From Favolaschia claudopus (Eukaryota; Basidiomycota; Agaricomycetes; Agaricales; Mycenaceae): a DNA stretch of 64,000 nucleotides. How positions within the stretch are numbered: the stretch's first letter is position 1; the number at the start of each line of letters is the position of its first letter. Below are positions 1 through 64,000 of this stretch, piece after piece. The notes below the pieces were generated by a model that did no database searches, had not been told where the DNA came from, and was given only the letters and a program-made list of their open reading frames with translations. Location of the stretch: contig JAWWNJ010000036.1 in NCBI GenBank assembly GCA_037176885.1, forward strand, positions 496,001 through 560,000, in the 5' to 3' direction. The translations under genes and the position numbers were made by a program.

Positions 1-373
1 GTTGGGATTGTGTGCTCACTTCAGGATCCCAATCAAGCTCCTTGAAGGTCTCGGGCCAAGGGTGACGGTCGGGAAGACAAATGCGAAGGAGAGGTGGCAT
101 ATTATCGCCATATATGCCTCCATAGTCGGCTATTTCGGAATAAGTCGTACCGATATTTGCCTTGCGGGTGTATTGAAAAGTGGTCAGATTTGCTGGCTTA
201 TATTCAATGGCATCTAGCTCGTGGTTCAGCCCAATTCGGTTGAGAGAGACATTGGCAGCCTCGGAGTACGTTCCAACGTATTCGTCCGGGTCTCCGTCAT
301 CCGCTGACCAGGTTGTCGGTTCACCAGTCCAACGAAGTGCCGACAGAAGGAGCTTCGAAGGTATGTTGTCCAT
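1..373 (-). CDS. 5' part of unknown gene, truncated by window edge
   Basis: An uninterrupted minus-strand frame starts at ATG 373 and stays open for 124 codons until it leaves the window at base 1. An in-frame TGA (389-391) lies just upstream, so 373 is the first possible start of this frame. The predicted protein begins MDNIPSKLLLSALRW and is acidic, with a repeated D/E-rich stretch near residues 25-35. The composition (W, P, G spread along the chain, no low complexity) looks protein-like rather than random, but I recognise no family. The 3' end, stop codon and any introns further left cannot be seen. The gene is divergent from the amidase gene at 1320, with a shared upstream region of about 0.95 kb. 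Confidence 0.5.
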   Translation of the reverse strand, partial: MDNIPSKLLLSALRWTGEPTTWSADDGDPDEYVGTYSEAANVSLNRIGLNHELDAIEYKPANLTTFQYTRKANIGTTYSEIADYGGIYGDNMPPLLRICLPDRHPWPETFKELDWDPEVSTQSQ

Positions 374-1319
374 AGGAGAGTCAGACTCTCAATCCACCTT
401 GAAGAGTTGAGTTTGCGGCAATAATTCCTCGCTGGTAAGTCGCGGCGGAGGATCGTAATATTTCAGCGCGAGTAATGGGCAGTATCTGGGTCGACTCACC
501 AACGACCTACAGTTGCAAGTTCAAGTTGTGGAGATTCAGGGGTTAAGTCAGGAGTGATCCATGCACTAGTGATCAAGATGGCAGCTGAATTCAAATTTGA
601 AACAGAAAATATCCTCCTCCAGACTCAGCCTTCCGAACTGTGCTGAGCGTTATGTCTGTGGTACGGCGACTTTAAGTCTTCAACACGATGAACACCATGG
701 CGGATCGTGCCGCGATATCAACATAGCCACTGATCTCTTGATCGTCGACGCGTCCGTCCTCAAGAGCTCTTAAGATCTTTTGGCTTAGCTTCAACTTAGG
801 TTTGACCACCCACCCACCCACTGCTGACTCGTCGGCCGGGACTCCCCGCACGCCCACTGCCTTGCCCAAACCTTGCCTCACATATCTTCTTCCTCCTCCA
901 CTGTGAGACCATAGTGATTGAGACCCTAGCTTGGTGTTGGGACGGAGAGTGACTCGGAAGCTGAGCGCGTGAGTCAAATTTTTTTCATAGCATCAACATA
1001 GACCCACAAAACCGAAGGGCAAAAGAGGAAGAGATTTACAGGCCTTGTCTGTAATGTCGCTTATCGCTTTTACCGCTCTGTAAATATGGAGGGAGAGAAG
1101 GAGTTACGGTCAAATACTGATAATCTCCGCTTGCCTTACTTAGAGACCCAGCAGCGACCGGCGCCGGGGTGTGAGGTACAAAGGTACGGGTGGACAAGCC
1201 ATCATTCAATTGCGCAGCAACTTGAAGCGCTGTCAAAGACTTTCTTTCCGCACTCTGATTCCGTTCAAATACGGTTATGCCTCGCCGTCGACCTGCTCCT
1301 CTTCTTTCTTCTACCACCC
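374..1319. other. Divergent intergenic region
   Basis: This is the shared upstream region of the minus-strand gene at 373 and the amidase at 1320. It holds CT-rich stretches close to the amidase start (about 1300-1325), as is common in basidiomycete promoters. A 101-codon minus frame (672-977) has no recognisable content and no splice partners; I do not call it a gene. Confidence 0.4.
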
Positions 1320-3773
1320 ATGCACTTTCGTTCTTTATTCGCTCTTCTGGTCGCGATACAACCCGCCCTTTCGTTTTCAAGTCCAAGAGCTGATACCCCA
1401 ACGTTTCCGGATCTCTATGAAGCCACAATTGCGGATTTACAGGCCGGCCTCGACGCGGGTCACTTCACCAGCGTAGATTTGGTCAATGTGAGAAGAGCTT
1501 CTGCTCTAGGAGTATCTTATGCTAACGTTCTTAGGCCTACTTTGCTCGAATCAATGAAGTCAATGCAGAATTGCATGCCGTGATCGAAACAAGTCCTACC
1601 GCTCTCAAGCAGGCAGCCGACTTGGATGCACAGCGCAAGCAGGGAAAGAAGATTGGGCCTCTTCACGGAATCCCAATCCTGGTCAAGGATAACATTGCTA
1701 CACGCGTCGAAGATGGCATGAACACCACCGCCGGGTCCTATGCGCTTTTGAACAGTGTTGTCCCCGGAGACGCGACTACAGCAGCAAAACTGCGCCAGGT
1801 GAGGATTTTTTCCGGTTTACCGTTGAATCTCTCAAGAGCCTTTGTCTCACAGGCCGGCGCGATTATCCTCGGAAAGGCGAATTTGGTATGTTGTCATGAA
1901 ACGGAGCCTGAATCGGTGCGAACCATCTGTCCCAGTCAGAATGGGCGGCCTTCGGTTCTCTCGCCCCCGATGGCTGGTCGGGTCGAGGAGGTCAGACTAC
2001 CAATCCTTATTATCCCAAGGTGCGTTCCTCTCCGCGACAGTCTTGCGCGCGGTTCCTAATGACTGCATACGGCCAGGGAAATGCCTGCGGTTCAAGCAGC
2101 GGCTCCGGTGTTTCAGCTGCAATCGGCCTTGCTGCCGCAACGTTAGGTTTGATACAGCTTCGATCCACAATTCGTCCTCATATTTACCGCAAACTACAGG
2201 AACCGAGACTGCCGGAAGTATCACTTGCCCGGCCAGTCGCAACAACGTCGTCGGTGTCAAAGCTACAGTGGGCCTTACGTCGCGAAACGGGGGTATGTGA
2301 TGTTCCTTCCTCGTCGATCCATGCGTTGAAATCGTTATGTAGTTGTTCCGATTAGCCAACATCAGGATACGGTCGGTGCGTGCTCCGACCTCCGACCTCT
2401 GTCAGCTCGTTTCTAACACGTATCGTACTCCTTAGGGCCTCTAACACGCACTGTTACCGACGCCGCCATTGTCCTATCCGGTGACTTGATTCCCGAATCC
2501 AAGATCTGCGTCAATATTCATCTCTCTACAGTCATCGCAGGCAAGGACTCCGCAGACAACTACACCGACGCACAACCGGACCAAGTGCCGGATTACACCG
2601 CCGCCTTGAAAAAGGACGCGCTCAAAGGGGCACGTCTGGGCGTGCCGCGTACTGTATTCATCGACAAAACCTGGGGTCGTACGTCGTAAATTGCAGCAGT
2701 TTATTTGAATTATCGCCTCACCAACGCCAGTAGCGATTCCCGCTGCCGCTGCGTTCACAGATGCGTTGAAAACGATGAAAGATCTCGGTGCGATCATCAC
2801 CGATCCCGCCAACATTCCTAACGCTGAAGACATTTTGAAAAACGATGCTGGCAACGTCAGGTTTTATCCTATCCGGCCTGCGTGCCAACTCACGGACTGG
2901 GTTATAGATTGTGCTCGAGACGGACCTCAAGTTTGACATCCAGCACTACCTGTCTACTCTCAAAGAGATCCCGACCAACGTGCACAACATCGCCGACATC
3001 GCGGCTTTCAACGACGCACACAAGGACCTTGAAGAGCCAGCTCTTGACGCCTACACTTCGTGGAATTCGCACTTCATCATATCAGAGCCTAAGCAATTGG
3101 ACGACGCGTATCGCGCGGCTGTGGAACAAAGCCATGACTATAGCCGTGCGAAAGGTATCGATGCCGTGCTGAAGCAATACAATTTGGATGCATTCGTTTT
3201 GCCCGAGAACTCGTTCATGTTTCAGTATGCAGGATTTGGTGCGTTGATCTTCCTTTGCCTTGTGCTTCCACCAGCGCTAACCGCTCGTCACGTCAAAACA
3301 GCCGGATATCCTATCGGTACGTTTGTCGACTCCGGCAATGTGCAACAACACTGAAAAACCCTCTCCTCCTCGTAGTGACTGTCCCGCTCGGCTTCCAGCC
3401 CAATGACACGAAACCAGCGGACTCCGGGGGTAAGGATTCGCCAATCGAGACCGCCCCCGGCATGCCTTTCGGGCTTACTTTCGTCGGGACGGCCTTCTCC
3501 GAAAGCAAGCTCCTTGCCTACGCCTACGCGTACGAGCAGGCAACGCAGACGAGGCTGAAGCGCAAGGCGTACGATAAAGCCACGCCCAAGACGCAGCTGG
3601 TGGATGTCGTGGGCAAGAATCTGCCGAGCGGCGGGGCAAACTCCACTGAGCCCAATTCGAATTCGACCCAGAATGGAGGCGGGACTGGCGCTGCGACGAG
3701 CGTGGGCGTGTCTCGTAGTCTTGGTCTGCTTGTTGCTTCACTAGTGTGCGCTCATGGTGTGGTTAGGTGGTAG
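1320..3773 (+). CDS. Secreted amidase-signature hydrolase, possibly GPI-anchored
   Basis: Thirteen exons can be joined in frame: 1320-1487, 1535-1798, 1853-1885, 1936-2019, 2077-2146, 2200-2292, 2343-2375, 2436-2480, 2532-2675, 2731-2855, 2908-3239, 3302-3316 and 3376-3773, all with GT-AG introns of about 47-65 nt. The product has the amidase-signature (AS) Ser-cisSer-Lys triad: Lys in GIPILVKDNI, cis-Ser in the GSSSGSG loop, and nucleophile Ser in GTETAGSI. AS enzymes hydrolyse C-N amide bonds; the substrate cannot be told from sequence. The start is chosen because it yields a clear signal peptide (MHFRSLFALLVAIQPALSFS), which is unusual for cytosolic AS enzymes. The C-terminus has an S/N/G-rich linker followed by a hydrophobic tail ending GVVRW, resembling a GPI-attachment signal. 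It is convergent with the dehydrogenase gene, 76 bp away. Confidence 0.88.
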
Positions 3774-3849
3774 GGTCTGTATTATTTGTTCACTTCATCT
3801 GGGGCTGTAGGGTCATTATATCTTTATTATAATATTAATCGCACTCATA

Positions 3850-5108
3850 TCACTGCTCTTCGATGATATCGACCAATTTGTTCCACAGCGCTTCGCGATT
3901 CCCTGCGTCGGCGGCCCAATTCCCGAGCTTCTGAGGCTTGAGCTTGTTGTCGAAGTACCTGTCGGCACTCGCTGGGGCAGCAGTGAGAAGCTACGAAGAT
4001 CGCGTAAGACTCAGTTTCACGCAAGAACTTTCCGAAAATGACGCACATATACTGGAAGCGTCGCGTACTTGTCCGGAGTGGTGCCGACGAGCTTTTGCCC
4101 AAACCAGACTGCATACTTCATGAATCCGGGGAACTTGTTCACATCGAATTGTTCGCTGGAGACCAGGCCTTCAGAACAGGGGTACGTGAACGATCAAGCT
4201 CCTGGAAAGACATGATTACCTGGGGAGAGATGGAAATACCGGTACTGGGGGTACCGGATGTTGAGTTCCTGCGGGTGGGATGTTCCATTCAATTAAGGTC
4301 CATGCTGACAGATTGAACGCACCTCGTGGAACGCATCGAGCACGCAGCTATCTCTCTTCGACTGGTTGAGGAACATCGAGGTTTGGCTGATACCCGAAGC
4401 GAGATGGCGTTCCAAGGAAAGGTCATCCGCAGAAAGGTCGTCGAGAGATTGGCCTTGGGCGGCGATTGACAGGACAGAAGCACCCGGGGCGAGGGCTCCG
4501 CGCTTGGTGAGTAGGTAGGCGAGAACGAAACGCGAGATGGCCTGGACGGCAAATGCAGTGTCGTAGCTAGTTTCAGTAAAATATTGAATACTTTGGAAGC
4601 GAGTCGGCTTAGCATATGACTGACCCGTCCGCATTCTTATCGATTGTACCAGTGGGCAGCCCTTTCTGGCACATAATCTACCGAAGACGAATGTCTGAGT
4701 ATGATATGATTTTCAGCAAAAAAACGAGTACACATACCAGATAGTCTATACTGTTGTCCGATGCCATCTGAATAGCGTCCACGGACTCACACATACTCTT
4801 CCTGTCACTGATATAAAGAATTATCAGCGAATTGTCTAGCAGGGTTTGGGCACTACCCACGAAAGATCTCCCTGCACAAACTCCAACTTGATTGAGGCCT
4901 CTTTTGGGGAAAGTGCGCGCAGAGCCTCTAAAACAGCTGCACCACGCGTTTCGTTGCGTCCAAATATCACGATCCTACTGCAGCCCAGTTTTGCAAAGTG
5001 ACGTGCAATCGCGGCACCGATTCCTAGGGTTCCGCCGACGATAACAGCCGTCTTCTGCTGTCCAAGGAGGGAGACCTTTTGCAGTGCTTGCTCAGCTGTA
5101 GACGCCAT
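3850..5108 (-). CDS. Atypical short-chain dehydrogenase/reductase-like protein
   Basis: A multi-exon minus-strand gene, about 300 aa when spliced. Exon 1 runs 5108-4861, exon 2 4801-4738, exon 3 starts at 4677, and the last exon ends at TGA 3850. The N-terminus has a Rossmann NAD(P)-binding loop, GGTLGIGAAIARHFA, followed by IVIFGRN. The C-terminal half matches the fungal SDR pattern: RYPQYRYFHLSPGLV, then a TPDKYA..LPVYL segment and DNKLKPQKLGNWA. Where classical SDRs have the catalytic YxxxK, this protein has an N-Q-S-K-R-D-S-type segment, so the Tyr appears absent. It may be a non-canonical or non-catalytic member of the family. Most introns give clean GT-AG joins. It is convergent with the amidase gene. 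Confidence 0.78.
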
Positions 5109-6066
5109 TTGCAGGGTAAGGTGAAAGTCCTCTCGTTTCTATTTAAGTGAAGACAAGCGATGATGATGCCGACGCGACGCGCAGACGCTTCAGGAGCCAT
5201 ATGCGCCCATTCCTCGCAAAATTTGATCATGTTGACTCATGGAGCATTCGTTATCTTCCGTGTAGCCTCGCTTAATGACCGTGAGCCAGTACTGCATGGC
5301 TCGTCGAGTCGTAGCAGCGATTGAGTCGAATGGTCCGCGTTTGCGGCTTGAATTTGTAGCTAGCGCCGTGGTTCCAAGTCGTTTCAATTACTGATGGAAG
5401 ACCCCATGAAGAGCAGACAGGCCGCCAGATGTGGCTCGTCTAGGAAAGCGAGCAGTACTAGTGTAGATGTGGGACTTGGTCGGGAGTTAGTCAAGCGTGG
5501 TACTTGTGAGCGCGTGTTGGTGATTACGTGTTTCTCATCAACCTCCACTTTTGCACTTACAGGTACACTTCCACGACGTTGGCGCGTTTCGCGGACTGGT
5601 TGGCTGAAAGCTCACCTCCTTACCGTTCATAGTGTCGCTGTGAAGTCTGCCCAAGTCCTTTCAAGTCGAAATTTCAAGTGCTTTGACTGATTTCGAGTCA
5701 ATTTTATGTTTCGAGCGAAGTCGCCGATCAGGAAAAACCTCCTTTGGTAATTTGGCAGAATTTTCCCACATTTTTATGTAAGGAAATAATGCCGAGACAT
5801 TCCGTGAAATTTCGGTAAATTTCACGACATTTCACCAGTGCCGCCCAAATCTCAGGACATTCTGGAACATATACTGAAAGTTTCTTCTCCTTTCCTATAT
5901 TCAACACAATTCTCGGACTCGTAGGTTTTGGCAGGAAACCTGTCAAGTACACTATCAAGAGAAAATACAGAGGTATTGCAACTACAAATACCACAGACCT
6001 GACTGTATCTATTTCTTTAACTGTGGCACCTTCTTTCTTTCCTCATCACCAGAGCAAGGTACAATG
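5109..6066. repeat. Intergenic DNA with AT-rich TIR-like repeat, left copy
   Basis: There is no convincing gene here. From about 5728 the sequence begins GATCAGGAAAAACCTCC and continues into an AATTTCG-rich stretch to about 5900. An inverted related copy lies at about 26830-27003, so the two copies face each other around element G. This looks like one half of an older repeat element split by insertion of G at 6067. Confidence 0.45.
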
Positions 6067-6072
6067 GAGCGC
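6067..6072. repeat. Left 6-bp target site duplication of element G (GAGCGC)
   Basis: GAGCGC lies directly outside the left terminal inverted repeat. The identical hexamer is at 25801-25806, directly outside the right one. Confidence 0.85.
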
Positions 6073-6154
6073 TATGACGTTCCGGACGTTGCAATATTCA
6101 AACCACACACATATATATTGGGGACCAACACATATACGTTGGGGAGCAACACAT
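6073..6154 (+). repeat. Left 82-bp terminal inverted repeat of element G
   Basis: Starts TATGACGTTCCGGACGTTGC, continues through CAAACCACACACATATATAT and ends in a GGGGACCAACAC / GGGGAGCAACAC pair. It matches the reverse complement of 25719-25800 with few substitutions. Confidence 0.88.
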
Positions 6155-6383
6155 ACCTATATATCTTTGTGAATGTCTACGAAAATGTAAGAAATGTTGG
6201 CTATTGCATTAATATGTGTTCGGAAAGTGTGCTCGTTCACGTCATTTTGTTCACGTCATTTGATTGCCATTGCGTGGACCCGAAATCTCCGTCTGCCGCT
6301 TGCTTTTCTCCCTGTACCTTGATCCACCCCGCACCTCTTTTGGCCGTTACGTCTGACGCAAGGCCGACACGACTCTCGTCACT

Positions 6384-6440
6384 CGTCACGATCCACGGGG
6401 TCTGTGACGCGGCGCGTCAAAAACTGTCCACAGTGGACAA
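6384..6440 (+). repeat. Subterminal palindromic module, copy 1 (left end of G)
   Basis: A GTCAC..GTGAC inverted pair is followed by GCGGCGCG, an A-run and CTGTCCACAGTGGACA. The same arrangement recurs at 18208, 25538 (inverted), 57022 (inverted) and 57954 (inverted). Confidence 0.75.
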
Positions 6441-6566
6441 TTTGATTGAGTCTTGTCACTGCAAGGTGCGTAAGCTGCTTATTCTCATAGTCTACTATAT
6501 TCACGTCTTCAGCCCTCTAAATTCCTTCTCTACCCCTCATGTTCGTGTACTTCAATCAAGTTATCT

Positions 6567-8607
6567 TTACAACGTCTCATCCATGAAGTGAGAGAGAACA
6601 GCAAGCCCCTGCGCCCAGAATTTCGCTCGCTCTAGCCAGATTGGATGCGCCAATGAAACAGCGATTTTTTTCTTCATAGTCCGCCCCGCAGCTAGCACCT
6701 CCACGTCTGGATACGCTTCGGCCTCCCACTCTTCTGGCAGCACCCCGTATCCCTCCGGAACAACGTCCTGCGTAACAACGTCAGCAAGAGTGTCGAAAAA
6801 CTTGCGCTCCATCTCTGGGTCTTGGTTGAAAGGGTTCCTGTGGTTGGGCACCTCTATGGCCTCGTGTCTAATCTGTGGATCTTGGTCGGCGCGGATGCGG
6901 TCCTCGAGCATATCGTCTTCGTCTTCGTCTTTGTCTTCGTCTTCGTCTTCGTCGCCCTCGCCCTCATCCTCTTTGTCAGGCGGGTTCCCTGCTCCCGAAG
7001 TACGACGGATCCTTTCTTTGCCCCGAACGCCGTAATACTTCTCGATCGTTTCTGGATGTAAGCTGCCACAATCGTCGCGATAAATCCCATATTTAGCCTT
7101 GCCAATAAGCCGCAAGTCCTGTAGGGCGGTCAGAATTCAAAATGTGATTGGGCCAACGACAAACGACGTACATTGGGGCTCTTGTTGAAGGTTTCTTTTC
7201 CGTCCATAGGGTGAGCGTTCCACTGGGTCTGAAATTCGAGGCAGTCCTTGTTGATGGCTTCAAGGAACAAAGTGTGCAGCAACCAGAGATGTTCTGGTTT
7301 GCCGACATCCAAACAGTGAAGACGCTCCAGCCGAGCAAAGAAGCCGCGCCAGCGGCGGACAAACTGTGTTCCAACCTCGACCCATAGTCGCTCGATACGG
7401 GTATTTCGAGTTGATCTGATTACATTGGTCCTGTAAGTAGATTTGGAGAATAAAAGAAAGTTAACGCACGATCCCCATATGAAGCTTGCGCGATTAGGTC
7501 CATTTCGCATTACCATATAGATAGCAACTGCAACGTTCTCCCCACCTCGATCGCCCCGCATACGGGATGGGAAGCCGTAAATGCCAGCAGCCGTCAAGAA
7601 AACATCCAACACTGTATCCGAAGTATTGTTATTGCTGGCGCGAACGCCGGTGACCTGATTATCTGAGTTTTGTCTGAGACCATATGAAACAGAGAGACAC
7701 CTCACAGTTCGACAGTATCCATCGGCAAGGCCATGGAGGACAATCCCCCAGCGAATCATCTTATGGTGTCCATCCAGATGCCAAAGCGCATTAGGTCTTG
7801 TGACATTGTATACTTTGCGCTTGAGGATGGCCCGTTGACGCAGCACCCGCCCGAGATTATCGACACGTCGAAGAGAGTACATGGCTCGTCTCCTCTGCAC
7901 GCGAAACCCCCTGGAGCGCAAGAAACCCATCAAGTAACGCAGGCCAGACTCAGGTTTCTCCCGTTTGAATCCCTTCACAAGCTCATCAAGTTCGTTGTTG
8001 GATAGGTCTGCATATGTCCTAGAGAGGCCGTGCTTCTTCATATGCCGCCAGAGTGTTGTTCGATGGCAATTAAGCAGGTCCGCAAGCTCAGTGAGCTTTA
8101 TCTGGCGCTCAGGACGTAGAGCTTCTGCCACAAAAGCGAGATTCATGGCTTTGGGGGGACGTCCTCTCTTCCCGGTGCGTATATCTTGAACCAGTACGGG
8201 AAACTCGATTTTGGTGTCCTCTCTACCGACAAGTTATGTCAGATATTTAAACGCAAGATCACAGACTTCGCTCACCTTCCCTGAGCTAGCGCTTTGGCTC
8301 GTCGCAATGCATACACCACATTTCCAAGAAGTTCTGCTGCGCTATGAAGCCAGGAAATAGCCACTGGGGTCTCATCTGAATGCTCAGATTCACCCAGAGT
8401 CACAAGAAGGAGTTTCCCGTCTGAGGTAAGGGCATCAATATGGTGGGCAGCGCGCGACGCGTCCAAGTCTTCTTGCTCAGTTACTGCCAACGCGTGTTCA
8501 TATAGTTCCGTCAATGCTTGATGACTTGCTAACACATTTGCAGACCATCGATCGTAGCCCAAAGGCAAATCTGGCAGCAATGGAAAAGATTGGGGAAGTT
8601 GAGACAT
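6567..8607 (-). CDS. rve-type integrase-core (DDE) protein, candidate transposase of element G
   Basis: A spliced minus-strand gene. Exon 1 starts at ATG 8607 (MSQLPQSFPLLPDLP); an in-frame ATG at 8679 is an alternative. It joins across an intron near 8217-8273 to an exon reading DTKIEFPVLVQDIRTGKRGR. Next comes a helix-turn-helix segment (LTELADLLNCHRTTLWRHM) and an RNase-H-fold integrase core with the acidic triad in LDGHHK (near 7770), GDRGGEN (near 7550) and IERLW (near 7393). Introns interrupt the core after the CRTV and WGS codons. A last intron near 7110-7170 leads to a tail with a long D/E run encoded by a TCGTCT-type repeat (about 6905-6960), ending at 6567. Related integrase-core proteins are widespread in basidiomycetes. 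Its place next to the left TIR and its DDE residues make it the best transposase candidate here, but that role is inferred. Confidence 0.82.
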
Positions 8608-8695
8608 GAAGAGCCGTGTCTGGCTTTGTTCTTGTTTATTATTGTGGGTGCACGACACTTTCTTCTTACTTTCATTCATTCCTTAATCTTAATCT

Positions 8696-9736
8696 ATGGC
8701 TGTCCCAGCACCACAGCCAGCCCTTTTGACGAGGAGCAGCGAGTTCTACTTTGACGTGCCAGGCTATCCCGTCTTTCTGGTCCGTCAAACAACTTGTAAC
8801 AAGCAAGATCTGATTCTTTTGGCCAGGTCGAAGATACTCTTTATAAACTGGACCCCAATACGATCTTCCGTCACTCCGCTGTCCTACAGGATATAGCGGG
8901 AGTTCCTGGACCAGGTGGCTCTCAGCAACTTTCCTCCGACACGAACCCCATAGGTCTACCTGAGGAGCGGGGAAAAGAAGAATTTGAAAAGTTTATTCGC
9001 GTCGCATACGGAAAGTAAGAAGCTCCAAGCTTATCCTTATCCACTAATTCATTGCAAACCTGAAGTCCTGCTACCGAAGACGAGTATGGACAGAGTTTCA
9101 AGTTCCAGGAATCCATTATCAAGACCCTGGAGCTCAGCGACTACCTCATGTCTCCCGCCTTGCGGAGACACTGCTTGTTCATCATCCAGAGGCGCCACTT
9201 CTGTATCCCCCCCGTCCAGTTGATACAGATATGCTACCGTTTTCGAACCAGAGCGTTTTACGAAACGGCCTTCCACTATCTTGTGGCACACCCCATCCGT
9301 GATCTGACAATTGAGGATACACAGAGCTTGGGTTTTGCGGTATACGTTGCTCTGGCGAGACTCAAGGAGGCTCATGCTGAGCACCGTGCGATTCTTGCTT
9401 CAGAGGAACCTCAGTTCGCTCCTATGGGACCTGATGGCCCAAGCCATTGTGCTGGATGTGTTGACAACTACGCTTGCGCCGAAGACTGGCAACGAGTATG
9501 GTGGAATGGCATGGGCCGTTGCTTGTTAGATGGCAGGAACCCTTCCAGCTACTCCGAAAGCAGGGCGTACCTGGAAAAAAATGCATTTTGGGCGGATGAA
9601 CCCTTTCTGTCGTGTCGAAATGCTCAAACATATCCAGAGCAATGTTGGCAATGGCCACTTTTACGACATGACCAAGGTGGTGGCTACGTACCTCGCGCAG
9701 GAGATCGTTGAAGATGAGGGGGAGGTTCTTGACTGA
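8696..9736 (+). CDS. BTB/POZ-domain protein, apparently frameshifted near its end
   Basis: Three exons: from ATG 8696, from about 8826, and from about 9063 onward. The product resembles the fungal BTB family: an FYFDVPGYPVFLVEDTLY opening strand, IFRHSAVLQDI, then IRVAYGN leading into a helical C-terminal half (SLGFAVYVALARLKEAHAEH, and a C-x2-C/W-rich stretch ending WWNGMGRCLLDGRNP). BTB proteins often serve as adaptors for cullin-3 ubiquitin ligases or as transcriptional co-factors; the role here is unknown. After YLEK the reading frame must shift by one base at an A7 run (9575-9581) to continue into MNPFCRVEMLKHIQ..EVLD with a stop at 9736. It is divergent from the integrase gene, starting about 90 bp upstream of it. 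Confidence 0.65.
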
Positions 9737-10005
9737 ATTTGTTTTCTGTTGCTCACATTCCTTCTTCCATTCGCTCATTTATTGCACTCATTACTTTATA
9801 CAAGACTTAATTGCATTTGGGACAACTCAATAGATCGTACTTTGCTTCACGATGTTGGGTGACCTCCGAAAATTTCCTAATTTGGAACCTTTTCGACTCA
9901 AGCAATCTCTCTATTCATTTCTATCGTGATGATACTGAAGACAAGAAAGTGAGCGTACCAGTGGCGTGTGACGTGTCAATTGAAGCTACTATCCATCAAG
10001 ATCAT

Positions 10006-11250
10006 TCATTCCCGCTCTGCCCTAAACCACTCGCTCGCCTCCCCGGAGAGTCGCCATGCCCGCATGCTTCCCAGCCGTATCTCATCGAAGAAGAGGTGTT
10101 CGCCAAATTCACAATAAGCGTCACTCCAGCGTGATCCCAAACACCAGACTGACACCCCCTCAACCACGGAACGGTCCCATATCACCCCAGGGAGATCAAG
10201 ATCGCCGGGATTTCCAGGGCCATGCATAGAACTGTCCGGACCTTCTATGAGGTCGTCGGGAACGGTGTCGGGATGAGTCTTGAGATATTCCTGTCTCTGC
10301 TCATAGTTCAGGATATCCTCGAAAACGGGGTCTGGATGATCATCCCGATATCTCGTAATCTCATCAGTCTCATCCCTGTAGCCCGAATGCAGAATAAACT
10401 TGCGCAAAGACGACTCCGGTGCAAGAGAAGGAAACCAGCTGGTTATGACTTGATTCAGCCTCCGGTAGGTCGGAGGCCCAAAAGCGGGCGGTGGAAGAGA
10501 GAGGACAATATAGTGGAGGCGGTTTAAGCGATTGTCGCAGAGAACTGAAGCCCATCCACCACAATTGTCCAAGTCCCAGAAAGGACACTGCTCCTCATCT
10601 TCGTCCTCTTTCTCGTCAACGAAGGCTTGTTCTCTGTTGTCCTCTCCCTCATCCTCGCTGGATTCATCTCCACTGGTTGAGGACTAATTTCATCAGTAAA
10701 AATAATATATGGAATAAAACATACGCACTGAGAAGTCAACATCACCGGAAGGGTGCGCAAAGAAGGCCAGTTTAAGGAGGTTTGGAAGCTGGTGGGCCTG
10801 GTAGACATTGAAAAATCGATCGGGGAATCCTGTGTCGTTTATGGAGAATGCTACCACCAGAGTTGTCAATCTGACAAGGCGGGGAACAACAGTATGCCAC
10901 GCGAGGGTAAAAGCAGCAACTTCGTCCGCAATATTTGGAAATTCATTCAAGTATATGGATATCTGGAGGGTGAATATCCCGCCAGCAATTGGACATGATG
11001 GGTGGGCTATGAGGTCCAGGAATCCCAAGCCTTGCTCGAAGGAGTAGAGGTCGATGTGCCGGAATATGACAGGTAAGGCAACTGTCCTAAATAGCTGTGA
11101 TATTGACGATAGCTTCAGCAGGCCTTGTTCAAACCCTGAAGAGTCGCTTGTGTCCCGCTCTTCTTCCATGTAGTCAATCGCGAAATCGAGGATGTGTGTC
11201 AGGGTCTCATTGGGAAATATAGGCGCGTTCATCGAGTGTTGCTGAGACAA
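10006..11250 (-). CDS. F-box-like protein (cargo of element G)
   Basis: Two exons. Exon 1 starts at ATG 11250 and exon 2 ends at the stop at 10006; the intron near 10690-10735 follows the GDVDFS codons. The N-terminus (APIFPNETLTHILDFAIDYM ... ISQLFRTVALPVIFRHIDLY) has the spacing of basidiomycete F-box-like proteins: a P-x-E-hydrophobic core and an R-x-V-ALPV-IF motif. An acidic linker (SSEDEGEDNREQ.., DEEQCPF) separates it from a C-terminal region rich in W, D and Y. Such proteins typically select substrates for SCF ubiquitin ligases, but no C-terminal LRR or WD40 repeat is obvious. The frame is intact. Confidence 0.7.
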
Positions 11251-12085
11251 AGTCGCCAGTGACGCGACGCGTGCGGTGCAAAGAAAGATGTAGTAGACCA
11301 GGAAAGAGATGCCAAAGTGCCAATCAGCACCGCGTCAAGTAAATGCCGACAAACAGTCTCATAGGAGGAAGATAGATTCTTTAGTTTATGGTACCTTGTA
11401 CTCGTACAAGTAGATTTGAGTTGAAGGAATTGAATTCAATTGAACTGCCTAGATACAAACAAGTAGAACTACCGAGAATGCGTACGAAAATGAAAATCTG
11501 AATCTCCATACGAACAGAGTCCACGCAGCCAAAGGCTGCAACCGCGCGCTTTCTCCCACCAGATACATTGCCTTGATTTCACCGCCGAGCGTTGATGCTG
11601 ACTTGTATTTCACAGCGTTACGTGCGGCGTCGTCGAAGGGTTGCGGCTTAAGGCCAGGGGGTCGAGGTGAGGGTGTGTTTTAAGGCCTGTGAGGTCAGAT
11701 ACGGGTTGGGGAAGGTGCGTAAGTACGTTGCTGTTCCGAACGGCGACTGCGGGACGTAGCCAGGCGATGTTGATGAACGAGCCCTTCAAACCGACAACCT
11801 CCATCTGCTTGAAGGCCGTAGAGGAGAGAAAGAGAGTTGAAGAGGGTGTATTAGCGTGTACAGAAGATAATTGAAGAGTTCCAGTGAGTTTTTGATGTGA
11901 TTTGAAGAAGATTTTGCATGAAGAGTGAAATGCGAGCAAACTTGGAAATGGCGCAACATCCCGAGCAACTCGGCGTTGACGGCGACGAAGAGAACGGCGG
12001 CGGCGCGGCGCGATGATCTGCCTACTTAGGTGAGTTGTTCCGTTTCTTCCGCCGTAAAAAAAAAAACAAAAGAACTCACCTCACG
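11251..12085. other. Gap inside element G without a clear gene
   Basis: Between the F-box-like gene and the broken gene. Short minus-strand frames around 11620-11940 may be the eroded 3' part of the pseudogene at 12086-18142, but none can be joined convincingly. An A-run lies at about 12055-12070. Confidence 0.3.
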
Positions 12086-12908
12086 TTAAATAAATTTCCA
12101 CCGTATTTCCGAGTCGGTTGGCGCGCACAGCACCGACACGACATTGTCGGCGTCGACGGAGGCGAGGAAGGCGATGGCGATGTCGGTGGCGGCGTGGCCC
12201 CGATACAGCGCCCCGACAACCCCCGACTCAATCGCCCTGAAATTCGGGAACAAGTCATATGCATACTCCGCCGCAGTCGTCCGCCGCAGTCGTCCGCCGC
12301 AGTTGTCTTGATGCTCTGATTCACAAAGTCAATGCCTTCGTTCACGTTCGTCGTCAAGAGGAGGGCTCGCTGAAACGCAGAAACAATATAAATTATTATG
12401 AAACAGAGTGAGCGTGGAGTCCAACAAGAATGCGGTCAAGGCAATCACCACTGGGAACTTCAAGGTTGTTTTCGTGCAACACGGCAAGGGCCAAGAAATA
12501 AGAATTAATGATGGGCTGGTGGACCTCGGTGTCAAACGAGGGACGAGGAAGCGGCGGCAGCTTGACGGGAAGAGTAGTGAATTTGGAGTGAGAGTGTCGG
12601 GAGGGCGGGGAGATCGTAGAGCGCGATGCAAACGTTCGAAACGGCGGCGCCGTAGCTGGTTTCATTGTGGAGGTGGTTGTGTGCGGGGGAACGGGGAGAA
12701 CGGGAAGGAGGAGGTGAGGGCGGTGAGCAGAAAGCGTTCATTTTCGGGGGAGGAGGGGTCGGGTGGGGTTGGAGACGTGAAGAGGGCCTGGCGAGTCGAT
12801 TAATTGGGCTAAATTGTGAACAGAAACGAAGATATAAATGATAACGCACCACACATCCCGCTGTAGACCCGAAATAGACTGTATCTCCGTCTGTGTTTAC
12901 TCTCAACC
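12086..12908 (-). pseudogene. Broken unknown gene, 3' part (5' part lies beyond the copia insertion)
   Basis: The minus-strand coding sequence picks up exactly at the copia target site (TTG-AGA-GTA-AAC) and continues as VNTDGDTVYFGSTAGCV. A likely intron follows (about 12847-12786), then ALFTSPTPPDP. Protein-like stretches then continue in different frames (NVCIALYDLPALPTLSLQIH; INSYFLALAVLHENN; EGIDFVNQSIKTTAA; and NFRAIESGVVGALYRGHAAT), so at least two frame breaks are present. One break coincides with a 13-bp tandem repeat at 12268-12303. I do not recognise the family. A stop at 12086 ends the last readable frame. Loss of function is clear from the insertion and the shifts. Confidence 0.55.
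12268..12303. repeat. 13-bp tandem repeat (about 2.8 units) inside pseudogene
   Basis: The unit CCGCCGCAGTCGT occurs twice in full and once in part. Counted as one unit, the flanking minus-strand frames would be continuous (KTTAA-EYAYDLFPNF). The two extra units add 26 bp and shift the frame. Confidence 0.7.
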
Positions 12909-13172
12909 TGTTGGAAGCAGTGCCTCCGGGCATCTCGGGCAATCCGCCAGAGTCAAGTAGAGTCAATGGAATGTAAGGGAATAGCGTAGAATATTTATTG
13001 TGACTCTATCTATACGACTTGTAATGACTCATGCAACCCACTAGTATTTAAACCGATGTATTTCGTACTATGTCAATAACTACTTTTATCTTGAACCACA
13101 ACTACCCACTGTTTGATTACTAAGGCACGTTCACACCGTGTCTCTTTGTTATCCAAGTAAACTGCGCTAAGA
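12909..13172 (+). repeat. 5' LTR of copia element (264 bp)
   Basis: Begins TGTTGGAAGCAGTGCCTCCG and ends AACTGCGCTAAGA. The 3' end (GA) departs from the usual CA. Contains a TATTTAAA-like box about midway (ACTAGTATTTAAACC). It matches 17648-17911 base for base by eye. Confidence 0.93.
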
Positions 13173-13192
13173 GGTTACGGGCCCCCGCCTAG
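13173..13192 (+). promoter_or_regulatory. Putative primer-binding site of copia element
   Basis: GGTTACGGGCCCCCGCC directly follows the 5' LTR, where the minus-strand primer normally pairs. I did not match it to a specific tRNA. Confidence 0.4.
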
Positions 13193-13302
13193 TAATCAAA
13201 TCACAGTTTATTCCAGCGACACTCGATTCTTATTGAATCCGCACCGACAATTAGTAGACTCTGTAATTCAGGGATACTTTACCAATCTACGGACTTTCGA
13301 CC

Positions 13303-16300
13303 TTGAACATGACTGATTCTAATTCATCTACTCGGATTGAGCTCCTCAATGAGGAGAACTGGATGCCATGGAAGCGTCGCATAACCGCGATCCTACGAGA
13401 CAATGACCTTGAAGGTTATCTTGATGGCACCGAGGTCTATCCGGCGGTCGCTGACCCGTCGAAGATCACAGCAGACGAGAAGAAAGCAATTGCGGCATGG
13501 AAAAAGGCAGACGGAAAGGCCCGAAGTAAAATTGAACTTGCTTTGGGAAATTCCCAGATGGTACACATTGCGGGAGCAACTACGGCACTCCAGATGTGGT
13601 CACAATTGTGCACAGTCAAAGAGGCCAGAGGTCAGCTAGGTATCATGTCTTATCGACGGAGACTATACCGGACGGTTGCCGATGAAGGCGCCGACATATC
13701 AGCCCACATAACGGAGCTACGAGGAATTCAGGAGCAGTTGAATACCATGAGCAGCTTGGTAACTGACCAGGAATTTCTTATAGCGTTGATCACCTCTCTA
13801 CCCGAATCTTGGGACCAATTCACGAGCGCGTATCTGGCTGCAAATAATGGTAAATTGACAACAACGGTTAATACTACCAGCAGCACCGCACCTTCATCCT
13901 CCACCGGGCCAGTGAGCCCTGTCACTGTCAATTCACACGAGTTGGTGGCCCTCATACTCGAGGAGTATCGACGTCGGAAGGAGAAAGCCGGAGAATCTAC
14001 ATCGGGATCATCAGCACTGTTCGGAAAGAACAATCAGCACAGTAAATCCACGAACACCAACGACGGATGTTTCAATTGCGGAGGCAAAGGCCACATGGCA
14101 AAGGATTGCTGGAGCAAGGGCGGCGGCAGAGAAGGTCAGCGCCCGAAAAACTGGAAGGGAAAATGGAACGGTAACAAGAAACGAAATTCTGCTAACGTTG
14201 GGACAGATCAGAGTTCCGACAATTCAAACCAGAACACCGGATTCATGGCTATTCACACCCCTCAGTTCGACTCGCGTCTATCAAGAGACGCATGGATTGC
14301 AGATTCCGGCTGCACAGTTCACATCGCCAATAAACGGGAAGTTTTCTCGGATTATACTCCACTGGAGGGCGAAACCATCAACGGACTTGGCGACAATTCG
14401 GTTAAGGCCCATGGCCGCGGGACTGTTAAACTTGAAAGCTTTATTAATGGCAAGAAAGAGACGGTTCTATTATACAACACATTGTACGCACCAGCAGCCG
14501 CGAACAATTTGCTTTCAATTCCCCGCATAGATGATGCTGGAGGAAAGGCGGCTTTTCACGATGGCAAGGCAACAATTTACTCGAAGGCAGGAAGGCTCGT
14601 CTTACAAGGTGAGAAAAAGTTTCGACTTTATTGGCTTGACACACAAGCAGTTGTTGAGCGGAATCGAGCCAACACTGCGGATTTGAAGGATACTGACATT
14701 AACAGCTGGAGCGCATGGCATCGTCGTTACGGCCATATTTCTGACTCAACTTTAGAACTTCTCATCCGCCACGAGTCTGTGAAAGGACTTACCATCGATC
14801 CCAGTACGAAACCCGCACACCAGGTTTGTGAAGCCTGCATTCAGGCAAAGATGCATCGCAAACCATTTCCGCACAAAGCCCTTCACCGATCGGAGATCCC
14901 GGGAGAAGGCATCCACAGTGACCTATGGGGTCCTGCACGTACACGGTCAACTGAAGGAAATTACTATTATATTTCTTTTACCGATGATGCTAGCCGCAGA
15001 AAGGTAGTACTCTTCATGAGAACCAAAGACCAGGCTAAGACGAAGGTCATGGAGCACATCGAATGGCTTGAGCGGCAGTATGGTTATAAACCGAAGTGGA
15101 TTCGTGTCGATGAGGGAACGGAGTACCTAAATGAGTCGCTTAAACAAGCACTCGTTGCAAAAGGTATTGAAATTCATCAGACGGCACCTTATTCGCAGTC
15201 ACAGAACGGAGTTTCTGAGAGACTGAACCGGACACTCGTTGAGCTAGCGAGAGCAATGATTGCGGAGAAGAATTTACCTAAAAGTCTATGGGAATTCGCC
15301 GTAAGACATGCAGCATATATCCGGAATAGGGCACCAACCAAAGCTTTGCCCGATGGGCAGACACCGCTCGAGGCATTTACGAAGGAGAGACCAGATGTAT
15401 CTCACTTCCAAGAGTTTGGCGCGCCAGTTTGGATTTTTCGCGAGGACGTTAAGAGCTTATCGAAGCTCGAGGGCAGAGCTAACAAACATATATTTGTAGG
15501 ACACTATGACGGCGCGAAAGCAGTACGGTACTATGATTCAACCACCCACCGCGTAAAGATTTCACGGAACTTCCAGTTCACCGACCCTTCTATTCAATTC
15601 AGCGAAATTTCGACGGATGTACCATCCGAGGGGGAGAAAAACGGAAATACGACTGGAACATCATCGAAATTCCCGAATCAGCCAGCAACACCACAGAAAT
15701 CGACGCAGAACGTACCGAGTACACCACCCAATCCACCGTCCACCCCACCGGCACCATCGTCATCGAGCGGTAACACGCCAAAGGTGAAAGCGCCAGCTTC
15801 TGCACCATCAACACCGCGTCTTGCTACAGAACCCGATCCAAGACCAAACCAATTGAATCCAATCCCACTCCGCCGACTCACCCGTCCTGTCAAAGATCAG
15901 AATTACCTGAAACTTGGGAACCCCGCAGCTCGCAGAGAGCAAACTCACCGATATAGTCGAGAAGACTCTGAATCCGAAATCGTCGCAGAAGACGAGGACG
16001 ACACCTTTGCGAATTTTGCGTACAAAGCAACACTCGGAGAACTTGATCCCGGCAAGCCTAATATACCCAAAAGCATTCAAGAGGCAAAATCATCGCCTGA
16101 ATGGCCGAAATGGGAAGAGGCAGTGAACGCCGAACTCACCAACTTGAACGCAATGGGGACATGGAATCTTGAAGAATGTCCGACGGATCGAAAGCCAGTT
16201 GGATGTCGATGGGTATTTGACCTAAAGACAGATCAGCAAGGGAACATCATTCGCTATAAAGCGAGACTGGTAGCGAAAGGCTACTCACAGGTTCCGGGCA

Positions 16301-17640
16301 TCGATTATTTCGATACATTTTCACCCGTTGTGCGGCTCGATTCGCTCCGAGCACTCCTCGCAATCGCCGCCGTTCATGATCTGGAGATGAAGCAGTTAGA
16401 TGTCAAGGGAGCATATTTGAATGGAGACTTACAAGAAGAAGTTTTCATGGATCAACCTCCTGGTTACGACGACGGATCCGGACGCAAATGTCGTCTGAAG
16501 AAAACGTTATATGGCCTGAAACAGTCAGGAAGAGAATGGAATCGAAAGCTTCATTCCATACTCACGAAGCATGGCTTCAAGCGAATTGAAGTTGACCACG
16601 GTGTATACTTGCGCCAAATCAAAGATCAGTTCGTTATTATCACGGTATGGGTCGATGACCTACTGCTATTCAGCAACAGTACCACCATGCTTTCCGCTAC
16701 CGAGACCGCTTTAAAGCAAGAAGTAGAGATCAATGATCTCGGCGAGCCCAAGAAGATTATAGGTATTGAAATCTACCGCGACCGGGCACAGCGAACCATC
16801 CAGATTTCGCAGGAACACTACATCGACAGTATCCTGAAGAGATTTGGATACGAGCATATGTCGCCAGTGAAGACCCCGATGGATCCAAATGTCGTCCTAC
16901 AGAAGATCGAGGGCGAAGGTACCAGAGTCGATGAGCGAGGCCACAGTTTTGCCGAGTACATGGGCTCACTGATTTGGCCAGCTACAATAAGTCGGCCAGA
17001 TATAGCGTATCCAGTAGCGAGGATTGGGGCGTATACGGCGAATCCGAGTACAGCGCATTGGACGGCGATGAAGAGAATCTTTCGGTATCTAAACGGTACC
17101 CGAACTCAGCGGATCACCTTCGGAGGACCGGAATTTCGGACCGATCCATCTGCTATCTTCAATCACTACGGCGCGTACAGCGATGCCGACTTTGCATCGA
17201 ATCCAGACGACAGCAAATCAGTTTCTGGATATATCTATCTGCTAGCTGGAGGACCAATCGCTTGGCATTCAAAGAAACAACCGACAGTTGCTCTCAGTAC
17301 AGCCGAGGCGGAATACTCAGCTTTAGCGGCCGCAACGCGACACGCTATTTGGCTTCGATATTTATTTGAAGCACTCCCATTCAAATTTCCAGAGGAAAAT
17401 TCAACACAAATCTTTTCAGACAACCAATCGGCCATAGCAATTGCCAATGATCCTCAACATCATGCAAGATCGAAACATTTCCGTGTTGAGAATCATTTCA
17501 TTCGAGAATGTGTTGAATCCGGTATTGTGAACGTTGAATATTGTCCCACTGATGAAATGGTTGCGGATATATTCACAAAGGCTTTACCCCGTGTAAAACA
17601 TGAACAGTTTTGTTTGAACATGGGACTCATGCCGGCTTGA
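13303..17640 (+). CDS. Copia Gag-Pol polyprotein (1445 aa)
   Basis: One open frame from ATG 13303 to TGA 17640. In order: a Gag region starting SSTRIELLNEENWMPWKRR; a CCHC zinc knuckle CFNCGGKGHMAKDC (about residues 256-269); an aspartic protease with DSGCTVHI (about 333); an integrase zinc domain HRRYGHIS..CEACIQAKMH (about 473-522) and DDE core starting HSDLWGP (about 538); a Pro/Ser-rich linker; reverse transcriptase with RYKARLVAKGYSQ and WVDDLLLFS (about 1116; W replaces the usual Y/F of xVDD); and RNase H with SDADFASNPDDSKSVSGY and STAEAEY (about 1293-1335). No internal stop or frameshift was found, so the copy is coding-competent. Gag and Pol are fused in one frame, as is usual for copia. 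Confidence 0.95.
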   Translation: MNMTDSNSSTRIELLNEENWMPWKRRITAILRDNDLEGYLDGTEVYPAVADPSKITADEKKAIAAWKKADGKARSKIELALGNSQMVHIAGATTALQMWSQLCTVKEARGQLGIMSYRRRLYRTVADEGADISAHITELRGIQEQLNTMSSLVTDQEFLIALITSLPESWDQFTSAYLAANNGKLTTTVNTTSSTAPSSSTGPVSPVTVNSHELVALILEEYRRRKEKAGESTSGSSALFGKNNQHSKSTNTNDGCFNCGGKGHMAKDCWSKGGGREGQRPKNWKGKWNGNKKRNSANVGTDQSSDNSNQNTGFMAIHTPQFDSRLSRDAWIADSGCTVHIANKREVFSDYTPLEGETINGLGDNSVKAHGRGTVKLESFINGKKETVLLYNTLYAPAAANNLLSIPRIDDAGGKAAFHDGKATIYSKAGRLVLQGEKKFRLYWLDTQAVVERNRANTADLKDTDINSWSAWHRRYGHISDSTLELLIRHESVKGLTIDPSTKPAHQVCEACIQAKMHRKPFPHKALHRSEIPGEGIHSDLWGPARTRSTEGNYYYISFTDDASRRKVVLFMRTKDQAKTKVMEHIEWLERQYGYKPKWIRVDEGTEYLNESLKQALVAKGIEIHQTAPYSQSQNGVSERLNRTLVELARAMIAEKNLPKSLWEFAVRHAAYIRNRAPTKALPDGQTPLEAFTKERPDVSHFQEFGAPVWIFREDVKSLSKLEGRANKHIFVGHYDGAKAVRYYDSTTHRVKISRNFQFTDPSIQFSEISTDVPSEGEKNGNTTGTSSKFPNQPATPQKSTQNVPSTPPNPPSTPPAPSSSSGNTPKVKAPASAPSTPRLATEPDPRPNQLNPIPLRRLTRPVKDQNYLKLGNPAARREQTHRYSREDSESEIVAEDEDDTFANFAYKATLGELDPGKPNIPKSIQEAKSSPEWPKWEEAVNAELTNLNAMGTWNLEECPTDRKPVGCRWVFDLKTDQQGNIIRYKARLVAKGYSQVPGIDYFDTFSPVVRLDSLRALLAIAAVHDLEMKQLDVKGAYLNGDLQEEVFMDQPPGYDDGSGRKCRLKKTLYGLKQSGREWNRKLHSILTKHGFKRIEVDHGVYLRQIKDQFVIITVWVDDLLLFSNSTTMLSATETALKQEVEINDLGEPKKIIGIEIYRDRAQRTIQISQEHYIDSILKRFGYEHMSPVKTPMDPNVVLQKIEGEGTRVDERGHSFAEYMGSLIWPATISRPDIAYPVARIGAYTANPSTAHWTAMKRIFRYLNGTRTQRITFGGPEFRTDPSAIFNHYGAYSDADFASNPDDSKSVSGYIYLLAGGPIAWHSKKQPTVALSTAEAEYSALAAATRHAIWLRYLFEALPFKFPEENSTQIFSDNQSAIAIANDPQHHARSKHFRVENHFIRECVESGIVNVEYCPTDEMVADIFTKALPRVKHEQFCLNMGLMPA

Positions 17641-17647
17641 GGGGGAG
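17639..17647 (+). promoter_or_regulatory. Polypurine tract of copia element
   Basis: GAGGGGGAG overlaps the Gag-Pol stop codon and ends directly at the 3' LTR start; the expected plus-strand primer. Confidence 0.75.
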
Positions 17648-17911
17648 TGTTGGAAGCAGTGCCTCCGGGCATCTCGGGCAATCCGCCAGAGTCAAGTAGA
17701 GTCAATGGAATGTAAGGGAATAGCGTAGAATATTTATTGTGACTCTATCTATACGACTTGTAATGACTCATGCAACCCACTAGTATTTAAACCGATGTAT
17801 TTCGTACTATGTCAATAACTACTTTTATCTTGAACCACAACTACCCACTGTTTGATTACTAAGGCACGTTCACACCGTGTCTCTTTGTTATCCAAGTAAA
17901 CTGCGCTAAGA
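17648..17911 (+). repeat. 3' LTR of copia element (264 bp)
   Basis: Same sequence as 12909-13172, followed directly by the CAACC target duplication. Confidence 0.93.
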
Positions 17912-18142
17912 CAACCATCCCGTCACGGCGCCGGTTTGGGATGGGGTGGAGTCGGCAATGTTGCGGACGCGTTGGCTTCCATGAAAATGCGAGGCTTGGT
18001 TGTGTGGAGGGATGCCGGCGTTGAGGAGGGCTTCTTGGGACAAGTGATAGAGGCGCGTTCGGCGGCTGAAACCCGAAAACAGCAAGCGGGAGCGATGTGC
18101 GGCGGATGAGAAGAGAGAGTGTTGGCACTTATTTGCCAACAC
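17912..18142 (-). pseudogene. Broken unknown gene, 5' part
   Basis: A minus frame starts at ATG 18142 (MLANKCQHSLFSS) and runs through SQTGAVTGWL to the copia target site. Removing the retroelement and one CAACC copy gives an uninterrupted join to the frame at 12908 (TGG TTG AGA GTA), so this was one exon. The start codon sits inside a 13-bp-arm hairpin (18115-18146). Family not recognised. Confidence 0.5.
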
Positions 18143-18146
18143 TCTC
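18115..18146. repeat. Perfect hairpin, 13-bp arms and 6-nt loop
   Basis: GAGAGTGTTGGCA, loop CTTATT, then TGCCAACACTCTC. It lies between the pseudogene start and the dioxygenase gene. It could be a divergent-promoter operator, a small inserted end or a terminator-like fold. Confidence 0.6.
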
Positions 18147-18207
18147 TCGGGCTCGCGTCTATCTCAAACGCGTGCCCGTGGACCGCGCGCGGGCACGCGT
18201 TGTCACC

Positions 18208-18264
18208 CGTCACAGCCCACAGGGCAAGTGACGGAACGCGCTGAAAACTGTCCACCGTGGACAG
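18208..18264 (+). repeat. Palindromic module, copy 2 (upstream of dioxygenase gene)
   Basis: A CGTCAC..GTGACGG pair, then AACGCG, an A-run and CTGTCCACCGTGGACAG. It ends 33 bp before the dioxygenase ATG and has the same orientation as copy 1. It could be a promoter element or a relic of an internal transposon end. Confidence 0.7.
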
Positions 18265-18296
18265 TTTTTGTCAGGTCAAGTCGACTTTTCACATTA

Positions 18297-21200
18297 TGCC
18301 TCCCAAAGTTGTCCTTGAGCTGGACGAAGATATCGCGAGCAATATTCTTCAACGCTTGGCTGCTTTTTCACAAACTGACCTTGCATTCTCTACGCTACAA
18401 TCGTCTCTTGCTGTAGCTTTGCTGGGCGACACTCCTCTGCCTCAAAATCTGAATGGGAACTCTCTGAGCCAAACTGCTGCTCTCTCGCACCCGCGGGGTC
18501 GTCTTGGTCGTCTTCCTAGTACGCAACGCGTTTCACGCCGCCGCGCCACAAGTTTGCCGCCTGTCCTCATGTCCTCGTTGGAAGGTATGCTTAACATTCC
18601 AATTTTGCTGTGAATTTCTTAAATAGCTACGCACCTGCCAGACTGGAGTTCAAGCCCATCTCCTACTCCACACCCAACGTCCCCGGTGCGTGCAGAGCCC
18701 TCGCAGTCTGCTGCGTCCGCACTGGGTCTGTCTCCTTCGTCTCCCACTTTGGCTCCAACGCTTGGTCCGTTGACACCCCATCCCCTATCTCCATCCACAA
18801 CACTTGGATTGTCAATGACTCCCCAAACTTTCTCTCCCTCCCTCCCAAGTGCTTCGTCAGACCAGATGGAAGCTCCGAGGCCCGAGCGCCTTATGCTGCG
18901 GTTCAAAATGCCTGCCCACGTTCGGGCCCAGCTGAAGGCTGGTGCTGGAGGAGCTCAGGGAGGTGGAGGGGCAGGCGGTGGCAAACCGTGCTGCAGGAAC
19001 GGGGTGGCTGGCCGTGCAGGAGGGGATGACGATATCGGGCGCGTCGACTGTGACGACCATACATGCACTCAATGTCATCCCGTTCCGAACGACGCTGCTG
19101 CAGCCAATATGAGGGCAGCAGCAGATGCAGCTTTGAATCGTGACGCAGAAGGGGAGTCGGAGATAGACTCTGCAGGTGGGCTGTCTGGTGACAGTGATGG
19201 GGAGCTCAGTGAAGGGGGGAAGAGGGGTGGAAAGAAGAAGAAGAAAAAGACTGGTTACAACGTCGACGGTGAAGGACCTGCTCTCACGAAAGATGCGGGG
19301 ACGCTTCTTTCAGAGTTGTTAGCGGCCATATTCAAGCGAGAGGCCCGCGACGACTTGGATCGATTCCTGGATGATCTGGCCAACGGCGGCCACAAGTTTG
19401 AGCATCGTGCACCGCGAGACCTGGCAGAAACAGCATCCCGACTAAAAAAGCTGGAGCGACAGAATCAAATCGGCTCTTTCTGGTACATGGTCACGCTTGT
19501 GCAGCTTGTTCTGCACGTCGACAGGTGAGTAACCTTTCTGCTCTATTTGAAGAAACCTCTCATTGCTAACGCGACGCTCAGCATAAAGGCAGACGCCAGG
19601 CTCAAAAATACTCATGTACCTGGCGCTGAAACGATCGCCAAGGCTCATGGCATGTCAAGAACTACTTATGGGAGACGGCTTGAGTGTGGCACAAGGCTCA
19701 TGTCTCTGTGTGCAGCCAGTAAACCCTCAGCTCTTTCCCGGGGAACTTGTACTGAACCAAGTCTTTTGTAGGCACTCCATATCTGCTTGTCCTCATCGCA
19801 GTCGCCAATAAACGAGAGGACTTCATCAATAACCGTTTGAGCTCAACCGATGATATTAAAGCTCTCGCTTGTGCCCTCAGAGAAGTCTCACGTAAGCTTG
19901 TCCTTGTTCGTCATATTATCAGACTCTGCTCTTACCTTGCTATTTGTAGATGAAAAGTGGGGTACTCTTGTAAATAGGCTGCGTATACCCCTTGACTACG
20001 TCCGCAAGAAATCAGATTTTCTAGCCTCTCTACATTTCTGCCACCAGATTCCGGATCGTCTGGCGAAAATGAAGCGCGAAAATATACCCTTTAATGCTAT
20101 GGTGACAACTGACCCCGTGTTTGAGAATATCACAACCAAGTGAGTGAACAGCTCCTTTTGCACGTCCTTCTAACTTCGGCGCAGTCTCGCAAAGCTACCC
20201 AAACGTTCTGAAGTCTGGTATAGCCCTGTCCCTACGTGGAACGTTTTTGCAGACGTCGATGACCTTCCCCTACCCGACGTCCATGTCATCCAAACGCCGG
20301 ATGAGTTTGTCAAGACCCCGTCGCCTGTCAAGGCCAGCACTTCCGACAAGTTCACTGAAGCGGCGCGGCAAGACGCTGAAGATGCAGATATAGCATTCGA
20401 TCTAGATGACCTAGAGGAAATGGTGACGTGCTCTCTTGTTACTAAAATAAAAGTCCTAAACTCACAGAAATACTACAGATTAACGAACCAAACCGAAAAC
20501 GGTACATAGAGATAAATACAACTATCTTGGATGGGTAAGCTTCTCTACTCATACGAACTTGATGGTTTACTTGATTATATGTAGGAAAATTCTGCGAATC
20601 CAGGATCCCAAGGGGAAACTGCTTGCAGATGTGTTCACGCTTCCTGACCACTTAACTCAAAAGCTCATAGACGCAATTGGTCTCATACAAGCGGCTATGC
20701 CAGGGGAATGGAAAGACGACACTTCGGCGAGGGAGGCCTACCGTTTTTTGTCGTGCAATTACATGTACTACGCCCGGTACGGGGAGAAGGTATGTGTCCA
20801 TAGGCTTCATGACGGGATTCAGTTAACTGTTCACAGGGTCATTCGGCACCGACTACAGCAGCTCATATGGATCATGTTCAACGCAGTCACGGAGGGCGCG
20901 TCAATCTTACTCAGCGTACTCCTCATGAATCAAAGGAAATGCGAGATAACGCTCGTGAGTATGCAATTCTCTGTGATGCCTATGAAGAGGTGTTCGACTA
21001 CATACGAGTAACGGTGAGTGGAATCCTCTTCTCTGCCGTCACATAGCTAAGCCGCGAACAGTTACAGAAACGTTTTCCTGGCGAATACGAGGACCTAAGC
21101 ATCTATTGCGACGTGCTACCTATGAATGCAGCCAGCGCAAGCTATCCGTTCGGCGGTTTTACCCTGAATCTACGTGCGGCAACTAGGGCTCACCGCGACC

Positions 21201-21454
21201 TTGGCGACAAAGACATATGTGTTGTCATTCCTTTTGGCGATTTCACTGGAGGGGAGCTTTGCCTTTACGAACTGCGTTATAAATTGGATTTGAAGATGGG
21301 CGATGTTTTGATATTTCCCTCCTGTGATTTGACGCATTTTAATATGCACTTTACGGGTAAACGCGGTACCCTGGTTTTACATTCCGACAGGCATGGAGAG
21401 CAGTGGGTTAAGGATTGTAGGGGATGGGCTCCATATATTAGTAGATTTTATTAA
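18297..21454 (+). CDS. 2OG-Fe(II) dioxygenase, probable TET/JBP type (cargo of element G)
   Basis: A gene of about ten exons from ATG 18297 to the stop at 21454. The N-terminal half is Ser/Pro/Gly-rich with a possible metal-binding cluster (CCRNG, then CDDHTCTQCH, near 18985-19080), a Lys run (about 19230-19250) and a helical stretch (TLLSELLAAIFKREARDDLD). Middle exons read LVNRLRIPLDYVRKKSDFL, PSPVKASTSDKF and ILRIQDPKGKLLADVFTLP. The C-terminal domain has the double-stranded beta-helix signature: HxD in ATRAHRDLGDKD, VIPFGDFTGGELCLYE, LKMGDVLIFPS, a distal His in DLTHFNMHF, and the Arg/His strand RGTLVLHSDR. This pattern fits the expanded basidiomycete TET/JBP proteins, which may oxidise 5-methylpyrimidines in DNA. 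TET/JBP expansion with DNA transposons is known in fungi. Other 2OG-Fe(II) families are possible, and exon joins in the middle are approximate. Confidence 0.7.
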
Positions 21455-21831
21455 TAATATTCTTTCTTGAAGCTCAATGAAATTGGCTTGGACCAGACGG
21501 GTATTTGATTGAGCAAAACCAGTGACGACTATTATTGGTTCGAGGTAAATTACAGTAACGGGGAAAGCAGCAGACTGTAAGAGAATGTAAGTAATGCGTG
21601 AAGCATAGAGCGCAGGCAGCAATTAGAGAGAGAGAGTAAGGATAGCAGTAACAGGCTAGTAAGTCATGATAACGCGAATCTGTACAGATAATGAGCGGAT
21701 ATTGTAGAAAGAGTGTTCGTTTGGGTATCTGGGTATAGAGACAGCATTACGACAAGCATATAGATGGAGAGACGTTTGGAGGGAGCCAGGGAGTGTGATT
21801 GTAAGTAGATTGGGAACGAAGAAGTACGGTA

Positions 21832-24000
21832 CTAGAGCCTGGGGTGCTTGTACCCGGGGTGCCAAGGGTTTGTCGCATTTGGGTCCCTGTCGTAGTTCTC
21901 CTCCCAAGGAAGAAGAAAGGGAGGTGCGATGCGAGGAGGGGCGGACACAAGAGATCGTGCCTGGAAGTCGTACATAAACTGGCTCAATTCACGGTTAAAG
22001 GCTGGCGAAACAAAAACATTGAATCAAGGAAAGAAGGCCAGACAAAATGAGCTACACTCACGAATGTCGGCATTCTCAGGCAGCTTGGATGTCGACGCCA
22101 CAGGTTCTTCTGCTTTGTTGACTTTGGCTGAAGCTGTGATGAAGAGTGTTAGCTCCAAAATTACTCAACGAACTGACTACGCACCAAGTTTTTGCTTCTT
22201 CGCAGCAGGAGTCTCTTCCGGTTCGTCGTCTGAGATGCTTGCAGTTGAAGCGTACCTACGCTTGCGGGAACCTGAAAAATGTGCTTGAGACGTAACACCA
22301 ATATAGAGCTAAATCACATACTAGCTGCTGGCGTGGTTTGCGTGGTTTGCGTGTCCAAACTATCGAAAATGGAGTCCTTTTCATCCTCCGGGTCAGAAAT
22401 GTTTTCGATATCGGAACTGGGCACATGGCCTTTGGGCGGCTGATACCAAGTCCCATAGACCTCTGGATCAATCCTCTTTCTCAAGGCTCAAGTCGAAAAT
22501 TGTCAGCAACAGGACATGAACTGATTTGTAAAAGGAATGGTCTCACCAAGATACAAAAACGTTTGAGTGGTATTACTTTTCTTTTGGATTTTGGAAACCA
22601 TTGTGCGACCATTTGGATTGAGATCACAGCCATCCAGAACAGAAAGCTTCTGATAAAATTTCTCGAGTAAGAACCAGTCATTCTTGTTAGATTGCACTTG
22701 AGTACATACAAGAATAGTAGCACTCGCTGGATAGTCGTTCGGCCAACAGCTATTGATGTGTTCAGCGCCTATTCCGATGTTATTCCGAAATATGATGTGA
22801 ATGATTTCTGAGTGATACTGCCGGCTCTGCCGCATTCAAGATCTGCGGCACACCTTCTCTCTTGGTTTGCGCGAAGGGGACCGACCATTCCCGTCCCCTC
22901 CCCTCCCTCGCTGCGCTCGGGGGGTCCCCCGAACCGGGGCCGCTCAGGTCGGCACTCTAAAGCCACGTTCGCGCGGAGGACTCTGTCTTTCACCCTAACC
23001 TCCTAACCCGTCGGGGCGGGACTCTTTTGCTGAATTGCCGGAGCTAGGGCGCGCTCCGCTTGCCCTAGCTCCTCGGCTGTGTATTTTTTTGGCCTACGGC
23101 AGTCATTACATCGTGATGATTAACTGACGGTTGATCAGATGCTGTGTATGTTGCTATGTGGCAACGACTTGGCAACAGCCTCGGACAAGCCTCGGAATAG
23201 GCGTTCAGCCAGATCAATAGGCGTTGGTGAGCGCCTATGATACTAAAGTTGTCGTGCCTCATTGCACTTGGGCTGCTTGAAAGGCTTTCGGGAAGACAGT
23301 AGCCAGTTGCTTAGTTGCTTGCTCGTGCGTCCATTCCGCAGAGATCATAACGTCATAAGCAACGCAGCCGTGACTTTTGCGAAGTTGCTCTTCAGACGGC
23401 GTTAGAGCTCTCGACGATGAACGCAAAGCAAAACCCTGCAAGTACCAATATCAGAATAATAAAGGTCAGTTGAATGGAACAGAAACTTACATTTGAAACA
23501 CCCTCGGTGAGCAGGATGACTTTACTGACTACTGGTCTAGTCGCAGAGGACTAGTTGCATGATAAGTAAACTGAGCCGCACCCTGGAAGACACAATTTAC
23601 TTACAGTTCTAGACTTGGGTGTCCTACTCTGCGTCTGCGGCTTTGAAGACGACGATGACCTGTGTTTCTTGCTACTTGGTCGGTAGCCTTTCAAGGCGTC
23701 AGCCGTGGCAGTCTGAGGATCAACAGCAGCCTGAGTGGCTGGAGCATCCCCGGGGCGTTGAGTGCCTGGAAAAGCGTCGGACAAGCGCCTGTTGGCATGA
23801 ATGTCAAATATCGCTTGTATGGTAGGTTTTGGTGGGTCAGCAACAGGTGGCGACGGAGGAGGCTGGATAGGCTTTGCAGGACCATGGCGGCTTCGCCCAT
23901 GTCCGCATTCTCTACACTTCGAAGGGGCTGAGGGATCTGTAGGCGCGTCGTACTCCTCGCAGGAGCAAGTTGTCCCGTCTTCGTCTATTTCCCGGCACAT
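21832..24000 (-). CDS. Cys/His-motif protein of unknown function (cargo of element G)
   Basis: The minus-strand gene starts at ATG 24000. The N-terminus has a likely zinc-binding motif: CREIDEDGTTCSC, then KCRECGHGRSRH. A Pro/Ser-rich stretch ends PSSKKHRSSSSSKPQTQSRT. Later exons read KVILLTEGVSN; GFALRSSSRALTPSEEQL..AYDVMISAEWTHEQ (to about 23260); INSCWPNDYPASATILV..EKFYQKLSVLDGCDLNPNG (22740-22560); YGTWYQPPKGHVPSSDIEN; AKKQKL; and a last exon with WEENYDRDPNATNPWH ending at TAG 21832. Most joins are clean GT-AG. The intron at about 23260-22790 would be unusually long (about 0.45 kb) and holds a GC-rich hairpin-rich segment. I recognise no family; the Cys-x2-Cys/His-x4-His pattern suggests nucleic-acid or protein binding. 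Confidence 0.5.
22817..23103. repeat. GC-rich, hairpin-rich inserted segment
   Basis: Bounded by the inverted heptamers ACTGCCG (22817-22823) and CGGCAGT (23097-23103), with several internal stems (AGGGGAC..GTCCCCT; GAGCTAGGGC..GCCCTAGCTC). Base composition contrasts sharply with both sides. It probably sits in an intron of the Cys-motif gene. No target duplication was found. Confidence 0.4.
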
Positions 24001-24224
24001 AATGCGCAAAAGAAAAGAAGAAAGAAAAAATGAGAAAGGTAGAAGAGAAAGGAAAGAAACCCTAGACAGCCCTGACGGCGGCAACCTCTTTTCTTTTCTT
24101 AGCACGTCATCATTTCTTAAACTTTATTCGACAGACGATTTGCAGCTTCTTTTTCTCACTGAGATTTTATTTCCGTGCACTCGGACCGAACTTCCTGCTC
24201 GACAACGTTGGGTGGACGCCCTCC

Positions 24225-25453
24225 ATGATATCCCACTACCCTGGGGAGCTCATTGAACAGACACTTGACTTTCTCGAGGTGGAGGATCTTCAAAGCTGTT
24301 CTGTAGTCAACAAATTCTGGCGTCCGGTGGCTCAAGGGAGGATTTTCAGGGTCATATCTCTGGGCATTGGCATGGCAGGCGGATATCCTGAAGGCCTGCT
24401 CGAGATCCCTCCTCTTGAGACAACCACGAACACATTCACCGCCTTTGATGGATTGCTTCGCAATTCTCCCCACATCGGAAGCTATGTGCGCACACTCAAT
24501 CTAGGTCTCCGCGAGCTTGTGTCTCCAATATACCTTTGGAATGAGATAGAGGATGCAGTAGGGCGTATTCTTCCACTGCTCCTTGGCCTTCAGCATCTCG
24601 GACTATTTCCTTGCACCGTCTATGATGGTTCCCCTATTCACATCCCAGAGAAGTTACGCGCTGCACTTTCCAGCTTAGAGCTAAGGTCTCTACACCTTAC
24701 GCGATGGGGACTTGGAGACTGGACACCCCTCCTTGTTCTAGGACGTCGTTTACCGACTACAATTCGTTTCATACGCTGTGACTTCAACTCCAGCTTTGCC
24801 ACCTTTGGCCTGTCCATCCAGCCTTCCTTCCCAACAATCCTAGCTTCATCCCTTGTGGACCTGGAGCTCAATCTCTGTTCCAGTCTTGATGTTTTTACCT
24901 CGAAATGGCTTGCAGCTGGCAGGCAGATTTGCAGCCTGACCCTGCATCTTCTATACGATGATCATGAGCTGGACTCTGTTAACATAACCAGCCAGGCAAT
25001 CAGAGATATGTCGCGGTTGGTTAGCAGGAACTTGTGTATAATCTTTCGAGAAGGTGCGCCTTACTTTTGCCAATCTCTTTCACTATTCCTGACTAGCACT
25101 TGTCCCGTCAGTATGTTCTCAAGCGCCTCCGCTTTTCGACTTTCGCTGCCTTTCTCACATTCCGCATGTTCATCTGCAGTTCAAGGCAGATGGTCTCAGA
25201 ATCGTGAATGCAAGACGCTTAGAGCAGTGGCTTGTTCACGGTTTAGGGTTTAGACACGTTGGATCTGAAACCCGGTTCCCAGTTGCGAATATCTCTGATG
25301 GGTCACTTTATGGCTCGGGACCCTCCGGATTGGAACGCCATAATAGAGAGGTTTTCGCGGTCTAATTCCACTTTGCGACTCGAAAACCCACCCATAGATT
25401 TATCTCTCCCTCTCGCTGACTCTACTGTAGAGCACCTCTTTGTCTCTGCTTGA
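24225..25453 (+). CDS. F-box/LRR-like protein (cargo of element G)
   Basis: Starts at ATG 24225 (MISHYPGELIEQTLDFLEVE), an F-box-like helix pair followed by NKFWRPVAQGRIFRVISLG. Leucine-rich strands then repeat (SLELRSLHLTRWGL; SLVDLELNLCSSLDVF; ICSLTLHLLYDD). A GT-AG intron follows IIFREG (about 25055-25110). The rest reads VHLQFKADGLRIVNARRLEQW. To reach the plausible tail (DLKPGSQLRISLMGHFM..ADSTVEHLFVSA, stop 25453) the frame must change near 25255, so there is either an unseen small intron or a frame break. It is divergent from the Cys-motif gene, starts 225 bp apart. Likely an SCF substrate receptor by family; targets unknown. Confidence 0.6.
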
Positions 25454-25537
25454 TACCTACTTTCCTTACTCTCACGCACTTCCACCGGATCGTACTATTG
25501 TCATGGCTTGTATCACAGAAATTTAGAATTCTCATTT

Positions 25538-25592
25538 CTGTCCACCGTGGACAGTTTTCGCCGCGTTGCGTCACAGGCACATGAGCTGTGAC
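25538..25592 (-). repeat. Subterminal palindromic module, copy 3 (right end of G)
   Basis: CTGTCCACCGTGGACAG, TTTTCGCCGCGTTGC, then a GTCACAGG..CTGTGAC pair. It is in reverse orientation to copy 1, so the two form a matched subterminal pair. Confidence 0.75.
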
Positions 25593-25718
25593 AAGCTGTA
25601 GTCATCTCGTGACCAACTTCGGCCCTGAGGTCCTAAGCCGAGCAAGACGCTGTACAAAAGGCTCTGTGTGTTGCACTCTATATACAGTATGTAAGACACA
25701 AACAAAAGTTTTCCTAAG

Positions 25719-25800
25719 ATGTGTTGCTCCCCAACGTATATGTGTTGGTCCCCGATATATATGTGTGTGGTTTTATTATTGCAACGTCCGGAACGTCATA
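25719..25800 (-). repeat. Right 82-bp terminal inverted repeat of element G
   Basis: Reverse complement of 6073-6154 with few mismatches; ends GCAACGTCCGGAACGTCATA. Confidence 0.88.
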
Positions 25801-25806
25801 GAGCGC
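25801..25806. repeat. Right 6-bp target site duplication of element G (GAGCGC)
   Basis: Identical to 6067-6072, directly abutting the right TIR. Confidence 0.85.
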
Positions 25807-27100
25807 AGGGGAAACACTCGCTCGAGCCAACAGGACTCGACGAAAATTCACCAAGTCCGTAGCCGAGATTGCTGTCACATCCGCGGAGCAGTCCGGTGAC
25901 ATCACCGAAATCAGCGGTCGACAATGCCCGTCACACGTGGCACATCAAACGGTTCCAAACATTGTCGTAAGTTTGCCAGCACATCTTTCCCTCTTACCAC
26001 CACAACCTCTCTTGTCCCCCCTCCCCCAAGTATGAAGCCTGGCATAGCCTAGCGCTTTCGAGGAGCCTTCTTCCCGTGAGTCTTCGTCTTCTTTACTTTC
26101 CTCGTTGATCTTGTCCTGCAGCGAGGTCTCGAGAAGTCCTCATCGTTCGACGGTGTCACGAAGAATACATTGTACGGTAAGCTTCGTTTCGACTTCATGA
26201 CAATTCTTTTCACCTAAGTCATTGTAGATGCCAACTTGACCCCACCATTCATCCACTCTACCACCTCGTTCCCAGCGTTTTCGCTGCATGACGGTTGCAG
26301 TGCTCACGGTGTGCTGTCAGTCTGAGGTGTGTAATAGAATGCATTTTATACCTTCTGCTTTCACTCACCCCATTGTTCTTAGCTGCCCGCACCTTTAACC
26401 TCTTCTCTGTGAGTCACAGCTTCCTCCTCTTTTGTTTTGTTTCCTGACTGTCTCTTCAGCTTCTGTAATGCACATGCCCGCCTCTGCAATTTCTGCCGCC
26501 GCATCCACCCATCGAGCCTCTTCTTTCTGTGCCCGTAGCCTCCCTCCCACTGGGCTATCCGTTGAAGCCTTCCTTCCGACCGATGCGTGTCAATTCTTTT
26601 TCTTTCTTCTCAAGCTGACATTCCAATCTTGTCAGTTGTTATATGCATGTGGCCCACCTGTCGTGTGCTGAGTGTTTGCTGTCGATTGAGGATGTGGTGT
26701 GAGCATATGTGTGCCGGTTTTTAGTAACTACAGCTCTTGCTATTGTACTCTACATAGTTTCAATATGATTCTTTTGCCTCTTACTTGGGTTTTATGAGAT
26801 TCAAAGCAGAATAAGGAGCTCGAACGACCCGAAAGATGGCCAAAATTTGGCGAAATTTCACGAAATGTCAAATGCTCGTTCCCGGCAACAATATAATTTG
26901 GCCAAATTTCCCGAAATGGTATAATGGCCGAAATTTAGCGAAATTTTCGGACTTTTTGGCAACATTTGGCCAAATTACCTGAGGAGGTTTTTCCTGATCG
27001 GCGCGCTTCCGGATTCTGTAATCTTGCTCAAGCATTCAGGACATAAAAACGCTGCCTCCTTGGACGAAACATCCACAGAATATCTCATCCTCACTTTGAA
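25807..27100. repeat. Non-coding flank with AT-rich TIR-like repeat, right copy
   Basis: 25807-26740 has CT-rich stretches and splice-like signals but no readable protein. 26825-27003 is an AAATTTGGC/AAATTTCG-rich stretch ending GAGGTTTTTCCTGATCG, the inverse of 5726-5745. Without element G, the two facing copies would bound about 1.5 kb. Confidence 0.4.
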
Positions 27101-28350
27101 ATGCTCAATATTCCACAAGAGCTCACCGACAAAATCATTGACTGCCTTCACGACGACAAACCATCGCTCTAGTCTCTCTAGACAGACGCTATAACAATTG
27201 TAGCTCGTACCTCGCTAGTTATACCATCGCTCGGACACTGCAGCCTCGTCTGCTGGGCATGGGTCCCCGCAACCAGATTCCACATCTTTGCAGACATCAC
27301 GCTGAGGCGCAGTTGGTCTCGCATGATGCACCCACAATACCGTCCCTTCGTGGACATGCTTGCCACGGACTCTTGTACATTCGCCCCATTCGTCGTCAGC
27401 CTCACGCTAGAGGATCTCGACCAGACCCTTGAGGCGGAACTCGAGATTTCTCCGCTCTTCACTACTCTGGCAAAACTGAAAACAGTGAAGGCACTCACAT
27501 TTCGCCGTTTGGGCAGCCTTGGAGAGCAACCCCTTTACAGTTTTCTCCCGCGTCTCCCTTCTTTGACGGAGATCTCGCTGCAATCCGTCAAGCTGGCCTC
27601 AGCTGACCAACTCTTTACCATACTCGAAATGTGTCCCTCGTTGACATCCCTGAAGCTCGTAAGCGTATCATGGGAACTATCTACAGCCTCCGCCGTTTAT
27701 GCACGCCGAACATCCATTCGAAAGCTATCCATAATAGGATGCCCTCCGCATGAATTCTTCTATGCTTTTGCGCCAGCACACTCGTCTTCCAGGCTCACCT
27801 GCACAAGCTTAGCAATTCAAAGCATCGTATCTGCAGATGTCGAAAATATTGTCGGACTTCTGAATTGTACCAGTGAAACTTTAGTTCACCTTTTGCTTGG
27901 GTTCGATGGTTGGGACGATGATGTAGAGGGTACCTGCAACTCCATTATCTCGTGGCTCCGCTAACATTCACTGCAGGATTATTTTTCGTCCACATGGACC
28001 TGGCAAACCACAAGCGATTGGTCTCTCTGCGAATCTGCGATATTCAGGCCAATGATGAACCGAAATTGGAACGACTACTAACCATGATCCACAACGCTTT
28101 GCGCGCTCCGCTCCTCGAAGTGCTGGAGTTGGTACTCATGTGCTCTACTCGCAGTGTCATGGAGGAAATACCATGGGGTCGGATTGACAACCTAATTTCA
28201 TCTTTGCACCCTGACTCTCTACGACACGTAGCTTTTTCCTTCCGTGGCCTATACATCTCGGATGACACTCGCGCCGCCACTGTGGTCGATATCATGCGTC
28301 AACTTCGAAAATGCTCCGCAAGCGATTTCGAAGTAGTAATCACGTTGTAA
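27101..28350 (+). pseudogene. F-box/LRR-like gene disrupted by a 63-bp insertion
   Basis: ATG 27101 opens MLNIPQELTDKIIDCLHDDK, a typical fungal F-box-like start. It stops after SL at an in-frame TAG created by an insertion at 27169-27231. The insertion is flanked by the octamer CCATCGCT (27161-27168 and 27224-27231). Beyond it the family pattern resumes at once (GHCSLVCWAWVPATRFHIFA) and runs through leucine-rich strands (FTILEMCPSLTSLKLVSVSW). A GT-AG intron at about 27931-27976 leads to DLANHKRLVSLRICDIQAN and a stop at 28350. Without the insertion the frame would be open throughout. An intron covering the insertion cannot be fully excluded, but no GT-AG pair preserves the frame. Confidence 0.6.
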
Positions 28351-28495
28351 CAGTAGTCTGTCCGATGAGAAAATAGGCGTACCTGTCCTCTAGTATCAAG
28401 ATCTCTATTTGAGTATTGAGAGCTCTACCGCTGCGGGGGCCCTGCCGCCCTCGGATGTATAGCTGAATTAAATTCGATGCTTCCGCTGCTAAAGC

Positions 28496-28512
28496 CAACC
28501 CTAACCCTAACG
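28496..28512. repeat. Short interstitial telomere-like repeat
   Basis: CCAACCCTAACCCTAACG, about 2.5 CCCTAA units, 25-40 bp upstream of the BTB start. It may be chance, or a repair scar. Confidence 0.4.
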
Positions 28513-28535
28513 ACGACACCCACTTCACGACCACC

Positions 28536-29616
28536 ATGTCCTCTCCGCCAACCGAACGGCGGATTGAGAGCCTTGTTCCCGTAACCCGTTCAGAGATCTG
28601 GCACACAGATGGAAGCGTAATATTACAATCCAATTGTACTCAATTCCGCGTCCACTGGAGCGTCCTCGCAATGCATTCTGGATTCTTTAATGGCATGCTC
28701 GGTCTACCTCAGCCTCCAGATCAACCAAACGTCGACGGCTGTCCGATTATTGAACTCTGCGACGATTCAGAAGAAGATGTGGCATGTCTATTGCGAGCTC
28801 TCTATGATCCGTCAGTGCGCTGCCTTCAATTAAAGATCAAGTCTGCCGCTCAAATAAAACCCAATGATTCAGTCTATTCTTCGTCCAAAAGACTCTACCC
28901 ATGCAACACATCGCCAGTATCCTACGACTGAGTAGGAAATACGAATTCAGAGGCGTTTTGGAGACAGTTGCCGAACGCCTCACTCACGAGAATCCCACGA
29001 CATTGGCAGCTTATGACGCCTTGAAGACGGGAAATTCCTACTCTCCGACCCGTATAGTCAACTACCACGGCTTATTATACGACACGATAAACGTGGCTGG
29101 CGAAAACAAGCTGCTGTCCATATTACCCTGCGCATACTACCGCGCTCTTGTGGGATCGCTCCCGGTACATTCTTTCACCCTTTGGCCTCGACGCTTCAGC
29201 TAATTTAGTGAATCTTCAAGACCGATATCTTTGATGGCATACCTCGCAGCGATGGCACGCTTGCAACGCTGGCACCAGTCCATCAGCGCGCCTGCAATCT
29301 CGGCCGTGTAGCTCTCTTGCGTGCCCAATGGGAGTCGGATGGCACCTTTGGCTGGACAGAAGACGAACCCGGTGAATTTGGTTGTACGGAGAGTACAGGA
29401 TGTAGGGAGAAGAAATACTCCTTCTTTCGGCGGCACGTCGTGCGCGGGTCCCTTGCTCCATTTTGTTCTGTCTCTTATGTCGATTCCCTGAACCTCTGTG
29501 CTATGTGCACAATTTCAGTCAAAGCCAGAATGATTTCTGGTCGGCAACGCATGTGGGATCTTCTCCCTACTTTCTTTGATCTTCCAGCGTGGAGCGAGTT
29601 GAAAGACGAATTGTGA
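28536..29616 (+). CDS. BTB/POZ-domain protein
   Basis: Three exons join in frame: from ATG 28536 to about 28810; from about 28876; and from about 29221 to the stop at 29616. The N-terminal BTB fold is clear: SEIWHTDGSVILQSNCTQFR, VHWSVLAMHSGFFNGMLGLP, GCPIIELCDDSEEDVACLL, RALYDP. Then come the helix HIASILRLSRKYEFRGVLE and a C-terminal region with scattered Cys (GCTESTGC; SLNLCAMCTISVK), ending FDLPAWSELKDEL. This matches the large agaricomycete BTB family. It is a different subtype from the BTB protein in element G. The frame is intact. Confidence 0.82.
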
Positions 29617-29870
29617 TCTGTACTTAAACTAACTGTATTTGTTCCAGTATATACTAGTAACTGTATCAATCCAAGCCTTTCCTAGACTTTGCATGCCCAC
29701 GGCCTGCTTCACATGTGCTTGATCGCCCCAAAAAATTCGGTCAAAATTATATTCAGAGGATCAGACTACCACGAGCTGCGATTCTTTCACTAGTTCTCAA
29801 TTCGAACGCCTCTTGCTCTCAGCGCTGAGCTCGGAAGGAAGGAACTGGGACGGGATTAATATTGTTTTGT

Positions 29871-31439
29871 TCAGTCACTGTGGGCCGTGCATGCATGAGA
29901 GACAACGGACTCTTGATAAACAGATGGACGTACATTCTTATATCCCTGCACCCAAACATCGAGGTCTTGGGATTGGTATCCCTCCAGCTTGGCTCCAAAC
30001 CATGTGCTCAAATGTGTTTCTTGGTCGTCTGAATGGATACCGATGCATGACCAGCGAGACACTGCGGGAGGGGGCAGAGTAGAGAGCTCCTGATCCGTCC
30101 ACCATCGCGACTGTATCATATTATCCAGAGCCTCCTCGCTGAAACGATTCCTTGCATAGGAGCAGACGAAAGTCGTGAGTTTGGGGACAACATTCAGGGT
30201 GGCGGTGGGTGAATATCGCAGAGCGTCGAAGATGTTATCATCAATACAATGCACGCAGCATTCCAATGTCAAGCTGATGAGCGAGGATGCCTGTCGGAAC
30301 AGAGTCAGCAACTCCATAGTGTCCAGGTCTGATCTTTCAATCCTCAGCTGCTCGAGATGGGGAGATCTGATTTGGAATTGCGTGAACTCTGCGGATGGCC
30401 ATAAGGAATCCATAAGACAAAGCGTGAGAGAAGTTAACGCAGGTAGGGCAAGGTGCGCAAAGAAGGGGGCGCAAGAACCAGATTGGCAGTCAACCTCGAA
30501 ATCAAGGCTGAGGGACGTCAATCGTTCAAGGGTCGTCATCTTTCCCAGCGGTATGTCTGGGGGACTATTCCATGACCACGGGTTGGTCTCGAAATCAGCT
30601 CCCACGATGTTTGTGCATTGAACCAGAGCGTTGAGGCATTCTATAGGATTTGAGTCCTTTATGGACATATGGGTGAGTTGAGACCACGGCAACAAAAATC
30701 TACTGGTGAGGCAGGTGTCGAGGTGTACTGAACGAAGCTTGTCCGCTGCAGAGAAGGCCGACACTTCTGCATGATGGCTCCATCCTGGGCTTTGCAAATT
30801 TAATCGCTCAAGGAGGGACAATGAAGCAGCAGAGATATGTGAGAGCGTGCGAAGCGAAGAGACACGGAAATCTGCGGTTTTCCATCGATGCGCCGCGGTG
30901 GCGAGTATGTCCATCAATGGTTCCGCTTGCACCCTGTCATCGGAAACGTTCAGGTGAACGGAAATGGGGAAAGGTGAAGATCTCCCAAGCCATTGCTTCG
31001 TTCCATCGAGGTAATTCGCGCTTGGCGTGCGCTGAAGCGTGTTGTACACAGCTTCTCTGAATAGTCTGGGGGTGCTATGTGCAACGCGCCGCCAATATGC
31101 GCAGGCTTGCGATAGAGCAAGCGTCTGGCGGATACGATCTTGGTAAGGAGGATTGTCGCATACAAGGAGAAACACCTCGACAAGAAGCTCGGCAGGAAGC
31201 TTGTTGACTGGCGCAATCGCCATCCGTAGTTGAGTGACTATACCGCGCTCTCGGTCGCGCAGATGTTCCAAGTCCCGAATTTGAGATTCTATACGTGCGA
31301 TATTTGCTTCTGCCGCCTCAATGAGGACTTGAGCTTGAATCTTGAAAGCCCCGCTTGATAATCCAGCCAACTGGGTGCTAAGAGTTGTCGGGTCGGTGGT
31401 CTGCATGACGTCGTCGCCGCTGGTCGACGCACGAGACAT
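29871..31439 (-). CDS. F-box/LRR-like protein, tandem paralogue 1 (522 aa)
   Basis: A single-exon frame, ATG 31439 to stop 29871. The N-terminus has a predicted coiled coil (EAAEANIARIESQIRDLEHL, RDRERG) followed by the F-box-like core LPAELLVEVFLLVCDN and a YWRRVAHSTPRLF segment. The rest is leucine-rich repeat-like, ending in a conserved block (EEALDNMIQSRWWTDQEL ... SRWSCIGIHSDD). This coiled coil plus F-box plus LRR layout is very common in agaricomycetes and suggests an SCF substrate receptor. Two close paralogues follow upstream on the same strand, pointing to tandem duplication. Confidence 0.85.
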   Translation of the reverse strand: MSRASTSGDDVMQTTDPTTLSTQLAGLSSGAFKIQAQVLIEAAEANIARIESQIRDLEHLRDRERGIVTQLRMAIAPVNKLPAELLVEVFLLVCDNPPYQDRIRQTLALSQACAYWRRVAHSTPRLFREAVYNTLQRTPSANYLDGTKQWLGRSSPFPISVHLNVSDDRVQAEPLMDILATAAHRWKTADFRVSSLRTLSHISAASLSLLERLNLQSPGWSHHAEVSAFSAADKLRSVHLDTCLTSRFLLPWSQLTHMSIKDSNPIECLNALVQCTNIVGADFETNPWSWNSPPDIPLGKMTTLERLTSLSLDFEVDCQSGSCAPFFAHLALPALTSLTLCLMDSLWPSAEFTQFQIRSPHLEQLRIERSDLDTMELLTLFRQASSLISLTLECCVHCIDDNIFDALRYSPTATLNVVPKLTTFVCSYARNRFSEEALDNMIQSRWWTDQELSTLPPPAVSRWSCIGIHSDDQETHLSTWFGAKLEGYQSQDLDVWVQGYKNVRPSVYQESVVSHACTAHSD

Positions 31440-31947
31440 GGTAGTACGAGGACGCGACAGTGGATTCCCCTGTTCAATACCAGGAGTGGCAGCAGCGCGC
31501 TGATTTGACTGCTTCAGACAGGTATCGAGGAAGATGAGAGTAGAAGAAAACGCGGTTTGTCACAAAAGTCACACCAACTCAGGAAGTGGGAGAGATGCTT
31601 TTGTTCTTTGAAAATGGGTCTGCAACTATTACTTCTGTGACCCATATTGGCCAATCGTCTACGTAGTCTCTGAACATCTCATTTGCATGATCAGATCGCT
31701 CATTCCCGCATTCTCCAAACCTCTCAATCAGAACTTGGCGGTGTCTCTTTCCAGACACTCGAGCTGTCCTTCCAGAATCTCCTCAAGCATATTAACGCTT
31801 CTTATGCGCCGGATCTTCGAGAGATGAACGCGCCGCAACACGTTTCACATTTCGGCGCCAGACACGCGATACTATGCACTGTTGGAACTGTATTAAGCGA
31901 CAACACCGAGGTAAAAGAAACGGCTCAAATACCTACGTATACTAGTA

Positions 31948-33573
31948 CTACCTCTGAACATGTACGCCGAGACCTTGTGCTTGATACGTCTCTAACTTGT
32001 TCGCGAACCATGGGCTCCAGTCGCTAACTTCCTCGTCAAGGTCGTCTGAGCAGTGGATAGAGATCGATGACCACCGCGAGATTGAAGGAAGGGGACTTGG
32101 GAGCTGATTGTCTGTCCACCAGCGCGATTGTATCATGGTATCCAATGCCTCTTCACTAAAATTGCTCCCGGCGTCAGTGCAAGAGAGCTCTTTCAGCTTG
32201 GGGGCGAGATTAAGGTGAGTCGGCGAATATTGTAGAGCGACAAAGACGGAGTCGTCGATGCAGTCCATGCAGCATTCTAGTTCCAATCTAAGGAGCGAAG
32301 GAGCATGTCGAAGTACAGCCAACAAGTCATTGGAGCTTAGAGTTGATCTTTCAACGGATAAAACCTCGAGATTGGGACATCTGAGCTGGAATTGAGTGAA
32401 CTCGGCAGATGACCAGGGGGAATCCGACGGTGCGAGGGATAATGTTTTCAAGGCAGGCAGGGCAAGGCAAGTGATGAAGGGCGAGTAATATAACGAGTCA
32501 GGGGTTGCTCCCATGAGCTCGAAATCAATATGGAGAAACTTGAGTCGTTCCAGCGTAGTCATTGGTCTGTGGGACATTTCAGGAAGTTCTTCCCATTGGT
32601 GCGTGGTGAAGAAGGCGCTCTCGAGAGTGGCACATCGAACAAGAATGTCTAGACATTCCATAGGGTCTGGTTCGGCCATATAGATGTAGGTGAGTTGTGA
32701 CCATGGCAGTAGAAGATTGCTGCTGAATCGGGTGTCAAGGATAACTCGTCGAAGGTTCCCTGCGGTCAAGAAGGCTGGCACCATCGAATGATTTCTCACA
32801 TCCGGGCATCGCAAATGCAATACTTTCAGGGACTGCAGTGAACCGGCGGGAATATGGGAAAGCACATCCAGCGATAAGATGTCAAAGTCTGCGGTTTTCC
32901 ATCGTTGTGCTGCCGTCGCCAATACGGCCACCAATGCATTTGGGTCGACGGTTTTTTGGTGCTGCTCCGGGATCTGCAAGACAATAGGAATGGAGAAAGG
33001 CGCAGATCTATCGAGCCACTGCTTTATGCTGGTAAGATGGTTGACCGAGGGTGTCGTCTTCGGCATTAGCACAAGTCTGCTGGTCCAGAGTTGAGGGGTG
33101 CTTTGCGCGACGCTTCTCCAATGTGCACAGACATGGGACAAACGGATACAGTCCCTTTCGCGAAAACGGATGAGGCTGTCGCGTACAATGAGGAATATTT
33201 CCGCGAGCAGCTCAGCAGGAAGCTTTCTAATCGGCGCAATTGCCATCCGCAGCTGAGCTACAATGCCTCGCTCTCGGTCGCGTAGACGTTCCAGATCTCT
33301 TATTTGCGACTCTATACGCGCGACGTTTGCTTCCGCTGCTTCAATGAGGATTTTGGCGTGTATTTCGAAAGCTCCGCTTGGGAGCTGAGCGAGTTGTGTG
33401 TAAAGAGCCGTGGGCTCGAGACCTGTGGCCTGCATAACGCCGTTGCTGTCGAGATCTGACTTGGGTGTGTATAGACGCAAGCCACGAATACGCATACAGT
33501 ATAGGCCGAGTATGGTTGGATGAAACTTAAAGCCGCAAGAGAAAGCGGCTGTGTCACGGACGGTCACGCTCAA
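31948..33573 (-). CDS. F-box/LRR-like protein, tandem paralogue 2 (541 aa)
   Basis: An open frame, ATG 33573 to stop 31948. It shares the block order of its neighbours: coiled coil (EAAEANVARIESQIRDLERL), F-box-like core (LPAELLAEIFLIVRDS), HWRSVAQSTPQLW, leucine-rich strands, then EEALDTMIQSRWWTDNQL and SRWSSISIHCSDD. About 45 residues precede the part shared with the paralogues (starting VMQATGLEPTAL), so the true start may be the internal Met near 33435. A CT-rich 5' region follows it. Role inferred as for paralogue 1. Confidence 0.84.
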   Translation of the reverse strand: MSVTVRDTAAFSCGFKFHPTILGLYCMRIRGLRLYTPKSDLDSNGVMQATGLEPTALYTQLAQLPSGAFEIHAKILIEAAEANVARIESQIRDLERLRDRERGIVAQLRMAIAPIRKLPAELLAEIFLIVRDSLIRFRERDCIRLSHVCAHWRSVAQSTPQLWTSRLVLMPKTTPSVNHLTSIKQWLDRSAPFSIPIVLQIPEQHQKTVDPNALVAVLATAAQRWKTADFDILSLDVLSHIPAGSLQSLKVLHLRCPDVRNHSMVPAFLTAGNLRRVILDTRFSSNLLLPWSQLTYIYMAEPDPMECLDILVRCATLESAFFTTHQWEELPEMSHRPMTTLERLKFLHIDFELMGATPDSLYYSPFITCLALPALKTLSLAPSDSPWSSAEFTQFQLRCPNLEVLSVERSTLSSNDLLAVLRHAPSLLRLELECCMDCIDDSVFVALQYSPTHLNLAPKLKELSCTDAGSNFSEEALDTMIQSRWWTDNQLPSPLPSISRWSSISIHCSDDLDEEVSDWSPWFANKLETYQAQGLGVHVQR

Positions 33574-34250
33574 TGGGTTAAAGTCGCAGTCTATATCATT
33601 AGGTAGCTCGCCTACAGCGTTTCAAATATCGTAGTGCTACACAAAACGTGCAATCTGGAATCAGCTGCAGTGGTAGTGCTATGTCATACCAGGGGATCCT
33701 CGTCTGACTCGTCGTGTAACGTACATTCCCAAGAAAAAAGAAAACAATCGTCCAGGCAATGGACCGCGAGGAGGGGAATTGTAAAAGGGAGTCCGGTGTC
33801 CATTATCTAGGCATGAGGAATAGGAATAAGAAGTACTAGTTATACACGCTGGTGATTGCGATCCTTGAGTCCCGATTCAGACTCCGGACGATGCGCCGTG
33901 TTTCCACTCTTCTCCGCCTCAGTTCCATTCCCATTGTTGTTTAGAAAGTTTCCTCGTAAGATGTACGACGAGCGACAGGGTTCATGTGCTCTGACCTAAG
34001 CTGTCCTTCGCAAGAGCATTGACGAAGCTCACGGAAACGAAAGCGAGGATTCGGGGCTTGAGTGCTTTGAGCGAGGGAAAGGGGAGAGAAGGGTCAAATG
34101 GACGGGTCAAGGACTGCTTTGAAGACTGGGAGACAGGGGAGGAACACCAAACAATAATTATGAATGATTTTGCAGCATATTTTCCCCCATCCCATCCTGG
34201 AACGGCGCATGAGCAAACGAATAGTCAAGAAGAGCGCAGAGAACCACCCA

Positions 34251-35765
34251 CTAGTATTCTTCACTTCCAAACCCAGACACTGTAACATCCAACCCCTGGG
34301 ATCGATACAGCTCCAACTTGGCAGCGATATGGGGACTGAATCCGTCGTTCTCATCATCAGAACAATGGATAGAGATGCACGACCACCTAGAGACTGGGGG
34401 AGGGCACGGAAGAGCAAGGAGCTGCTCGTCCGTCCACCATCGCGACTGGATCATAGTATCCAAAGCGTCTTCGTTGAAATCACTCCCTGTGTAGGACATA
34501 TTGATCGTTTCTAGCCTAGGAGCCAAACTTGGGCCATGTGTGGACGAATGTTGGAGTCCGGTGACAATGGAGTCGTCGAGGCAATGTTGGCAGCAGTCCA
34601 AGTCGAGAATCACGAGTGAGGGGGCATGCTGGAATACGGCCAAAAGGTCGCTGGGTACTAGACCCGAGCGCTCAATTGCCAGGTGCTCGATCTTGGGAGA
34701 ACGAAGTTGAAATTCAGTGAAATCGGGAGAAGACCAAAAGTGGTCCATATCCATGCACACCGTCAGCCGTTTCAAGGCAGGGAGGGAGAGGTGAGTGAAG
34801 AATGGGCCGGTCAAATCTCCCGACTGGCAATCAGAACCGAAATCGATGCTGAGTGTTTCGAGTCCTGAAAGAGTTGTAATCGGCCGTTGGGACATGTCAG
34901 GAAGCTCTGGCCATGCGCTGGTCCTCAGATCGGCGTCAACCACGCTCGCACACTGAACCAAAGCATCGAGGCATTCCATAGGATGATGGTCTTCCACACG
35001 AAGGGTAGTGATTTGAGCCCATGGTAACACGAATTTGCTGCTTCGCTGTGTATGAAGGAACAGAGTCTGCAGGCGTTCCGCCGTTAAAAGTGGTCGTGTC
35101 AACTCATGATTTTTGACATCCGAGCTCTTCAGGTCAAATGTATGGAGTGAGTTCAGAGAGACCGCATGAATACGATCGAAGACGTCAAGTGAACTGAGAT
35201 GGAACCTCGCAGAATCCCATCGGTGGGCGTTGGCGGCCATTATGTCCATCAATGGTCCAGCATTCACGCGTCTCCAATTTGTCCCCGAGTTTTCCAAGTG
35301 GATGGAAATTGGAAAAGGCGAAGATCTATCCAGCCAATGTTTTGATAGGGCTAGATAATCCTCGCTCGGAGTCTTCTCCAGTTTGAAGCTGACCGTTTCA
35401 GTGAACAATCGAGGAGTGGTGTGTGCAACGCGTCTCCAATATACGCAAACATGCGACAGTCTTTGAACCTTTTGGACGGTATCTCTTCGATAGTATGAAG
35501 ATTGGCAGCGTACATGGAGAAAAATCTCTCGAAGGAGCTCCGCTGGCAGTTTGTTGACAGGCGCTATCGCCATCCGTAGACGGGCAATTACACCGCGCTC
35601 TCGGTCGCGCAGACATTCCAGATCTCGGATTTGGGAATTTATACGTGCAATGTTGGCTTCTGCAGCGTCGATGAGAAGTTTGGCCTGAGTTTCGAACGTT
35701 GTGATCGGCAACTGCGCGAGCTGGCTGAGGAGAAGACCAGTATTCATAGAGTCTGTAGTTTGCAT
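34251..35765 (-). CDS. F-box/LRR-like protein, tandem paralogue 3 (504 aa)
   Basis: An open frame, ATG 35765 (MQTTDSMNTGLLLSQLAQL) to stop 34251. Coiled coil DAAEANIARINSQIRDLECL, F-box-like core LPAELLREIFLHVRCQ, YWRRVAHTTPRLF, leucine-rich strands, EDALDTMIQSRWWTDEQL and SRWSCISIHCSDD. Its start aligns with the MQTT and MQAT positions in the other two, which supports those as the ancestral start. The least conserved parts are the solvent-side LRR segments, as expected if substrate specificity is diverging. Confidence 0.85.
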   Translation of the reverse strand: MQTTDSMNTGLLLSQLAQLPITTFETQAKLLIDAAEANIARINSQIRDLECLRDRERGVIARLRMAIAPVNKLPAELLREIFLHVRCQSSYYRRDTVQKVQRLSHVCVYWRRVAHTTPRLFTETVSFKLEKTPSEDYLALSKHWLDRSSPFPISIHLENSGTNWRRVNAGPLMDIMAANAHRWDSARFHLSSLDVFDRIHAVSLNSLHTFDLKSSDVKNHELTRPLLTAERLQTLFLHTQRSSKFVLPWAQITTLRVEDHHPMECLDALVQCASVVDADLRTSAWPELPDMSQRPITTLSGLETLSIDFGSDCQSGDLTGPFFTHLSLPALKRLTVCMDMDHFWSSPDFTEFQLRSPKIEHLAIERSGLVPSDLLAVFQHAPSLVILDLDCCQHCLDDSIVTGLQHSSTHGPSLAPRLETINMSYTGSDFNEDALDTMIQSRWWTDEQLLALPCPPPVSRWSCISIHCSDDENDGFSPHIAAKLELYRSQGLDVTVSGFGSEEY

Positions 35766-36009
35766 TGGACTACAAGTTAACGCTGCATGTCAGCGGAGAT
35801 AGCGTCGGTGAGATGAATTGCGCGTACATATGTTATTTGTGGTTGCAGCGCTGTTTTTGAGCGCGCCCTGACGTTGGGGTTGCGTTGAGTCAAAAAATGG
35901 TCCAAGGGTTTCAAAGCAACTAGGAGATCATCGATCATGTCACGGGCGGTGTCACACGACGATTTTTCTTACAAATCGATTTTGAATGAAATTACAGGGA
36001 GCCAAGCGA

Positions 36010-36056
36010 ACAGGGGTAGGTAGGTAGTAGGTAGGTAGTATAGGTAGTAGGTAGGG
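36010..36056. repeat. GTAG/GTAGGTA microsatellite
   Basis: A run of GTAGGTAG and GTAGTAGG units about 250 bp upstream of the third F-box-like gene. Confidence 0.8.
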
Positions 36057-37078
36057 GAAGAGTGAATTTCATGACGGTTTGCCAGGTGGGAGTCTGGGAG
36101 GGAAAATGTTGGTGACATTTATATGGACGAACTCATACACCGACTCGGCCAAATCATCCGGAACAACCTGCGCACCGCCTCATATCTTCCCTTCCTATCT
36201 CCTCCACAAAGTCGTACAAAGTATCAGGGTCAGCAAGCATGTAGGGAGCGTGTGTGGTGAGCCTCGCGCTTCCGCTGAGCACGGCTGGGAGAGAGTACCC
36301 TAGCCCTCTACTGCCTTCTATCACCGTCTAACGAAGTGAGGCTCGGCCTGTAGGCCCAACACATATCCGACCTTATCCGACTGGTCTCACGGATGATGGA
36401 CCCGACGTGTGCCCATGCAGAAGCGTGCGAGGGCAGAAGTGGTGGAAGGCGTACAGCGCCGCTCTAAGCTGTTGGCGGGAGAGGCCACAAAAGCGGAGAA
36501 GCCGGAGAGAATGAGTGAGCAATGGTTTTCAATCCAAGACTGTCATCGGCATCGTCCCTCGAGTAGAGACTCCGAAAGCTCCGAATTTGGAACGGTGGGC
36601 ATAGCAAGCATCAAGAACCCGGGCCTACAATAGGTGCCATTGCGTGCAGAGACGCTTGGGAGTGATACCAAGGGAAGAAAAGCCGCTCAGACCGCAGGAA
36701 AGCGGCAATTATCGACGAATCCCAAATTGAGTTCGCCTTGACTCCCCCTTCAACGACGCTCCGCGCTGGCAAAGCTGAACGGCGGCTTCAGGAGGGGATC
36801 GCGTCCCGGCCCAGGGATGAAAGTATCTTGTGCCAGAGTGCAAAACGGGTCCACCCGCCCCAGATTCACAACGTGAAGAGAAACGAATACATGTCTGTAA
36901 GGATGAGAGGTGGGGGCACACGTCGGTGTCTGAGATCGGGCATAAAACATCCCCGCAAGGACCGTGGGTGGGGACAACGTCCGTGACCGCAAGGGCTCCG
37001 AGATTGGGGTATGGAACGTGACTTGCCAAGATCCAAAAAGGCCGGAAAGTCGCCAAATCATATGGTTTCGCTAATGAT

Positions 37079-37864
37079 TCAGCTGCGACAGCCAAAAGCA
37101 AAGCCAGATGATGGAAAGGGTATGTCGCACGAAGCCGCCACCAAGTCCGAATCCTCATGTCCGTCATACGAGTAATTGACGGACTGCTCGAGCCGAAACG
37201 ACGACGCTCCTATACTGGTGCGTGAAGACCCACGGGACAACGAAGCTGAACGAGAAAAGGACGTCCCCTGGCTCGGGGTAGGAGAGCCTCGTCCATATTC
37301 GATGAAATCATGCAAACATGACCTGTTTGTATCACAGTCATGTGGTTTCTTTGCTCGACGGCCGAATGTGGACCAGCCAGCGGCAGTTGAAGTCAGCGCC
37401 GGGCTACTCGAAACGGAGGAAAGCCTGGAAGAGCCCGCGATGCGCTTCATGAGGCGTCGGGCGCGCGTCGAGTCTGCTGACTGGACATTGGATGGGAACG
37501 GGGCTGAAAGCTCCGATGCATCTTCAAGGGATTCGGCATCGTATGCTAGCCCTGCAACTGACTGTCGACGGATTCGCGGCCGTAGTGCAGTAGCAAATGG
37601 AGGCGAGGGAAGTAAGGTGGAATCAAGAATGGCCGAACTGTCGTTCGTAAACGCAGATACGACAGAAGGATCCCAATTCGCGACGAGAGAGTCCAAGTCT
37701 GGGTGGATTCTCTTCTCCAACGCCGGAGACTCCAGCTCGGGAGGAACTTGTAAAGTCGGTATAGTTTTCGGCGCAGAGTGAAAGGGCACGCCTGAGTCAC
37801 CCAAGGCGGATACTCCAAACCAACTCTTCGTCCTGCGCCTGAAACGTGCGAGAATGTTCGCCAT
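37079..37864 (-). CDS. Ser-rich hypothetical protein (261 aa)
   Basis: A single open frame, ATG 37864 to stop 37079. It starts with a basic segment (MANILARFRRRTKSWFGVSA) and is rich in Ser, Pro and Arg (SRLSSVSSSPALTSTAAG; SFSRSASLSRGSSRTSIGA). No domain is recognisable; it looks intrinsically disordered, with many possible phosphorylation sites. Its length and amino-acid bias favour a real gene. The N-terminal R/W/F cluster could be a membrane-binding or targeting segment. No paralogue is seen in the window. Confidence 0.5.
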   Translation of the reverse strand: MANILARFRRRTKSWFGVSALGDSGVPFHSAPKTIPTLQVPPELESPALEKRIHPDLDSLVANWDPSVVSAFTNDSSAILDSTLLPSPPFATALRPRIRRQSVAGLAYDAESLEDASELSAPFPSNVQSADSTRARRLMKRIAGSSRLSSVSSSPALTSTAAGWSTFGRRAKKPHDCDTNRSCLHDFIEYGRGSPTPSQGTSFSRSASLSRGSSRTSIGASSFRLEQSVNYSYDGHEDSDLVAASCDIPFPSSGFAFGCRS

Positions 37865-40125
37865 CTCGTACCCGGTGAACGATGCCGTTTCGTCGCCCTT
37901 GGTGGGAAGGCCGATACAATTTCAGCAGCTGCAAGCAGGATTCTCAGCCCGTACAGATGATACTGGCTGGAGATGACGAACCACAACGAGGTAGAAGGAC
38001 AAGATGGTTGCGCTACTGTCGGAAGGCTTCTTCCTGATATAAAGAGAGAGTCCACGCAAGCCGCCACAAAAGGAAGGTCTGACTAAATCCGCGCCGCCCC
38101 GCATAGCAGATGGGACTCGGGAATTGGGCCGCAGTAGACGGACTTTAGGTGCGGGATTTGCGGAAAGAGACGCAGAGATAAAAAACCTTCAGGAGAGTTT
38201 GTGGGCTCCCACTGAAGCCTCGGCGCCAATAAGAAGAAAGGACTGGGGACCTGGGGGATGTATTATCAATTTGCAAACTCGGGCGGCACGGTGCATACGG
38301 ACTTTTGAACAAATCCGGGAAAATCAGAAGAACACATGGCTAGCAGTCGATACGTTCCATGTCGCTTTTCTGCAGCCTGCATTTCGACCCCATGCTATCG
38401 CAAGAAGCCGGTAGACCGTAGATATTCCTTGGTAGCCGTGTTCCACAAACGGGTTGTCGAGCTCAACAGACTGGGGACATTTGACCCAAGGGAGTTAGAT
38501 GGTACATCACAAAGTTTTGAGTGTCCAATGCTGGAGTTTTGAAAAACTAAGCACGGATGATGGATCTTGCGAAGCGGGAACATATCAAGTGAATCCGCTT
38601 TTGCAGTTGAATGGTCTTCAAGCAGCTCCCAACCGTCTCCTCGTAATCGACACGAGGAGCACCGATGGTGGCGCTCATTGAAACTGTTCCATTCACTTAG
38701 GGCCGCGAGGGTCGTAAGGTGGAGTGAAGTAAGGCTTCCGAGAACGGACTGCCCGCCGGGTATACGAGCGGCCCTGCAAAATTATAGGCACTGAAACGTG
38801 TTGTATCGGGCTGACAGCACCTTACCGGGTGGTGAGAGGCGTTGTGAGCCAGAGCTGGACTTTGCGAGTAACAAAAGACGATTTCAAGGGATGACTAGAG
38901 CATCATAAGCCTCCGTTGAGTAGCCGAGAGCCTGTAAAGAAGGCTCATACCTTCAATGAAGAGACCACCATCGCCGAATTGGAACTACCCAAGGTGTTCA
39001 ACGGGCCATCGAGAACTTAATGGTCGCCGCTGCGTTTCATCGTATTTGTGGCGGCCAGAGATAAGGGTTTTCATATCAGAACTGCGGATCAGCGCCGTAG
39101 GCCTGTATTTCTATCTCATCGAACCAAGGAGAAGACAGGTGGGCGTTGGAACCGTGGTTCATGGTGGTTTGGCGACTGGAGCAAAGCGTCACGGTAACGG
39201 TGTGACCATGACTATGATTCCCTGACCTCAAGAAATCACTCGCCGGGTTCTCGTGGACGTTCAGGCCGGCCGCGCGTTAACGTTCAGGAACCGACTTGAG
39301 CTCCAACGTCGAACACAGGATATCTGGGAAGCTTTTCAAAGGAATTCGATGTCTTCATTCCCCGTCTGTTCTCGGTCCTATAGGCTAGGCCCTAACTAAG
39401 TATTCAAATTGCGAGCGACAGACTCGCGACCGACTCTACCCAAAACCTCTGCAGCGGCTTTGCCTACAGCGAAATTCTGGGGAGCCATTTTCACCAAGGA
39501 ATTCAGTGATTATTTCTGCTCGGGTTTGCTGGGAGGGTGACGCGGGATCTCGACGACCAGTTCTTCGTCTGTTCTCCCTGACTCCTAAGGAGCCTAACTC
39601 TCAGCATCTCATGGCTAGTCTTGAAACGGCTGAAACAAAGTATTAAGATCGGACGTCCGCGGATTGTCTGCCACGTTGTACATGTTCGCAGAATATATTT
39701 GATTCCGTCAACAGCTTTTCACGTTCTCGGAAGTTCCATGAAGATCTTCCTGTCGATCATAAATTCTCTCACAGCAGCAAAGTTCGTGCAGTACTCCACT
39801 GGTGGCTTGCTGTTGACTCTACAGCAGTCTTCACAGTTTCTGCGGCCGCCGCGCACACCATGATGCTGTTATGCGGTGTGCACCCTCTTCTCATTTACTT
39901 TGTTCTTGGAAGCATCACTGCGCACAGGCAGTTCTTCAGAGCTGCTCATAAGCGTGTCCACTTCGTCTCTGACTCCTTCCCGCCGCGTTCTCTTACTCCC
40001 TTGTACATACAGTCCACATATTTTCCCGCAGCGTCCAAACTGTGCTGTTTCTTTGATTCATTTTGTTGTAGCCTGACTTACGATTCCCTCAGCAGAATTC
40101 CCAACCCACCGCTGCACTTGAGACA
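37865..40125. other. Gene-poor stretch
   Basis: Only short, mutually overlapping frames without recognisable content. No repeat structure was noticed except scattered purine-rich tracts. Confidence 0.4.
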
Positions 40126-40582
40126 ATGAACTCGCTTTTATTGGTATTCCTCGCCGTGGTGGCGTTCTTGTCAATACCCCGTATGTGATCATCTCTCGTT
40201 CAAGGCCGCTATCCGAGTGTTCCCAGTCTCTATCTGTATCCTCTTCGTCATGGCCCGCCCTAAGGCATATACTATTAATCCTCGGGCCAATCCCTCTGTG
40301 CCGGCGACCCCTGGGCTTATAGGCCCAGGGCAGACCACATTCACCGTGACGGGTATGCTGGGACCTTTTCGAACATACCTGCATCTCCCCGGCCAAATTC
40401 AATTCCCTCCTTCTGCTCTGTATCAAATCGGCCGCGGTCGTATTCCGATTGACGCAGAGGTGAATTTTGCTCACCGTTTCCGGCACCGCTCGTGCTCACT
40501 GAAATTCCTTGCGATGATCACAGGCAGCCGATCATCCCTAGGAACCGCGCATTTCATTGGAACCAATGAATATGCCGCATAA
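40126..40582 (+). CDS. Possible small secreted protein (weak)
   Basis: ATG 40126 encodes a signal-peptide-like stretch (MNSLLLVFLAVVAFLSIP). A GT-AG intron beginning GTATGTGATC (about 40174) could join it to a frame ending at 40582 that reads MARPKAYTINPRANPSVPAT and TFTVTGMLGPFRTYLHLPG. Nothing is recognised. The join and the gene are uncertain; this may be chance. Confidence 0.22.
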
Positions 40583-42523
40583 TGCGCAACATGGTCATAA
40601 AGACGGTGGGGGGCTGCAATAAGAAAGTTCCGCTTCAAATCCAAGCTGTATATTTTGCTGTGTCTTTTGTTTTTGACGCTTTCATTTTGCTCTCGTTACT
40701 CCAAAGTTTATGAATTAACGCTGTTTATCGTATCTTCAGGCTTCACAATGAGTAGTTTCTGCTCTTAACTGAGAACTGACGTTCGAATGAGCGAGCCCTC
40801 CACAGGTAGACATAATTACTTTTTGAATTTGAGAATCAAGTAAAATCAGCGGTCATATTCAAAGTAGCGTTCTGTAATGACAATATGATAATATATAAAA
40901 AGCCTTTGCTTCAACAGTGCGTAGCCAAGTTGAACATACCATCACGGCGTATGCCATTGCCTCTGATCCATACTCAGACGGCATGTTCAAAGTCAAAATA
41001 CAACGGTTATGACCCATCAAGCAGCGAGTACTACGCATGAACGCTATTCTACCGCTCCGCACAGCTAAGCTACTCTTGGCCCTTGGCAGATATACAGCTC
41101 TATCAAGTGTTAAACAGCAAATGTCGAAGCTGTGTCTCGAAGCCTCACACACAAAGCCTTTAATTAGGGCCGAGACTTTGTACGAATTCTAATTCTCCCG
41201 CATGCCTCCCACTAGTTCTGCCATCCAAATTTCCGACTCTTTAAAGGAATGTGGCCGTGCCTCCATCATCCCTGCATGTAAGCCAGCCGTTCAACCTCAA
41301 ATCCAAATCATCGTATCTAACCCTTGGCAGGTACCACTGTTTGTTTCATTGCCCTACTACTCGTATTTTATGCTCTGGCTCTTTGGGACCGTTGGATTGC
41401 TTTGAGATCTCGCGAATCACATCAACTTCAAGGTGCAACGATTCCCTGGTCGTCTCCAAAGTATCCGTGTTGACTTCCACATCCAGTCCGCTTAAATTCC
41501 AGAGTGCAATCCAGGCTATATGGCGCAGTCGGAGAAAGTTCTTCCAGTAATCCGTTTGCGCGGGATTCAGACCCAAGTGCCCCAGAGCAGCCAAACTACG
41601 AGGGCGATAACAACCATCTGAAAGCGCCGCTAATAAAAAGTGCCGACAACGTTAACTCGAGTAGTATGAGGATTGTCATCTGACTTGTGTTTCAAGTTCA
41701 CCCTCCTGATCGCTCTGAAATCTCTGTGCCGGAGAGGGAATTTCCCTGATTTTCCGCTCAAGACCCTACGATACAATGAATCATAATGCGTACTAAAAAC
41801 GGAGAGGCCTACTAGTATCGGCGCCGCAATCATCTCGATAGATTTGATCTATGGAATTTACCATCTTGGATATTCGTAGAGTCAATATTACATTGCATCG
41901 TTCCCAATCTCTCGATTCATAGCTGTTCAACTCCTATCATTGTAGTAGTACTACAGCATCGGCGATATATGTTTCAACGAGCACTGTGGTTAACTTGATG
42001 CTACGTGGAGATGAAAGCTCGTGTATGCAGCCAATGAGAGCCCTTTGAGCTGATACCGTATGCAGAAATTAAAACATTAATCTGAAGAGCTCGAACAACT
42101 TGAAAGAAACTTTAAGAAAGGCTGTCGGCGAACTTCTCGAAAAACGGATTGCAATTGCTTCTGATTCTTGAAGCTCTGAATCTCCTCCACAAATCTAGAG
42201 ACCAATGAATCGCTTCAACGCAGCCGCAGGGCCTAGCATGGTCGCAAAAGACGCTCACAAAGCTGTTATGAGTCAACAGCACCCAGGCCCCTGTCACGGG
42301 CCGACGGGCAATCGAACACCTTGTCACGAGGAGTCACGCTCCGTGGTTGACCTTTCCCGCTTGTTTACCGCGCTGCTTGTTCGACTCAACAGAAAATCAT
42401 CCACACCTCGCTTCATCTCCGCACTCGAGAGGTCCGAGTCCTGCGACCCTCTGGCGTATTCGAGTTGATTCAACCGTCTACCTGCCACTCGGCGAAATTC
42501 GCAGAACGCTCAGGCTGCCCGGG
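40583..42523. other. Gene-poor AT-rich stretch
   Basis: No coding sequence that I can support. Short frames overlap on both strands without domains or splice consistency. Confidence 0.4.
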
Positions 42524-42531
42524 GCCTGCGG

Positions 42532-43325
42532 CTAGTGTTGTCAGGGTCGGGTCGGGCTCGAAAGCCCGGGCTTGGGTCGGGTCAGCAAGGGTCAGGGTCG
42601 ATGCTCAACGCCCGACCCGACCCAGAAGGCAGGGTCGGGCCCGGGTCGGGTCGGGTCAGGGTCGCGACCCGGGTCGCATGGGTAAGAAAAGAATTTTGAG
42701 CGAATCTGACCACACATATCAATCTTTGTCTATGCCAAATGTATAGCTAACACCTCTTAAAGCAGAAAAAGCTGAATCCCGACAACAGTGGTCACTGGTC
42801 AGCAAACTGCATTTGGACGTAATAACTACATAACTAATCACGAAAAACAGCTATCCGAACCAAGGGAGTCGACACTTCAAGACTATGCAGAATCAATCCT
42901 AGGTAAGTGTTAGGTTCTTGAAACACAATCATAACTCTCCACGCACCCGATTTTCGAATATACGCTGTGTCGCCTGCAAAACTTCCTTTCTAGGGTCGTG
43001 TGAACTGATGGGATGCGGGACTGACCGATCACCTCCTGCTGCTTATGCCCCCGATATGCCTTCCTCATCTCAGGAATGATTTCTTGATCAAAAATTCAAT
43101 GGTAGTGCATCAGATGAGGAGATGGAGACATGGATTCATGCCCCTAACTGGCCTGAAATTTGTAGGTGCCGACCCGGGTCGGCGACCCGGGTCTAGGGTC
43201 GCACAGAATCTCTGACCCGACCCGCGACCCTACTTGAAGTCGGGCCCGGGTCGGGTCGGGGTCGGGCTCAAAAGCCCGGGCTTGGGTCGGGTCGAGGGTC
43301 GGCGACCCGACCCCGGACAACACTA
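42532..43325. mobile_element. Non-autonomous hAT-like element made of GGGTCG repeats (794 bp)
   Basis: The element begins TAGTGTTGTCAGGGTCGGG and ends with the inverse (CCCCGGACAACACTA). It is flanked by the perfect 8-bp repeat CCTGCGGC at 42524-42531 and 43326-43333, the duplication length of the hAT superfamily. About 140-160 bp at each end is an extreme GGGTCGGG/CCCGACCC repeat that can fold on itself; the 0.45-kb centre is ordinary AT-rich DNA with no transposase. It must be mobilised in trans if mobile at all. Confidence 0.82.
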
Positions 43326-43333
43326 CCTGCGGC

Positions 43334-46226
43334 GTTGCTGCCTGACTCTGCCTGAAAATCAACGCTGGAACAGTGGAGCCTGGAAATGCCTTGAGATGTT
43401 AATAACCCAACGCAAGGCAAATTTATAATGTACTAGGTTTCATGAACCTCAGAAAAGGACAAACCTGTGTCTCAAAATCTGCGTTACGTCGGAATTACAC
43501 TCTACGAGCGGTTCCCTGTCGTCTAATCCAGCTGTCAATGGCTTACATTCTTCGGGATTCTGATATCCGGTGCTGTTAACGGTGGGTGAAAATTTGCGCC
43601 CCCGTTTACGCCTTCCCAGCAACAGCTGTTGAGCTAACAGCTTTCCCGTGGAAAGCATCGTCAAACCGTCATTGTCCCCCTATCCATGGACCAATACTTC
43701 CCGCTTCGGTTGATTCTCTGCCTTGCGACGCACCAAACCTAACAGAGAAGCTTTAATGCTTGCGTTGCTCTCTGGATAGCACGGACGATGACTCACTTGT
43801 GAAAAAAAATCTAATTACAGCACCGTCACAGCATCTCCTATGGGATCCGACACTCGCGCTGAACCAACATTGAACAGGCGCTCACCTACTCATACAAATG
43901 CACGAACGTCTGAACAGATCTTCATCTTCAGCTCTTCACGCGCACCAGCAAATGGTCATTCCTACTGGCAATACCGCCTCGCAATTCACCCAGATAATCT
44001 GGATATTTGCGGCCATCTGTCAGTCCTCCGGTCAGTTAACGAAGGATCCAACCACTCACAGACCTCAGTGGTGCTTTACATTCTTTTCGGCCTCCTCTTC
44101 ATCGTATTTTCGCATCTCCAAGAAAGACTGCAACGTCGGCCGGAAAGCCATCCTTTGAGGCATCACACTTCTTGGGATGCAATGCCATTTGAGCATAAAG
44201 ACGTTGAGGGTCAAACCTTCGTACCGATCAGTTTCCATGTTCGTTGCGAATATCCTGGTTCGGAAATCGTGGAAAGCCCAAAATAGAAGGTACTTCTATA
44301 CTAACCCTCCAGACAATCCTGACAGCACACTCCCTCTCAGAGCGCATTTTCGATCTCTGTTTCATCGCTCCAATTCAGGGGTTGTACGATGAACTTGCTC
44401 GACCTTTTCATGCGTCATACAAGATTTCGCCCAAGAGAAATTCTGGTCCATCATGCCTTCCATCCCCGATAAATTATTGTTTCGCTTCGATCGGTTTCTA
44501 TTGTTTGTCCGACATACCTTTGGACGTTGTATCACTATGTGTTCGTTCGTTTTACATTTGTTATTGATCTTGTTCTTCGCCCACTGAAAACCATTCACTG
44601 AGGTTGGCACCGGAAGGGAGCACTTTTTCAAACATGGATGTGGTTCCCGTTGAAACTGAACAGGAACGCGGCCACTTATGATATTGAACTTCCATCAGCG
44701 TGGCAGACGATTAACACTAATCATTCGAGGCGCAAGGGACTCTTGGAGGGGGCGGAGCGGGAAACCTCGTCAATTGAAGAGAATCCAACCCTCACTCTTC
44801 ACACCTACGGCATGCTGGGAAGCCGCCCTTGGGTACGGTGACCACCGTCGCCTGCCATAAGATATGGTGTCGAAACTGTGAAGCACACGCTAACACATAA
44901 AGGGTTAACAACCCCGCCTCTTGTGGGGAAAAACGAAAACGAAAGGTGAACCTCCAGTGCCAAACGAGAAACACTCCGGTTGAGCACCGCAGCTATATTT
45001 GAATACATTGGGTGGTAATGCTATCTATAATCTCACTATCATCACCACAGACAAATGAATTAACCCATCTGCTTGAAGCACCACAGACTTTGCGACAGAC
45101 ACAAAGCCTCCATAGAATTCGAGCTGCCCGTGCTTCTCACATCGCTGATCAGCGCGCGGCGCCTATTCGTTCACAGTGGAGCCAGTAGGCTTATCGCGTC
45201 GTCGGGACTGTCACGCTTATTGCTCGAGAATCGGAAACGAACGTGCGGGTCAACTTCAAATACACTTACGCGAGAGTTGAGGTGGTAACTTGACACCAGA
45301 AGCCTGAGACAAAAGGAGATGGGAACAGGGACTGAGGGAGGTGAGGCCGCTAGTGGGATTTACGACCCATGAATAAATATTGAACTAAACGATGGGAGCA
45401 GGGCGGCACTCTCATGGGGATTCCAAAGAATCGGAACAAGCGCTGCTTTGATGGAGGGTCGTATTTTCAAGCCAAATCCATTTGTTGGGGCTGACCCTGA
45501 AATGGCAGAGAGTTGGAGCAAAAGAAACGGGAAGGAGAGAAACAGCTGGGAAACCGAGCCAGCACGACCGTTAAAACGGAGGGAAGCATTAGCGAGAGTC
45601 CAACACCCTTCCAAAACGAAGGGAGAGGCAGAAGTGTTGGCCAGCAGTATCCACTTCAAGGCGCAGCAAAAAAAGAAATTGCGCGAAGCTTCACGAGGCG
45701 AGGCTGAGCCGCACTGAATAGCAGGAATACACGGAGACGCATCTGCAGAACGAGCTGCGGCCGTACCAAGGGCTAGCGAGGATATGCACTTCCGCGCAAT
45801 TCGGTCGAACACAATTTGCGGATACTATTTTTGCAAGATCGACAGAGCCCCGCACAAGTACCATCCCCTCTGTATGGCCCAAATCTAGCGATCGATGCGA
45901 AATGTATATTGAGACCGGAAAAATACAATGCAATGCCTGGCCGACGTTATGTACGGATTGTCTGAGATGCGCCATAAGTAAAGGTCCACGTAGTAGTAGT
46001 AGTGATAGCGAAAAAAGAACGGAATAGAGCATGCATAATTAATGGTACGCCCCGCCGCCGATCCGTCCTCTGGCCGTAGCGGTCGAGATAATAAGATAAG
46101 GTCCGTGATTTTACTCGTAGCAATGAATGACAGACAGACGGACAGCCCTAGATGAATGTGTCGTTGTGTATGCGGATATAGTCGTGAGGAGCGAGGAGCG
46201 AGGTTGAAGAAGAGATAGGGGAGTAT
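43334..46226. other. Stretch with no supported gene
   Basis: Several 70-150-codon frames on both strands overlap one another (for example 43840-44286 + and 45360-45812 -). None shows a domain, a signal peptide with a continuing exon, or codon bias. Confidence 0.35.
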
Positions 46227-47928
46227 TCAGACGCTGTTGCTGGGGAGCTCGATAGGGCAGTTGGCGTTGTTGACCTGCGTGGCGGCGCTGTGCGAGCCGG
46301 GGAGCCCGATGATGTCCATGGTCAAGACGAGCCGAAACCGTACGCCTATACAGACAGACCCAGCATCAGTCGCTGTCGACGTCGAAGGTAACATAGATGA
46401 TGGATGGGTACGCACCGGGACGTTGGCCGCCTGCCACGCGGGATTTGCTTTGGCACGCGTTGTACCAATTTAGCCCTGCGAGAATGTGTACGAGTCAGAC
46501 GGTGAGCAAGAAGCCGGGAGGGAGTATACACGCACATGTTGTGTCAGAGTCGTTCGTCGCGATATACGTGAAGTTGAGTGGCAGCTGTATCTCGGGGAAT
46601 GACTTCGCAGGCACAGTCTTATGCCCCAAGTCTCCCGTCCCAATGAGGAAGCCCGTGTCTAGATCAAACACCTTCGCGCGCAGGTGCTTGAAGCTCAGCG
46701 GTAAATAATTGCTATCCGTGTTGAGTTGCAGGTCGGCGAAGGCGGGGAAGCTGAAGTTGGCGGGGAATCGCGAGAATTCGGTCGGGACGGCATTCCTCCA
46801 GTCCCCTGTAGCATTGGCGAGCGGTGTACTGTTACTTAGCGCAAAGCTCGGTACGCGTGGTATACAGATGCCAAGGACGACCGCAATACTGAAATAAATA
46901 ATAAAAAATAAGAGAATGTGTCAGGGGTGTATGGGAAAGCAAGTAGAAGAAAGTATGGACCCACATGGCGATGAGACCAAAGCAGATGAAAACGACCGCC
47001 CGCCTATTGCACCACTTCCCACCGCTTTTACCCCGCCTCCAATCCTGCAATAACTGCTTCCGCCGCTCGGCCTTTTTCTCTCGCTTCGAGGCCTTGGTCA
47101 TATCATGCATCTCCGACTTTTTCCACTCGGGCCCGAGGGCTGGAACGGTGACCATCTCGACAGGGCCGCTGCTCGTGTCTTCTACCAGCTTTGCGGTTCC
47201 ACCACCGCCCAATGATTGATATCTGTGAACAGGTCAGCATGGACCGAGGAGACGGTTGTTTCATGGCAATGGCAAGAGCATCATGGAAGCATTGGCGTGA
47301 AGCGGTAGCGCCTAGCCCCACTGCACCCCGATACTCTGGTGTGAGACGCGGCAGAGCGAGTACGACAGCGAGCTAAACCATATTCTGCACAAAATCATGA
47401 TGGAAAAAAAATATCCCATGACAAGAGGGAGAAGCGAGAGGTGATATCCACCAGGAAGAGTCGGTGAGATCAAAGTCCGGAGCAATAAAGAAATCGAGAA
47501 AGCGCATGGACTTGCAACGACATATCCCAGAAATCCAGTCTCCGCCGACCGAAATTTATAGCGCTAGAAGACTCACCCTGTGTCTTGCTTCCCGAATGCA
47601 GAACTATATCGGGGCCCAGCATTATTGAAATCAGCATAGACATCCCATCCATTGTCTCCTTCCTCTTCGTCCCGACCACCCTTCAGCGGTTCTTCCCTTG
47701 CAGCGGGGAAAAATGATCCTCTATTGTACCCCGCGTTGGAGGGTCGTCCGCCGAGAGGATCCATGCTTTCCCGGGATTAAAAAATGATGAAGCATCGTCC
47801 CGCATACGACCAGAAGATGGGGGGCCATAGTTCGCTGAAGGCGACGGGTAATCTTGGTTCAAAGCATCCATAGACCCTTTCCGAGCGCCATAGAAGGAAG
47901 ATACTGTCGATTTGCGGTCCGCGTCCAT
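46227..47928 (-). CDS. LEA-2-like type II membrane protein
   Basis: A multi-exon minus-strand gene. Exon 1 starts at ATG 47928 (MDADRKSTVSSFYGARKG) and is a disordered cytoplasmic N-terminus. After a long intron (about 47573-47223) comes YQSLGGGGTAKLVEDTSSG, a basic stretch (SKREKKAERRKQLLQDWRRG) and one transmembrane helix (RAVVFICFGLIAM, continued after an intron by AVVLGICI). The extracytoplasmic part reads FALSNSTPLANATGDWRN, PANFSFPAFADLQLNTDSNY and KVFDLDTGFLIGTGDLGHK, with N-glycosylation sites; it resembles the LEA14/LEA-2 beta-sandwich of fungal membrane proteins. Last exons end NNANCPIELPSNSV. Within exon 1 the frame must change near 47760 to read on into MDPLGGRPSNAGYNRG, so a hidden splice or sequence error is possible there. 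Confidence 0.65.
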
Positions 47929-50230
47929 TGGGGAGCCAGAGAGCTAGCTAGCGGCGAGCTTGAGCTTGAGGTGGACGAGTAGAGTGAATCGTGGAGACGG
48001 CGACAAAGTCCGGCCACACAGCGTCACCGTGACGGTCACAAGTCACTTTCTCATCTGAAAATAACTAACTCGACCAGGACCGACCTCAGCATCCAACTGC
48101 AGCTGCTGAAATACGGAAATTCAAGGGGGGGGAATAAATTCTTGATGTTCTCGTATACGGTTTAACGGCAATTGTCTATCAAACAAGGGACTCCTCGTCG
48201 ACTGCGCGGGACTTGGAAGTCTTCCAAATGAAGTCGAATGACCAGGCAGTCATCGACGGTTAAAGGCTATCCACGGTGAATCAGGCAAAGAACTTCGCTG
48301 TCCGCGAGTCATGACATAGACCGATAAAGGCACATCCCTTATATGTTGCTCTCCCTCGCATGGCGGATAGATATCTCTCCCGCGGTTGAACCTCAGTGCC
48401 AACCTTTGTTGCGTTCATGTAACGCTGAAATATATTTAATCTTGGAACCGCTCCCGCCGAGGAAATCATACCCAATGTCCAAGGGCACACGACTCACCTT
48501 CTGAATCTCCAGACCTCGAAGAACTCTATCATAGAGGGATTCAAAAAATAAAAATAATCGTGCATGCCGCTCTTTCATCAGCATCGGGCCGCGGCCGACC
48601 AAATGAATTGCAGGCGCCTATGTACGCTTGACGAACACCTGTAACAACAGCCATCGATAATCCGAGGCGAGGAGAAATGCGAAAAAATCGCACCTCGGAA
48701 AATACGCTCCCCAAATTTCCCCGTGGTTCAATCACCTCTGAATCTGGCAAGTTATAACCGCCGTCTGGAGACGGGGAACTTGAGATGAACAGTGTGCATT
48801 GACATATAACAGCCGCGGCAAAGATGCTGAACGCGGGCCCTTTAATATTGAAGCAATAAAGCGAAGAAAATGCGAGAACAAAAGCGAGGCAGCGCATCAG
48901 CCGAAAAATGAAATTTTCTTCTAGTTTCCCCGCTCGCGTGCCCGTCGTTGCTGATCGTGAGACCGACCGACCCACTGCTGCCCCGGCGGCGGCTGCGCTA
49001 AAGGCTCCGTCAAACGCAGTTCAACGAATTAAATGAATATCGCAGGAACTCAACAATGGCAACAACAACATCAACAGTCGACGTCGGGCACGCACCGACG
49101 CGACGCGCACCTGAAAATCTGATCGGAGTTCGCGTCGAGGGCGGTCTGGTTCTAGTTCACAGGATCAGCCTATGCACAATTTGAATACTTACATCATATT
49201 ATCCAAAACGCGGAAAGTACCGTATGGGGTCAAGACTCAACGCGAGTCGATCCCCGTTTGAATGTATACGTCAACTTGAAATATTCTTGCTTCCGTACGA
49301 CGGCGACTGTTCCATGGGCGTTACATTACAGTAAGATGCATACGTGCTCAAGGCGGATCAGCTTGAGCGGTATGTAGAGGAAAGAGGAACGTTTGTAGAC
49401 TTTCGTTACTTATCTCAGCCTTCAAAATTGAAAGCGTTTCAAAACCGTGTGGAGAGTTGTCAGAGTCACTGGTCAGTTGTAAGCATTTCCCAGTGATGTA
49501 GAGATGCTGCGTAGAAGCAGATATCATACTACAGTCCGAAAAAATGAGCCCCACCCTGCCCCACCCGGAAAAAAAGCGGGGCTGGAGCGTGAAATTCCTG
49601 TGTCGGTGTTCCCTGACATTCAAGTTTTCAACATTGGTTCATGAGCGCAAGCGAGAAAGACTCACGGCGATTGTACTTCCTGCTCGATTCCGTAGGCCCT
49701 GAGTTATCAGTCAACGTCGTCAACGCCGCAAGCGACGATCGCGATTCGAGTGAGTCGAAACAACTCTCAGGCTTTCATTGTCCAATGTCTGGTCTTTCGC
49801 GGAATCAACCCCGCCTACATACGAAAATCATGCAGAAACTGCCCGGAATCTGCCGAAGACGAGCATGACTTGCGCATGACGACAAAAGCGCCAATTGGGA
49901 ATAGATTCTGTATTTGATTTGATTTGCAGAGCGGAGATGATTTTGGTGTCAGTGATTTTGAGTTGTAGGAGGAGTCGAGGTCGTTGGGGTTGGCCATGGC
50001 GGCCGGCCGCTTCGCCTGGAAGATATATCTGCAGCGGGCTTGGTATGTATGCACTGAGATCTTATCTAGCCACGACCAGAGAAACATGGATGATGGCGGC
50101 GAAAAGAAAGCAGAAGCAGAACCCTCACGTGCATCGCAAATAGTTACAAACTACTCTATCTATTCTAAAGCACACTCTAAGTATCTACAGTATCTAATTT
50201 TGATACATCGATTAGCATTAACTACTAGTA
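47929..50230. other. Intergenic, no supported gene
   Basis: Contains a 144-codon minus frame (48541-48975) with a hydrophobic middle but no family match. Otherwise nothing beyond a G7 run near 48125. Confidence 0.35.
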
Positions 50231-51032
50231 TTAATTATTAGGCCGCGTCGGGACGACACCATCATGCACGTATTGTCGAAAGCTCGTCCCCTGATACTGC
50301 GAGGGCGGCGTGAAATGGCTCACGCGGTCTTTCTTCTTCACCCATTTCAGCTTCGGGGGGACCCATTCCAGGTTTCCGTGATTATTCCCCCCGTTATTAT
50401 GCCCGGAGTGATGCATGGGCCCGGCCATGGCGCTGGCGGGGCGGTCGGGGGGCGCGAAGGTGTAGCTTAGCCTATCGGGTTCGGGCTCTTGCTGGTACTG
50501 TTGCGGTGGCGGGCGTGGGGAGGGGTAGGAGGGTACGGGGCGGTGCATCGGTGGGGCTGGAGGCCGTAATAACACGGGGAGGTAAGTTATTTGGATTTAG
50601 CGGCCACGCTGCGCTGAAGACGAGAGGGGTTACGTACGTGCGCGCTGGTCTAAACTTCGCCGCGACGTGCTCGGGCTCGACGAGGGGTCGCCGTATGCGT
50701 ATCCGCGGGGTGGTGGGGGCATGGGCGGCGCGTGCGCATGCGCATGCCGCGAGGGGCGGTATTCGTGCGGGGCGGTGGATTGCGGGCGCGGCGGCGCCAT
50801 GCGCGCGCGGTCCATGCTGGGGCTTTTGGGAGTGTGCTCATACCCTGGAGAGCCGGCTGGGATGGACAGAAGACGATGGCGTGTTCATCGGGGCTCTTCG
50901 GAGGGATCATCGAGCGCACTCACGGCTGGGGCGGGGGAGGATGATGCGGTCGTTGGGGCCGCGGGGGAAGAGTTTGGAGGAGAGGTGGCAATTAGAGCAT
51001 TTGCAGTCTGGGGGGTGTGCTGGTCGGGACAT
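50231..51032 (-). CDS. Pro-rich hypothetical protein with N-terminal CxCxxC
   Basis: Three exons join in frame. Exon 1 runs from ATG 51032 (MSRPAHPPDCKCSNCHLSSK) to about 50935. Exon 2 (about 50868-50646) reads PGSPGYEHTPKSPSMDRARM and a His/Ala/Pro-rich stretch. Exon 3 (from about 50560) runs to the stop at 50231 and reads LEWVPPKLKWVKKKDRVSHF before ending QYVHDGVVPTRPNN. Introns are GT-AG. The protein is low-complexity and probably disordered, with a single CKCSNC that might bind metal. No family is recognised. A 282-codon frame on the plus strand is its antisense shadow. Confidence 0.5.
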
Positions 51033-53340
51033 GGTACAAAGAGGATTTGAAGAGAAAGGGAGGAGACAAAGAGCTTGGGCGGAGTATGTCCGACACGGTG
51101 CGCGTCGCGCTTTTGAGATAAACGGAGAAGAGCATCTCAGGCTCAGGGCTGAACTAAAAGGGAGAGGATACGTTAGCAACATCTCCCACCACTGCCCACT
51201 GCTGCCGCCAAACGACTCATGTTTTTTTTGCTCAATGCCGATATGCGTGAAGCGAGGTGCATCAATGATATTTTTTGAAAAAATATGTCGGAATGATCCT
51301 TACATACTGCAATTTGAATCCGAGCCGAATGCCGTCGCTCGACTGAGGAAATGACCGTGTAAGGAAATTTTTAGGCACCGATCAGGAGGAGTACCGCGTT
51401 TCAAGCCATTTAACCGAGCGACAATCGGCCCGCCGCGTAGGCGCCGCTACCCCACAACTCTGAGTCTGAAGTCATCTTTGCGTTGCTCTTAACCGACCGA
51501 TGACCGCCGCGTTCACAGGCTGTTCTCCGCTCGCACTGCAGTTCAAGAAAAGATTCAGACGCCTTCTCACGATGTCGCTGTACATATGTAAGATGCTCGA
51601 GGGAAACTTGGAAAGTACTTGACTCAAGGAGACAGAAACCCGCCGCGGGTTGGATAATTAAATTTAGGACGCAGACGGACGATAGAACCACATGTATTCT
51701 GTCTAGATACTCTTTTCGACGAGGAACCATGTATGCGTCAATTGAAGCCCGCGGAGAGAAATTAAAAGCCCGTTTGGGAAGCGGAAGCTCGAGGCGGCAT
51801 TATGAGGGCAGCGGGCAAGATACTTAGATAGATGGCCATGGTGTGTCGGAGGCAATAATGCCGAGAAACGATTAACAACATCAAGAAAACAGAACAGACG
51901 GTCAAAATCGTGGACGCAAGCAGGAGCTCGAGGCTGAGCATCCAGGCAGGCATTTGCATAGATCAAGTTCGAAAACATGACAGGGTGTTGGCCCGGCGTG
52001 TAAGCCGGTGAAAGGTGATACACGCTCAGCCCCCAATTTCTTGTCGGGTAGAGTAGGGTATGGGGGCGGGTGTTCGGTTGGCATCCATAGCGCATAGCGA
52101 GAACGGCATGGCGTCGGGGGGACCCTGCCTCTCTTGATGATGCGTGCGGTGTGAGGGGACTTCGTGATGGGCGAGGGAGAGCCCTCTGAAGAGGACACTG
52201 TATCGAGGTACCCGTCGCTGGAGGCTGCGAAGGCAGCGATTTTTTCGGTCGTGGGAGATGGCGCCGGGTCCGGAACAAGAGAGGTCGAGGCGGAGGCGGA
52301 GCGCTGAGCATCCAGGCAGTTTTAAATAAGTAGATCAAGTTCGAAAGCAATCGTGAAGCTGACAGGGTGTCCACGTTGGCGGGCGTCGTGGAAGCCTTAG
52401 CCAGTCCCGTAAAAGGTCACGGTGATACATGCACGCTCAGCCTCCAATGTCAATTTCTTGTTTTTGAGGGAGAGCATGCGTCCTCCATTCCATTGCAAGG
52501 TACTGTAGGCCAGCTTCGTCTTGTCTTGTCTTGTCGCCATCGGATTCGTAAGCGTAAGGGGCCTTCCTTGGCAATGCACATGTCCCCCCGCTGTCATCTC
52601 CGCTCGACCCATACCCGCTCAAACCTATCCGCTCAAACAAAACAACCGTCGCCGCCCGCAAACACGACACGCGTCAGGGTCATGGTCATGGTCATGCTGC
52701 CCCGCGTCCGACGTCCACTCCGATGCGATGCGGATCGAAAGAAAGTCTTGTGCGTACTCTGCACCTCCCCGTCCGCACACCGCGCCCCTTGCCATCCGGA
52801 TAACTGTTGCTTTGGTTTGTCTGGGACAAATCAGATTTCGTCCCGCGCGGGGAGGAAGAATGCGTCCGTCCCACGCGGCCGGCGGGGATTGAGGATTGAG
52901 GGGAGGGAGGAGACAGCGTATGCGCTGCATGATGAAGAGCGTGAAGGTCGTCGAAGCCTGCAGGGTATTCACCCGTTGTGACGAGGGCGGCCAGATGGTC
53001 TGCTGAGGTATCTGCCTGGTATGAGATCCGATTCCAAGGACACCGAAACTTGGCCATCCGACGAACTTGAGTAAGTACCAACATGCGAGTCTGTCACGGT
53101 TTGATGAATATAGCTTGGGCCCAAGCGCATGTCTGGTGCCGAACACGGACTGGATTGGAGCACTACGGTGTCCCAGACCTCGCTCTGTACACGAGTTTTG
53201 CCGCGACAGTCGCGAGGGGCGCGGCGTGAGGCAAGATGTGTTGTATTTGCGACCACGCACGCTCCGGTTCAAGGTACACTGGATACGGTCCATGAGCTGC
53301 GATGATCGAGATGTTGTGGGGGCGGGTGGGGAGGAGCAAA
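51033..53340. other. Intergenic with an imperfect direct repeat
   Basis: Large frames on the minus strand (51703-52374; 52625-53293) have no domain and overlap plus-strand signals; I do not call them. 51933-52044 and 52304-52461 are imperfect direct copies, both starting CTGAGCATCCAGGCAG and ending with CAATTTCTTGT. Confidence 0.4.
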
Positions 53341-53349
53341 AGCAGACGC

Positions 53350-53786
53350 GTACTGAGACCTATGTGATTATGAAGGCCAAATCAAGCGCAGATCCCAAGT
53401 ACAGACTTACTCGGAAGGGTATACTACAAGGACGAAGGGAAGTACAAGCTGGATCATTTCGGATTCCGCCTTGAGTTGTTTCTCTAGATCTAGTAGTGCA
53501 GAGCTGAGAGCATTGCGAGAGAAACATAAGAGCATGATGCGCACCCTCAGTCGTGGACATCCACACAAGGCACAAAGCACAAGCACACGGCGCGTCATCA
53601 AGCGGCCAAAGGCGTGTACTTACGAACATAAATGTCGAAATAGGAATTCAATCCGGCGAAGGTACCATTCCGCCCATCGTTCTCAAGCATCACAAGATAA
53701 ACCCCAAAGAGCACCTCGTCGCAGTCGTCGCATACAGAGAGTCGGTCATCATATTGCGCTGGTTTGCCGACAACTACGCCAGTTGA
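53350..53786 (+). CDS. Possible 3' part of an unknown gene (weak)
   Basis: Two protein-like stretches may be exons of one gene: VYYKDEGKYKLDHFGFRL (about 53418-53474) and GTIPPIVLKHHKINPKEHLV..ILRWFADNYAS with a stop at 53786. A GT-AG intron ending at AAATAG (about 53642) could join them. The 5' exons are not resolved. It would end only 127 bp before the V-ATPase start. Confidence 0.28.
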
Positions 53787-53912
53787 GAAGAGAATGATTG
53801 TTTACACCTGTATGCCCGTGTATATCAACATCAACAAGGCCCGTCACCAACGCAGTCAACTCAAGCTGACCTCCTCCTCCCTTTCGTTACCCGTATACCA
53901 CCCAACCCCACA

Positions 53913-55382
53913 ATGTCCACCTCCGACCTCTGCCCCGTCTACGCCCCCTTCTTCAGCGCCATGGCAAGCAACCCCTTCCTCCATCCCAATTTTCCCTGTT
54001 TTCTGATATGCAAACCCAAATAGGGCTGCACCAGCGCTATTGTCTTCACTTGTAAGTTACTGTCTACATTCGCTGTCGGGGGTTCGGGCTTCCTACCGCC
54101 ATACCCCGTCGAAGCCCCAGTGTGTAAGACGAGTCTGACGGTTGTATGCGCTGGCAGGTATAGGAGCAAGGTCAGTCTTTTGCTTTGTCCATGCTCTCCG
54201 CGCGCAGCAGCTCATACATACTACTTCTACTTCACAGTTATGGAACCGCCAAATCCGGCGTCGGTGTCGCTGCCATGTCCGTCCTCCGGCCAGACCAGAT
54301 GATGAAGTGTGTCGTCCCAGTCGTCATGGCTGGTATCATTGCCGTGCGTCTCGTCTCGTCTTCTTTCTTCCTCTTTCCTACTACCGCTAACTCCCCTATG
54401 ACCGACACCATAGATCTACGGCCTCGTCGTCTCCGTCCTCGTCGCCAGTGACTGTAAGTCCCTCACCTCGCCGTCCAAGCCAACTCCTGAGTCCGACACT
54501 AACTTCATACACCAGTGAGCGTGCACATGTCCCTAGCCCAAGGCTTCGTCCAGCTCGGCGCCGGCCTCGCAGTCGGCCTCGCCGGTCTCGCCGCAGGCTT
54601 CGCCATCGGTATCGTCGGAGACGCCGGTGTGAGGGGCACCGCGCAGCAGCCCAGGCTTTTCGTCGGCATGGTGTGTCCTTTTTCTTCACTTCACTTCACG
54701 TCCTCCTTCCTATTCTATCTTATCTACTTCCTTCCTATTCTCTCTTCACTTTTCTCCTTCCTATTCTATCGACCTTCCCCGGCTAACACCCACACCCCTT
54801 GCCCTCAGATTCTCATCCTCATTTTCGCCGAAGTCTTGGGTCTTTACGGTACGTCCTCGTTTCCTTTCAACGCGCCCACCCCTCTTCTTCTCCCGCGAAT
54901 ACCGAATGCAATATATGGTCACCGGTGCTCTTCTTTCTTTCTGTAACTACCCATATTCGTCTCGCCTCGCCTCGCGTCATTCGAACTTTCATCCTTCGCC
55001 GCCGCCGCCGCTCGCTTCGTTTTTTACACTCCGACTCCGACTTTGACTTGACTCGTTCATTCATTCTATACCTACCCACCCCTGTTCTTGACGTGGACCC
55101 TTACCCTTGCCCTTATATTCCTCATGTCTCCCCTCCTTCCCTTCCTCGCTACCCGGTCGCTTTTATTGACCCCCATATCTCATATTCCATGTTGCATATG
55201 GCATATTTCATCTCCGCCCTGTCTCTCCCTCTCCATGTATGGATTAATAATGCTAACACACGATTAACAGGTCTCATCGTCGCCCTCATCATGAACACCA
55301 AGTCGCAGGAGATGAACGTCGTACGTACCCTCGTTTCGTTCGTTGCTTGGCTGGATTTTCTGACCCTCATTCGTAGTGTTAA
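53913..55382 (+). CDS. vma3: V-type H+-ATPase proteolipid subunit c
   Basis: Ring subunit of the membrane Vo sector of the vacuolar proton pump. Eight short exons join to a protein of about 160 aa with four transmembrane helices: [120 protein letters not shown]. The glutamate in FAEVLGLYG is the essential proton-carrying residue of helix 4. It resembles subunit c (Vma3) more than c' (Vma11) because of the short LCPVYAPFF start and the Cys end. The first intron has a GC donor (ATG|GCAAGC .. AAATAG|GGC); the others are GT-AG. The last exon is only Cys plus the stop (TGT TAA, 55377-55382). Confidence 0.93.
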
Positions 55383-56495
55383 GCGAGGCGAGTAGTAGGG
55401 AGCGAAACATACAAGGTCGAGGGACGGTAGCCATTTGTTGCTATAGCGCGTACCTTGCTGCACTCTCGGACGAACGACTTTTGATACTACTTGAAGTTTT
55501 TTGCGCTTTTGTCGTCTATTTTTCACAACATAATCGATCACTCATGACGGTCATTCATCCATAAACCGAGGGAGAGTTGGCGGTCTATGCTACTGAGCGA
55601 TGCGAGAGTCGAGTCGTGGGCACCGCGGTACTTGGCTTCAGCGGCGTCCGCGTCCCTGAGCGGCAGCTTGTCAATGAGGTTATTCACTGTAAGTAGCTGG
55701 GAAGAGCCGCAGCGTGATCTGGCGCCTGCACCACCATGGTATCGCTTTCCTTGGCTCCGAGTCCAGTGGCGTCCCCGTCCGCGTCCGCGTCTCTGAGCGG
55801 CAGCTTGTCTGAATCATTGAGCTTTTTCGAAAATGACAAATGATGCGCCGCTCGTTTGCAGAATGCAGATCTGCTCAGACCACCGCTCCTGCCTCTGCAG
55901 TATGTCGACGTACATGCGATGTGAGGCTTGCTCCGTTTTCGTCAGGGTTCCTTCTACATCTTTGTGCTACTGTGGAGAGCGTCCGAGTCGGTGCGACGAC
56001 GGGAGTCCGCACGATACTTACTTACCGCTTTTCTTTGGCTTCAGCGGCGACCGCGTCAGTCACCGGTGTCCCTTAGTCTCCCAGAGGCAGAGTAGACCAA
56101 TTCCCTTGAACCTTCGCGTTACTCAGGATATTCCTTGATCAGATAGGGATCCGTAGCGCGCGAAGGTTGGCTCACTCTCTGAATCTCGTCTGCCTCAGGG
56201 AGACTAGTGTCCCTGAGCTTTCCTGAAACACAATTTCTAATGATGCGCCGCTCGAGGTCGTTTCTCTGCTCAGGGTCTGGTCCGTCGATGACTTCCGTTG
56301 CTTTTGCTGCAGCTGATTGTCGACGTACATACGACGTGAGCCTCGCTCCGTTTTCCTCAGGCCAGGGTTGGCTTGGCCGGGTCGACTGCTGATGCGCTCG
56401 TACATACGCGTCTCATCTCGATTCTCTGGTCTTTCAGTACTAGTATAATACACCTGCTCCTCCCCCGAGTCCGTTCCGCGTTTGATTCCGTCGTG
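55383..56495. other. Intergenic with a diverged direct repeat
   Basis: 55841-55946 and 56241-56361 are diverged direct copies about 400 bp apart. Both start TGATGCGCCGCTCG, contain GTCGACGTACAT and end CTCCGTTTTC-TCAGG. No gene is seen. The CCGCGTC..GAGCGGCAGCTTGTC phrase recurs at about 55650 and 55780. Confidence 0.5.
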
Positions 56496-56501
56496 CCAGT
56501 G

Positions 56502-57462
56502 TATGACGTTCCGGACGTTGCATAAATCAAACCACAAAAAAACTTTTGAGGCGCAAAAAAAAACTTTTGAAAGTCTCCGGATAAGCCCAGGACTGCAGCC
56601 ACATAGTCTTGGCGTCTGTGGGAGGTCCCTCCTCGCTGGAATCGACACAATTCGCAGCGCAACATGTTCATCGGGGCGGGGGACCCGATTTGATCAAGTC
56701 GGGAATCACCGACACCGGACTTAACGGACCTATTGTCGGCGCGTCTCGAACAACGTTGAACTTGCTCAGTTGCTGCAAGCTGCTAGAGATGGAGGCTGCA
56801 TCCTGGCTTCCTTCTGCAGGCTACCAGTCACTTTGAATCAGTTTCTCCCCTACCCTACAACTCCACTTTTCCGGATGCACAGATTTCAAAAATTTACTCT
56901 GGGCATTTAATCTGCTGTTGCCTGCTTACTTACAGTAGGTTGTACTTGGGAGTCTAGTTCAGCTGTACCATACACTACCGATCTCGATTTTGAGTACCTT
57001 TCGGACGTGAAGTTGAAAGTTCTGTCCATCGTGGACAATTTTTTTTCGCGTTATGTCACGGACCTCGTGCCGTGACAGCTGGTGATGCTAATCAGCTCAG
57101 CATTTTTTGAGACTTAAATTGAGCGAAGTCCACATGCAGAGCACAAGGTGTGAACCAAGGCAATAAGAGCCAGCAAGAGCTAACGTTCTAGCCAATACAA
57201 CAAAGAAACCATGTTGCACTCAAGGTGACCCGGACACAGCTCCGTTAAATCCGATGATGATCATTGATCAGATCGGGTCCCCCGCCCCGATGAACATGTT
57301 GCGCTGCGAATTGTGTCGATTCCAGCGAGGAGGGACCTCCTACAGACGCCAAGAATATGTGGCTGCAGTCCTGGGCTTATCCGGAGACTTTCAAAAGTTT
57401 TTTTTTTGCGCCTCAAAAGTTTTTTCTGCGGTTTGATTTATGCAACGTCCGGAACGTCATAC
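56502..57462. mobile_element. Miniature element A related to element G (961 bp)
   Basis: About 197-bp terminal inverted repeats (56502-56696 and 57265-57462) start TATGACGTTCCGGACGTTGC, the same end as element G, with CAAACCACA shared just inside. The perfect 6-bp duplication CCAGTG flanks it (56496-56501, 57463-57468). The centre has no coding capacity and holds one palindromic module (57022-57078). It is probably non-autonomous and mobilised by a G-type transposase; that dependence is inferred from shared ends. Confidence 0.85.
57022..57078 (-). repeat. Palindromic module, copy 4 (element A)
   Basis: CTGTCCATCGTGGACA, a T-run, CGCGTTATGTCACGG, then CCGTGACAG. Confidence 0.72.
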
Positions 57463-57953
57463 CAGTGGATCTCTATGACGTTCCGAATGTCGCATAAATC
57501 AAACCACAAAAAAACTTTCGAGGCGCAAAAAAAAAACTTTTGAAAGTCCTTGGATAAGCTCCATACTGCAGGATCTCAAGGTAGGGGTGTCCAAGAGGTC
57601 TCCCCTCGCTGGAAAACGCCAGTTTCACAGAGGAACATGTTCATCGGGGCGAAAGAATCAAGTCGGGAATCACCGCCGCTTCGGATGTAACGGACTTATT
57701 GTTCCCGACGACAACTCAGCGACACTTCAGCGACACATCGTTGAACTCGTTGCAAGCTGCTTGAGATGGAGGTTGCATCCTGGCTAACTGCTACAGGGCA
57801 CCAGTCACCATCAGCTCCTCCCCTACCATCCCACTTTTCAGGATGCACAGAGGGCTTCAACATTTTCTTTGAGGGCAGGCATTTCATCTGCTGTTGCCTG
57901 CTTACTCGGGAGTGTAATTTAAGTATTCCATCGGAACGTGTTGAAAGCAAGTT

Positions 57954-58009
57954 CTGTCCATGGTGGACAATTTTTGTCGCGTTATGTCACGAGCCTCGTG
58001 CCGTGACAG
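57954..58009 (-). repeat. Palindromic module, copy 5 (element B)
   Basis: CTGTCCATGGTGGACA, TTTTTGTCGCGTTATGTCAC, then CCGTGACAG; same layout as copy 4. Confidence 0.72.
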
Positions 58010-58070
58010 GTGATAGTGATGCTGATCATCACGGCATTCTTGGGGCTTGATTTGTGTAAATGCGTACATA

Positions 58071-58427
58071 CTGTATCTCCCTGTATGGGAGCAACCGTCA
58101 CGGTAACGGTGGGGTCGGTTGCGTTGCCTCTTTTCAGGCTGGTCACGGTAACTGCGAGGGTGGTTGCCTTGAAAAAATCGTGACGCCCCCGAAAAAAACC
58201 AAATTTTGCTGCGAAAAATCCCAAGGACCCAACAATGACCTCCACTCCCATTCTCGACGCTCGCCCCAGCCGTTGTGAGCTTGATCTCCACGATTTTAAC
58301 TCATTTTGACCATCTATGGTCGCCTTGTTGGGCAACGGTCACGGCTCACAAAGGGTTGGTTGCCTGAAAACAAGGCAACACACCTGTCACGGTCCCTTGC
58401 GTGTTGCTCCCATACAGGGAGATACAG
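58071..58427. mobile_element. Nested TA-flanked MITE (357 bp) inside element B
   Basis: Inverted ends CTGTATCTCCCTGTATGGGA (58071) and the inverse near 58403-58427, each followed inward by GCAAC, with TA directly outside both ends. This is the Tc1/mariner-like target pattern. Inner sequence also pairs over longer distance (TTTTCAGGC..GCCTGAAAA). No transposase. Confidence 0.75.
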
Positions 58428-58785
58428 TAGCATGAACGGTCTACGCGATAGCTAAGGGTACTTATGGGAGCCAGGGTATTCTACTTTGTCGATAAGTACA
58501 GCAAAGTAAAAGTGTTGCACTCAGGGCCTCAGGCAGGCGAGGCTCAGGAAGACAGATCCGTTAAATCCGAAGCGGCGGTGATTCCCGACTTGATCAAATC
58601 GGGCCGATGAAACATGTTCCTCTGCGAAACTGGCGTTTTCCAGCGGGGGGAGACCTCTTGGACACCCCTACCTTGAGATCCTGCAGTATGGAGCTTATCC
58701 AAGGACTTTCAAAAGTTTTTTTTTTTGCGCCTCGAAAGTTTTTTTGTGGTTTGATTTATGCGACATTCGGAACGTCATAGATCTC

Positions 58786-59600
58786 CAGGGTTTGAATAAA
58801 TAAATACTTTTTTTTTTGAAGGATTCGCAGTCGTGTCGTATACTTCAAGTTACAATTGGAAAATCACAAGGGATCATCCCTCACAGTAAGTTCCTAACAA
58901 CTTCACATTGCTGCGACGCCACGATGGAAGCGGAGATCGTATTACGCAGTGCTACGCAGTGCTACGCAGTGGCTACGCGTATGTACGGCTAGAATTAAGC
59001 CAGTATGTACTAGCGTACTTTACCGTGGCGATGAACAAAACAATGTCGGTCGAGGTCTCCGTAACTCGATACTCAAGGTAGGTAGGTTACCGTAGGTAGG
59101 TAAGAAAAATAAAAATTTCAGGTGCGAATAAGTAAAGCGTGCCTCGACGCGTCGAATGCATATGGGCTCCTGGGTTTTGATGTAGTTTCGTTTGTATGTC
59201 ACCTGCTCCGGCCTCGACACACGATCACGTGGCCTGCCAGCCCGATCACTGACGCGCACAGACATGCGGGTAGATGGATCATCGAAGCATGAAAGAGTCA
59301 AAGCACACCTGCGTTTCATCATATATACATGGGAATATCGATATCAACGCAGTAATTAAATTCAACCGCGAGAATTGAATTTACGATTGAGGGTTGCGTG
59401 TGTCGCTGGATTCCATGACTTTAAATTCTTATCTTGAGCTGGCTTTGCGAAATTCGAACAGCAAGTTCAAAAAAGACCAACCGTGGGAAGAACTCATGAT
59501 CAGTGATGCTGATGCGTCTTGTCACTTGTGACAATGACATACCGACTTTCTTTCTTTCGCTAGCTTTCGCTTTCACGACGTTCGGGGTCCCGCCGCTACA
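58786..59600. other. Intergenic with short tandem repeats
   Basis: Three GTGCTACGCA-type units lie at 58941-58972 and a GGTAGGTAGG motif near 59080-59102. It is the upstream region of the O-fucosyltransferase-like gene. No gene seen. Confidence 0.4.
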
Positions 59601-61474
59601 ATGACGCGCCTTTTCTGCTTCCCGCCCAATACACCCACCAGCTCCCGACTGATTCTACTCGTTGCCGCTGTTGTTCTTCTGTCTGCCGGTTACTTGACTC
59701 TCGGCACCCGCTCGTCATTGTCAATGGCACTTGTTCTGGACATCCCGCCGGCTCTTACTGGTCCGTTGGGGCACCCCACGTACGAGGATATTCGAGAGTA
59801 CGAGAGGATGCTTCCTCAGCATCGGATTGGCTCGCCTTCGACGAGGAATCGCTCAAGGTACGTGGTATTGCTGGACTAGAACTCTGCGGCTCGAGGCTAG
59901 GGAGATGGCGCGACTCCAGCGGCAAAACCGCAGGCTATCCATCTGCCTACGTGCGGTATTCGTGAGCACGAACACTGGCCTCATTCCATGTCAACTTTAC
60001 AGATATCTCTTCTTTTATTCGGAAGCAGGGGAAACCGGGCAAGTATCATCTACTCTCTGCAAAAGTCTTTTGACAGCGGTCTCATTTAGGTGGAATAACG
60101 TCCTACAAGAGCAGTATGTCTCTCATAGATCATCGTTCTCCACATACACACGCTCACTCAAAGTCAGATTGTTAAACACCCATCTCGCCTACCTCGCAAA
60201 TCGCGGCTACGTATTCGTCGACTACCGTCCCCGCGACCATCCACCTCTCCCCGACACCTTCCCCAACAGCACTCGTGCTGTTCTGCGCGTCCCGATGAAT
60301 GCGTTCACCTCAGGACCGACTGGCGGCGGCTCCTGGGGCCGCACGTCCTCCGTCCCACGCCCGATCTCTCGCCAGTGGTGGGACACCGTGTGTCCGCACG
60401 AGCGCATCGTCGAGGTTCGCTTTCAAGAGCTCCTCCGGAACGCCAACGTAACCGAAGAATCCCCGGGCGACGTGCTGCTCACCTCGCTCGCCAAAGAGCT
60501 CCGCGCCATCCCAGACGAGTGCGTTTCGCTCATCGACGGTGCGCCGTTCGACTTTAAGTGCGTGCTCGTCTGTCTTTCTTTGCGTGTCCAATTCTTACGC
60601 AATCGTCTAGCTACATCAACACATTCAAGCTGCTCCCTGCCTGGGACACCTACGGCTCCTCGCCGACCCTCACGCGCTTCCTCTACGCCCCCCTCATCAC
60701 GCGCGCTGTCGCCCGCAACTTCCCGCTCCTCTCGCTCTCCCCCTTCTCCCGCCCACCGCGCTTCCTCACCCCGGCGCCCGCCCTCATCCCAGACACCCCG
60801 CACGCCGGCTCCGCCCTCTCGCCCTACCCCCTCGCCGCCTTCGCCCCGCTCTCCCCCGGCGCCCCACCCCTCCCCGGGCTGCTCGGCATCCACTACCGCC
60901 GCGGCGACTTTGCCGAGCACTGCACGAACCTCGCCGACTGGGGCGCGGACTTCAACGTCTGGAACCGCTTCGCCCTCGCCGCTATGCGCACGCAGCAACG
61001 GTACCCAGCGCTGCCAGACGACCTCCCCATCCCCCCCGGGACGTCCCGCCGCGACGCCGCATACGCGCACTGCTACCCCAGCCTCCTCGCCGCCGTCGCG
61101 CGCGTCAAGCAAGTGCGAGAAGACGCAAGGCGGCAGTTTGGGCAGGACTTGAAGGTGGTGTACGTGTCGACGAATGCGGAGCGCGGGGAGGTGGTGGAGC
61201 TGGCGGAGCGGCTGAGGGAGGACGGGTGGGCAAAGGTGGTGAGTTCGTGGGATTTGAGTTTGGCGGTGGATGAGGGGACGGTGGGGCAGGCGGTGGATAT
61301 GGCGGTGTTGGGGCTGGCGGAAACGATCATTGGAAATGCTGTGGGTGGTTTTTTTTGTGTTCGTTCTTCTGTGGTGGACGCTAACGTTGCGAACAGTATT
61401 CGAGTATGACGTCGAATGTGGTGCAGTTCCGGATTGCGGGAGGCAGGCATGTTAATACGAGTCGGTTTTGGTAG
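59601..61474 (+). CDS. O-fucosyltransferase-like type II membrane protein 1
   Basis: ATG 59601 gives a short cytoplasmic tail and a signal anchor (RLILLVAAVVLLSAGYLTLG). Several GT-AG introns split the 5' third. Luminal blocks read HPTYEDIREYERMLPQHRIG, WNNVLQEQ, NTHLAYLANRGYVFVDYRPR, PISRQWWDTVCPHERI and YINTFKLLPAWDTYGSSPTL. The key motif is GIHYRRGDFAEHCTNLADW: H-x-RRGD is the GDP-fucose-binding signature of protein O-fucosyltransferases. Then VVYVSTNAERGEVVELAERL and AVDMAVLGLAETIIGN; the last exon ends RHVNTSRFW. The likely role is glycosyl transfer in the Golgi/ER; donor and acceptor are unproven. The coding part is very GC-rich, producing long shadow frames. It is convergent with a paralogue at 62229-63848. 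Confidence 0.82.
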
Positions 61475-62228
61475 TGCCATTTGATTCCTTCTTTTTTTCT
61501 TTCTGGGATTGTCTTTATCGTCATCTTTGTAGAATCTGTGTAGCCCAAGATTGTATCATACTTGTAGAGTATTTTGGATTGTAGCGTAGAATTAATAGAT
61601 CTAGAAGCCGGTCAACTGCATCCATTTCTAGCAATCGCTTCGGACAAACCCCATAATGGTAGAGTTTCAGCAAAGCTATACTCTATCAGTTTGTGCTCCG
61701 AGGTTCAAACATAATCGTAGAAAAACTCATTTCACCGCATATCTAAGCCCCCATAAGCTGCGATTTCATTTCACTGTTCAGGCATACATAATGTACATAG
61801 ATCAGACGCGACCGCCAAAGACTTACATAAAGAAAAAAAATGAGCGGAGGTCAAAGCTCAAGAACGCGTTAACGCAGTGGATATCTCCGGTTGGCGGGGT
61901 CGGGCGCGTGGGTGGCGCGTGGGTTTGGAGTATGAAATCATTTGAAAATTTTTGAAGGTGGGTCCGCTCATGGCCATGTGGTCGAGGTATGCACGGAACT
62001 TGGAGGCTGTATGGACATCCTTGGACCCATATCCCCGTACCCCGCAATCCGAGAAACCGCTCCCGTCGCATAAGATCAACTTTCATCCGACGCAAGCTTC
62101 CAAGTCCGTCCCTCACCAACGCAAGCCTTCAAACTGGATGAAATTATGATAAGTATGTACGCGGCCCGCCGCAGGATTAGGGTAATCATACAGTCCACTG
62201 GGGTATCTCAAGTCTGTCTCTGTCTTAT
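61475..62228. other. Convergent 3' intergenic region
   Basis: Holds the two 3' ends of the O-fucosyltransferase-like genes. AT-rich with T-runs; no gene supported. Confidence 0.4.
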
Positions 62229-63848
62229 CTATGTCAATCTAATGCTGATAGGTTCCCGACCGTCTACAAATCGTTGGTGAATTATATTGCTCGTGAAAGA
62301 TGACCACTGCGGGAGCAAGTCAGCGTATGCACGACAAAAGGAAAGAAAGAAAGAAGAAGAAAAGCAAGAACGCACCCCATTCCCAATAAACACGGCCGCC
62401 TTCCGCGCCATTTGCATGTCAATCGCCATGCTCACGTCCGTCTGCTCCTGGTCGAGCTGCAGATCGCGCGTCGTGACGATCGTGTACCACCCCGCCTTCC
62501 GCAAGTCAGCCTTGACCTCATCCAGCCACGCCCCCTGCTCGTTCGTCAGCAGGTACAGCACATCCAACGTGCGCCCCTCCGAGTCGCCCGCTTTCGCGTT
62601 CACATAGTCCTCCCTAACCTCCTTTATCTTCTGCACAATCTGCGCATTGTTAGGCAGGCAGTGCGCCAGCATCGCCTCGACGCGCTTCGGGTCGTCCGCG
62701 GGGAGCGGCGCGAAGCGGTCGACGACGGCGGGGAGCTGCGCCCAGCTGTAATACGTCGAGCCCCAGTTCGCGAGGTTCGTGCAGTGCGCGAGGTAGTCCC
62801 CGCGGCGGAGGTGCATCGCGAGCATGCGCGCGAAGACGTCGCGCGGGGCGGGGTGCGGCGGGCGCGGGCCGCGCGGGAGGAAGAGGTACGTGTTGCGGTC
62901 GATGGCGGCTTGCACGATCGGCGAGGGCCCCAGGAGGCGCGAGGTGGGGGAGTGGGAGAAGGCGTCCCAGAGGGAGAGGACGCGGTCGGAGCCCCAGATC
63001 CAGAGGTCGAAGATCTGCGGCATGCTGTCGACGTCCCAGGGTGCGGGGACGATCTCGACGCAGCGCGCGTCCAGGTTGAGGAGGAGGTCTTGCCAGTGCG
63101 CGAAGATGGCGGAGCCGGTGAGGTCTTTGAGGGCGGGTTTGACGGCCTCAGTGTGGATTATGTGGCGGGAGTCTTTGGGGCAGACGACGTCGAACCAGCG
63201 TTCGGAGATGGAGCGCGGGGCGTCGTCGCCTTCGTCCCAGGGGCCGCCTGCCATGGGCCCGGAGATGATGGCGTTGAGCGGGGTGCGTGGGCCGCCGGGG
63301 GGTTGTTGGACGGGCGGCCATGGGTAGTGCTCTTGCGCCCAGACGTATTCGTTGAAGACATAAGCGCGTTTGGACATGTATGCCAGATGCGCGTTCATTA
63401 ATCTAGGTCGTGTGAGGCCCAGCTTGGGGACGGAAAACGAGAGATAGACATACCGTTCGTTAAGGCAGTTGTTCCAACCGACAAAATTCATCTGGTTGGA
63501 AAACTTGACGTATCTCCCCGTCTTGCCCTCCGGAAACGGGAGGTCAAGATTGTGCTGAGGAAGGTCGTCTTCCCATTTTTTCAATGTCTCGTAGGTTGGT
63601 GGACCAGGAAGCTTCAAAACAGGCTCTTCTTCTTTCGCAGGTTTTGTGTTAGAGTCTGCGCTAGGAATGACCTCGTTATAGTATTCCTTCCCTAGCTTCC
63701 TCGTCGTTGGGTGTGCGATGCCCAGAAGTAAGAAAAAAGCAAAGACTCCGAGAGAAATGTATAAGATTTGCCGCCGTCGATTAGAAGGGTTCCAGTTCTG
63801 CGCCCCAGAGTGGATCTGCTGGTACCGTACGTTGGCCCAGTTGGCCAT
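62229..63848 (-). CDS. O-fucosyltransferase-like type II membrane protein 2
   Basis: Start chosen at ATG 63848 (CACCATGGCC context; MANWANVRYQQIHSGAQNW); an in-frame ATG further upstream (63884) is less likely. A signal anchor (ILYISLGVFAFFLLLGIA) follows a basic NRRRQ. Luminal blocks parallel protein 1: PPTYETLKKWEDDLPQHNLD, FVGWNNCLNER, NAHLAYMSKRAYVFNEYVW, SISERWFDVVCPKDSRHI, AMHLRRGDYLAHCTNLANW (the H-x-RRGD motif), LYLLTNEQGAWLDEVKADLR and MAIDMQMARKAAVFIGN, ending REPISIRLT. Two introns that happen to stay open (near 63408-63458 and 62310-62380) are supported by the paralogue's layout and GT-AG ends. About 45% similar in block structure to protein 1 by eye, so an old duplication. Confidence 0.84.
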   Translation of the reverse strand: MANWANVRYQQIHSGAQNWNPSNRRRQILYISLGVFAFFLLLGIAHPTTRKLGKEYYNEVIPSADSNTKPAKEEEPVLKLPGPPTYETLKKWEDDLPQHNLDLPFPEGKTGRYVKFSNQMNFVGWNNCLNERYVYLSFSVPKLGLTRPRLMNAHLAYMSKRAYVFNEYVWAQEHYPWPPVQQPPGGPRTPLNAIISGPMAGGPWDEGDDAPRSISERWFDVVCPKDSRHIIHTEAVKPALKDLTGSAIFAHWQDLLLNLDARCVEIVPAPWDVDSMPQIFDLWIWGSDRVLSLWDAFSHSPTSRLLGPSPIVQAAIDRNTYLFLPRGPRPPHPAPRDVFARMLAMHLRRGDYLAHCTNLANWGSTYYSWAQLPAVVDRFAPLPADDPKRVEAMLAHCLPNNAQIVQKIKEVREDYVNAKAGDSEGRTLDVLYLLTNEQGAWLDEVKADLRKAGWYTIVTTRDLQLDQEQTDVSMAIDMQMARKAAVFIGNGVRSCFSSSFFLSFCRAYADLLPQWSSFTSNIIHQRFVDGREPISIRLT

Positions 63849-64000
63849 GGTGAAGAGAAAGGGAAAGAAACGCGGGGGGCTCAATACATTTTAGCGAGAG
63901 AAGGCGGTGGTTTGAAGCCGCGGCTGCGGCATGATCGCCATGAAGACCCCGGTCACCGCCTTTAGCTCTGATCTCTGACAGGAAAACAGAGAAACTAGAG

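Follow-up and report, generated by a model that had tools for sequence, protein, structure and literature searches.

A probable IS3EU DNA transposon with a TET/JBP dioxygenase gene in the mushroom Favolaschia claudopus

The window analysed here, a stretch of 64,000 nucleotides from the Favolaschia claudopus genome, was found to hold a single DNA transposon of 19.7 kb at 6073-25800. The features of the element and of its target are as follows.

5725..27001 (flanks 5725-6072 and 25807-27001), no strand: older dispersed repeat, host of the transposon insertion, with ends CGATCAGG..CCTGATCG; uninterrupted paralogues at C170 and C57
6067..6072, no strand: left target-site duplication (TSD) GAGCGC, repeated at 25801-25806
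6073..6154, plus strand: left terminal inverted repeat (TIR), starting TATGACGTTCCGGACG
6425..6439, no strand: left subterminal palindrome TGTCCACAGTGGACA
6567..8607, minus strand: transposase P0001 (R3P38DRAFT_3317322), 609 aa, with an rva_4/rve DDE domain, residues D261, D318 and E353, and weak HTH matches
8696..9711, plus strand: provisional BTB-like gene, conserved in C68, C4 and C100 (tblastn, 45-69% aa; start placed by eye)
10006..11232, minus strand: predicted gene of the window copy only (splice model; F-box-like start by eye)
12909..17911, plus strand: nested Copia LTR retrotransposon, TSD CAACC (Pfam RVT_2, E 6e-73); LTRs 12909-13172 and 17648-17911, ORF 13267-17637
18249..18263, no strand: internal palindrome TGTCCACCGTGGACA; the modelled (predicted) TET start codon at 18296 follows after 32 bp
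18296..21454, plus strand: TET/JBP dioxygenase gene with an HxD..H motif and many introns, partly annotated as P0239 (splice model, Tet_JBP profile)
21832..24000, minus strand: conserved gene with a Cys-rich N-terminus, interrupted in the window copy (tblastn)
22700..23260, no strand: 561-bp insertion with the 9-bp duplication ATTGCACTT, absent from C7
24225..25453, plus strand: F-box gene (Pfam F-box; main exon 44-48% aa against C68, C4 and C100)
25539..25553, no strand: right subterminal palindrome TGTCCACCGTGGACA
25719..25800, minus strand: right TIR
25801..25806, no strand: right TSD GAGCGC, a perfect match to the left one

The two TIRs, 82 bp each, match in inverted orientation at 79 of 82 positions, the termini read TATGACG..CGTCATA (TA..TA), and the perfect 6-bp duplication lies directly outside them, as the first-pass annotation had described. 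The TIR ends and the TSD are not a product of chance, as a search with the initial 24 TIR bases gave 75 genomic matches at up to two mismatches and the reversed control gave none. The same annotation had taken the whole 19.7 kb as a unit with cargo; the unit stands, whereas a Copia that inserted later makes up about one quarter of it and is not cargo. Both this complete Copia and the 561-bp insertion had been overlooked. The Copia element measures 5.0 kb, its LTRs are identical (264/264), and its insertion in the window copy is regarded as recent. The 561-bp insertion interrupts the minus-strand gene within an exon that is continuous in C68. By arithmetic, the element without these two insertions and one copy of each duplication has 14,150 bp (~14.2 kb).

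A partial copy at C7:3161240 has 99.6-99.8% identity to 17912-22700 and 23261-25800 of the window, plus pieces of 12561-12908; there the empty site of the Copia is seen and the right TIR end joins different flanking DNA. Neither the Copia, the 561-bp insertion nor a transposase match was found in this copy. Its similarity is limited to the right part and to small inner pieces; the search yielded no other full-length member of the window's own subfamily. The 75 matches to the TIR start resolve into 32 inward-facing pairs and 11 singles. The pairs comprise 29 of 61-1,251 bp and three long ones (7.5, 16.2 and 19.7 kb). Flanks were read for 18 of the 29 short pairs, and a perfect 6-bp TSD was present in 14 and absent in four (C47, C4:2487343, C18 and C73). 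Besides the window element, the five long elements with both ends read all have perfect 6-bp TSDs (5/5).

C68:1278027-1294270, 16.2 kb: full-length relative, TSD AGGGGG
C4:1625792-1633304: 7.5-kb element, TSD ATGGTC
C4:815154-832248, 17.1 kb: full-length relative of a related family, located via TET matches, TSD CGATCT
C100:158128-177792, 19.7 kb: full-length relative of a related family, located via TET matches, TSD GTACTC
C71: member of a different family with ends TATGGC..GCCATA and TSD GGGATC (read by eye), TET and transposase in the same orientation, no palindrome

The whole arrangement recurs with its own TSDs in C68, C4:815154 and C100, which bears out the single unit. These three keep the gene order of the window element: transposase on the minus strand, BTB-like and TET genes on the plus strand, then the minus-strand gene and the F-box gene on the plus strand. 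C68 is ~72% alike to the window in two main aligned blocks, and among the four elements the main aligned blocks agree at only about 72-73%. The C4:815154 and C100 elements differ by insertions, and their four main blocks are 97.7-99.8% identical. TIR-bounded copies with differing hexamers were thus found elsewhere, and the earlier proposal that the element is mobile as a unit is supported by these two near-identical relatives of 17-20 kb, which lie at different sites within different TSDs.

The TET/JBP-like dioxygenase proposed from the first reading was confirmed at E 2.6e-9 and 37.0 bits against the Tet_JBP cut-off of 34.9, for a model made by manual fusion of P0239 with the exon 21047-21451; the main exon alone scored 25.4 bits. 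Its motif is HxD and not HxE, so an enzyme of the PE type is unlikely. In a profile comparison with the PDB, TET2 chains appeared at E 0.33-0.34, followed by unrelated chains from E 0.61. The structure model is poor (pLDDT 50.4), and a fold search with it gave nothing at E under 0.001. Among the 120 relatives listed of 126, those with names are all Agaricomycetes, with no rust among them. Mycena and Collybiopsis are among the sources of listed transposase or TET relatives. Across the genome, merged matches gave at least 56 TET loci and at least 95 transposase loci, both lower bounds, with 111 of 661 transposase candidates scored. A transposase match lies within 20 kb of 16 of the 56 TET loci, against 0.8 expected by uniform random placement; the other 40 have none within this distance. 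In the 16 pairings the transposase is always upstream, in opposite orientation in nine and in the same orientation in seven. Two TET loci have a transposase locus in common on C3, and likewise on C30, which leaves 14 transposase loci involved; because of this sharing and of some contig pairs that look allelic, the 16 pairings are not independent events.

The other accessory genes differ in how clearly they can be named. The F-box gene proposed earlier was upheld, with E 7e-4 and 19.8 bits in the window (cut-off 20.5) and 21.0 bits, above the cut-off, in its C68 counterpart. The BTB assignment, on the other hand, fared poorly: a BTB protein is weakly supported by the Pfam match (E 0.24, 12.1 bits against 20.5). 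The minus-strand gene at 21832-24000 gave no Pfam family match; tblastn matches run along its length in C68 and cover its N-terminal part only in C4 and C100. The gene at 10006-11232 gave no Pfam family and no tblastn match in C68, C4 or C100. Outside the element, at 29.9-35.8 kb of the window, there are three ORFs with F-box-like matches, one of which exceeds the cut-off. An IS3EU transposon with accessory genes that came recently from the host as passengers without a role would agree with these frequent F-box genes nearby and with the confinement of the gene at 10006-11232 to the window copy. This explanation is nevertheless improbable, as all four elements, despite their divergence, share one order of the genes for TET, the BTB-like protein and the F-box protein, together with the minus-strand gene or at least its N-terminal part. 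Moreover, pN was below pS in the accessory genes when the four elements were compared, with dS saturated in most comparisons and the stretches picked by protein similarity, which lowers pN.

The rve-type integrase gene noted in the first-pass annotation was substantiated by a Pfam rva_4 match of P0001 at E 2e-58. Structure-based fold comparison gave an integrase fold for residues 247-438, and inspection by eye showed one cysteine before D261 and no HHCC finger. The best NCBIfam models were IS3 (E 4.8e-10, 39.2 of 160 bits) and IS481 (E 5.2e-8, 32.7 of 224 bits), both far below the curated equivalog cut-offs; a sequence search of the PDB up to E 0.1 gave no match. In the relevant part of PMC10045372, IS3EU elements are characterised by TA..TA termini, usually a 6-bp TSD, and a DDE transposase without HHCC. 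The termini of the present element are of this kind, 6-bp TSDs occur in the window, C68, both C4 elements, C100, C71 and most of the short copies with flanks read, and P0001 is an IS3/IS481-like rve DDE transposase by rva_4 and the sub-cut-off NCBIfam models, with no HHCC seen upstream of its core. By these characters, with published members compared by description, the name IS3EU apparently fits. The likeness extends to GingerRoot as described there (PMC10045372), whereas the present elements are multi-gene and of 16-20 kb, published autonomous members being known from description. The earlier view that no named superfamily fits was not supported, since IS3EU does and TET/JBP-carrying IS3EU elements appear in the part of PMC12730594 that treats them.

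Membership in another rve-type superfamily, either Ginger1/2 or a degenerate Polinton/Maverick with its 6-bp TSD and rve integrase, was judged highly improbable. Polinton/Maverick elements carry a protein-primed DNA polymerase and capsid genes, and no polymerase or capsid match was obtained among the ORFs and gene models scanned, which form part of all frames. The integrase fold of the core would suit such a membership, and Polintons too make 6-bp TSDs and are without HHCC (PMC10045372, in the part concerned); on the other hand, IS3 and IS481 are the best models, an HHCC finger was not seen in the N-terminus of P0001, and Ginger TSDs are given there as 4-5 bp against 6 bp here, on which Ginger1/2 was rejected. 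The window element of Favolaschia claudopus is very probably an IS3EU DNA transposon with a TET/JBP dioxygenase gene.

The KDZ transposase differs from the IS3EU-type transposase. The element resembles the KDZ Kyakuja and Zisupton of Agaricomycetes in being a mushroom DNA transposon with a TET/JBP gene, but the two Laccaria Kyakuja families lack TIRs and have CA..TG ends with 7-bp TSDs in the account of PMC12730594, and KDZ (Kyakuja) was rejected, in agreement with the first reading. The list given there of TET-carrying transposons for Agaricomycotina comprises Kyakuja, Zisupton, EnSpm, Plavaka and Helitron2, and its TET-carrying IS3EU, which include an alpha-kinase gene, were recorded in seven species of Pucciniales and in Tuber indicum (PMC12730594). 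With these the present element shares the 6-bp TSD, TIRs of more than 30 bp and the TET/JBP gene, with TET and transposase in the same or in opposite orientation, both of which occur. In contrast, the host here belongs to the Agaricales, the rust termini TAYGG..CCRTA are replaced by TATGAC..GTCATA in the window, though C71 has TATGGC..GCCATA, and BTB-like, F-box and unplaced-family genes accompany TET. The alpha-kinase, located on the far side of TET in the rust elements as described (PMC12730594), had no match in the four elements at the sensitivity of the search: PF02816 gave 133 genomic matches, none inside them, when searched exon by exon with 150 of 229 candidates scored.

The target lies in the older dispersed repeat at 5725-27001, as C170 and C57 match the joined flanks without interruption at ~73-75% identity; the empty site anticipated earlier was thus found in paralogous repeats. 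C109:506400-507100 runs directly from window position 5724 to 27002, with 96-100% identity in the near flanks, and is presumed to be the other haplotype without repeat and transposon. C81 is likewise ~90% alike to window 1-5484, which makes C109 one of two allele candidates. The assembly measures 264.6 Mb, and both haplotypes are probably present, because 86.8% of BUSCO genes are duplicated in the published 265-Mb assembly according to the figures in PMC10905254. A pair of independent short TIR elements around unrelated DNA, with hexamers that agree by coincidence, has a negligible probability, although ~550-bp elements with the same ends as the unit are common in the genome, since each end of the unit is one inward-facing TIR with no nearby partner, the target is read straight through in the paralogous repeats, and the sister elements C68, C4 and C100 contradict this two-flanking-MITE reading, which was rejected.

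The inverted subterminal palindromes reported earlier are present, but they do not form a bounding end signature, because a third copy is internal and the core is found throughout the genome. Each of the four elements contains TGTCCACNGTGGACA, or a variant with one mismatch, at three positions: close to the left end, in the stretch immediately ahead of TET, and on the right side at 248-1,298 bp from the end. The TET start codons are predictions, and in C68 the modelled gene begins before its palindrome. For the exact core, 72 genomic occurrences were counted, against ~1 expected by arithmetic from uniform base odds and none for the reversed control. At many of 12 sampled outside places the core was seen by eye within a longer palindrome, and at 11 of the 12 the exact 11-base TIR start is absent within ~500 bp. 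Transposase end signals are not favoured as the function of the palindromes, which were absent at up to two mismatches from all five short copies examined and from the 7.5-kb C4 element, despite a 960-bp copy at 56502-57461 that has one with one mismatch.

In the proposed mechanism, the rva_4 DDE transposase would cut at the TATGACG ends and insert with a 6-bp stagger, and would also move the ~550-bp non-autonomous derivatives that have its ends. The TET/JBP enzyme would oxidise 5-methylcytosine on the element and so counter silencing by host methylation, as proposed by Kojima for other fungal transposons, and the F-box and BTB-like proteins may be ubiquitin-ligase adaptors. The Copia, which is recent, and the 561-bp insertion, which splits the minus-strand gene, bring the window copy to a length of 19.7 kb. 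The shared order of TET and accessory genes in sister copies suggests that the transposon retains functions with which it may escape silencing. A further and rather doubtful proposal is that mushroom IS3EU maintain a multi-gene counter-silencing module, in which TET/JBP would erase methylation, the F-box and BTB-like adaptors and the fourth protein would remove or block host silencing factors, and the palindrome upstream of TET and toward both ends would tie TET expression to the element.

This study extends TET-carrying IS3EU to mushrooms; the one published survey found, in its part on these elements, lists rusts and a truffle only (PMC12730594). The mentions of IS3EU in Agaricomycetes in PMC8955403 and PMC12411881 are without TET, and a literature search, mostly at the level of titles and listings, found no other report of TET-carrying IS3EU. 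The genome offers several such families with near-identical full-length copies and many non-autonomous derivatives. Hence, Favolaschia claudopus provides a direct test ground for transposon-borne demethylases as a means of escape from silencing.

The dispersed repeat of about 1.5 kb listed below is the MITE-like host into which the window transposon, the 19.7-kb unit of probable IS3EU type, has been inserted.

Features in the window and on two other contigs of the same assembly (C4 and C170)
Window 5725-6072 and 25807-27001, also C170:424308-425964: dispersed repeat, ~1.5 kb, ends CGATCAGG..CCTGATCG
C4:1625792-1633304: 7.5-kb element, TIRs of the window transposon's family, TSD ATGGTC
Window 56502-57461: non-autonomous element, 960 bp, TIR start same as in the window transposon, TSD CCAGTG
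Window 29874-35789, minus strand: three long ORFs with F-box-like matches, a cluster beyond the transposon

The 7.5-kb element was found to contain an open frame of 892 aa, and comparison of the window transposon's genes with this element gave no match. The 960-bp element carries one copy, with one mismatch, of the palindrome that lies near both transposon ends and before its TET gene. The ends of this short element are also similar to those of the related full-length elements C4:815154-832248 and C100:158128-177792. In the F-box-like cluster, only one of the three ORFs exceeded the curated F-box cut-off.

The palindrome around TGTCCACNGTGGACA is dispersed genome-wide, with 72 exact cores recovered in the genome search, and CACGTG was counted by eye within 45 bp of it in 7 of 12 sampled places.
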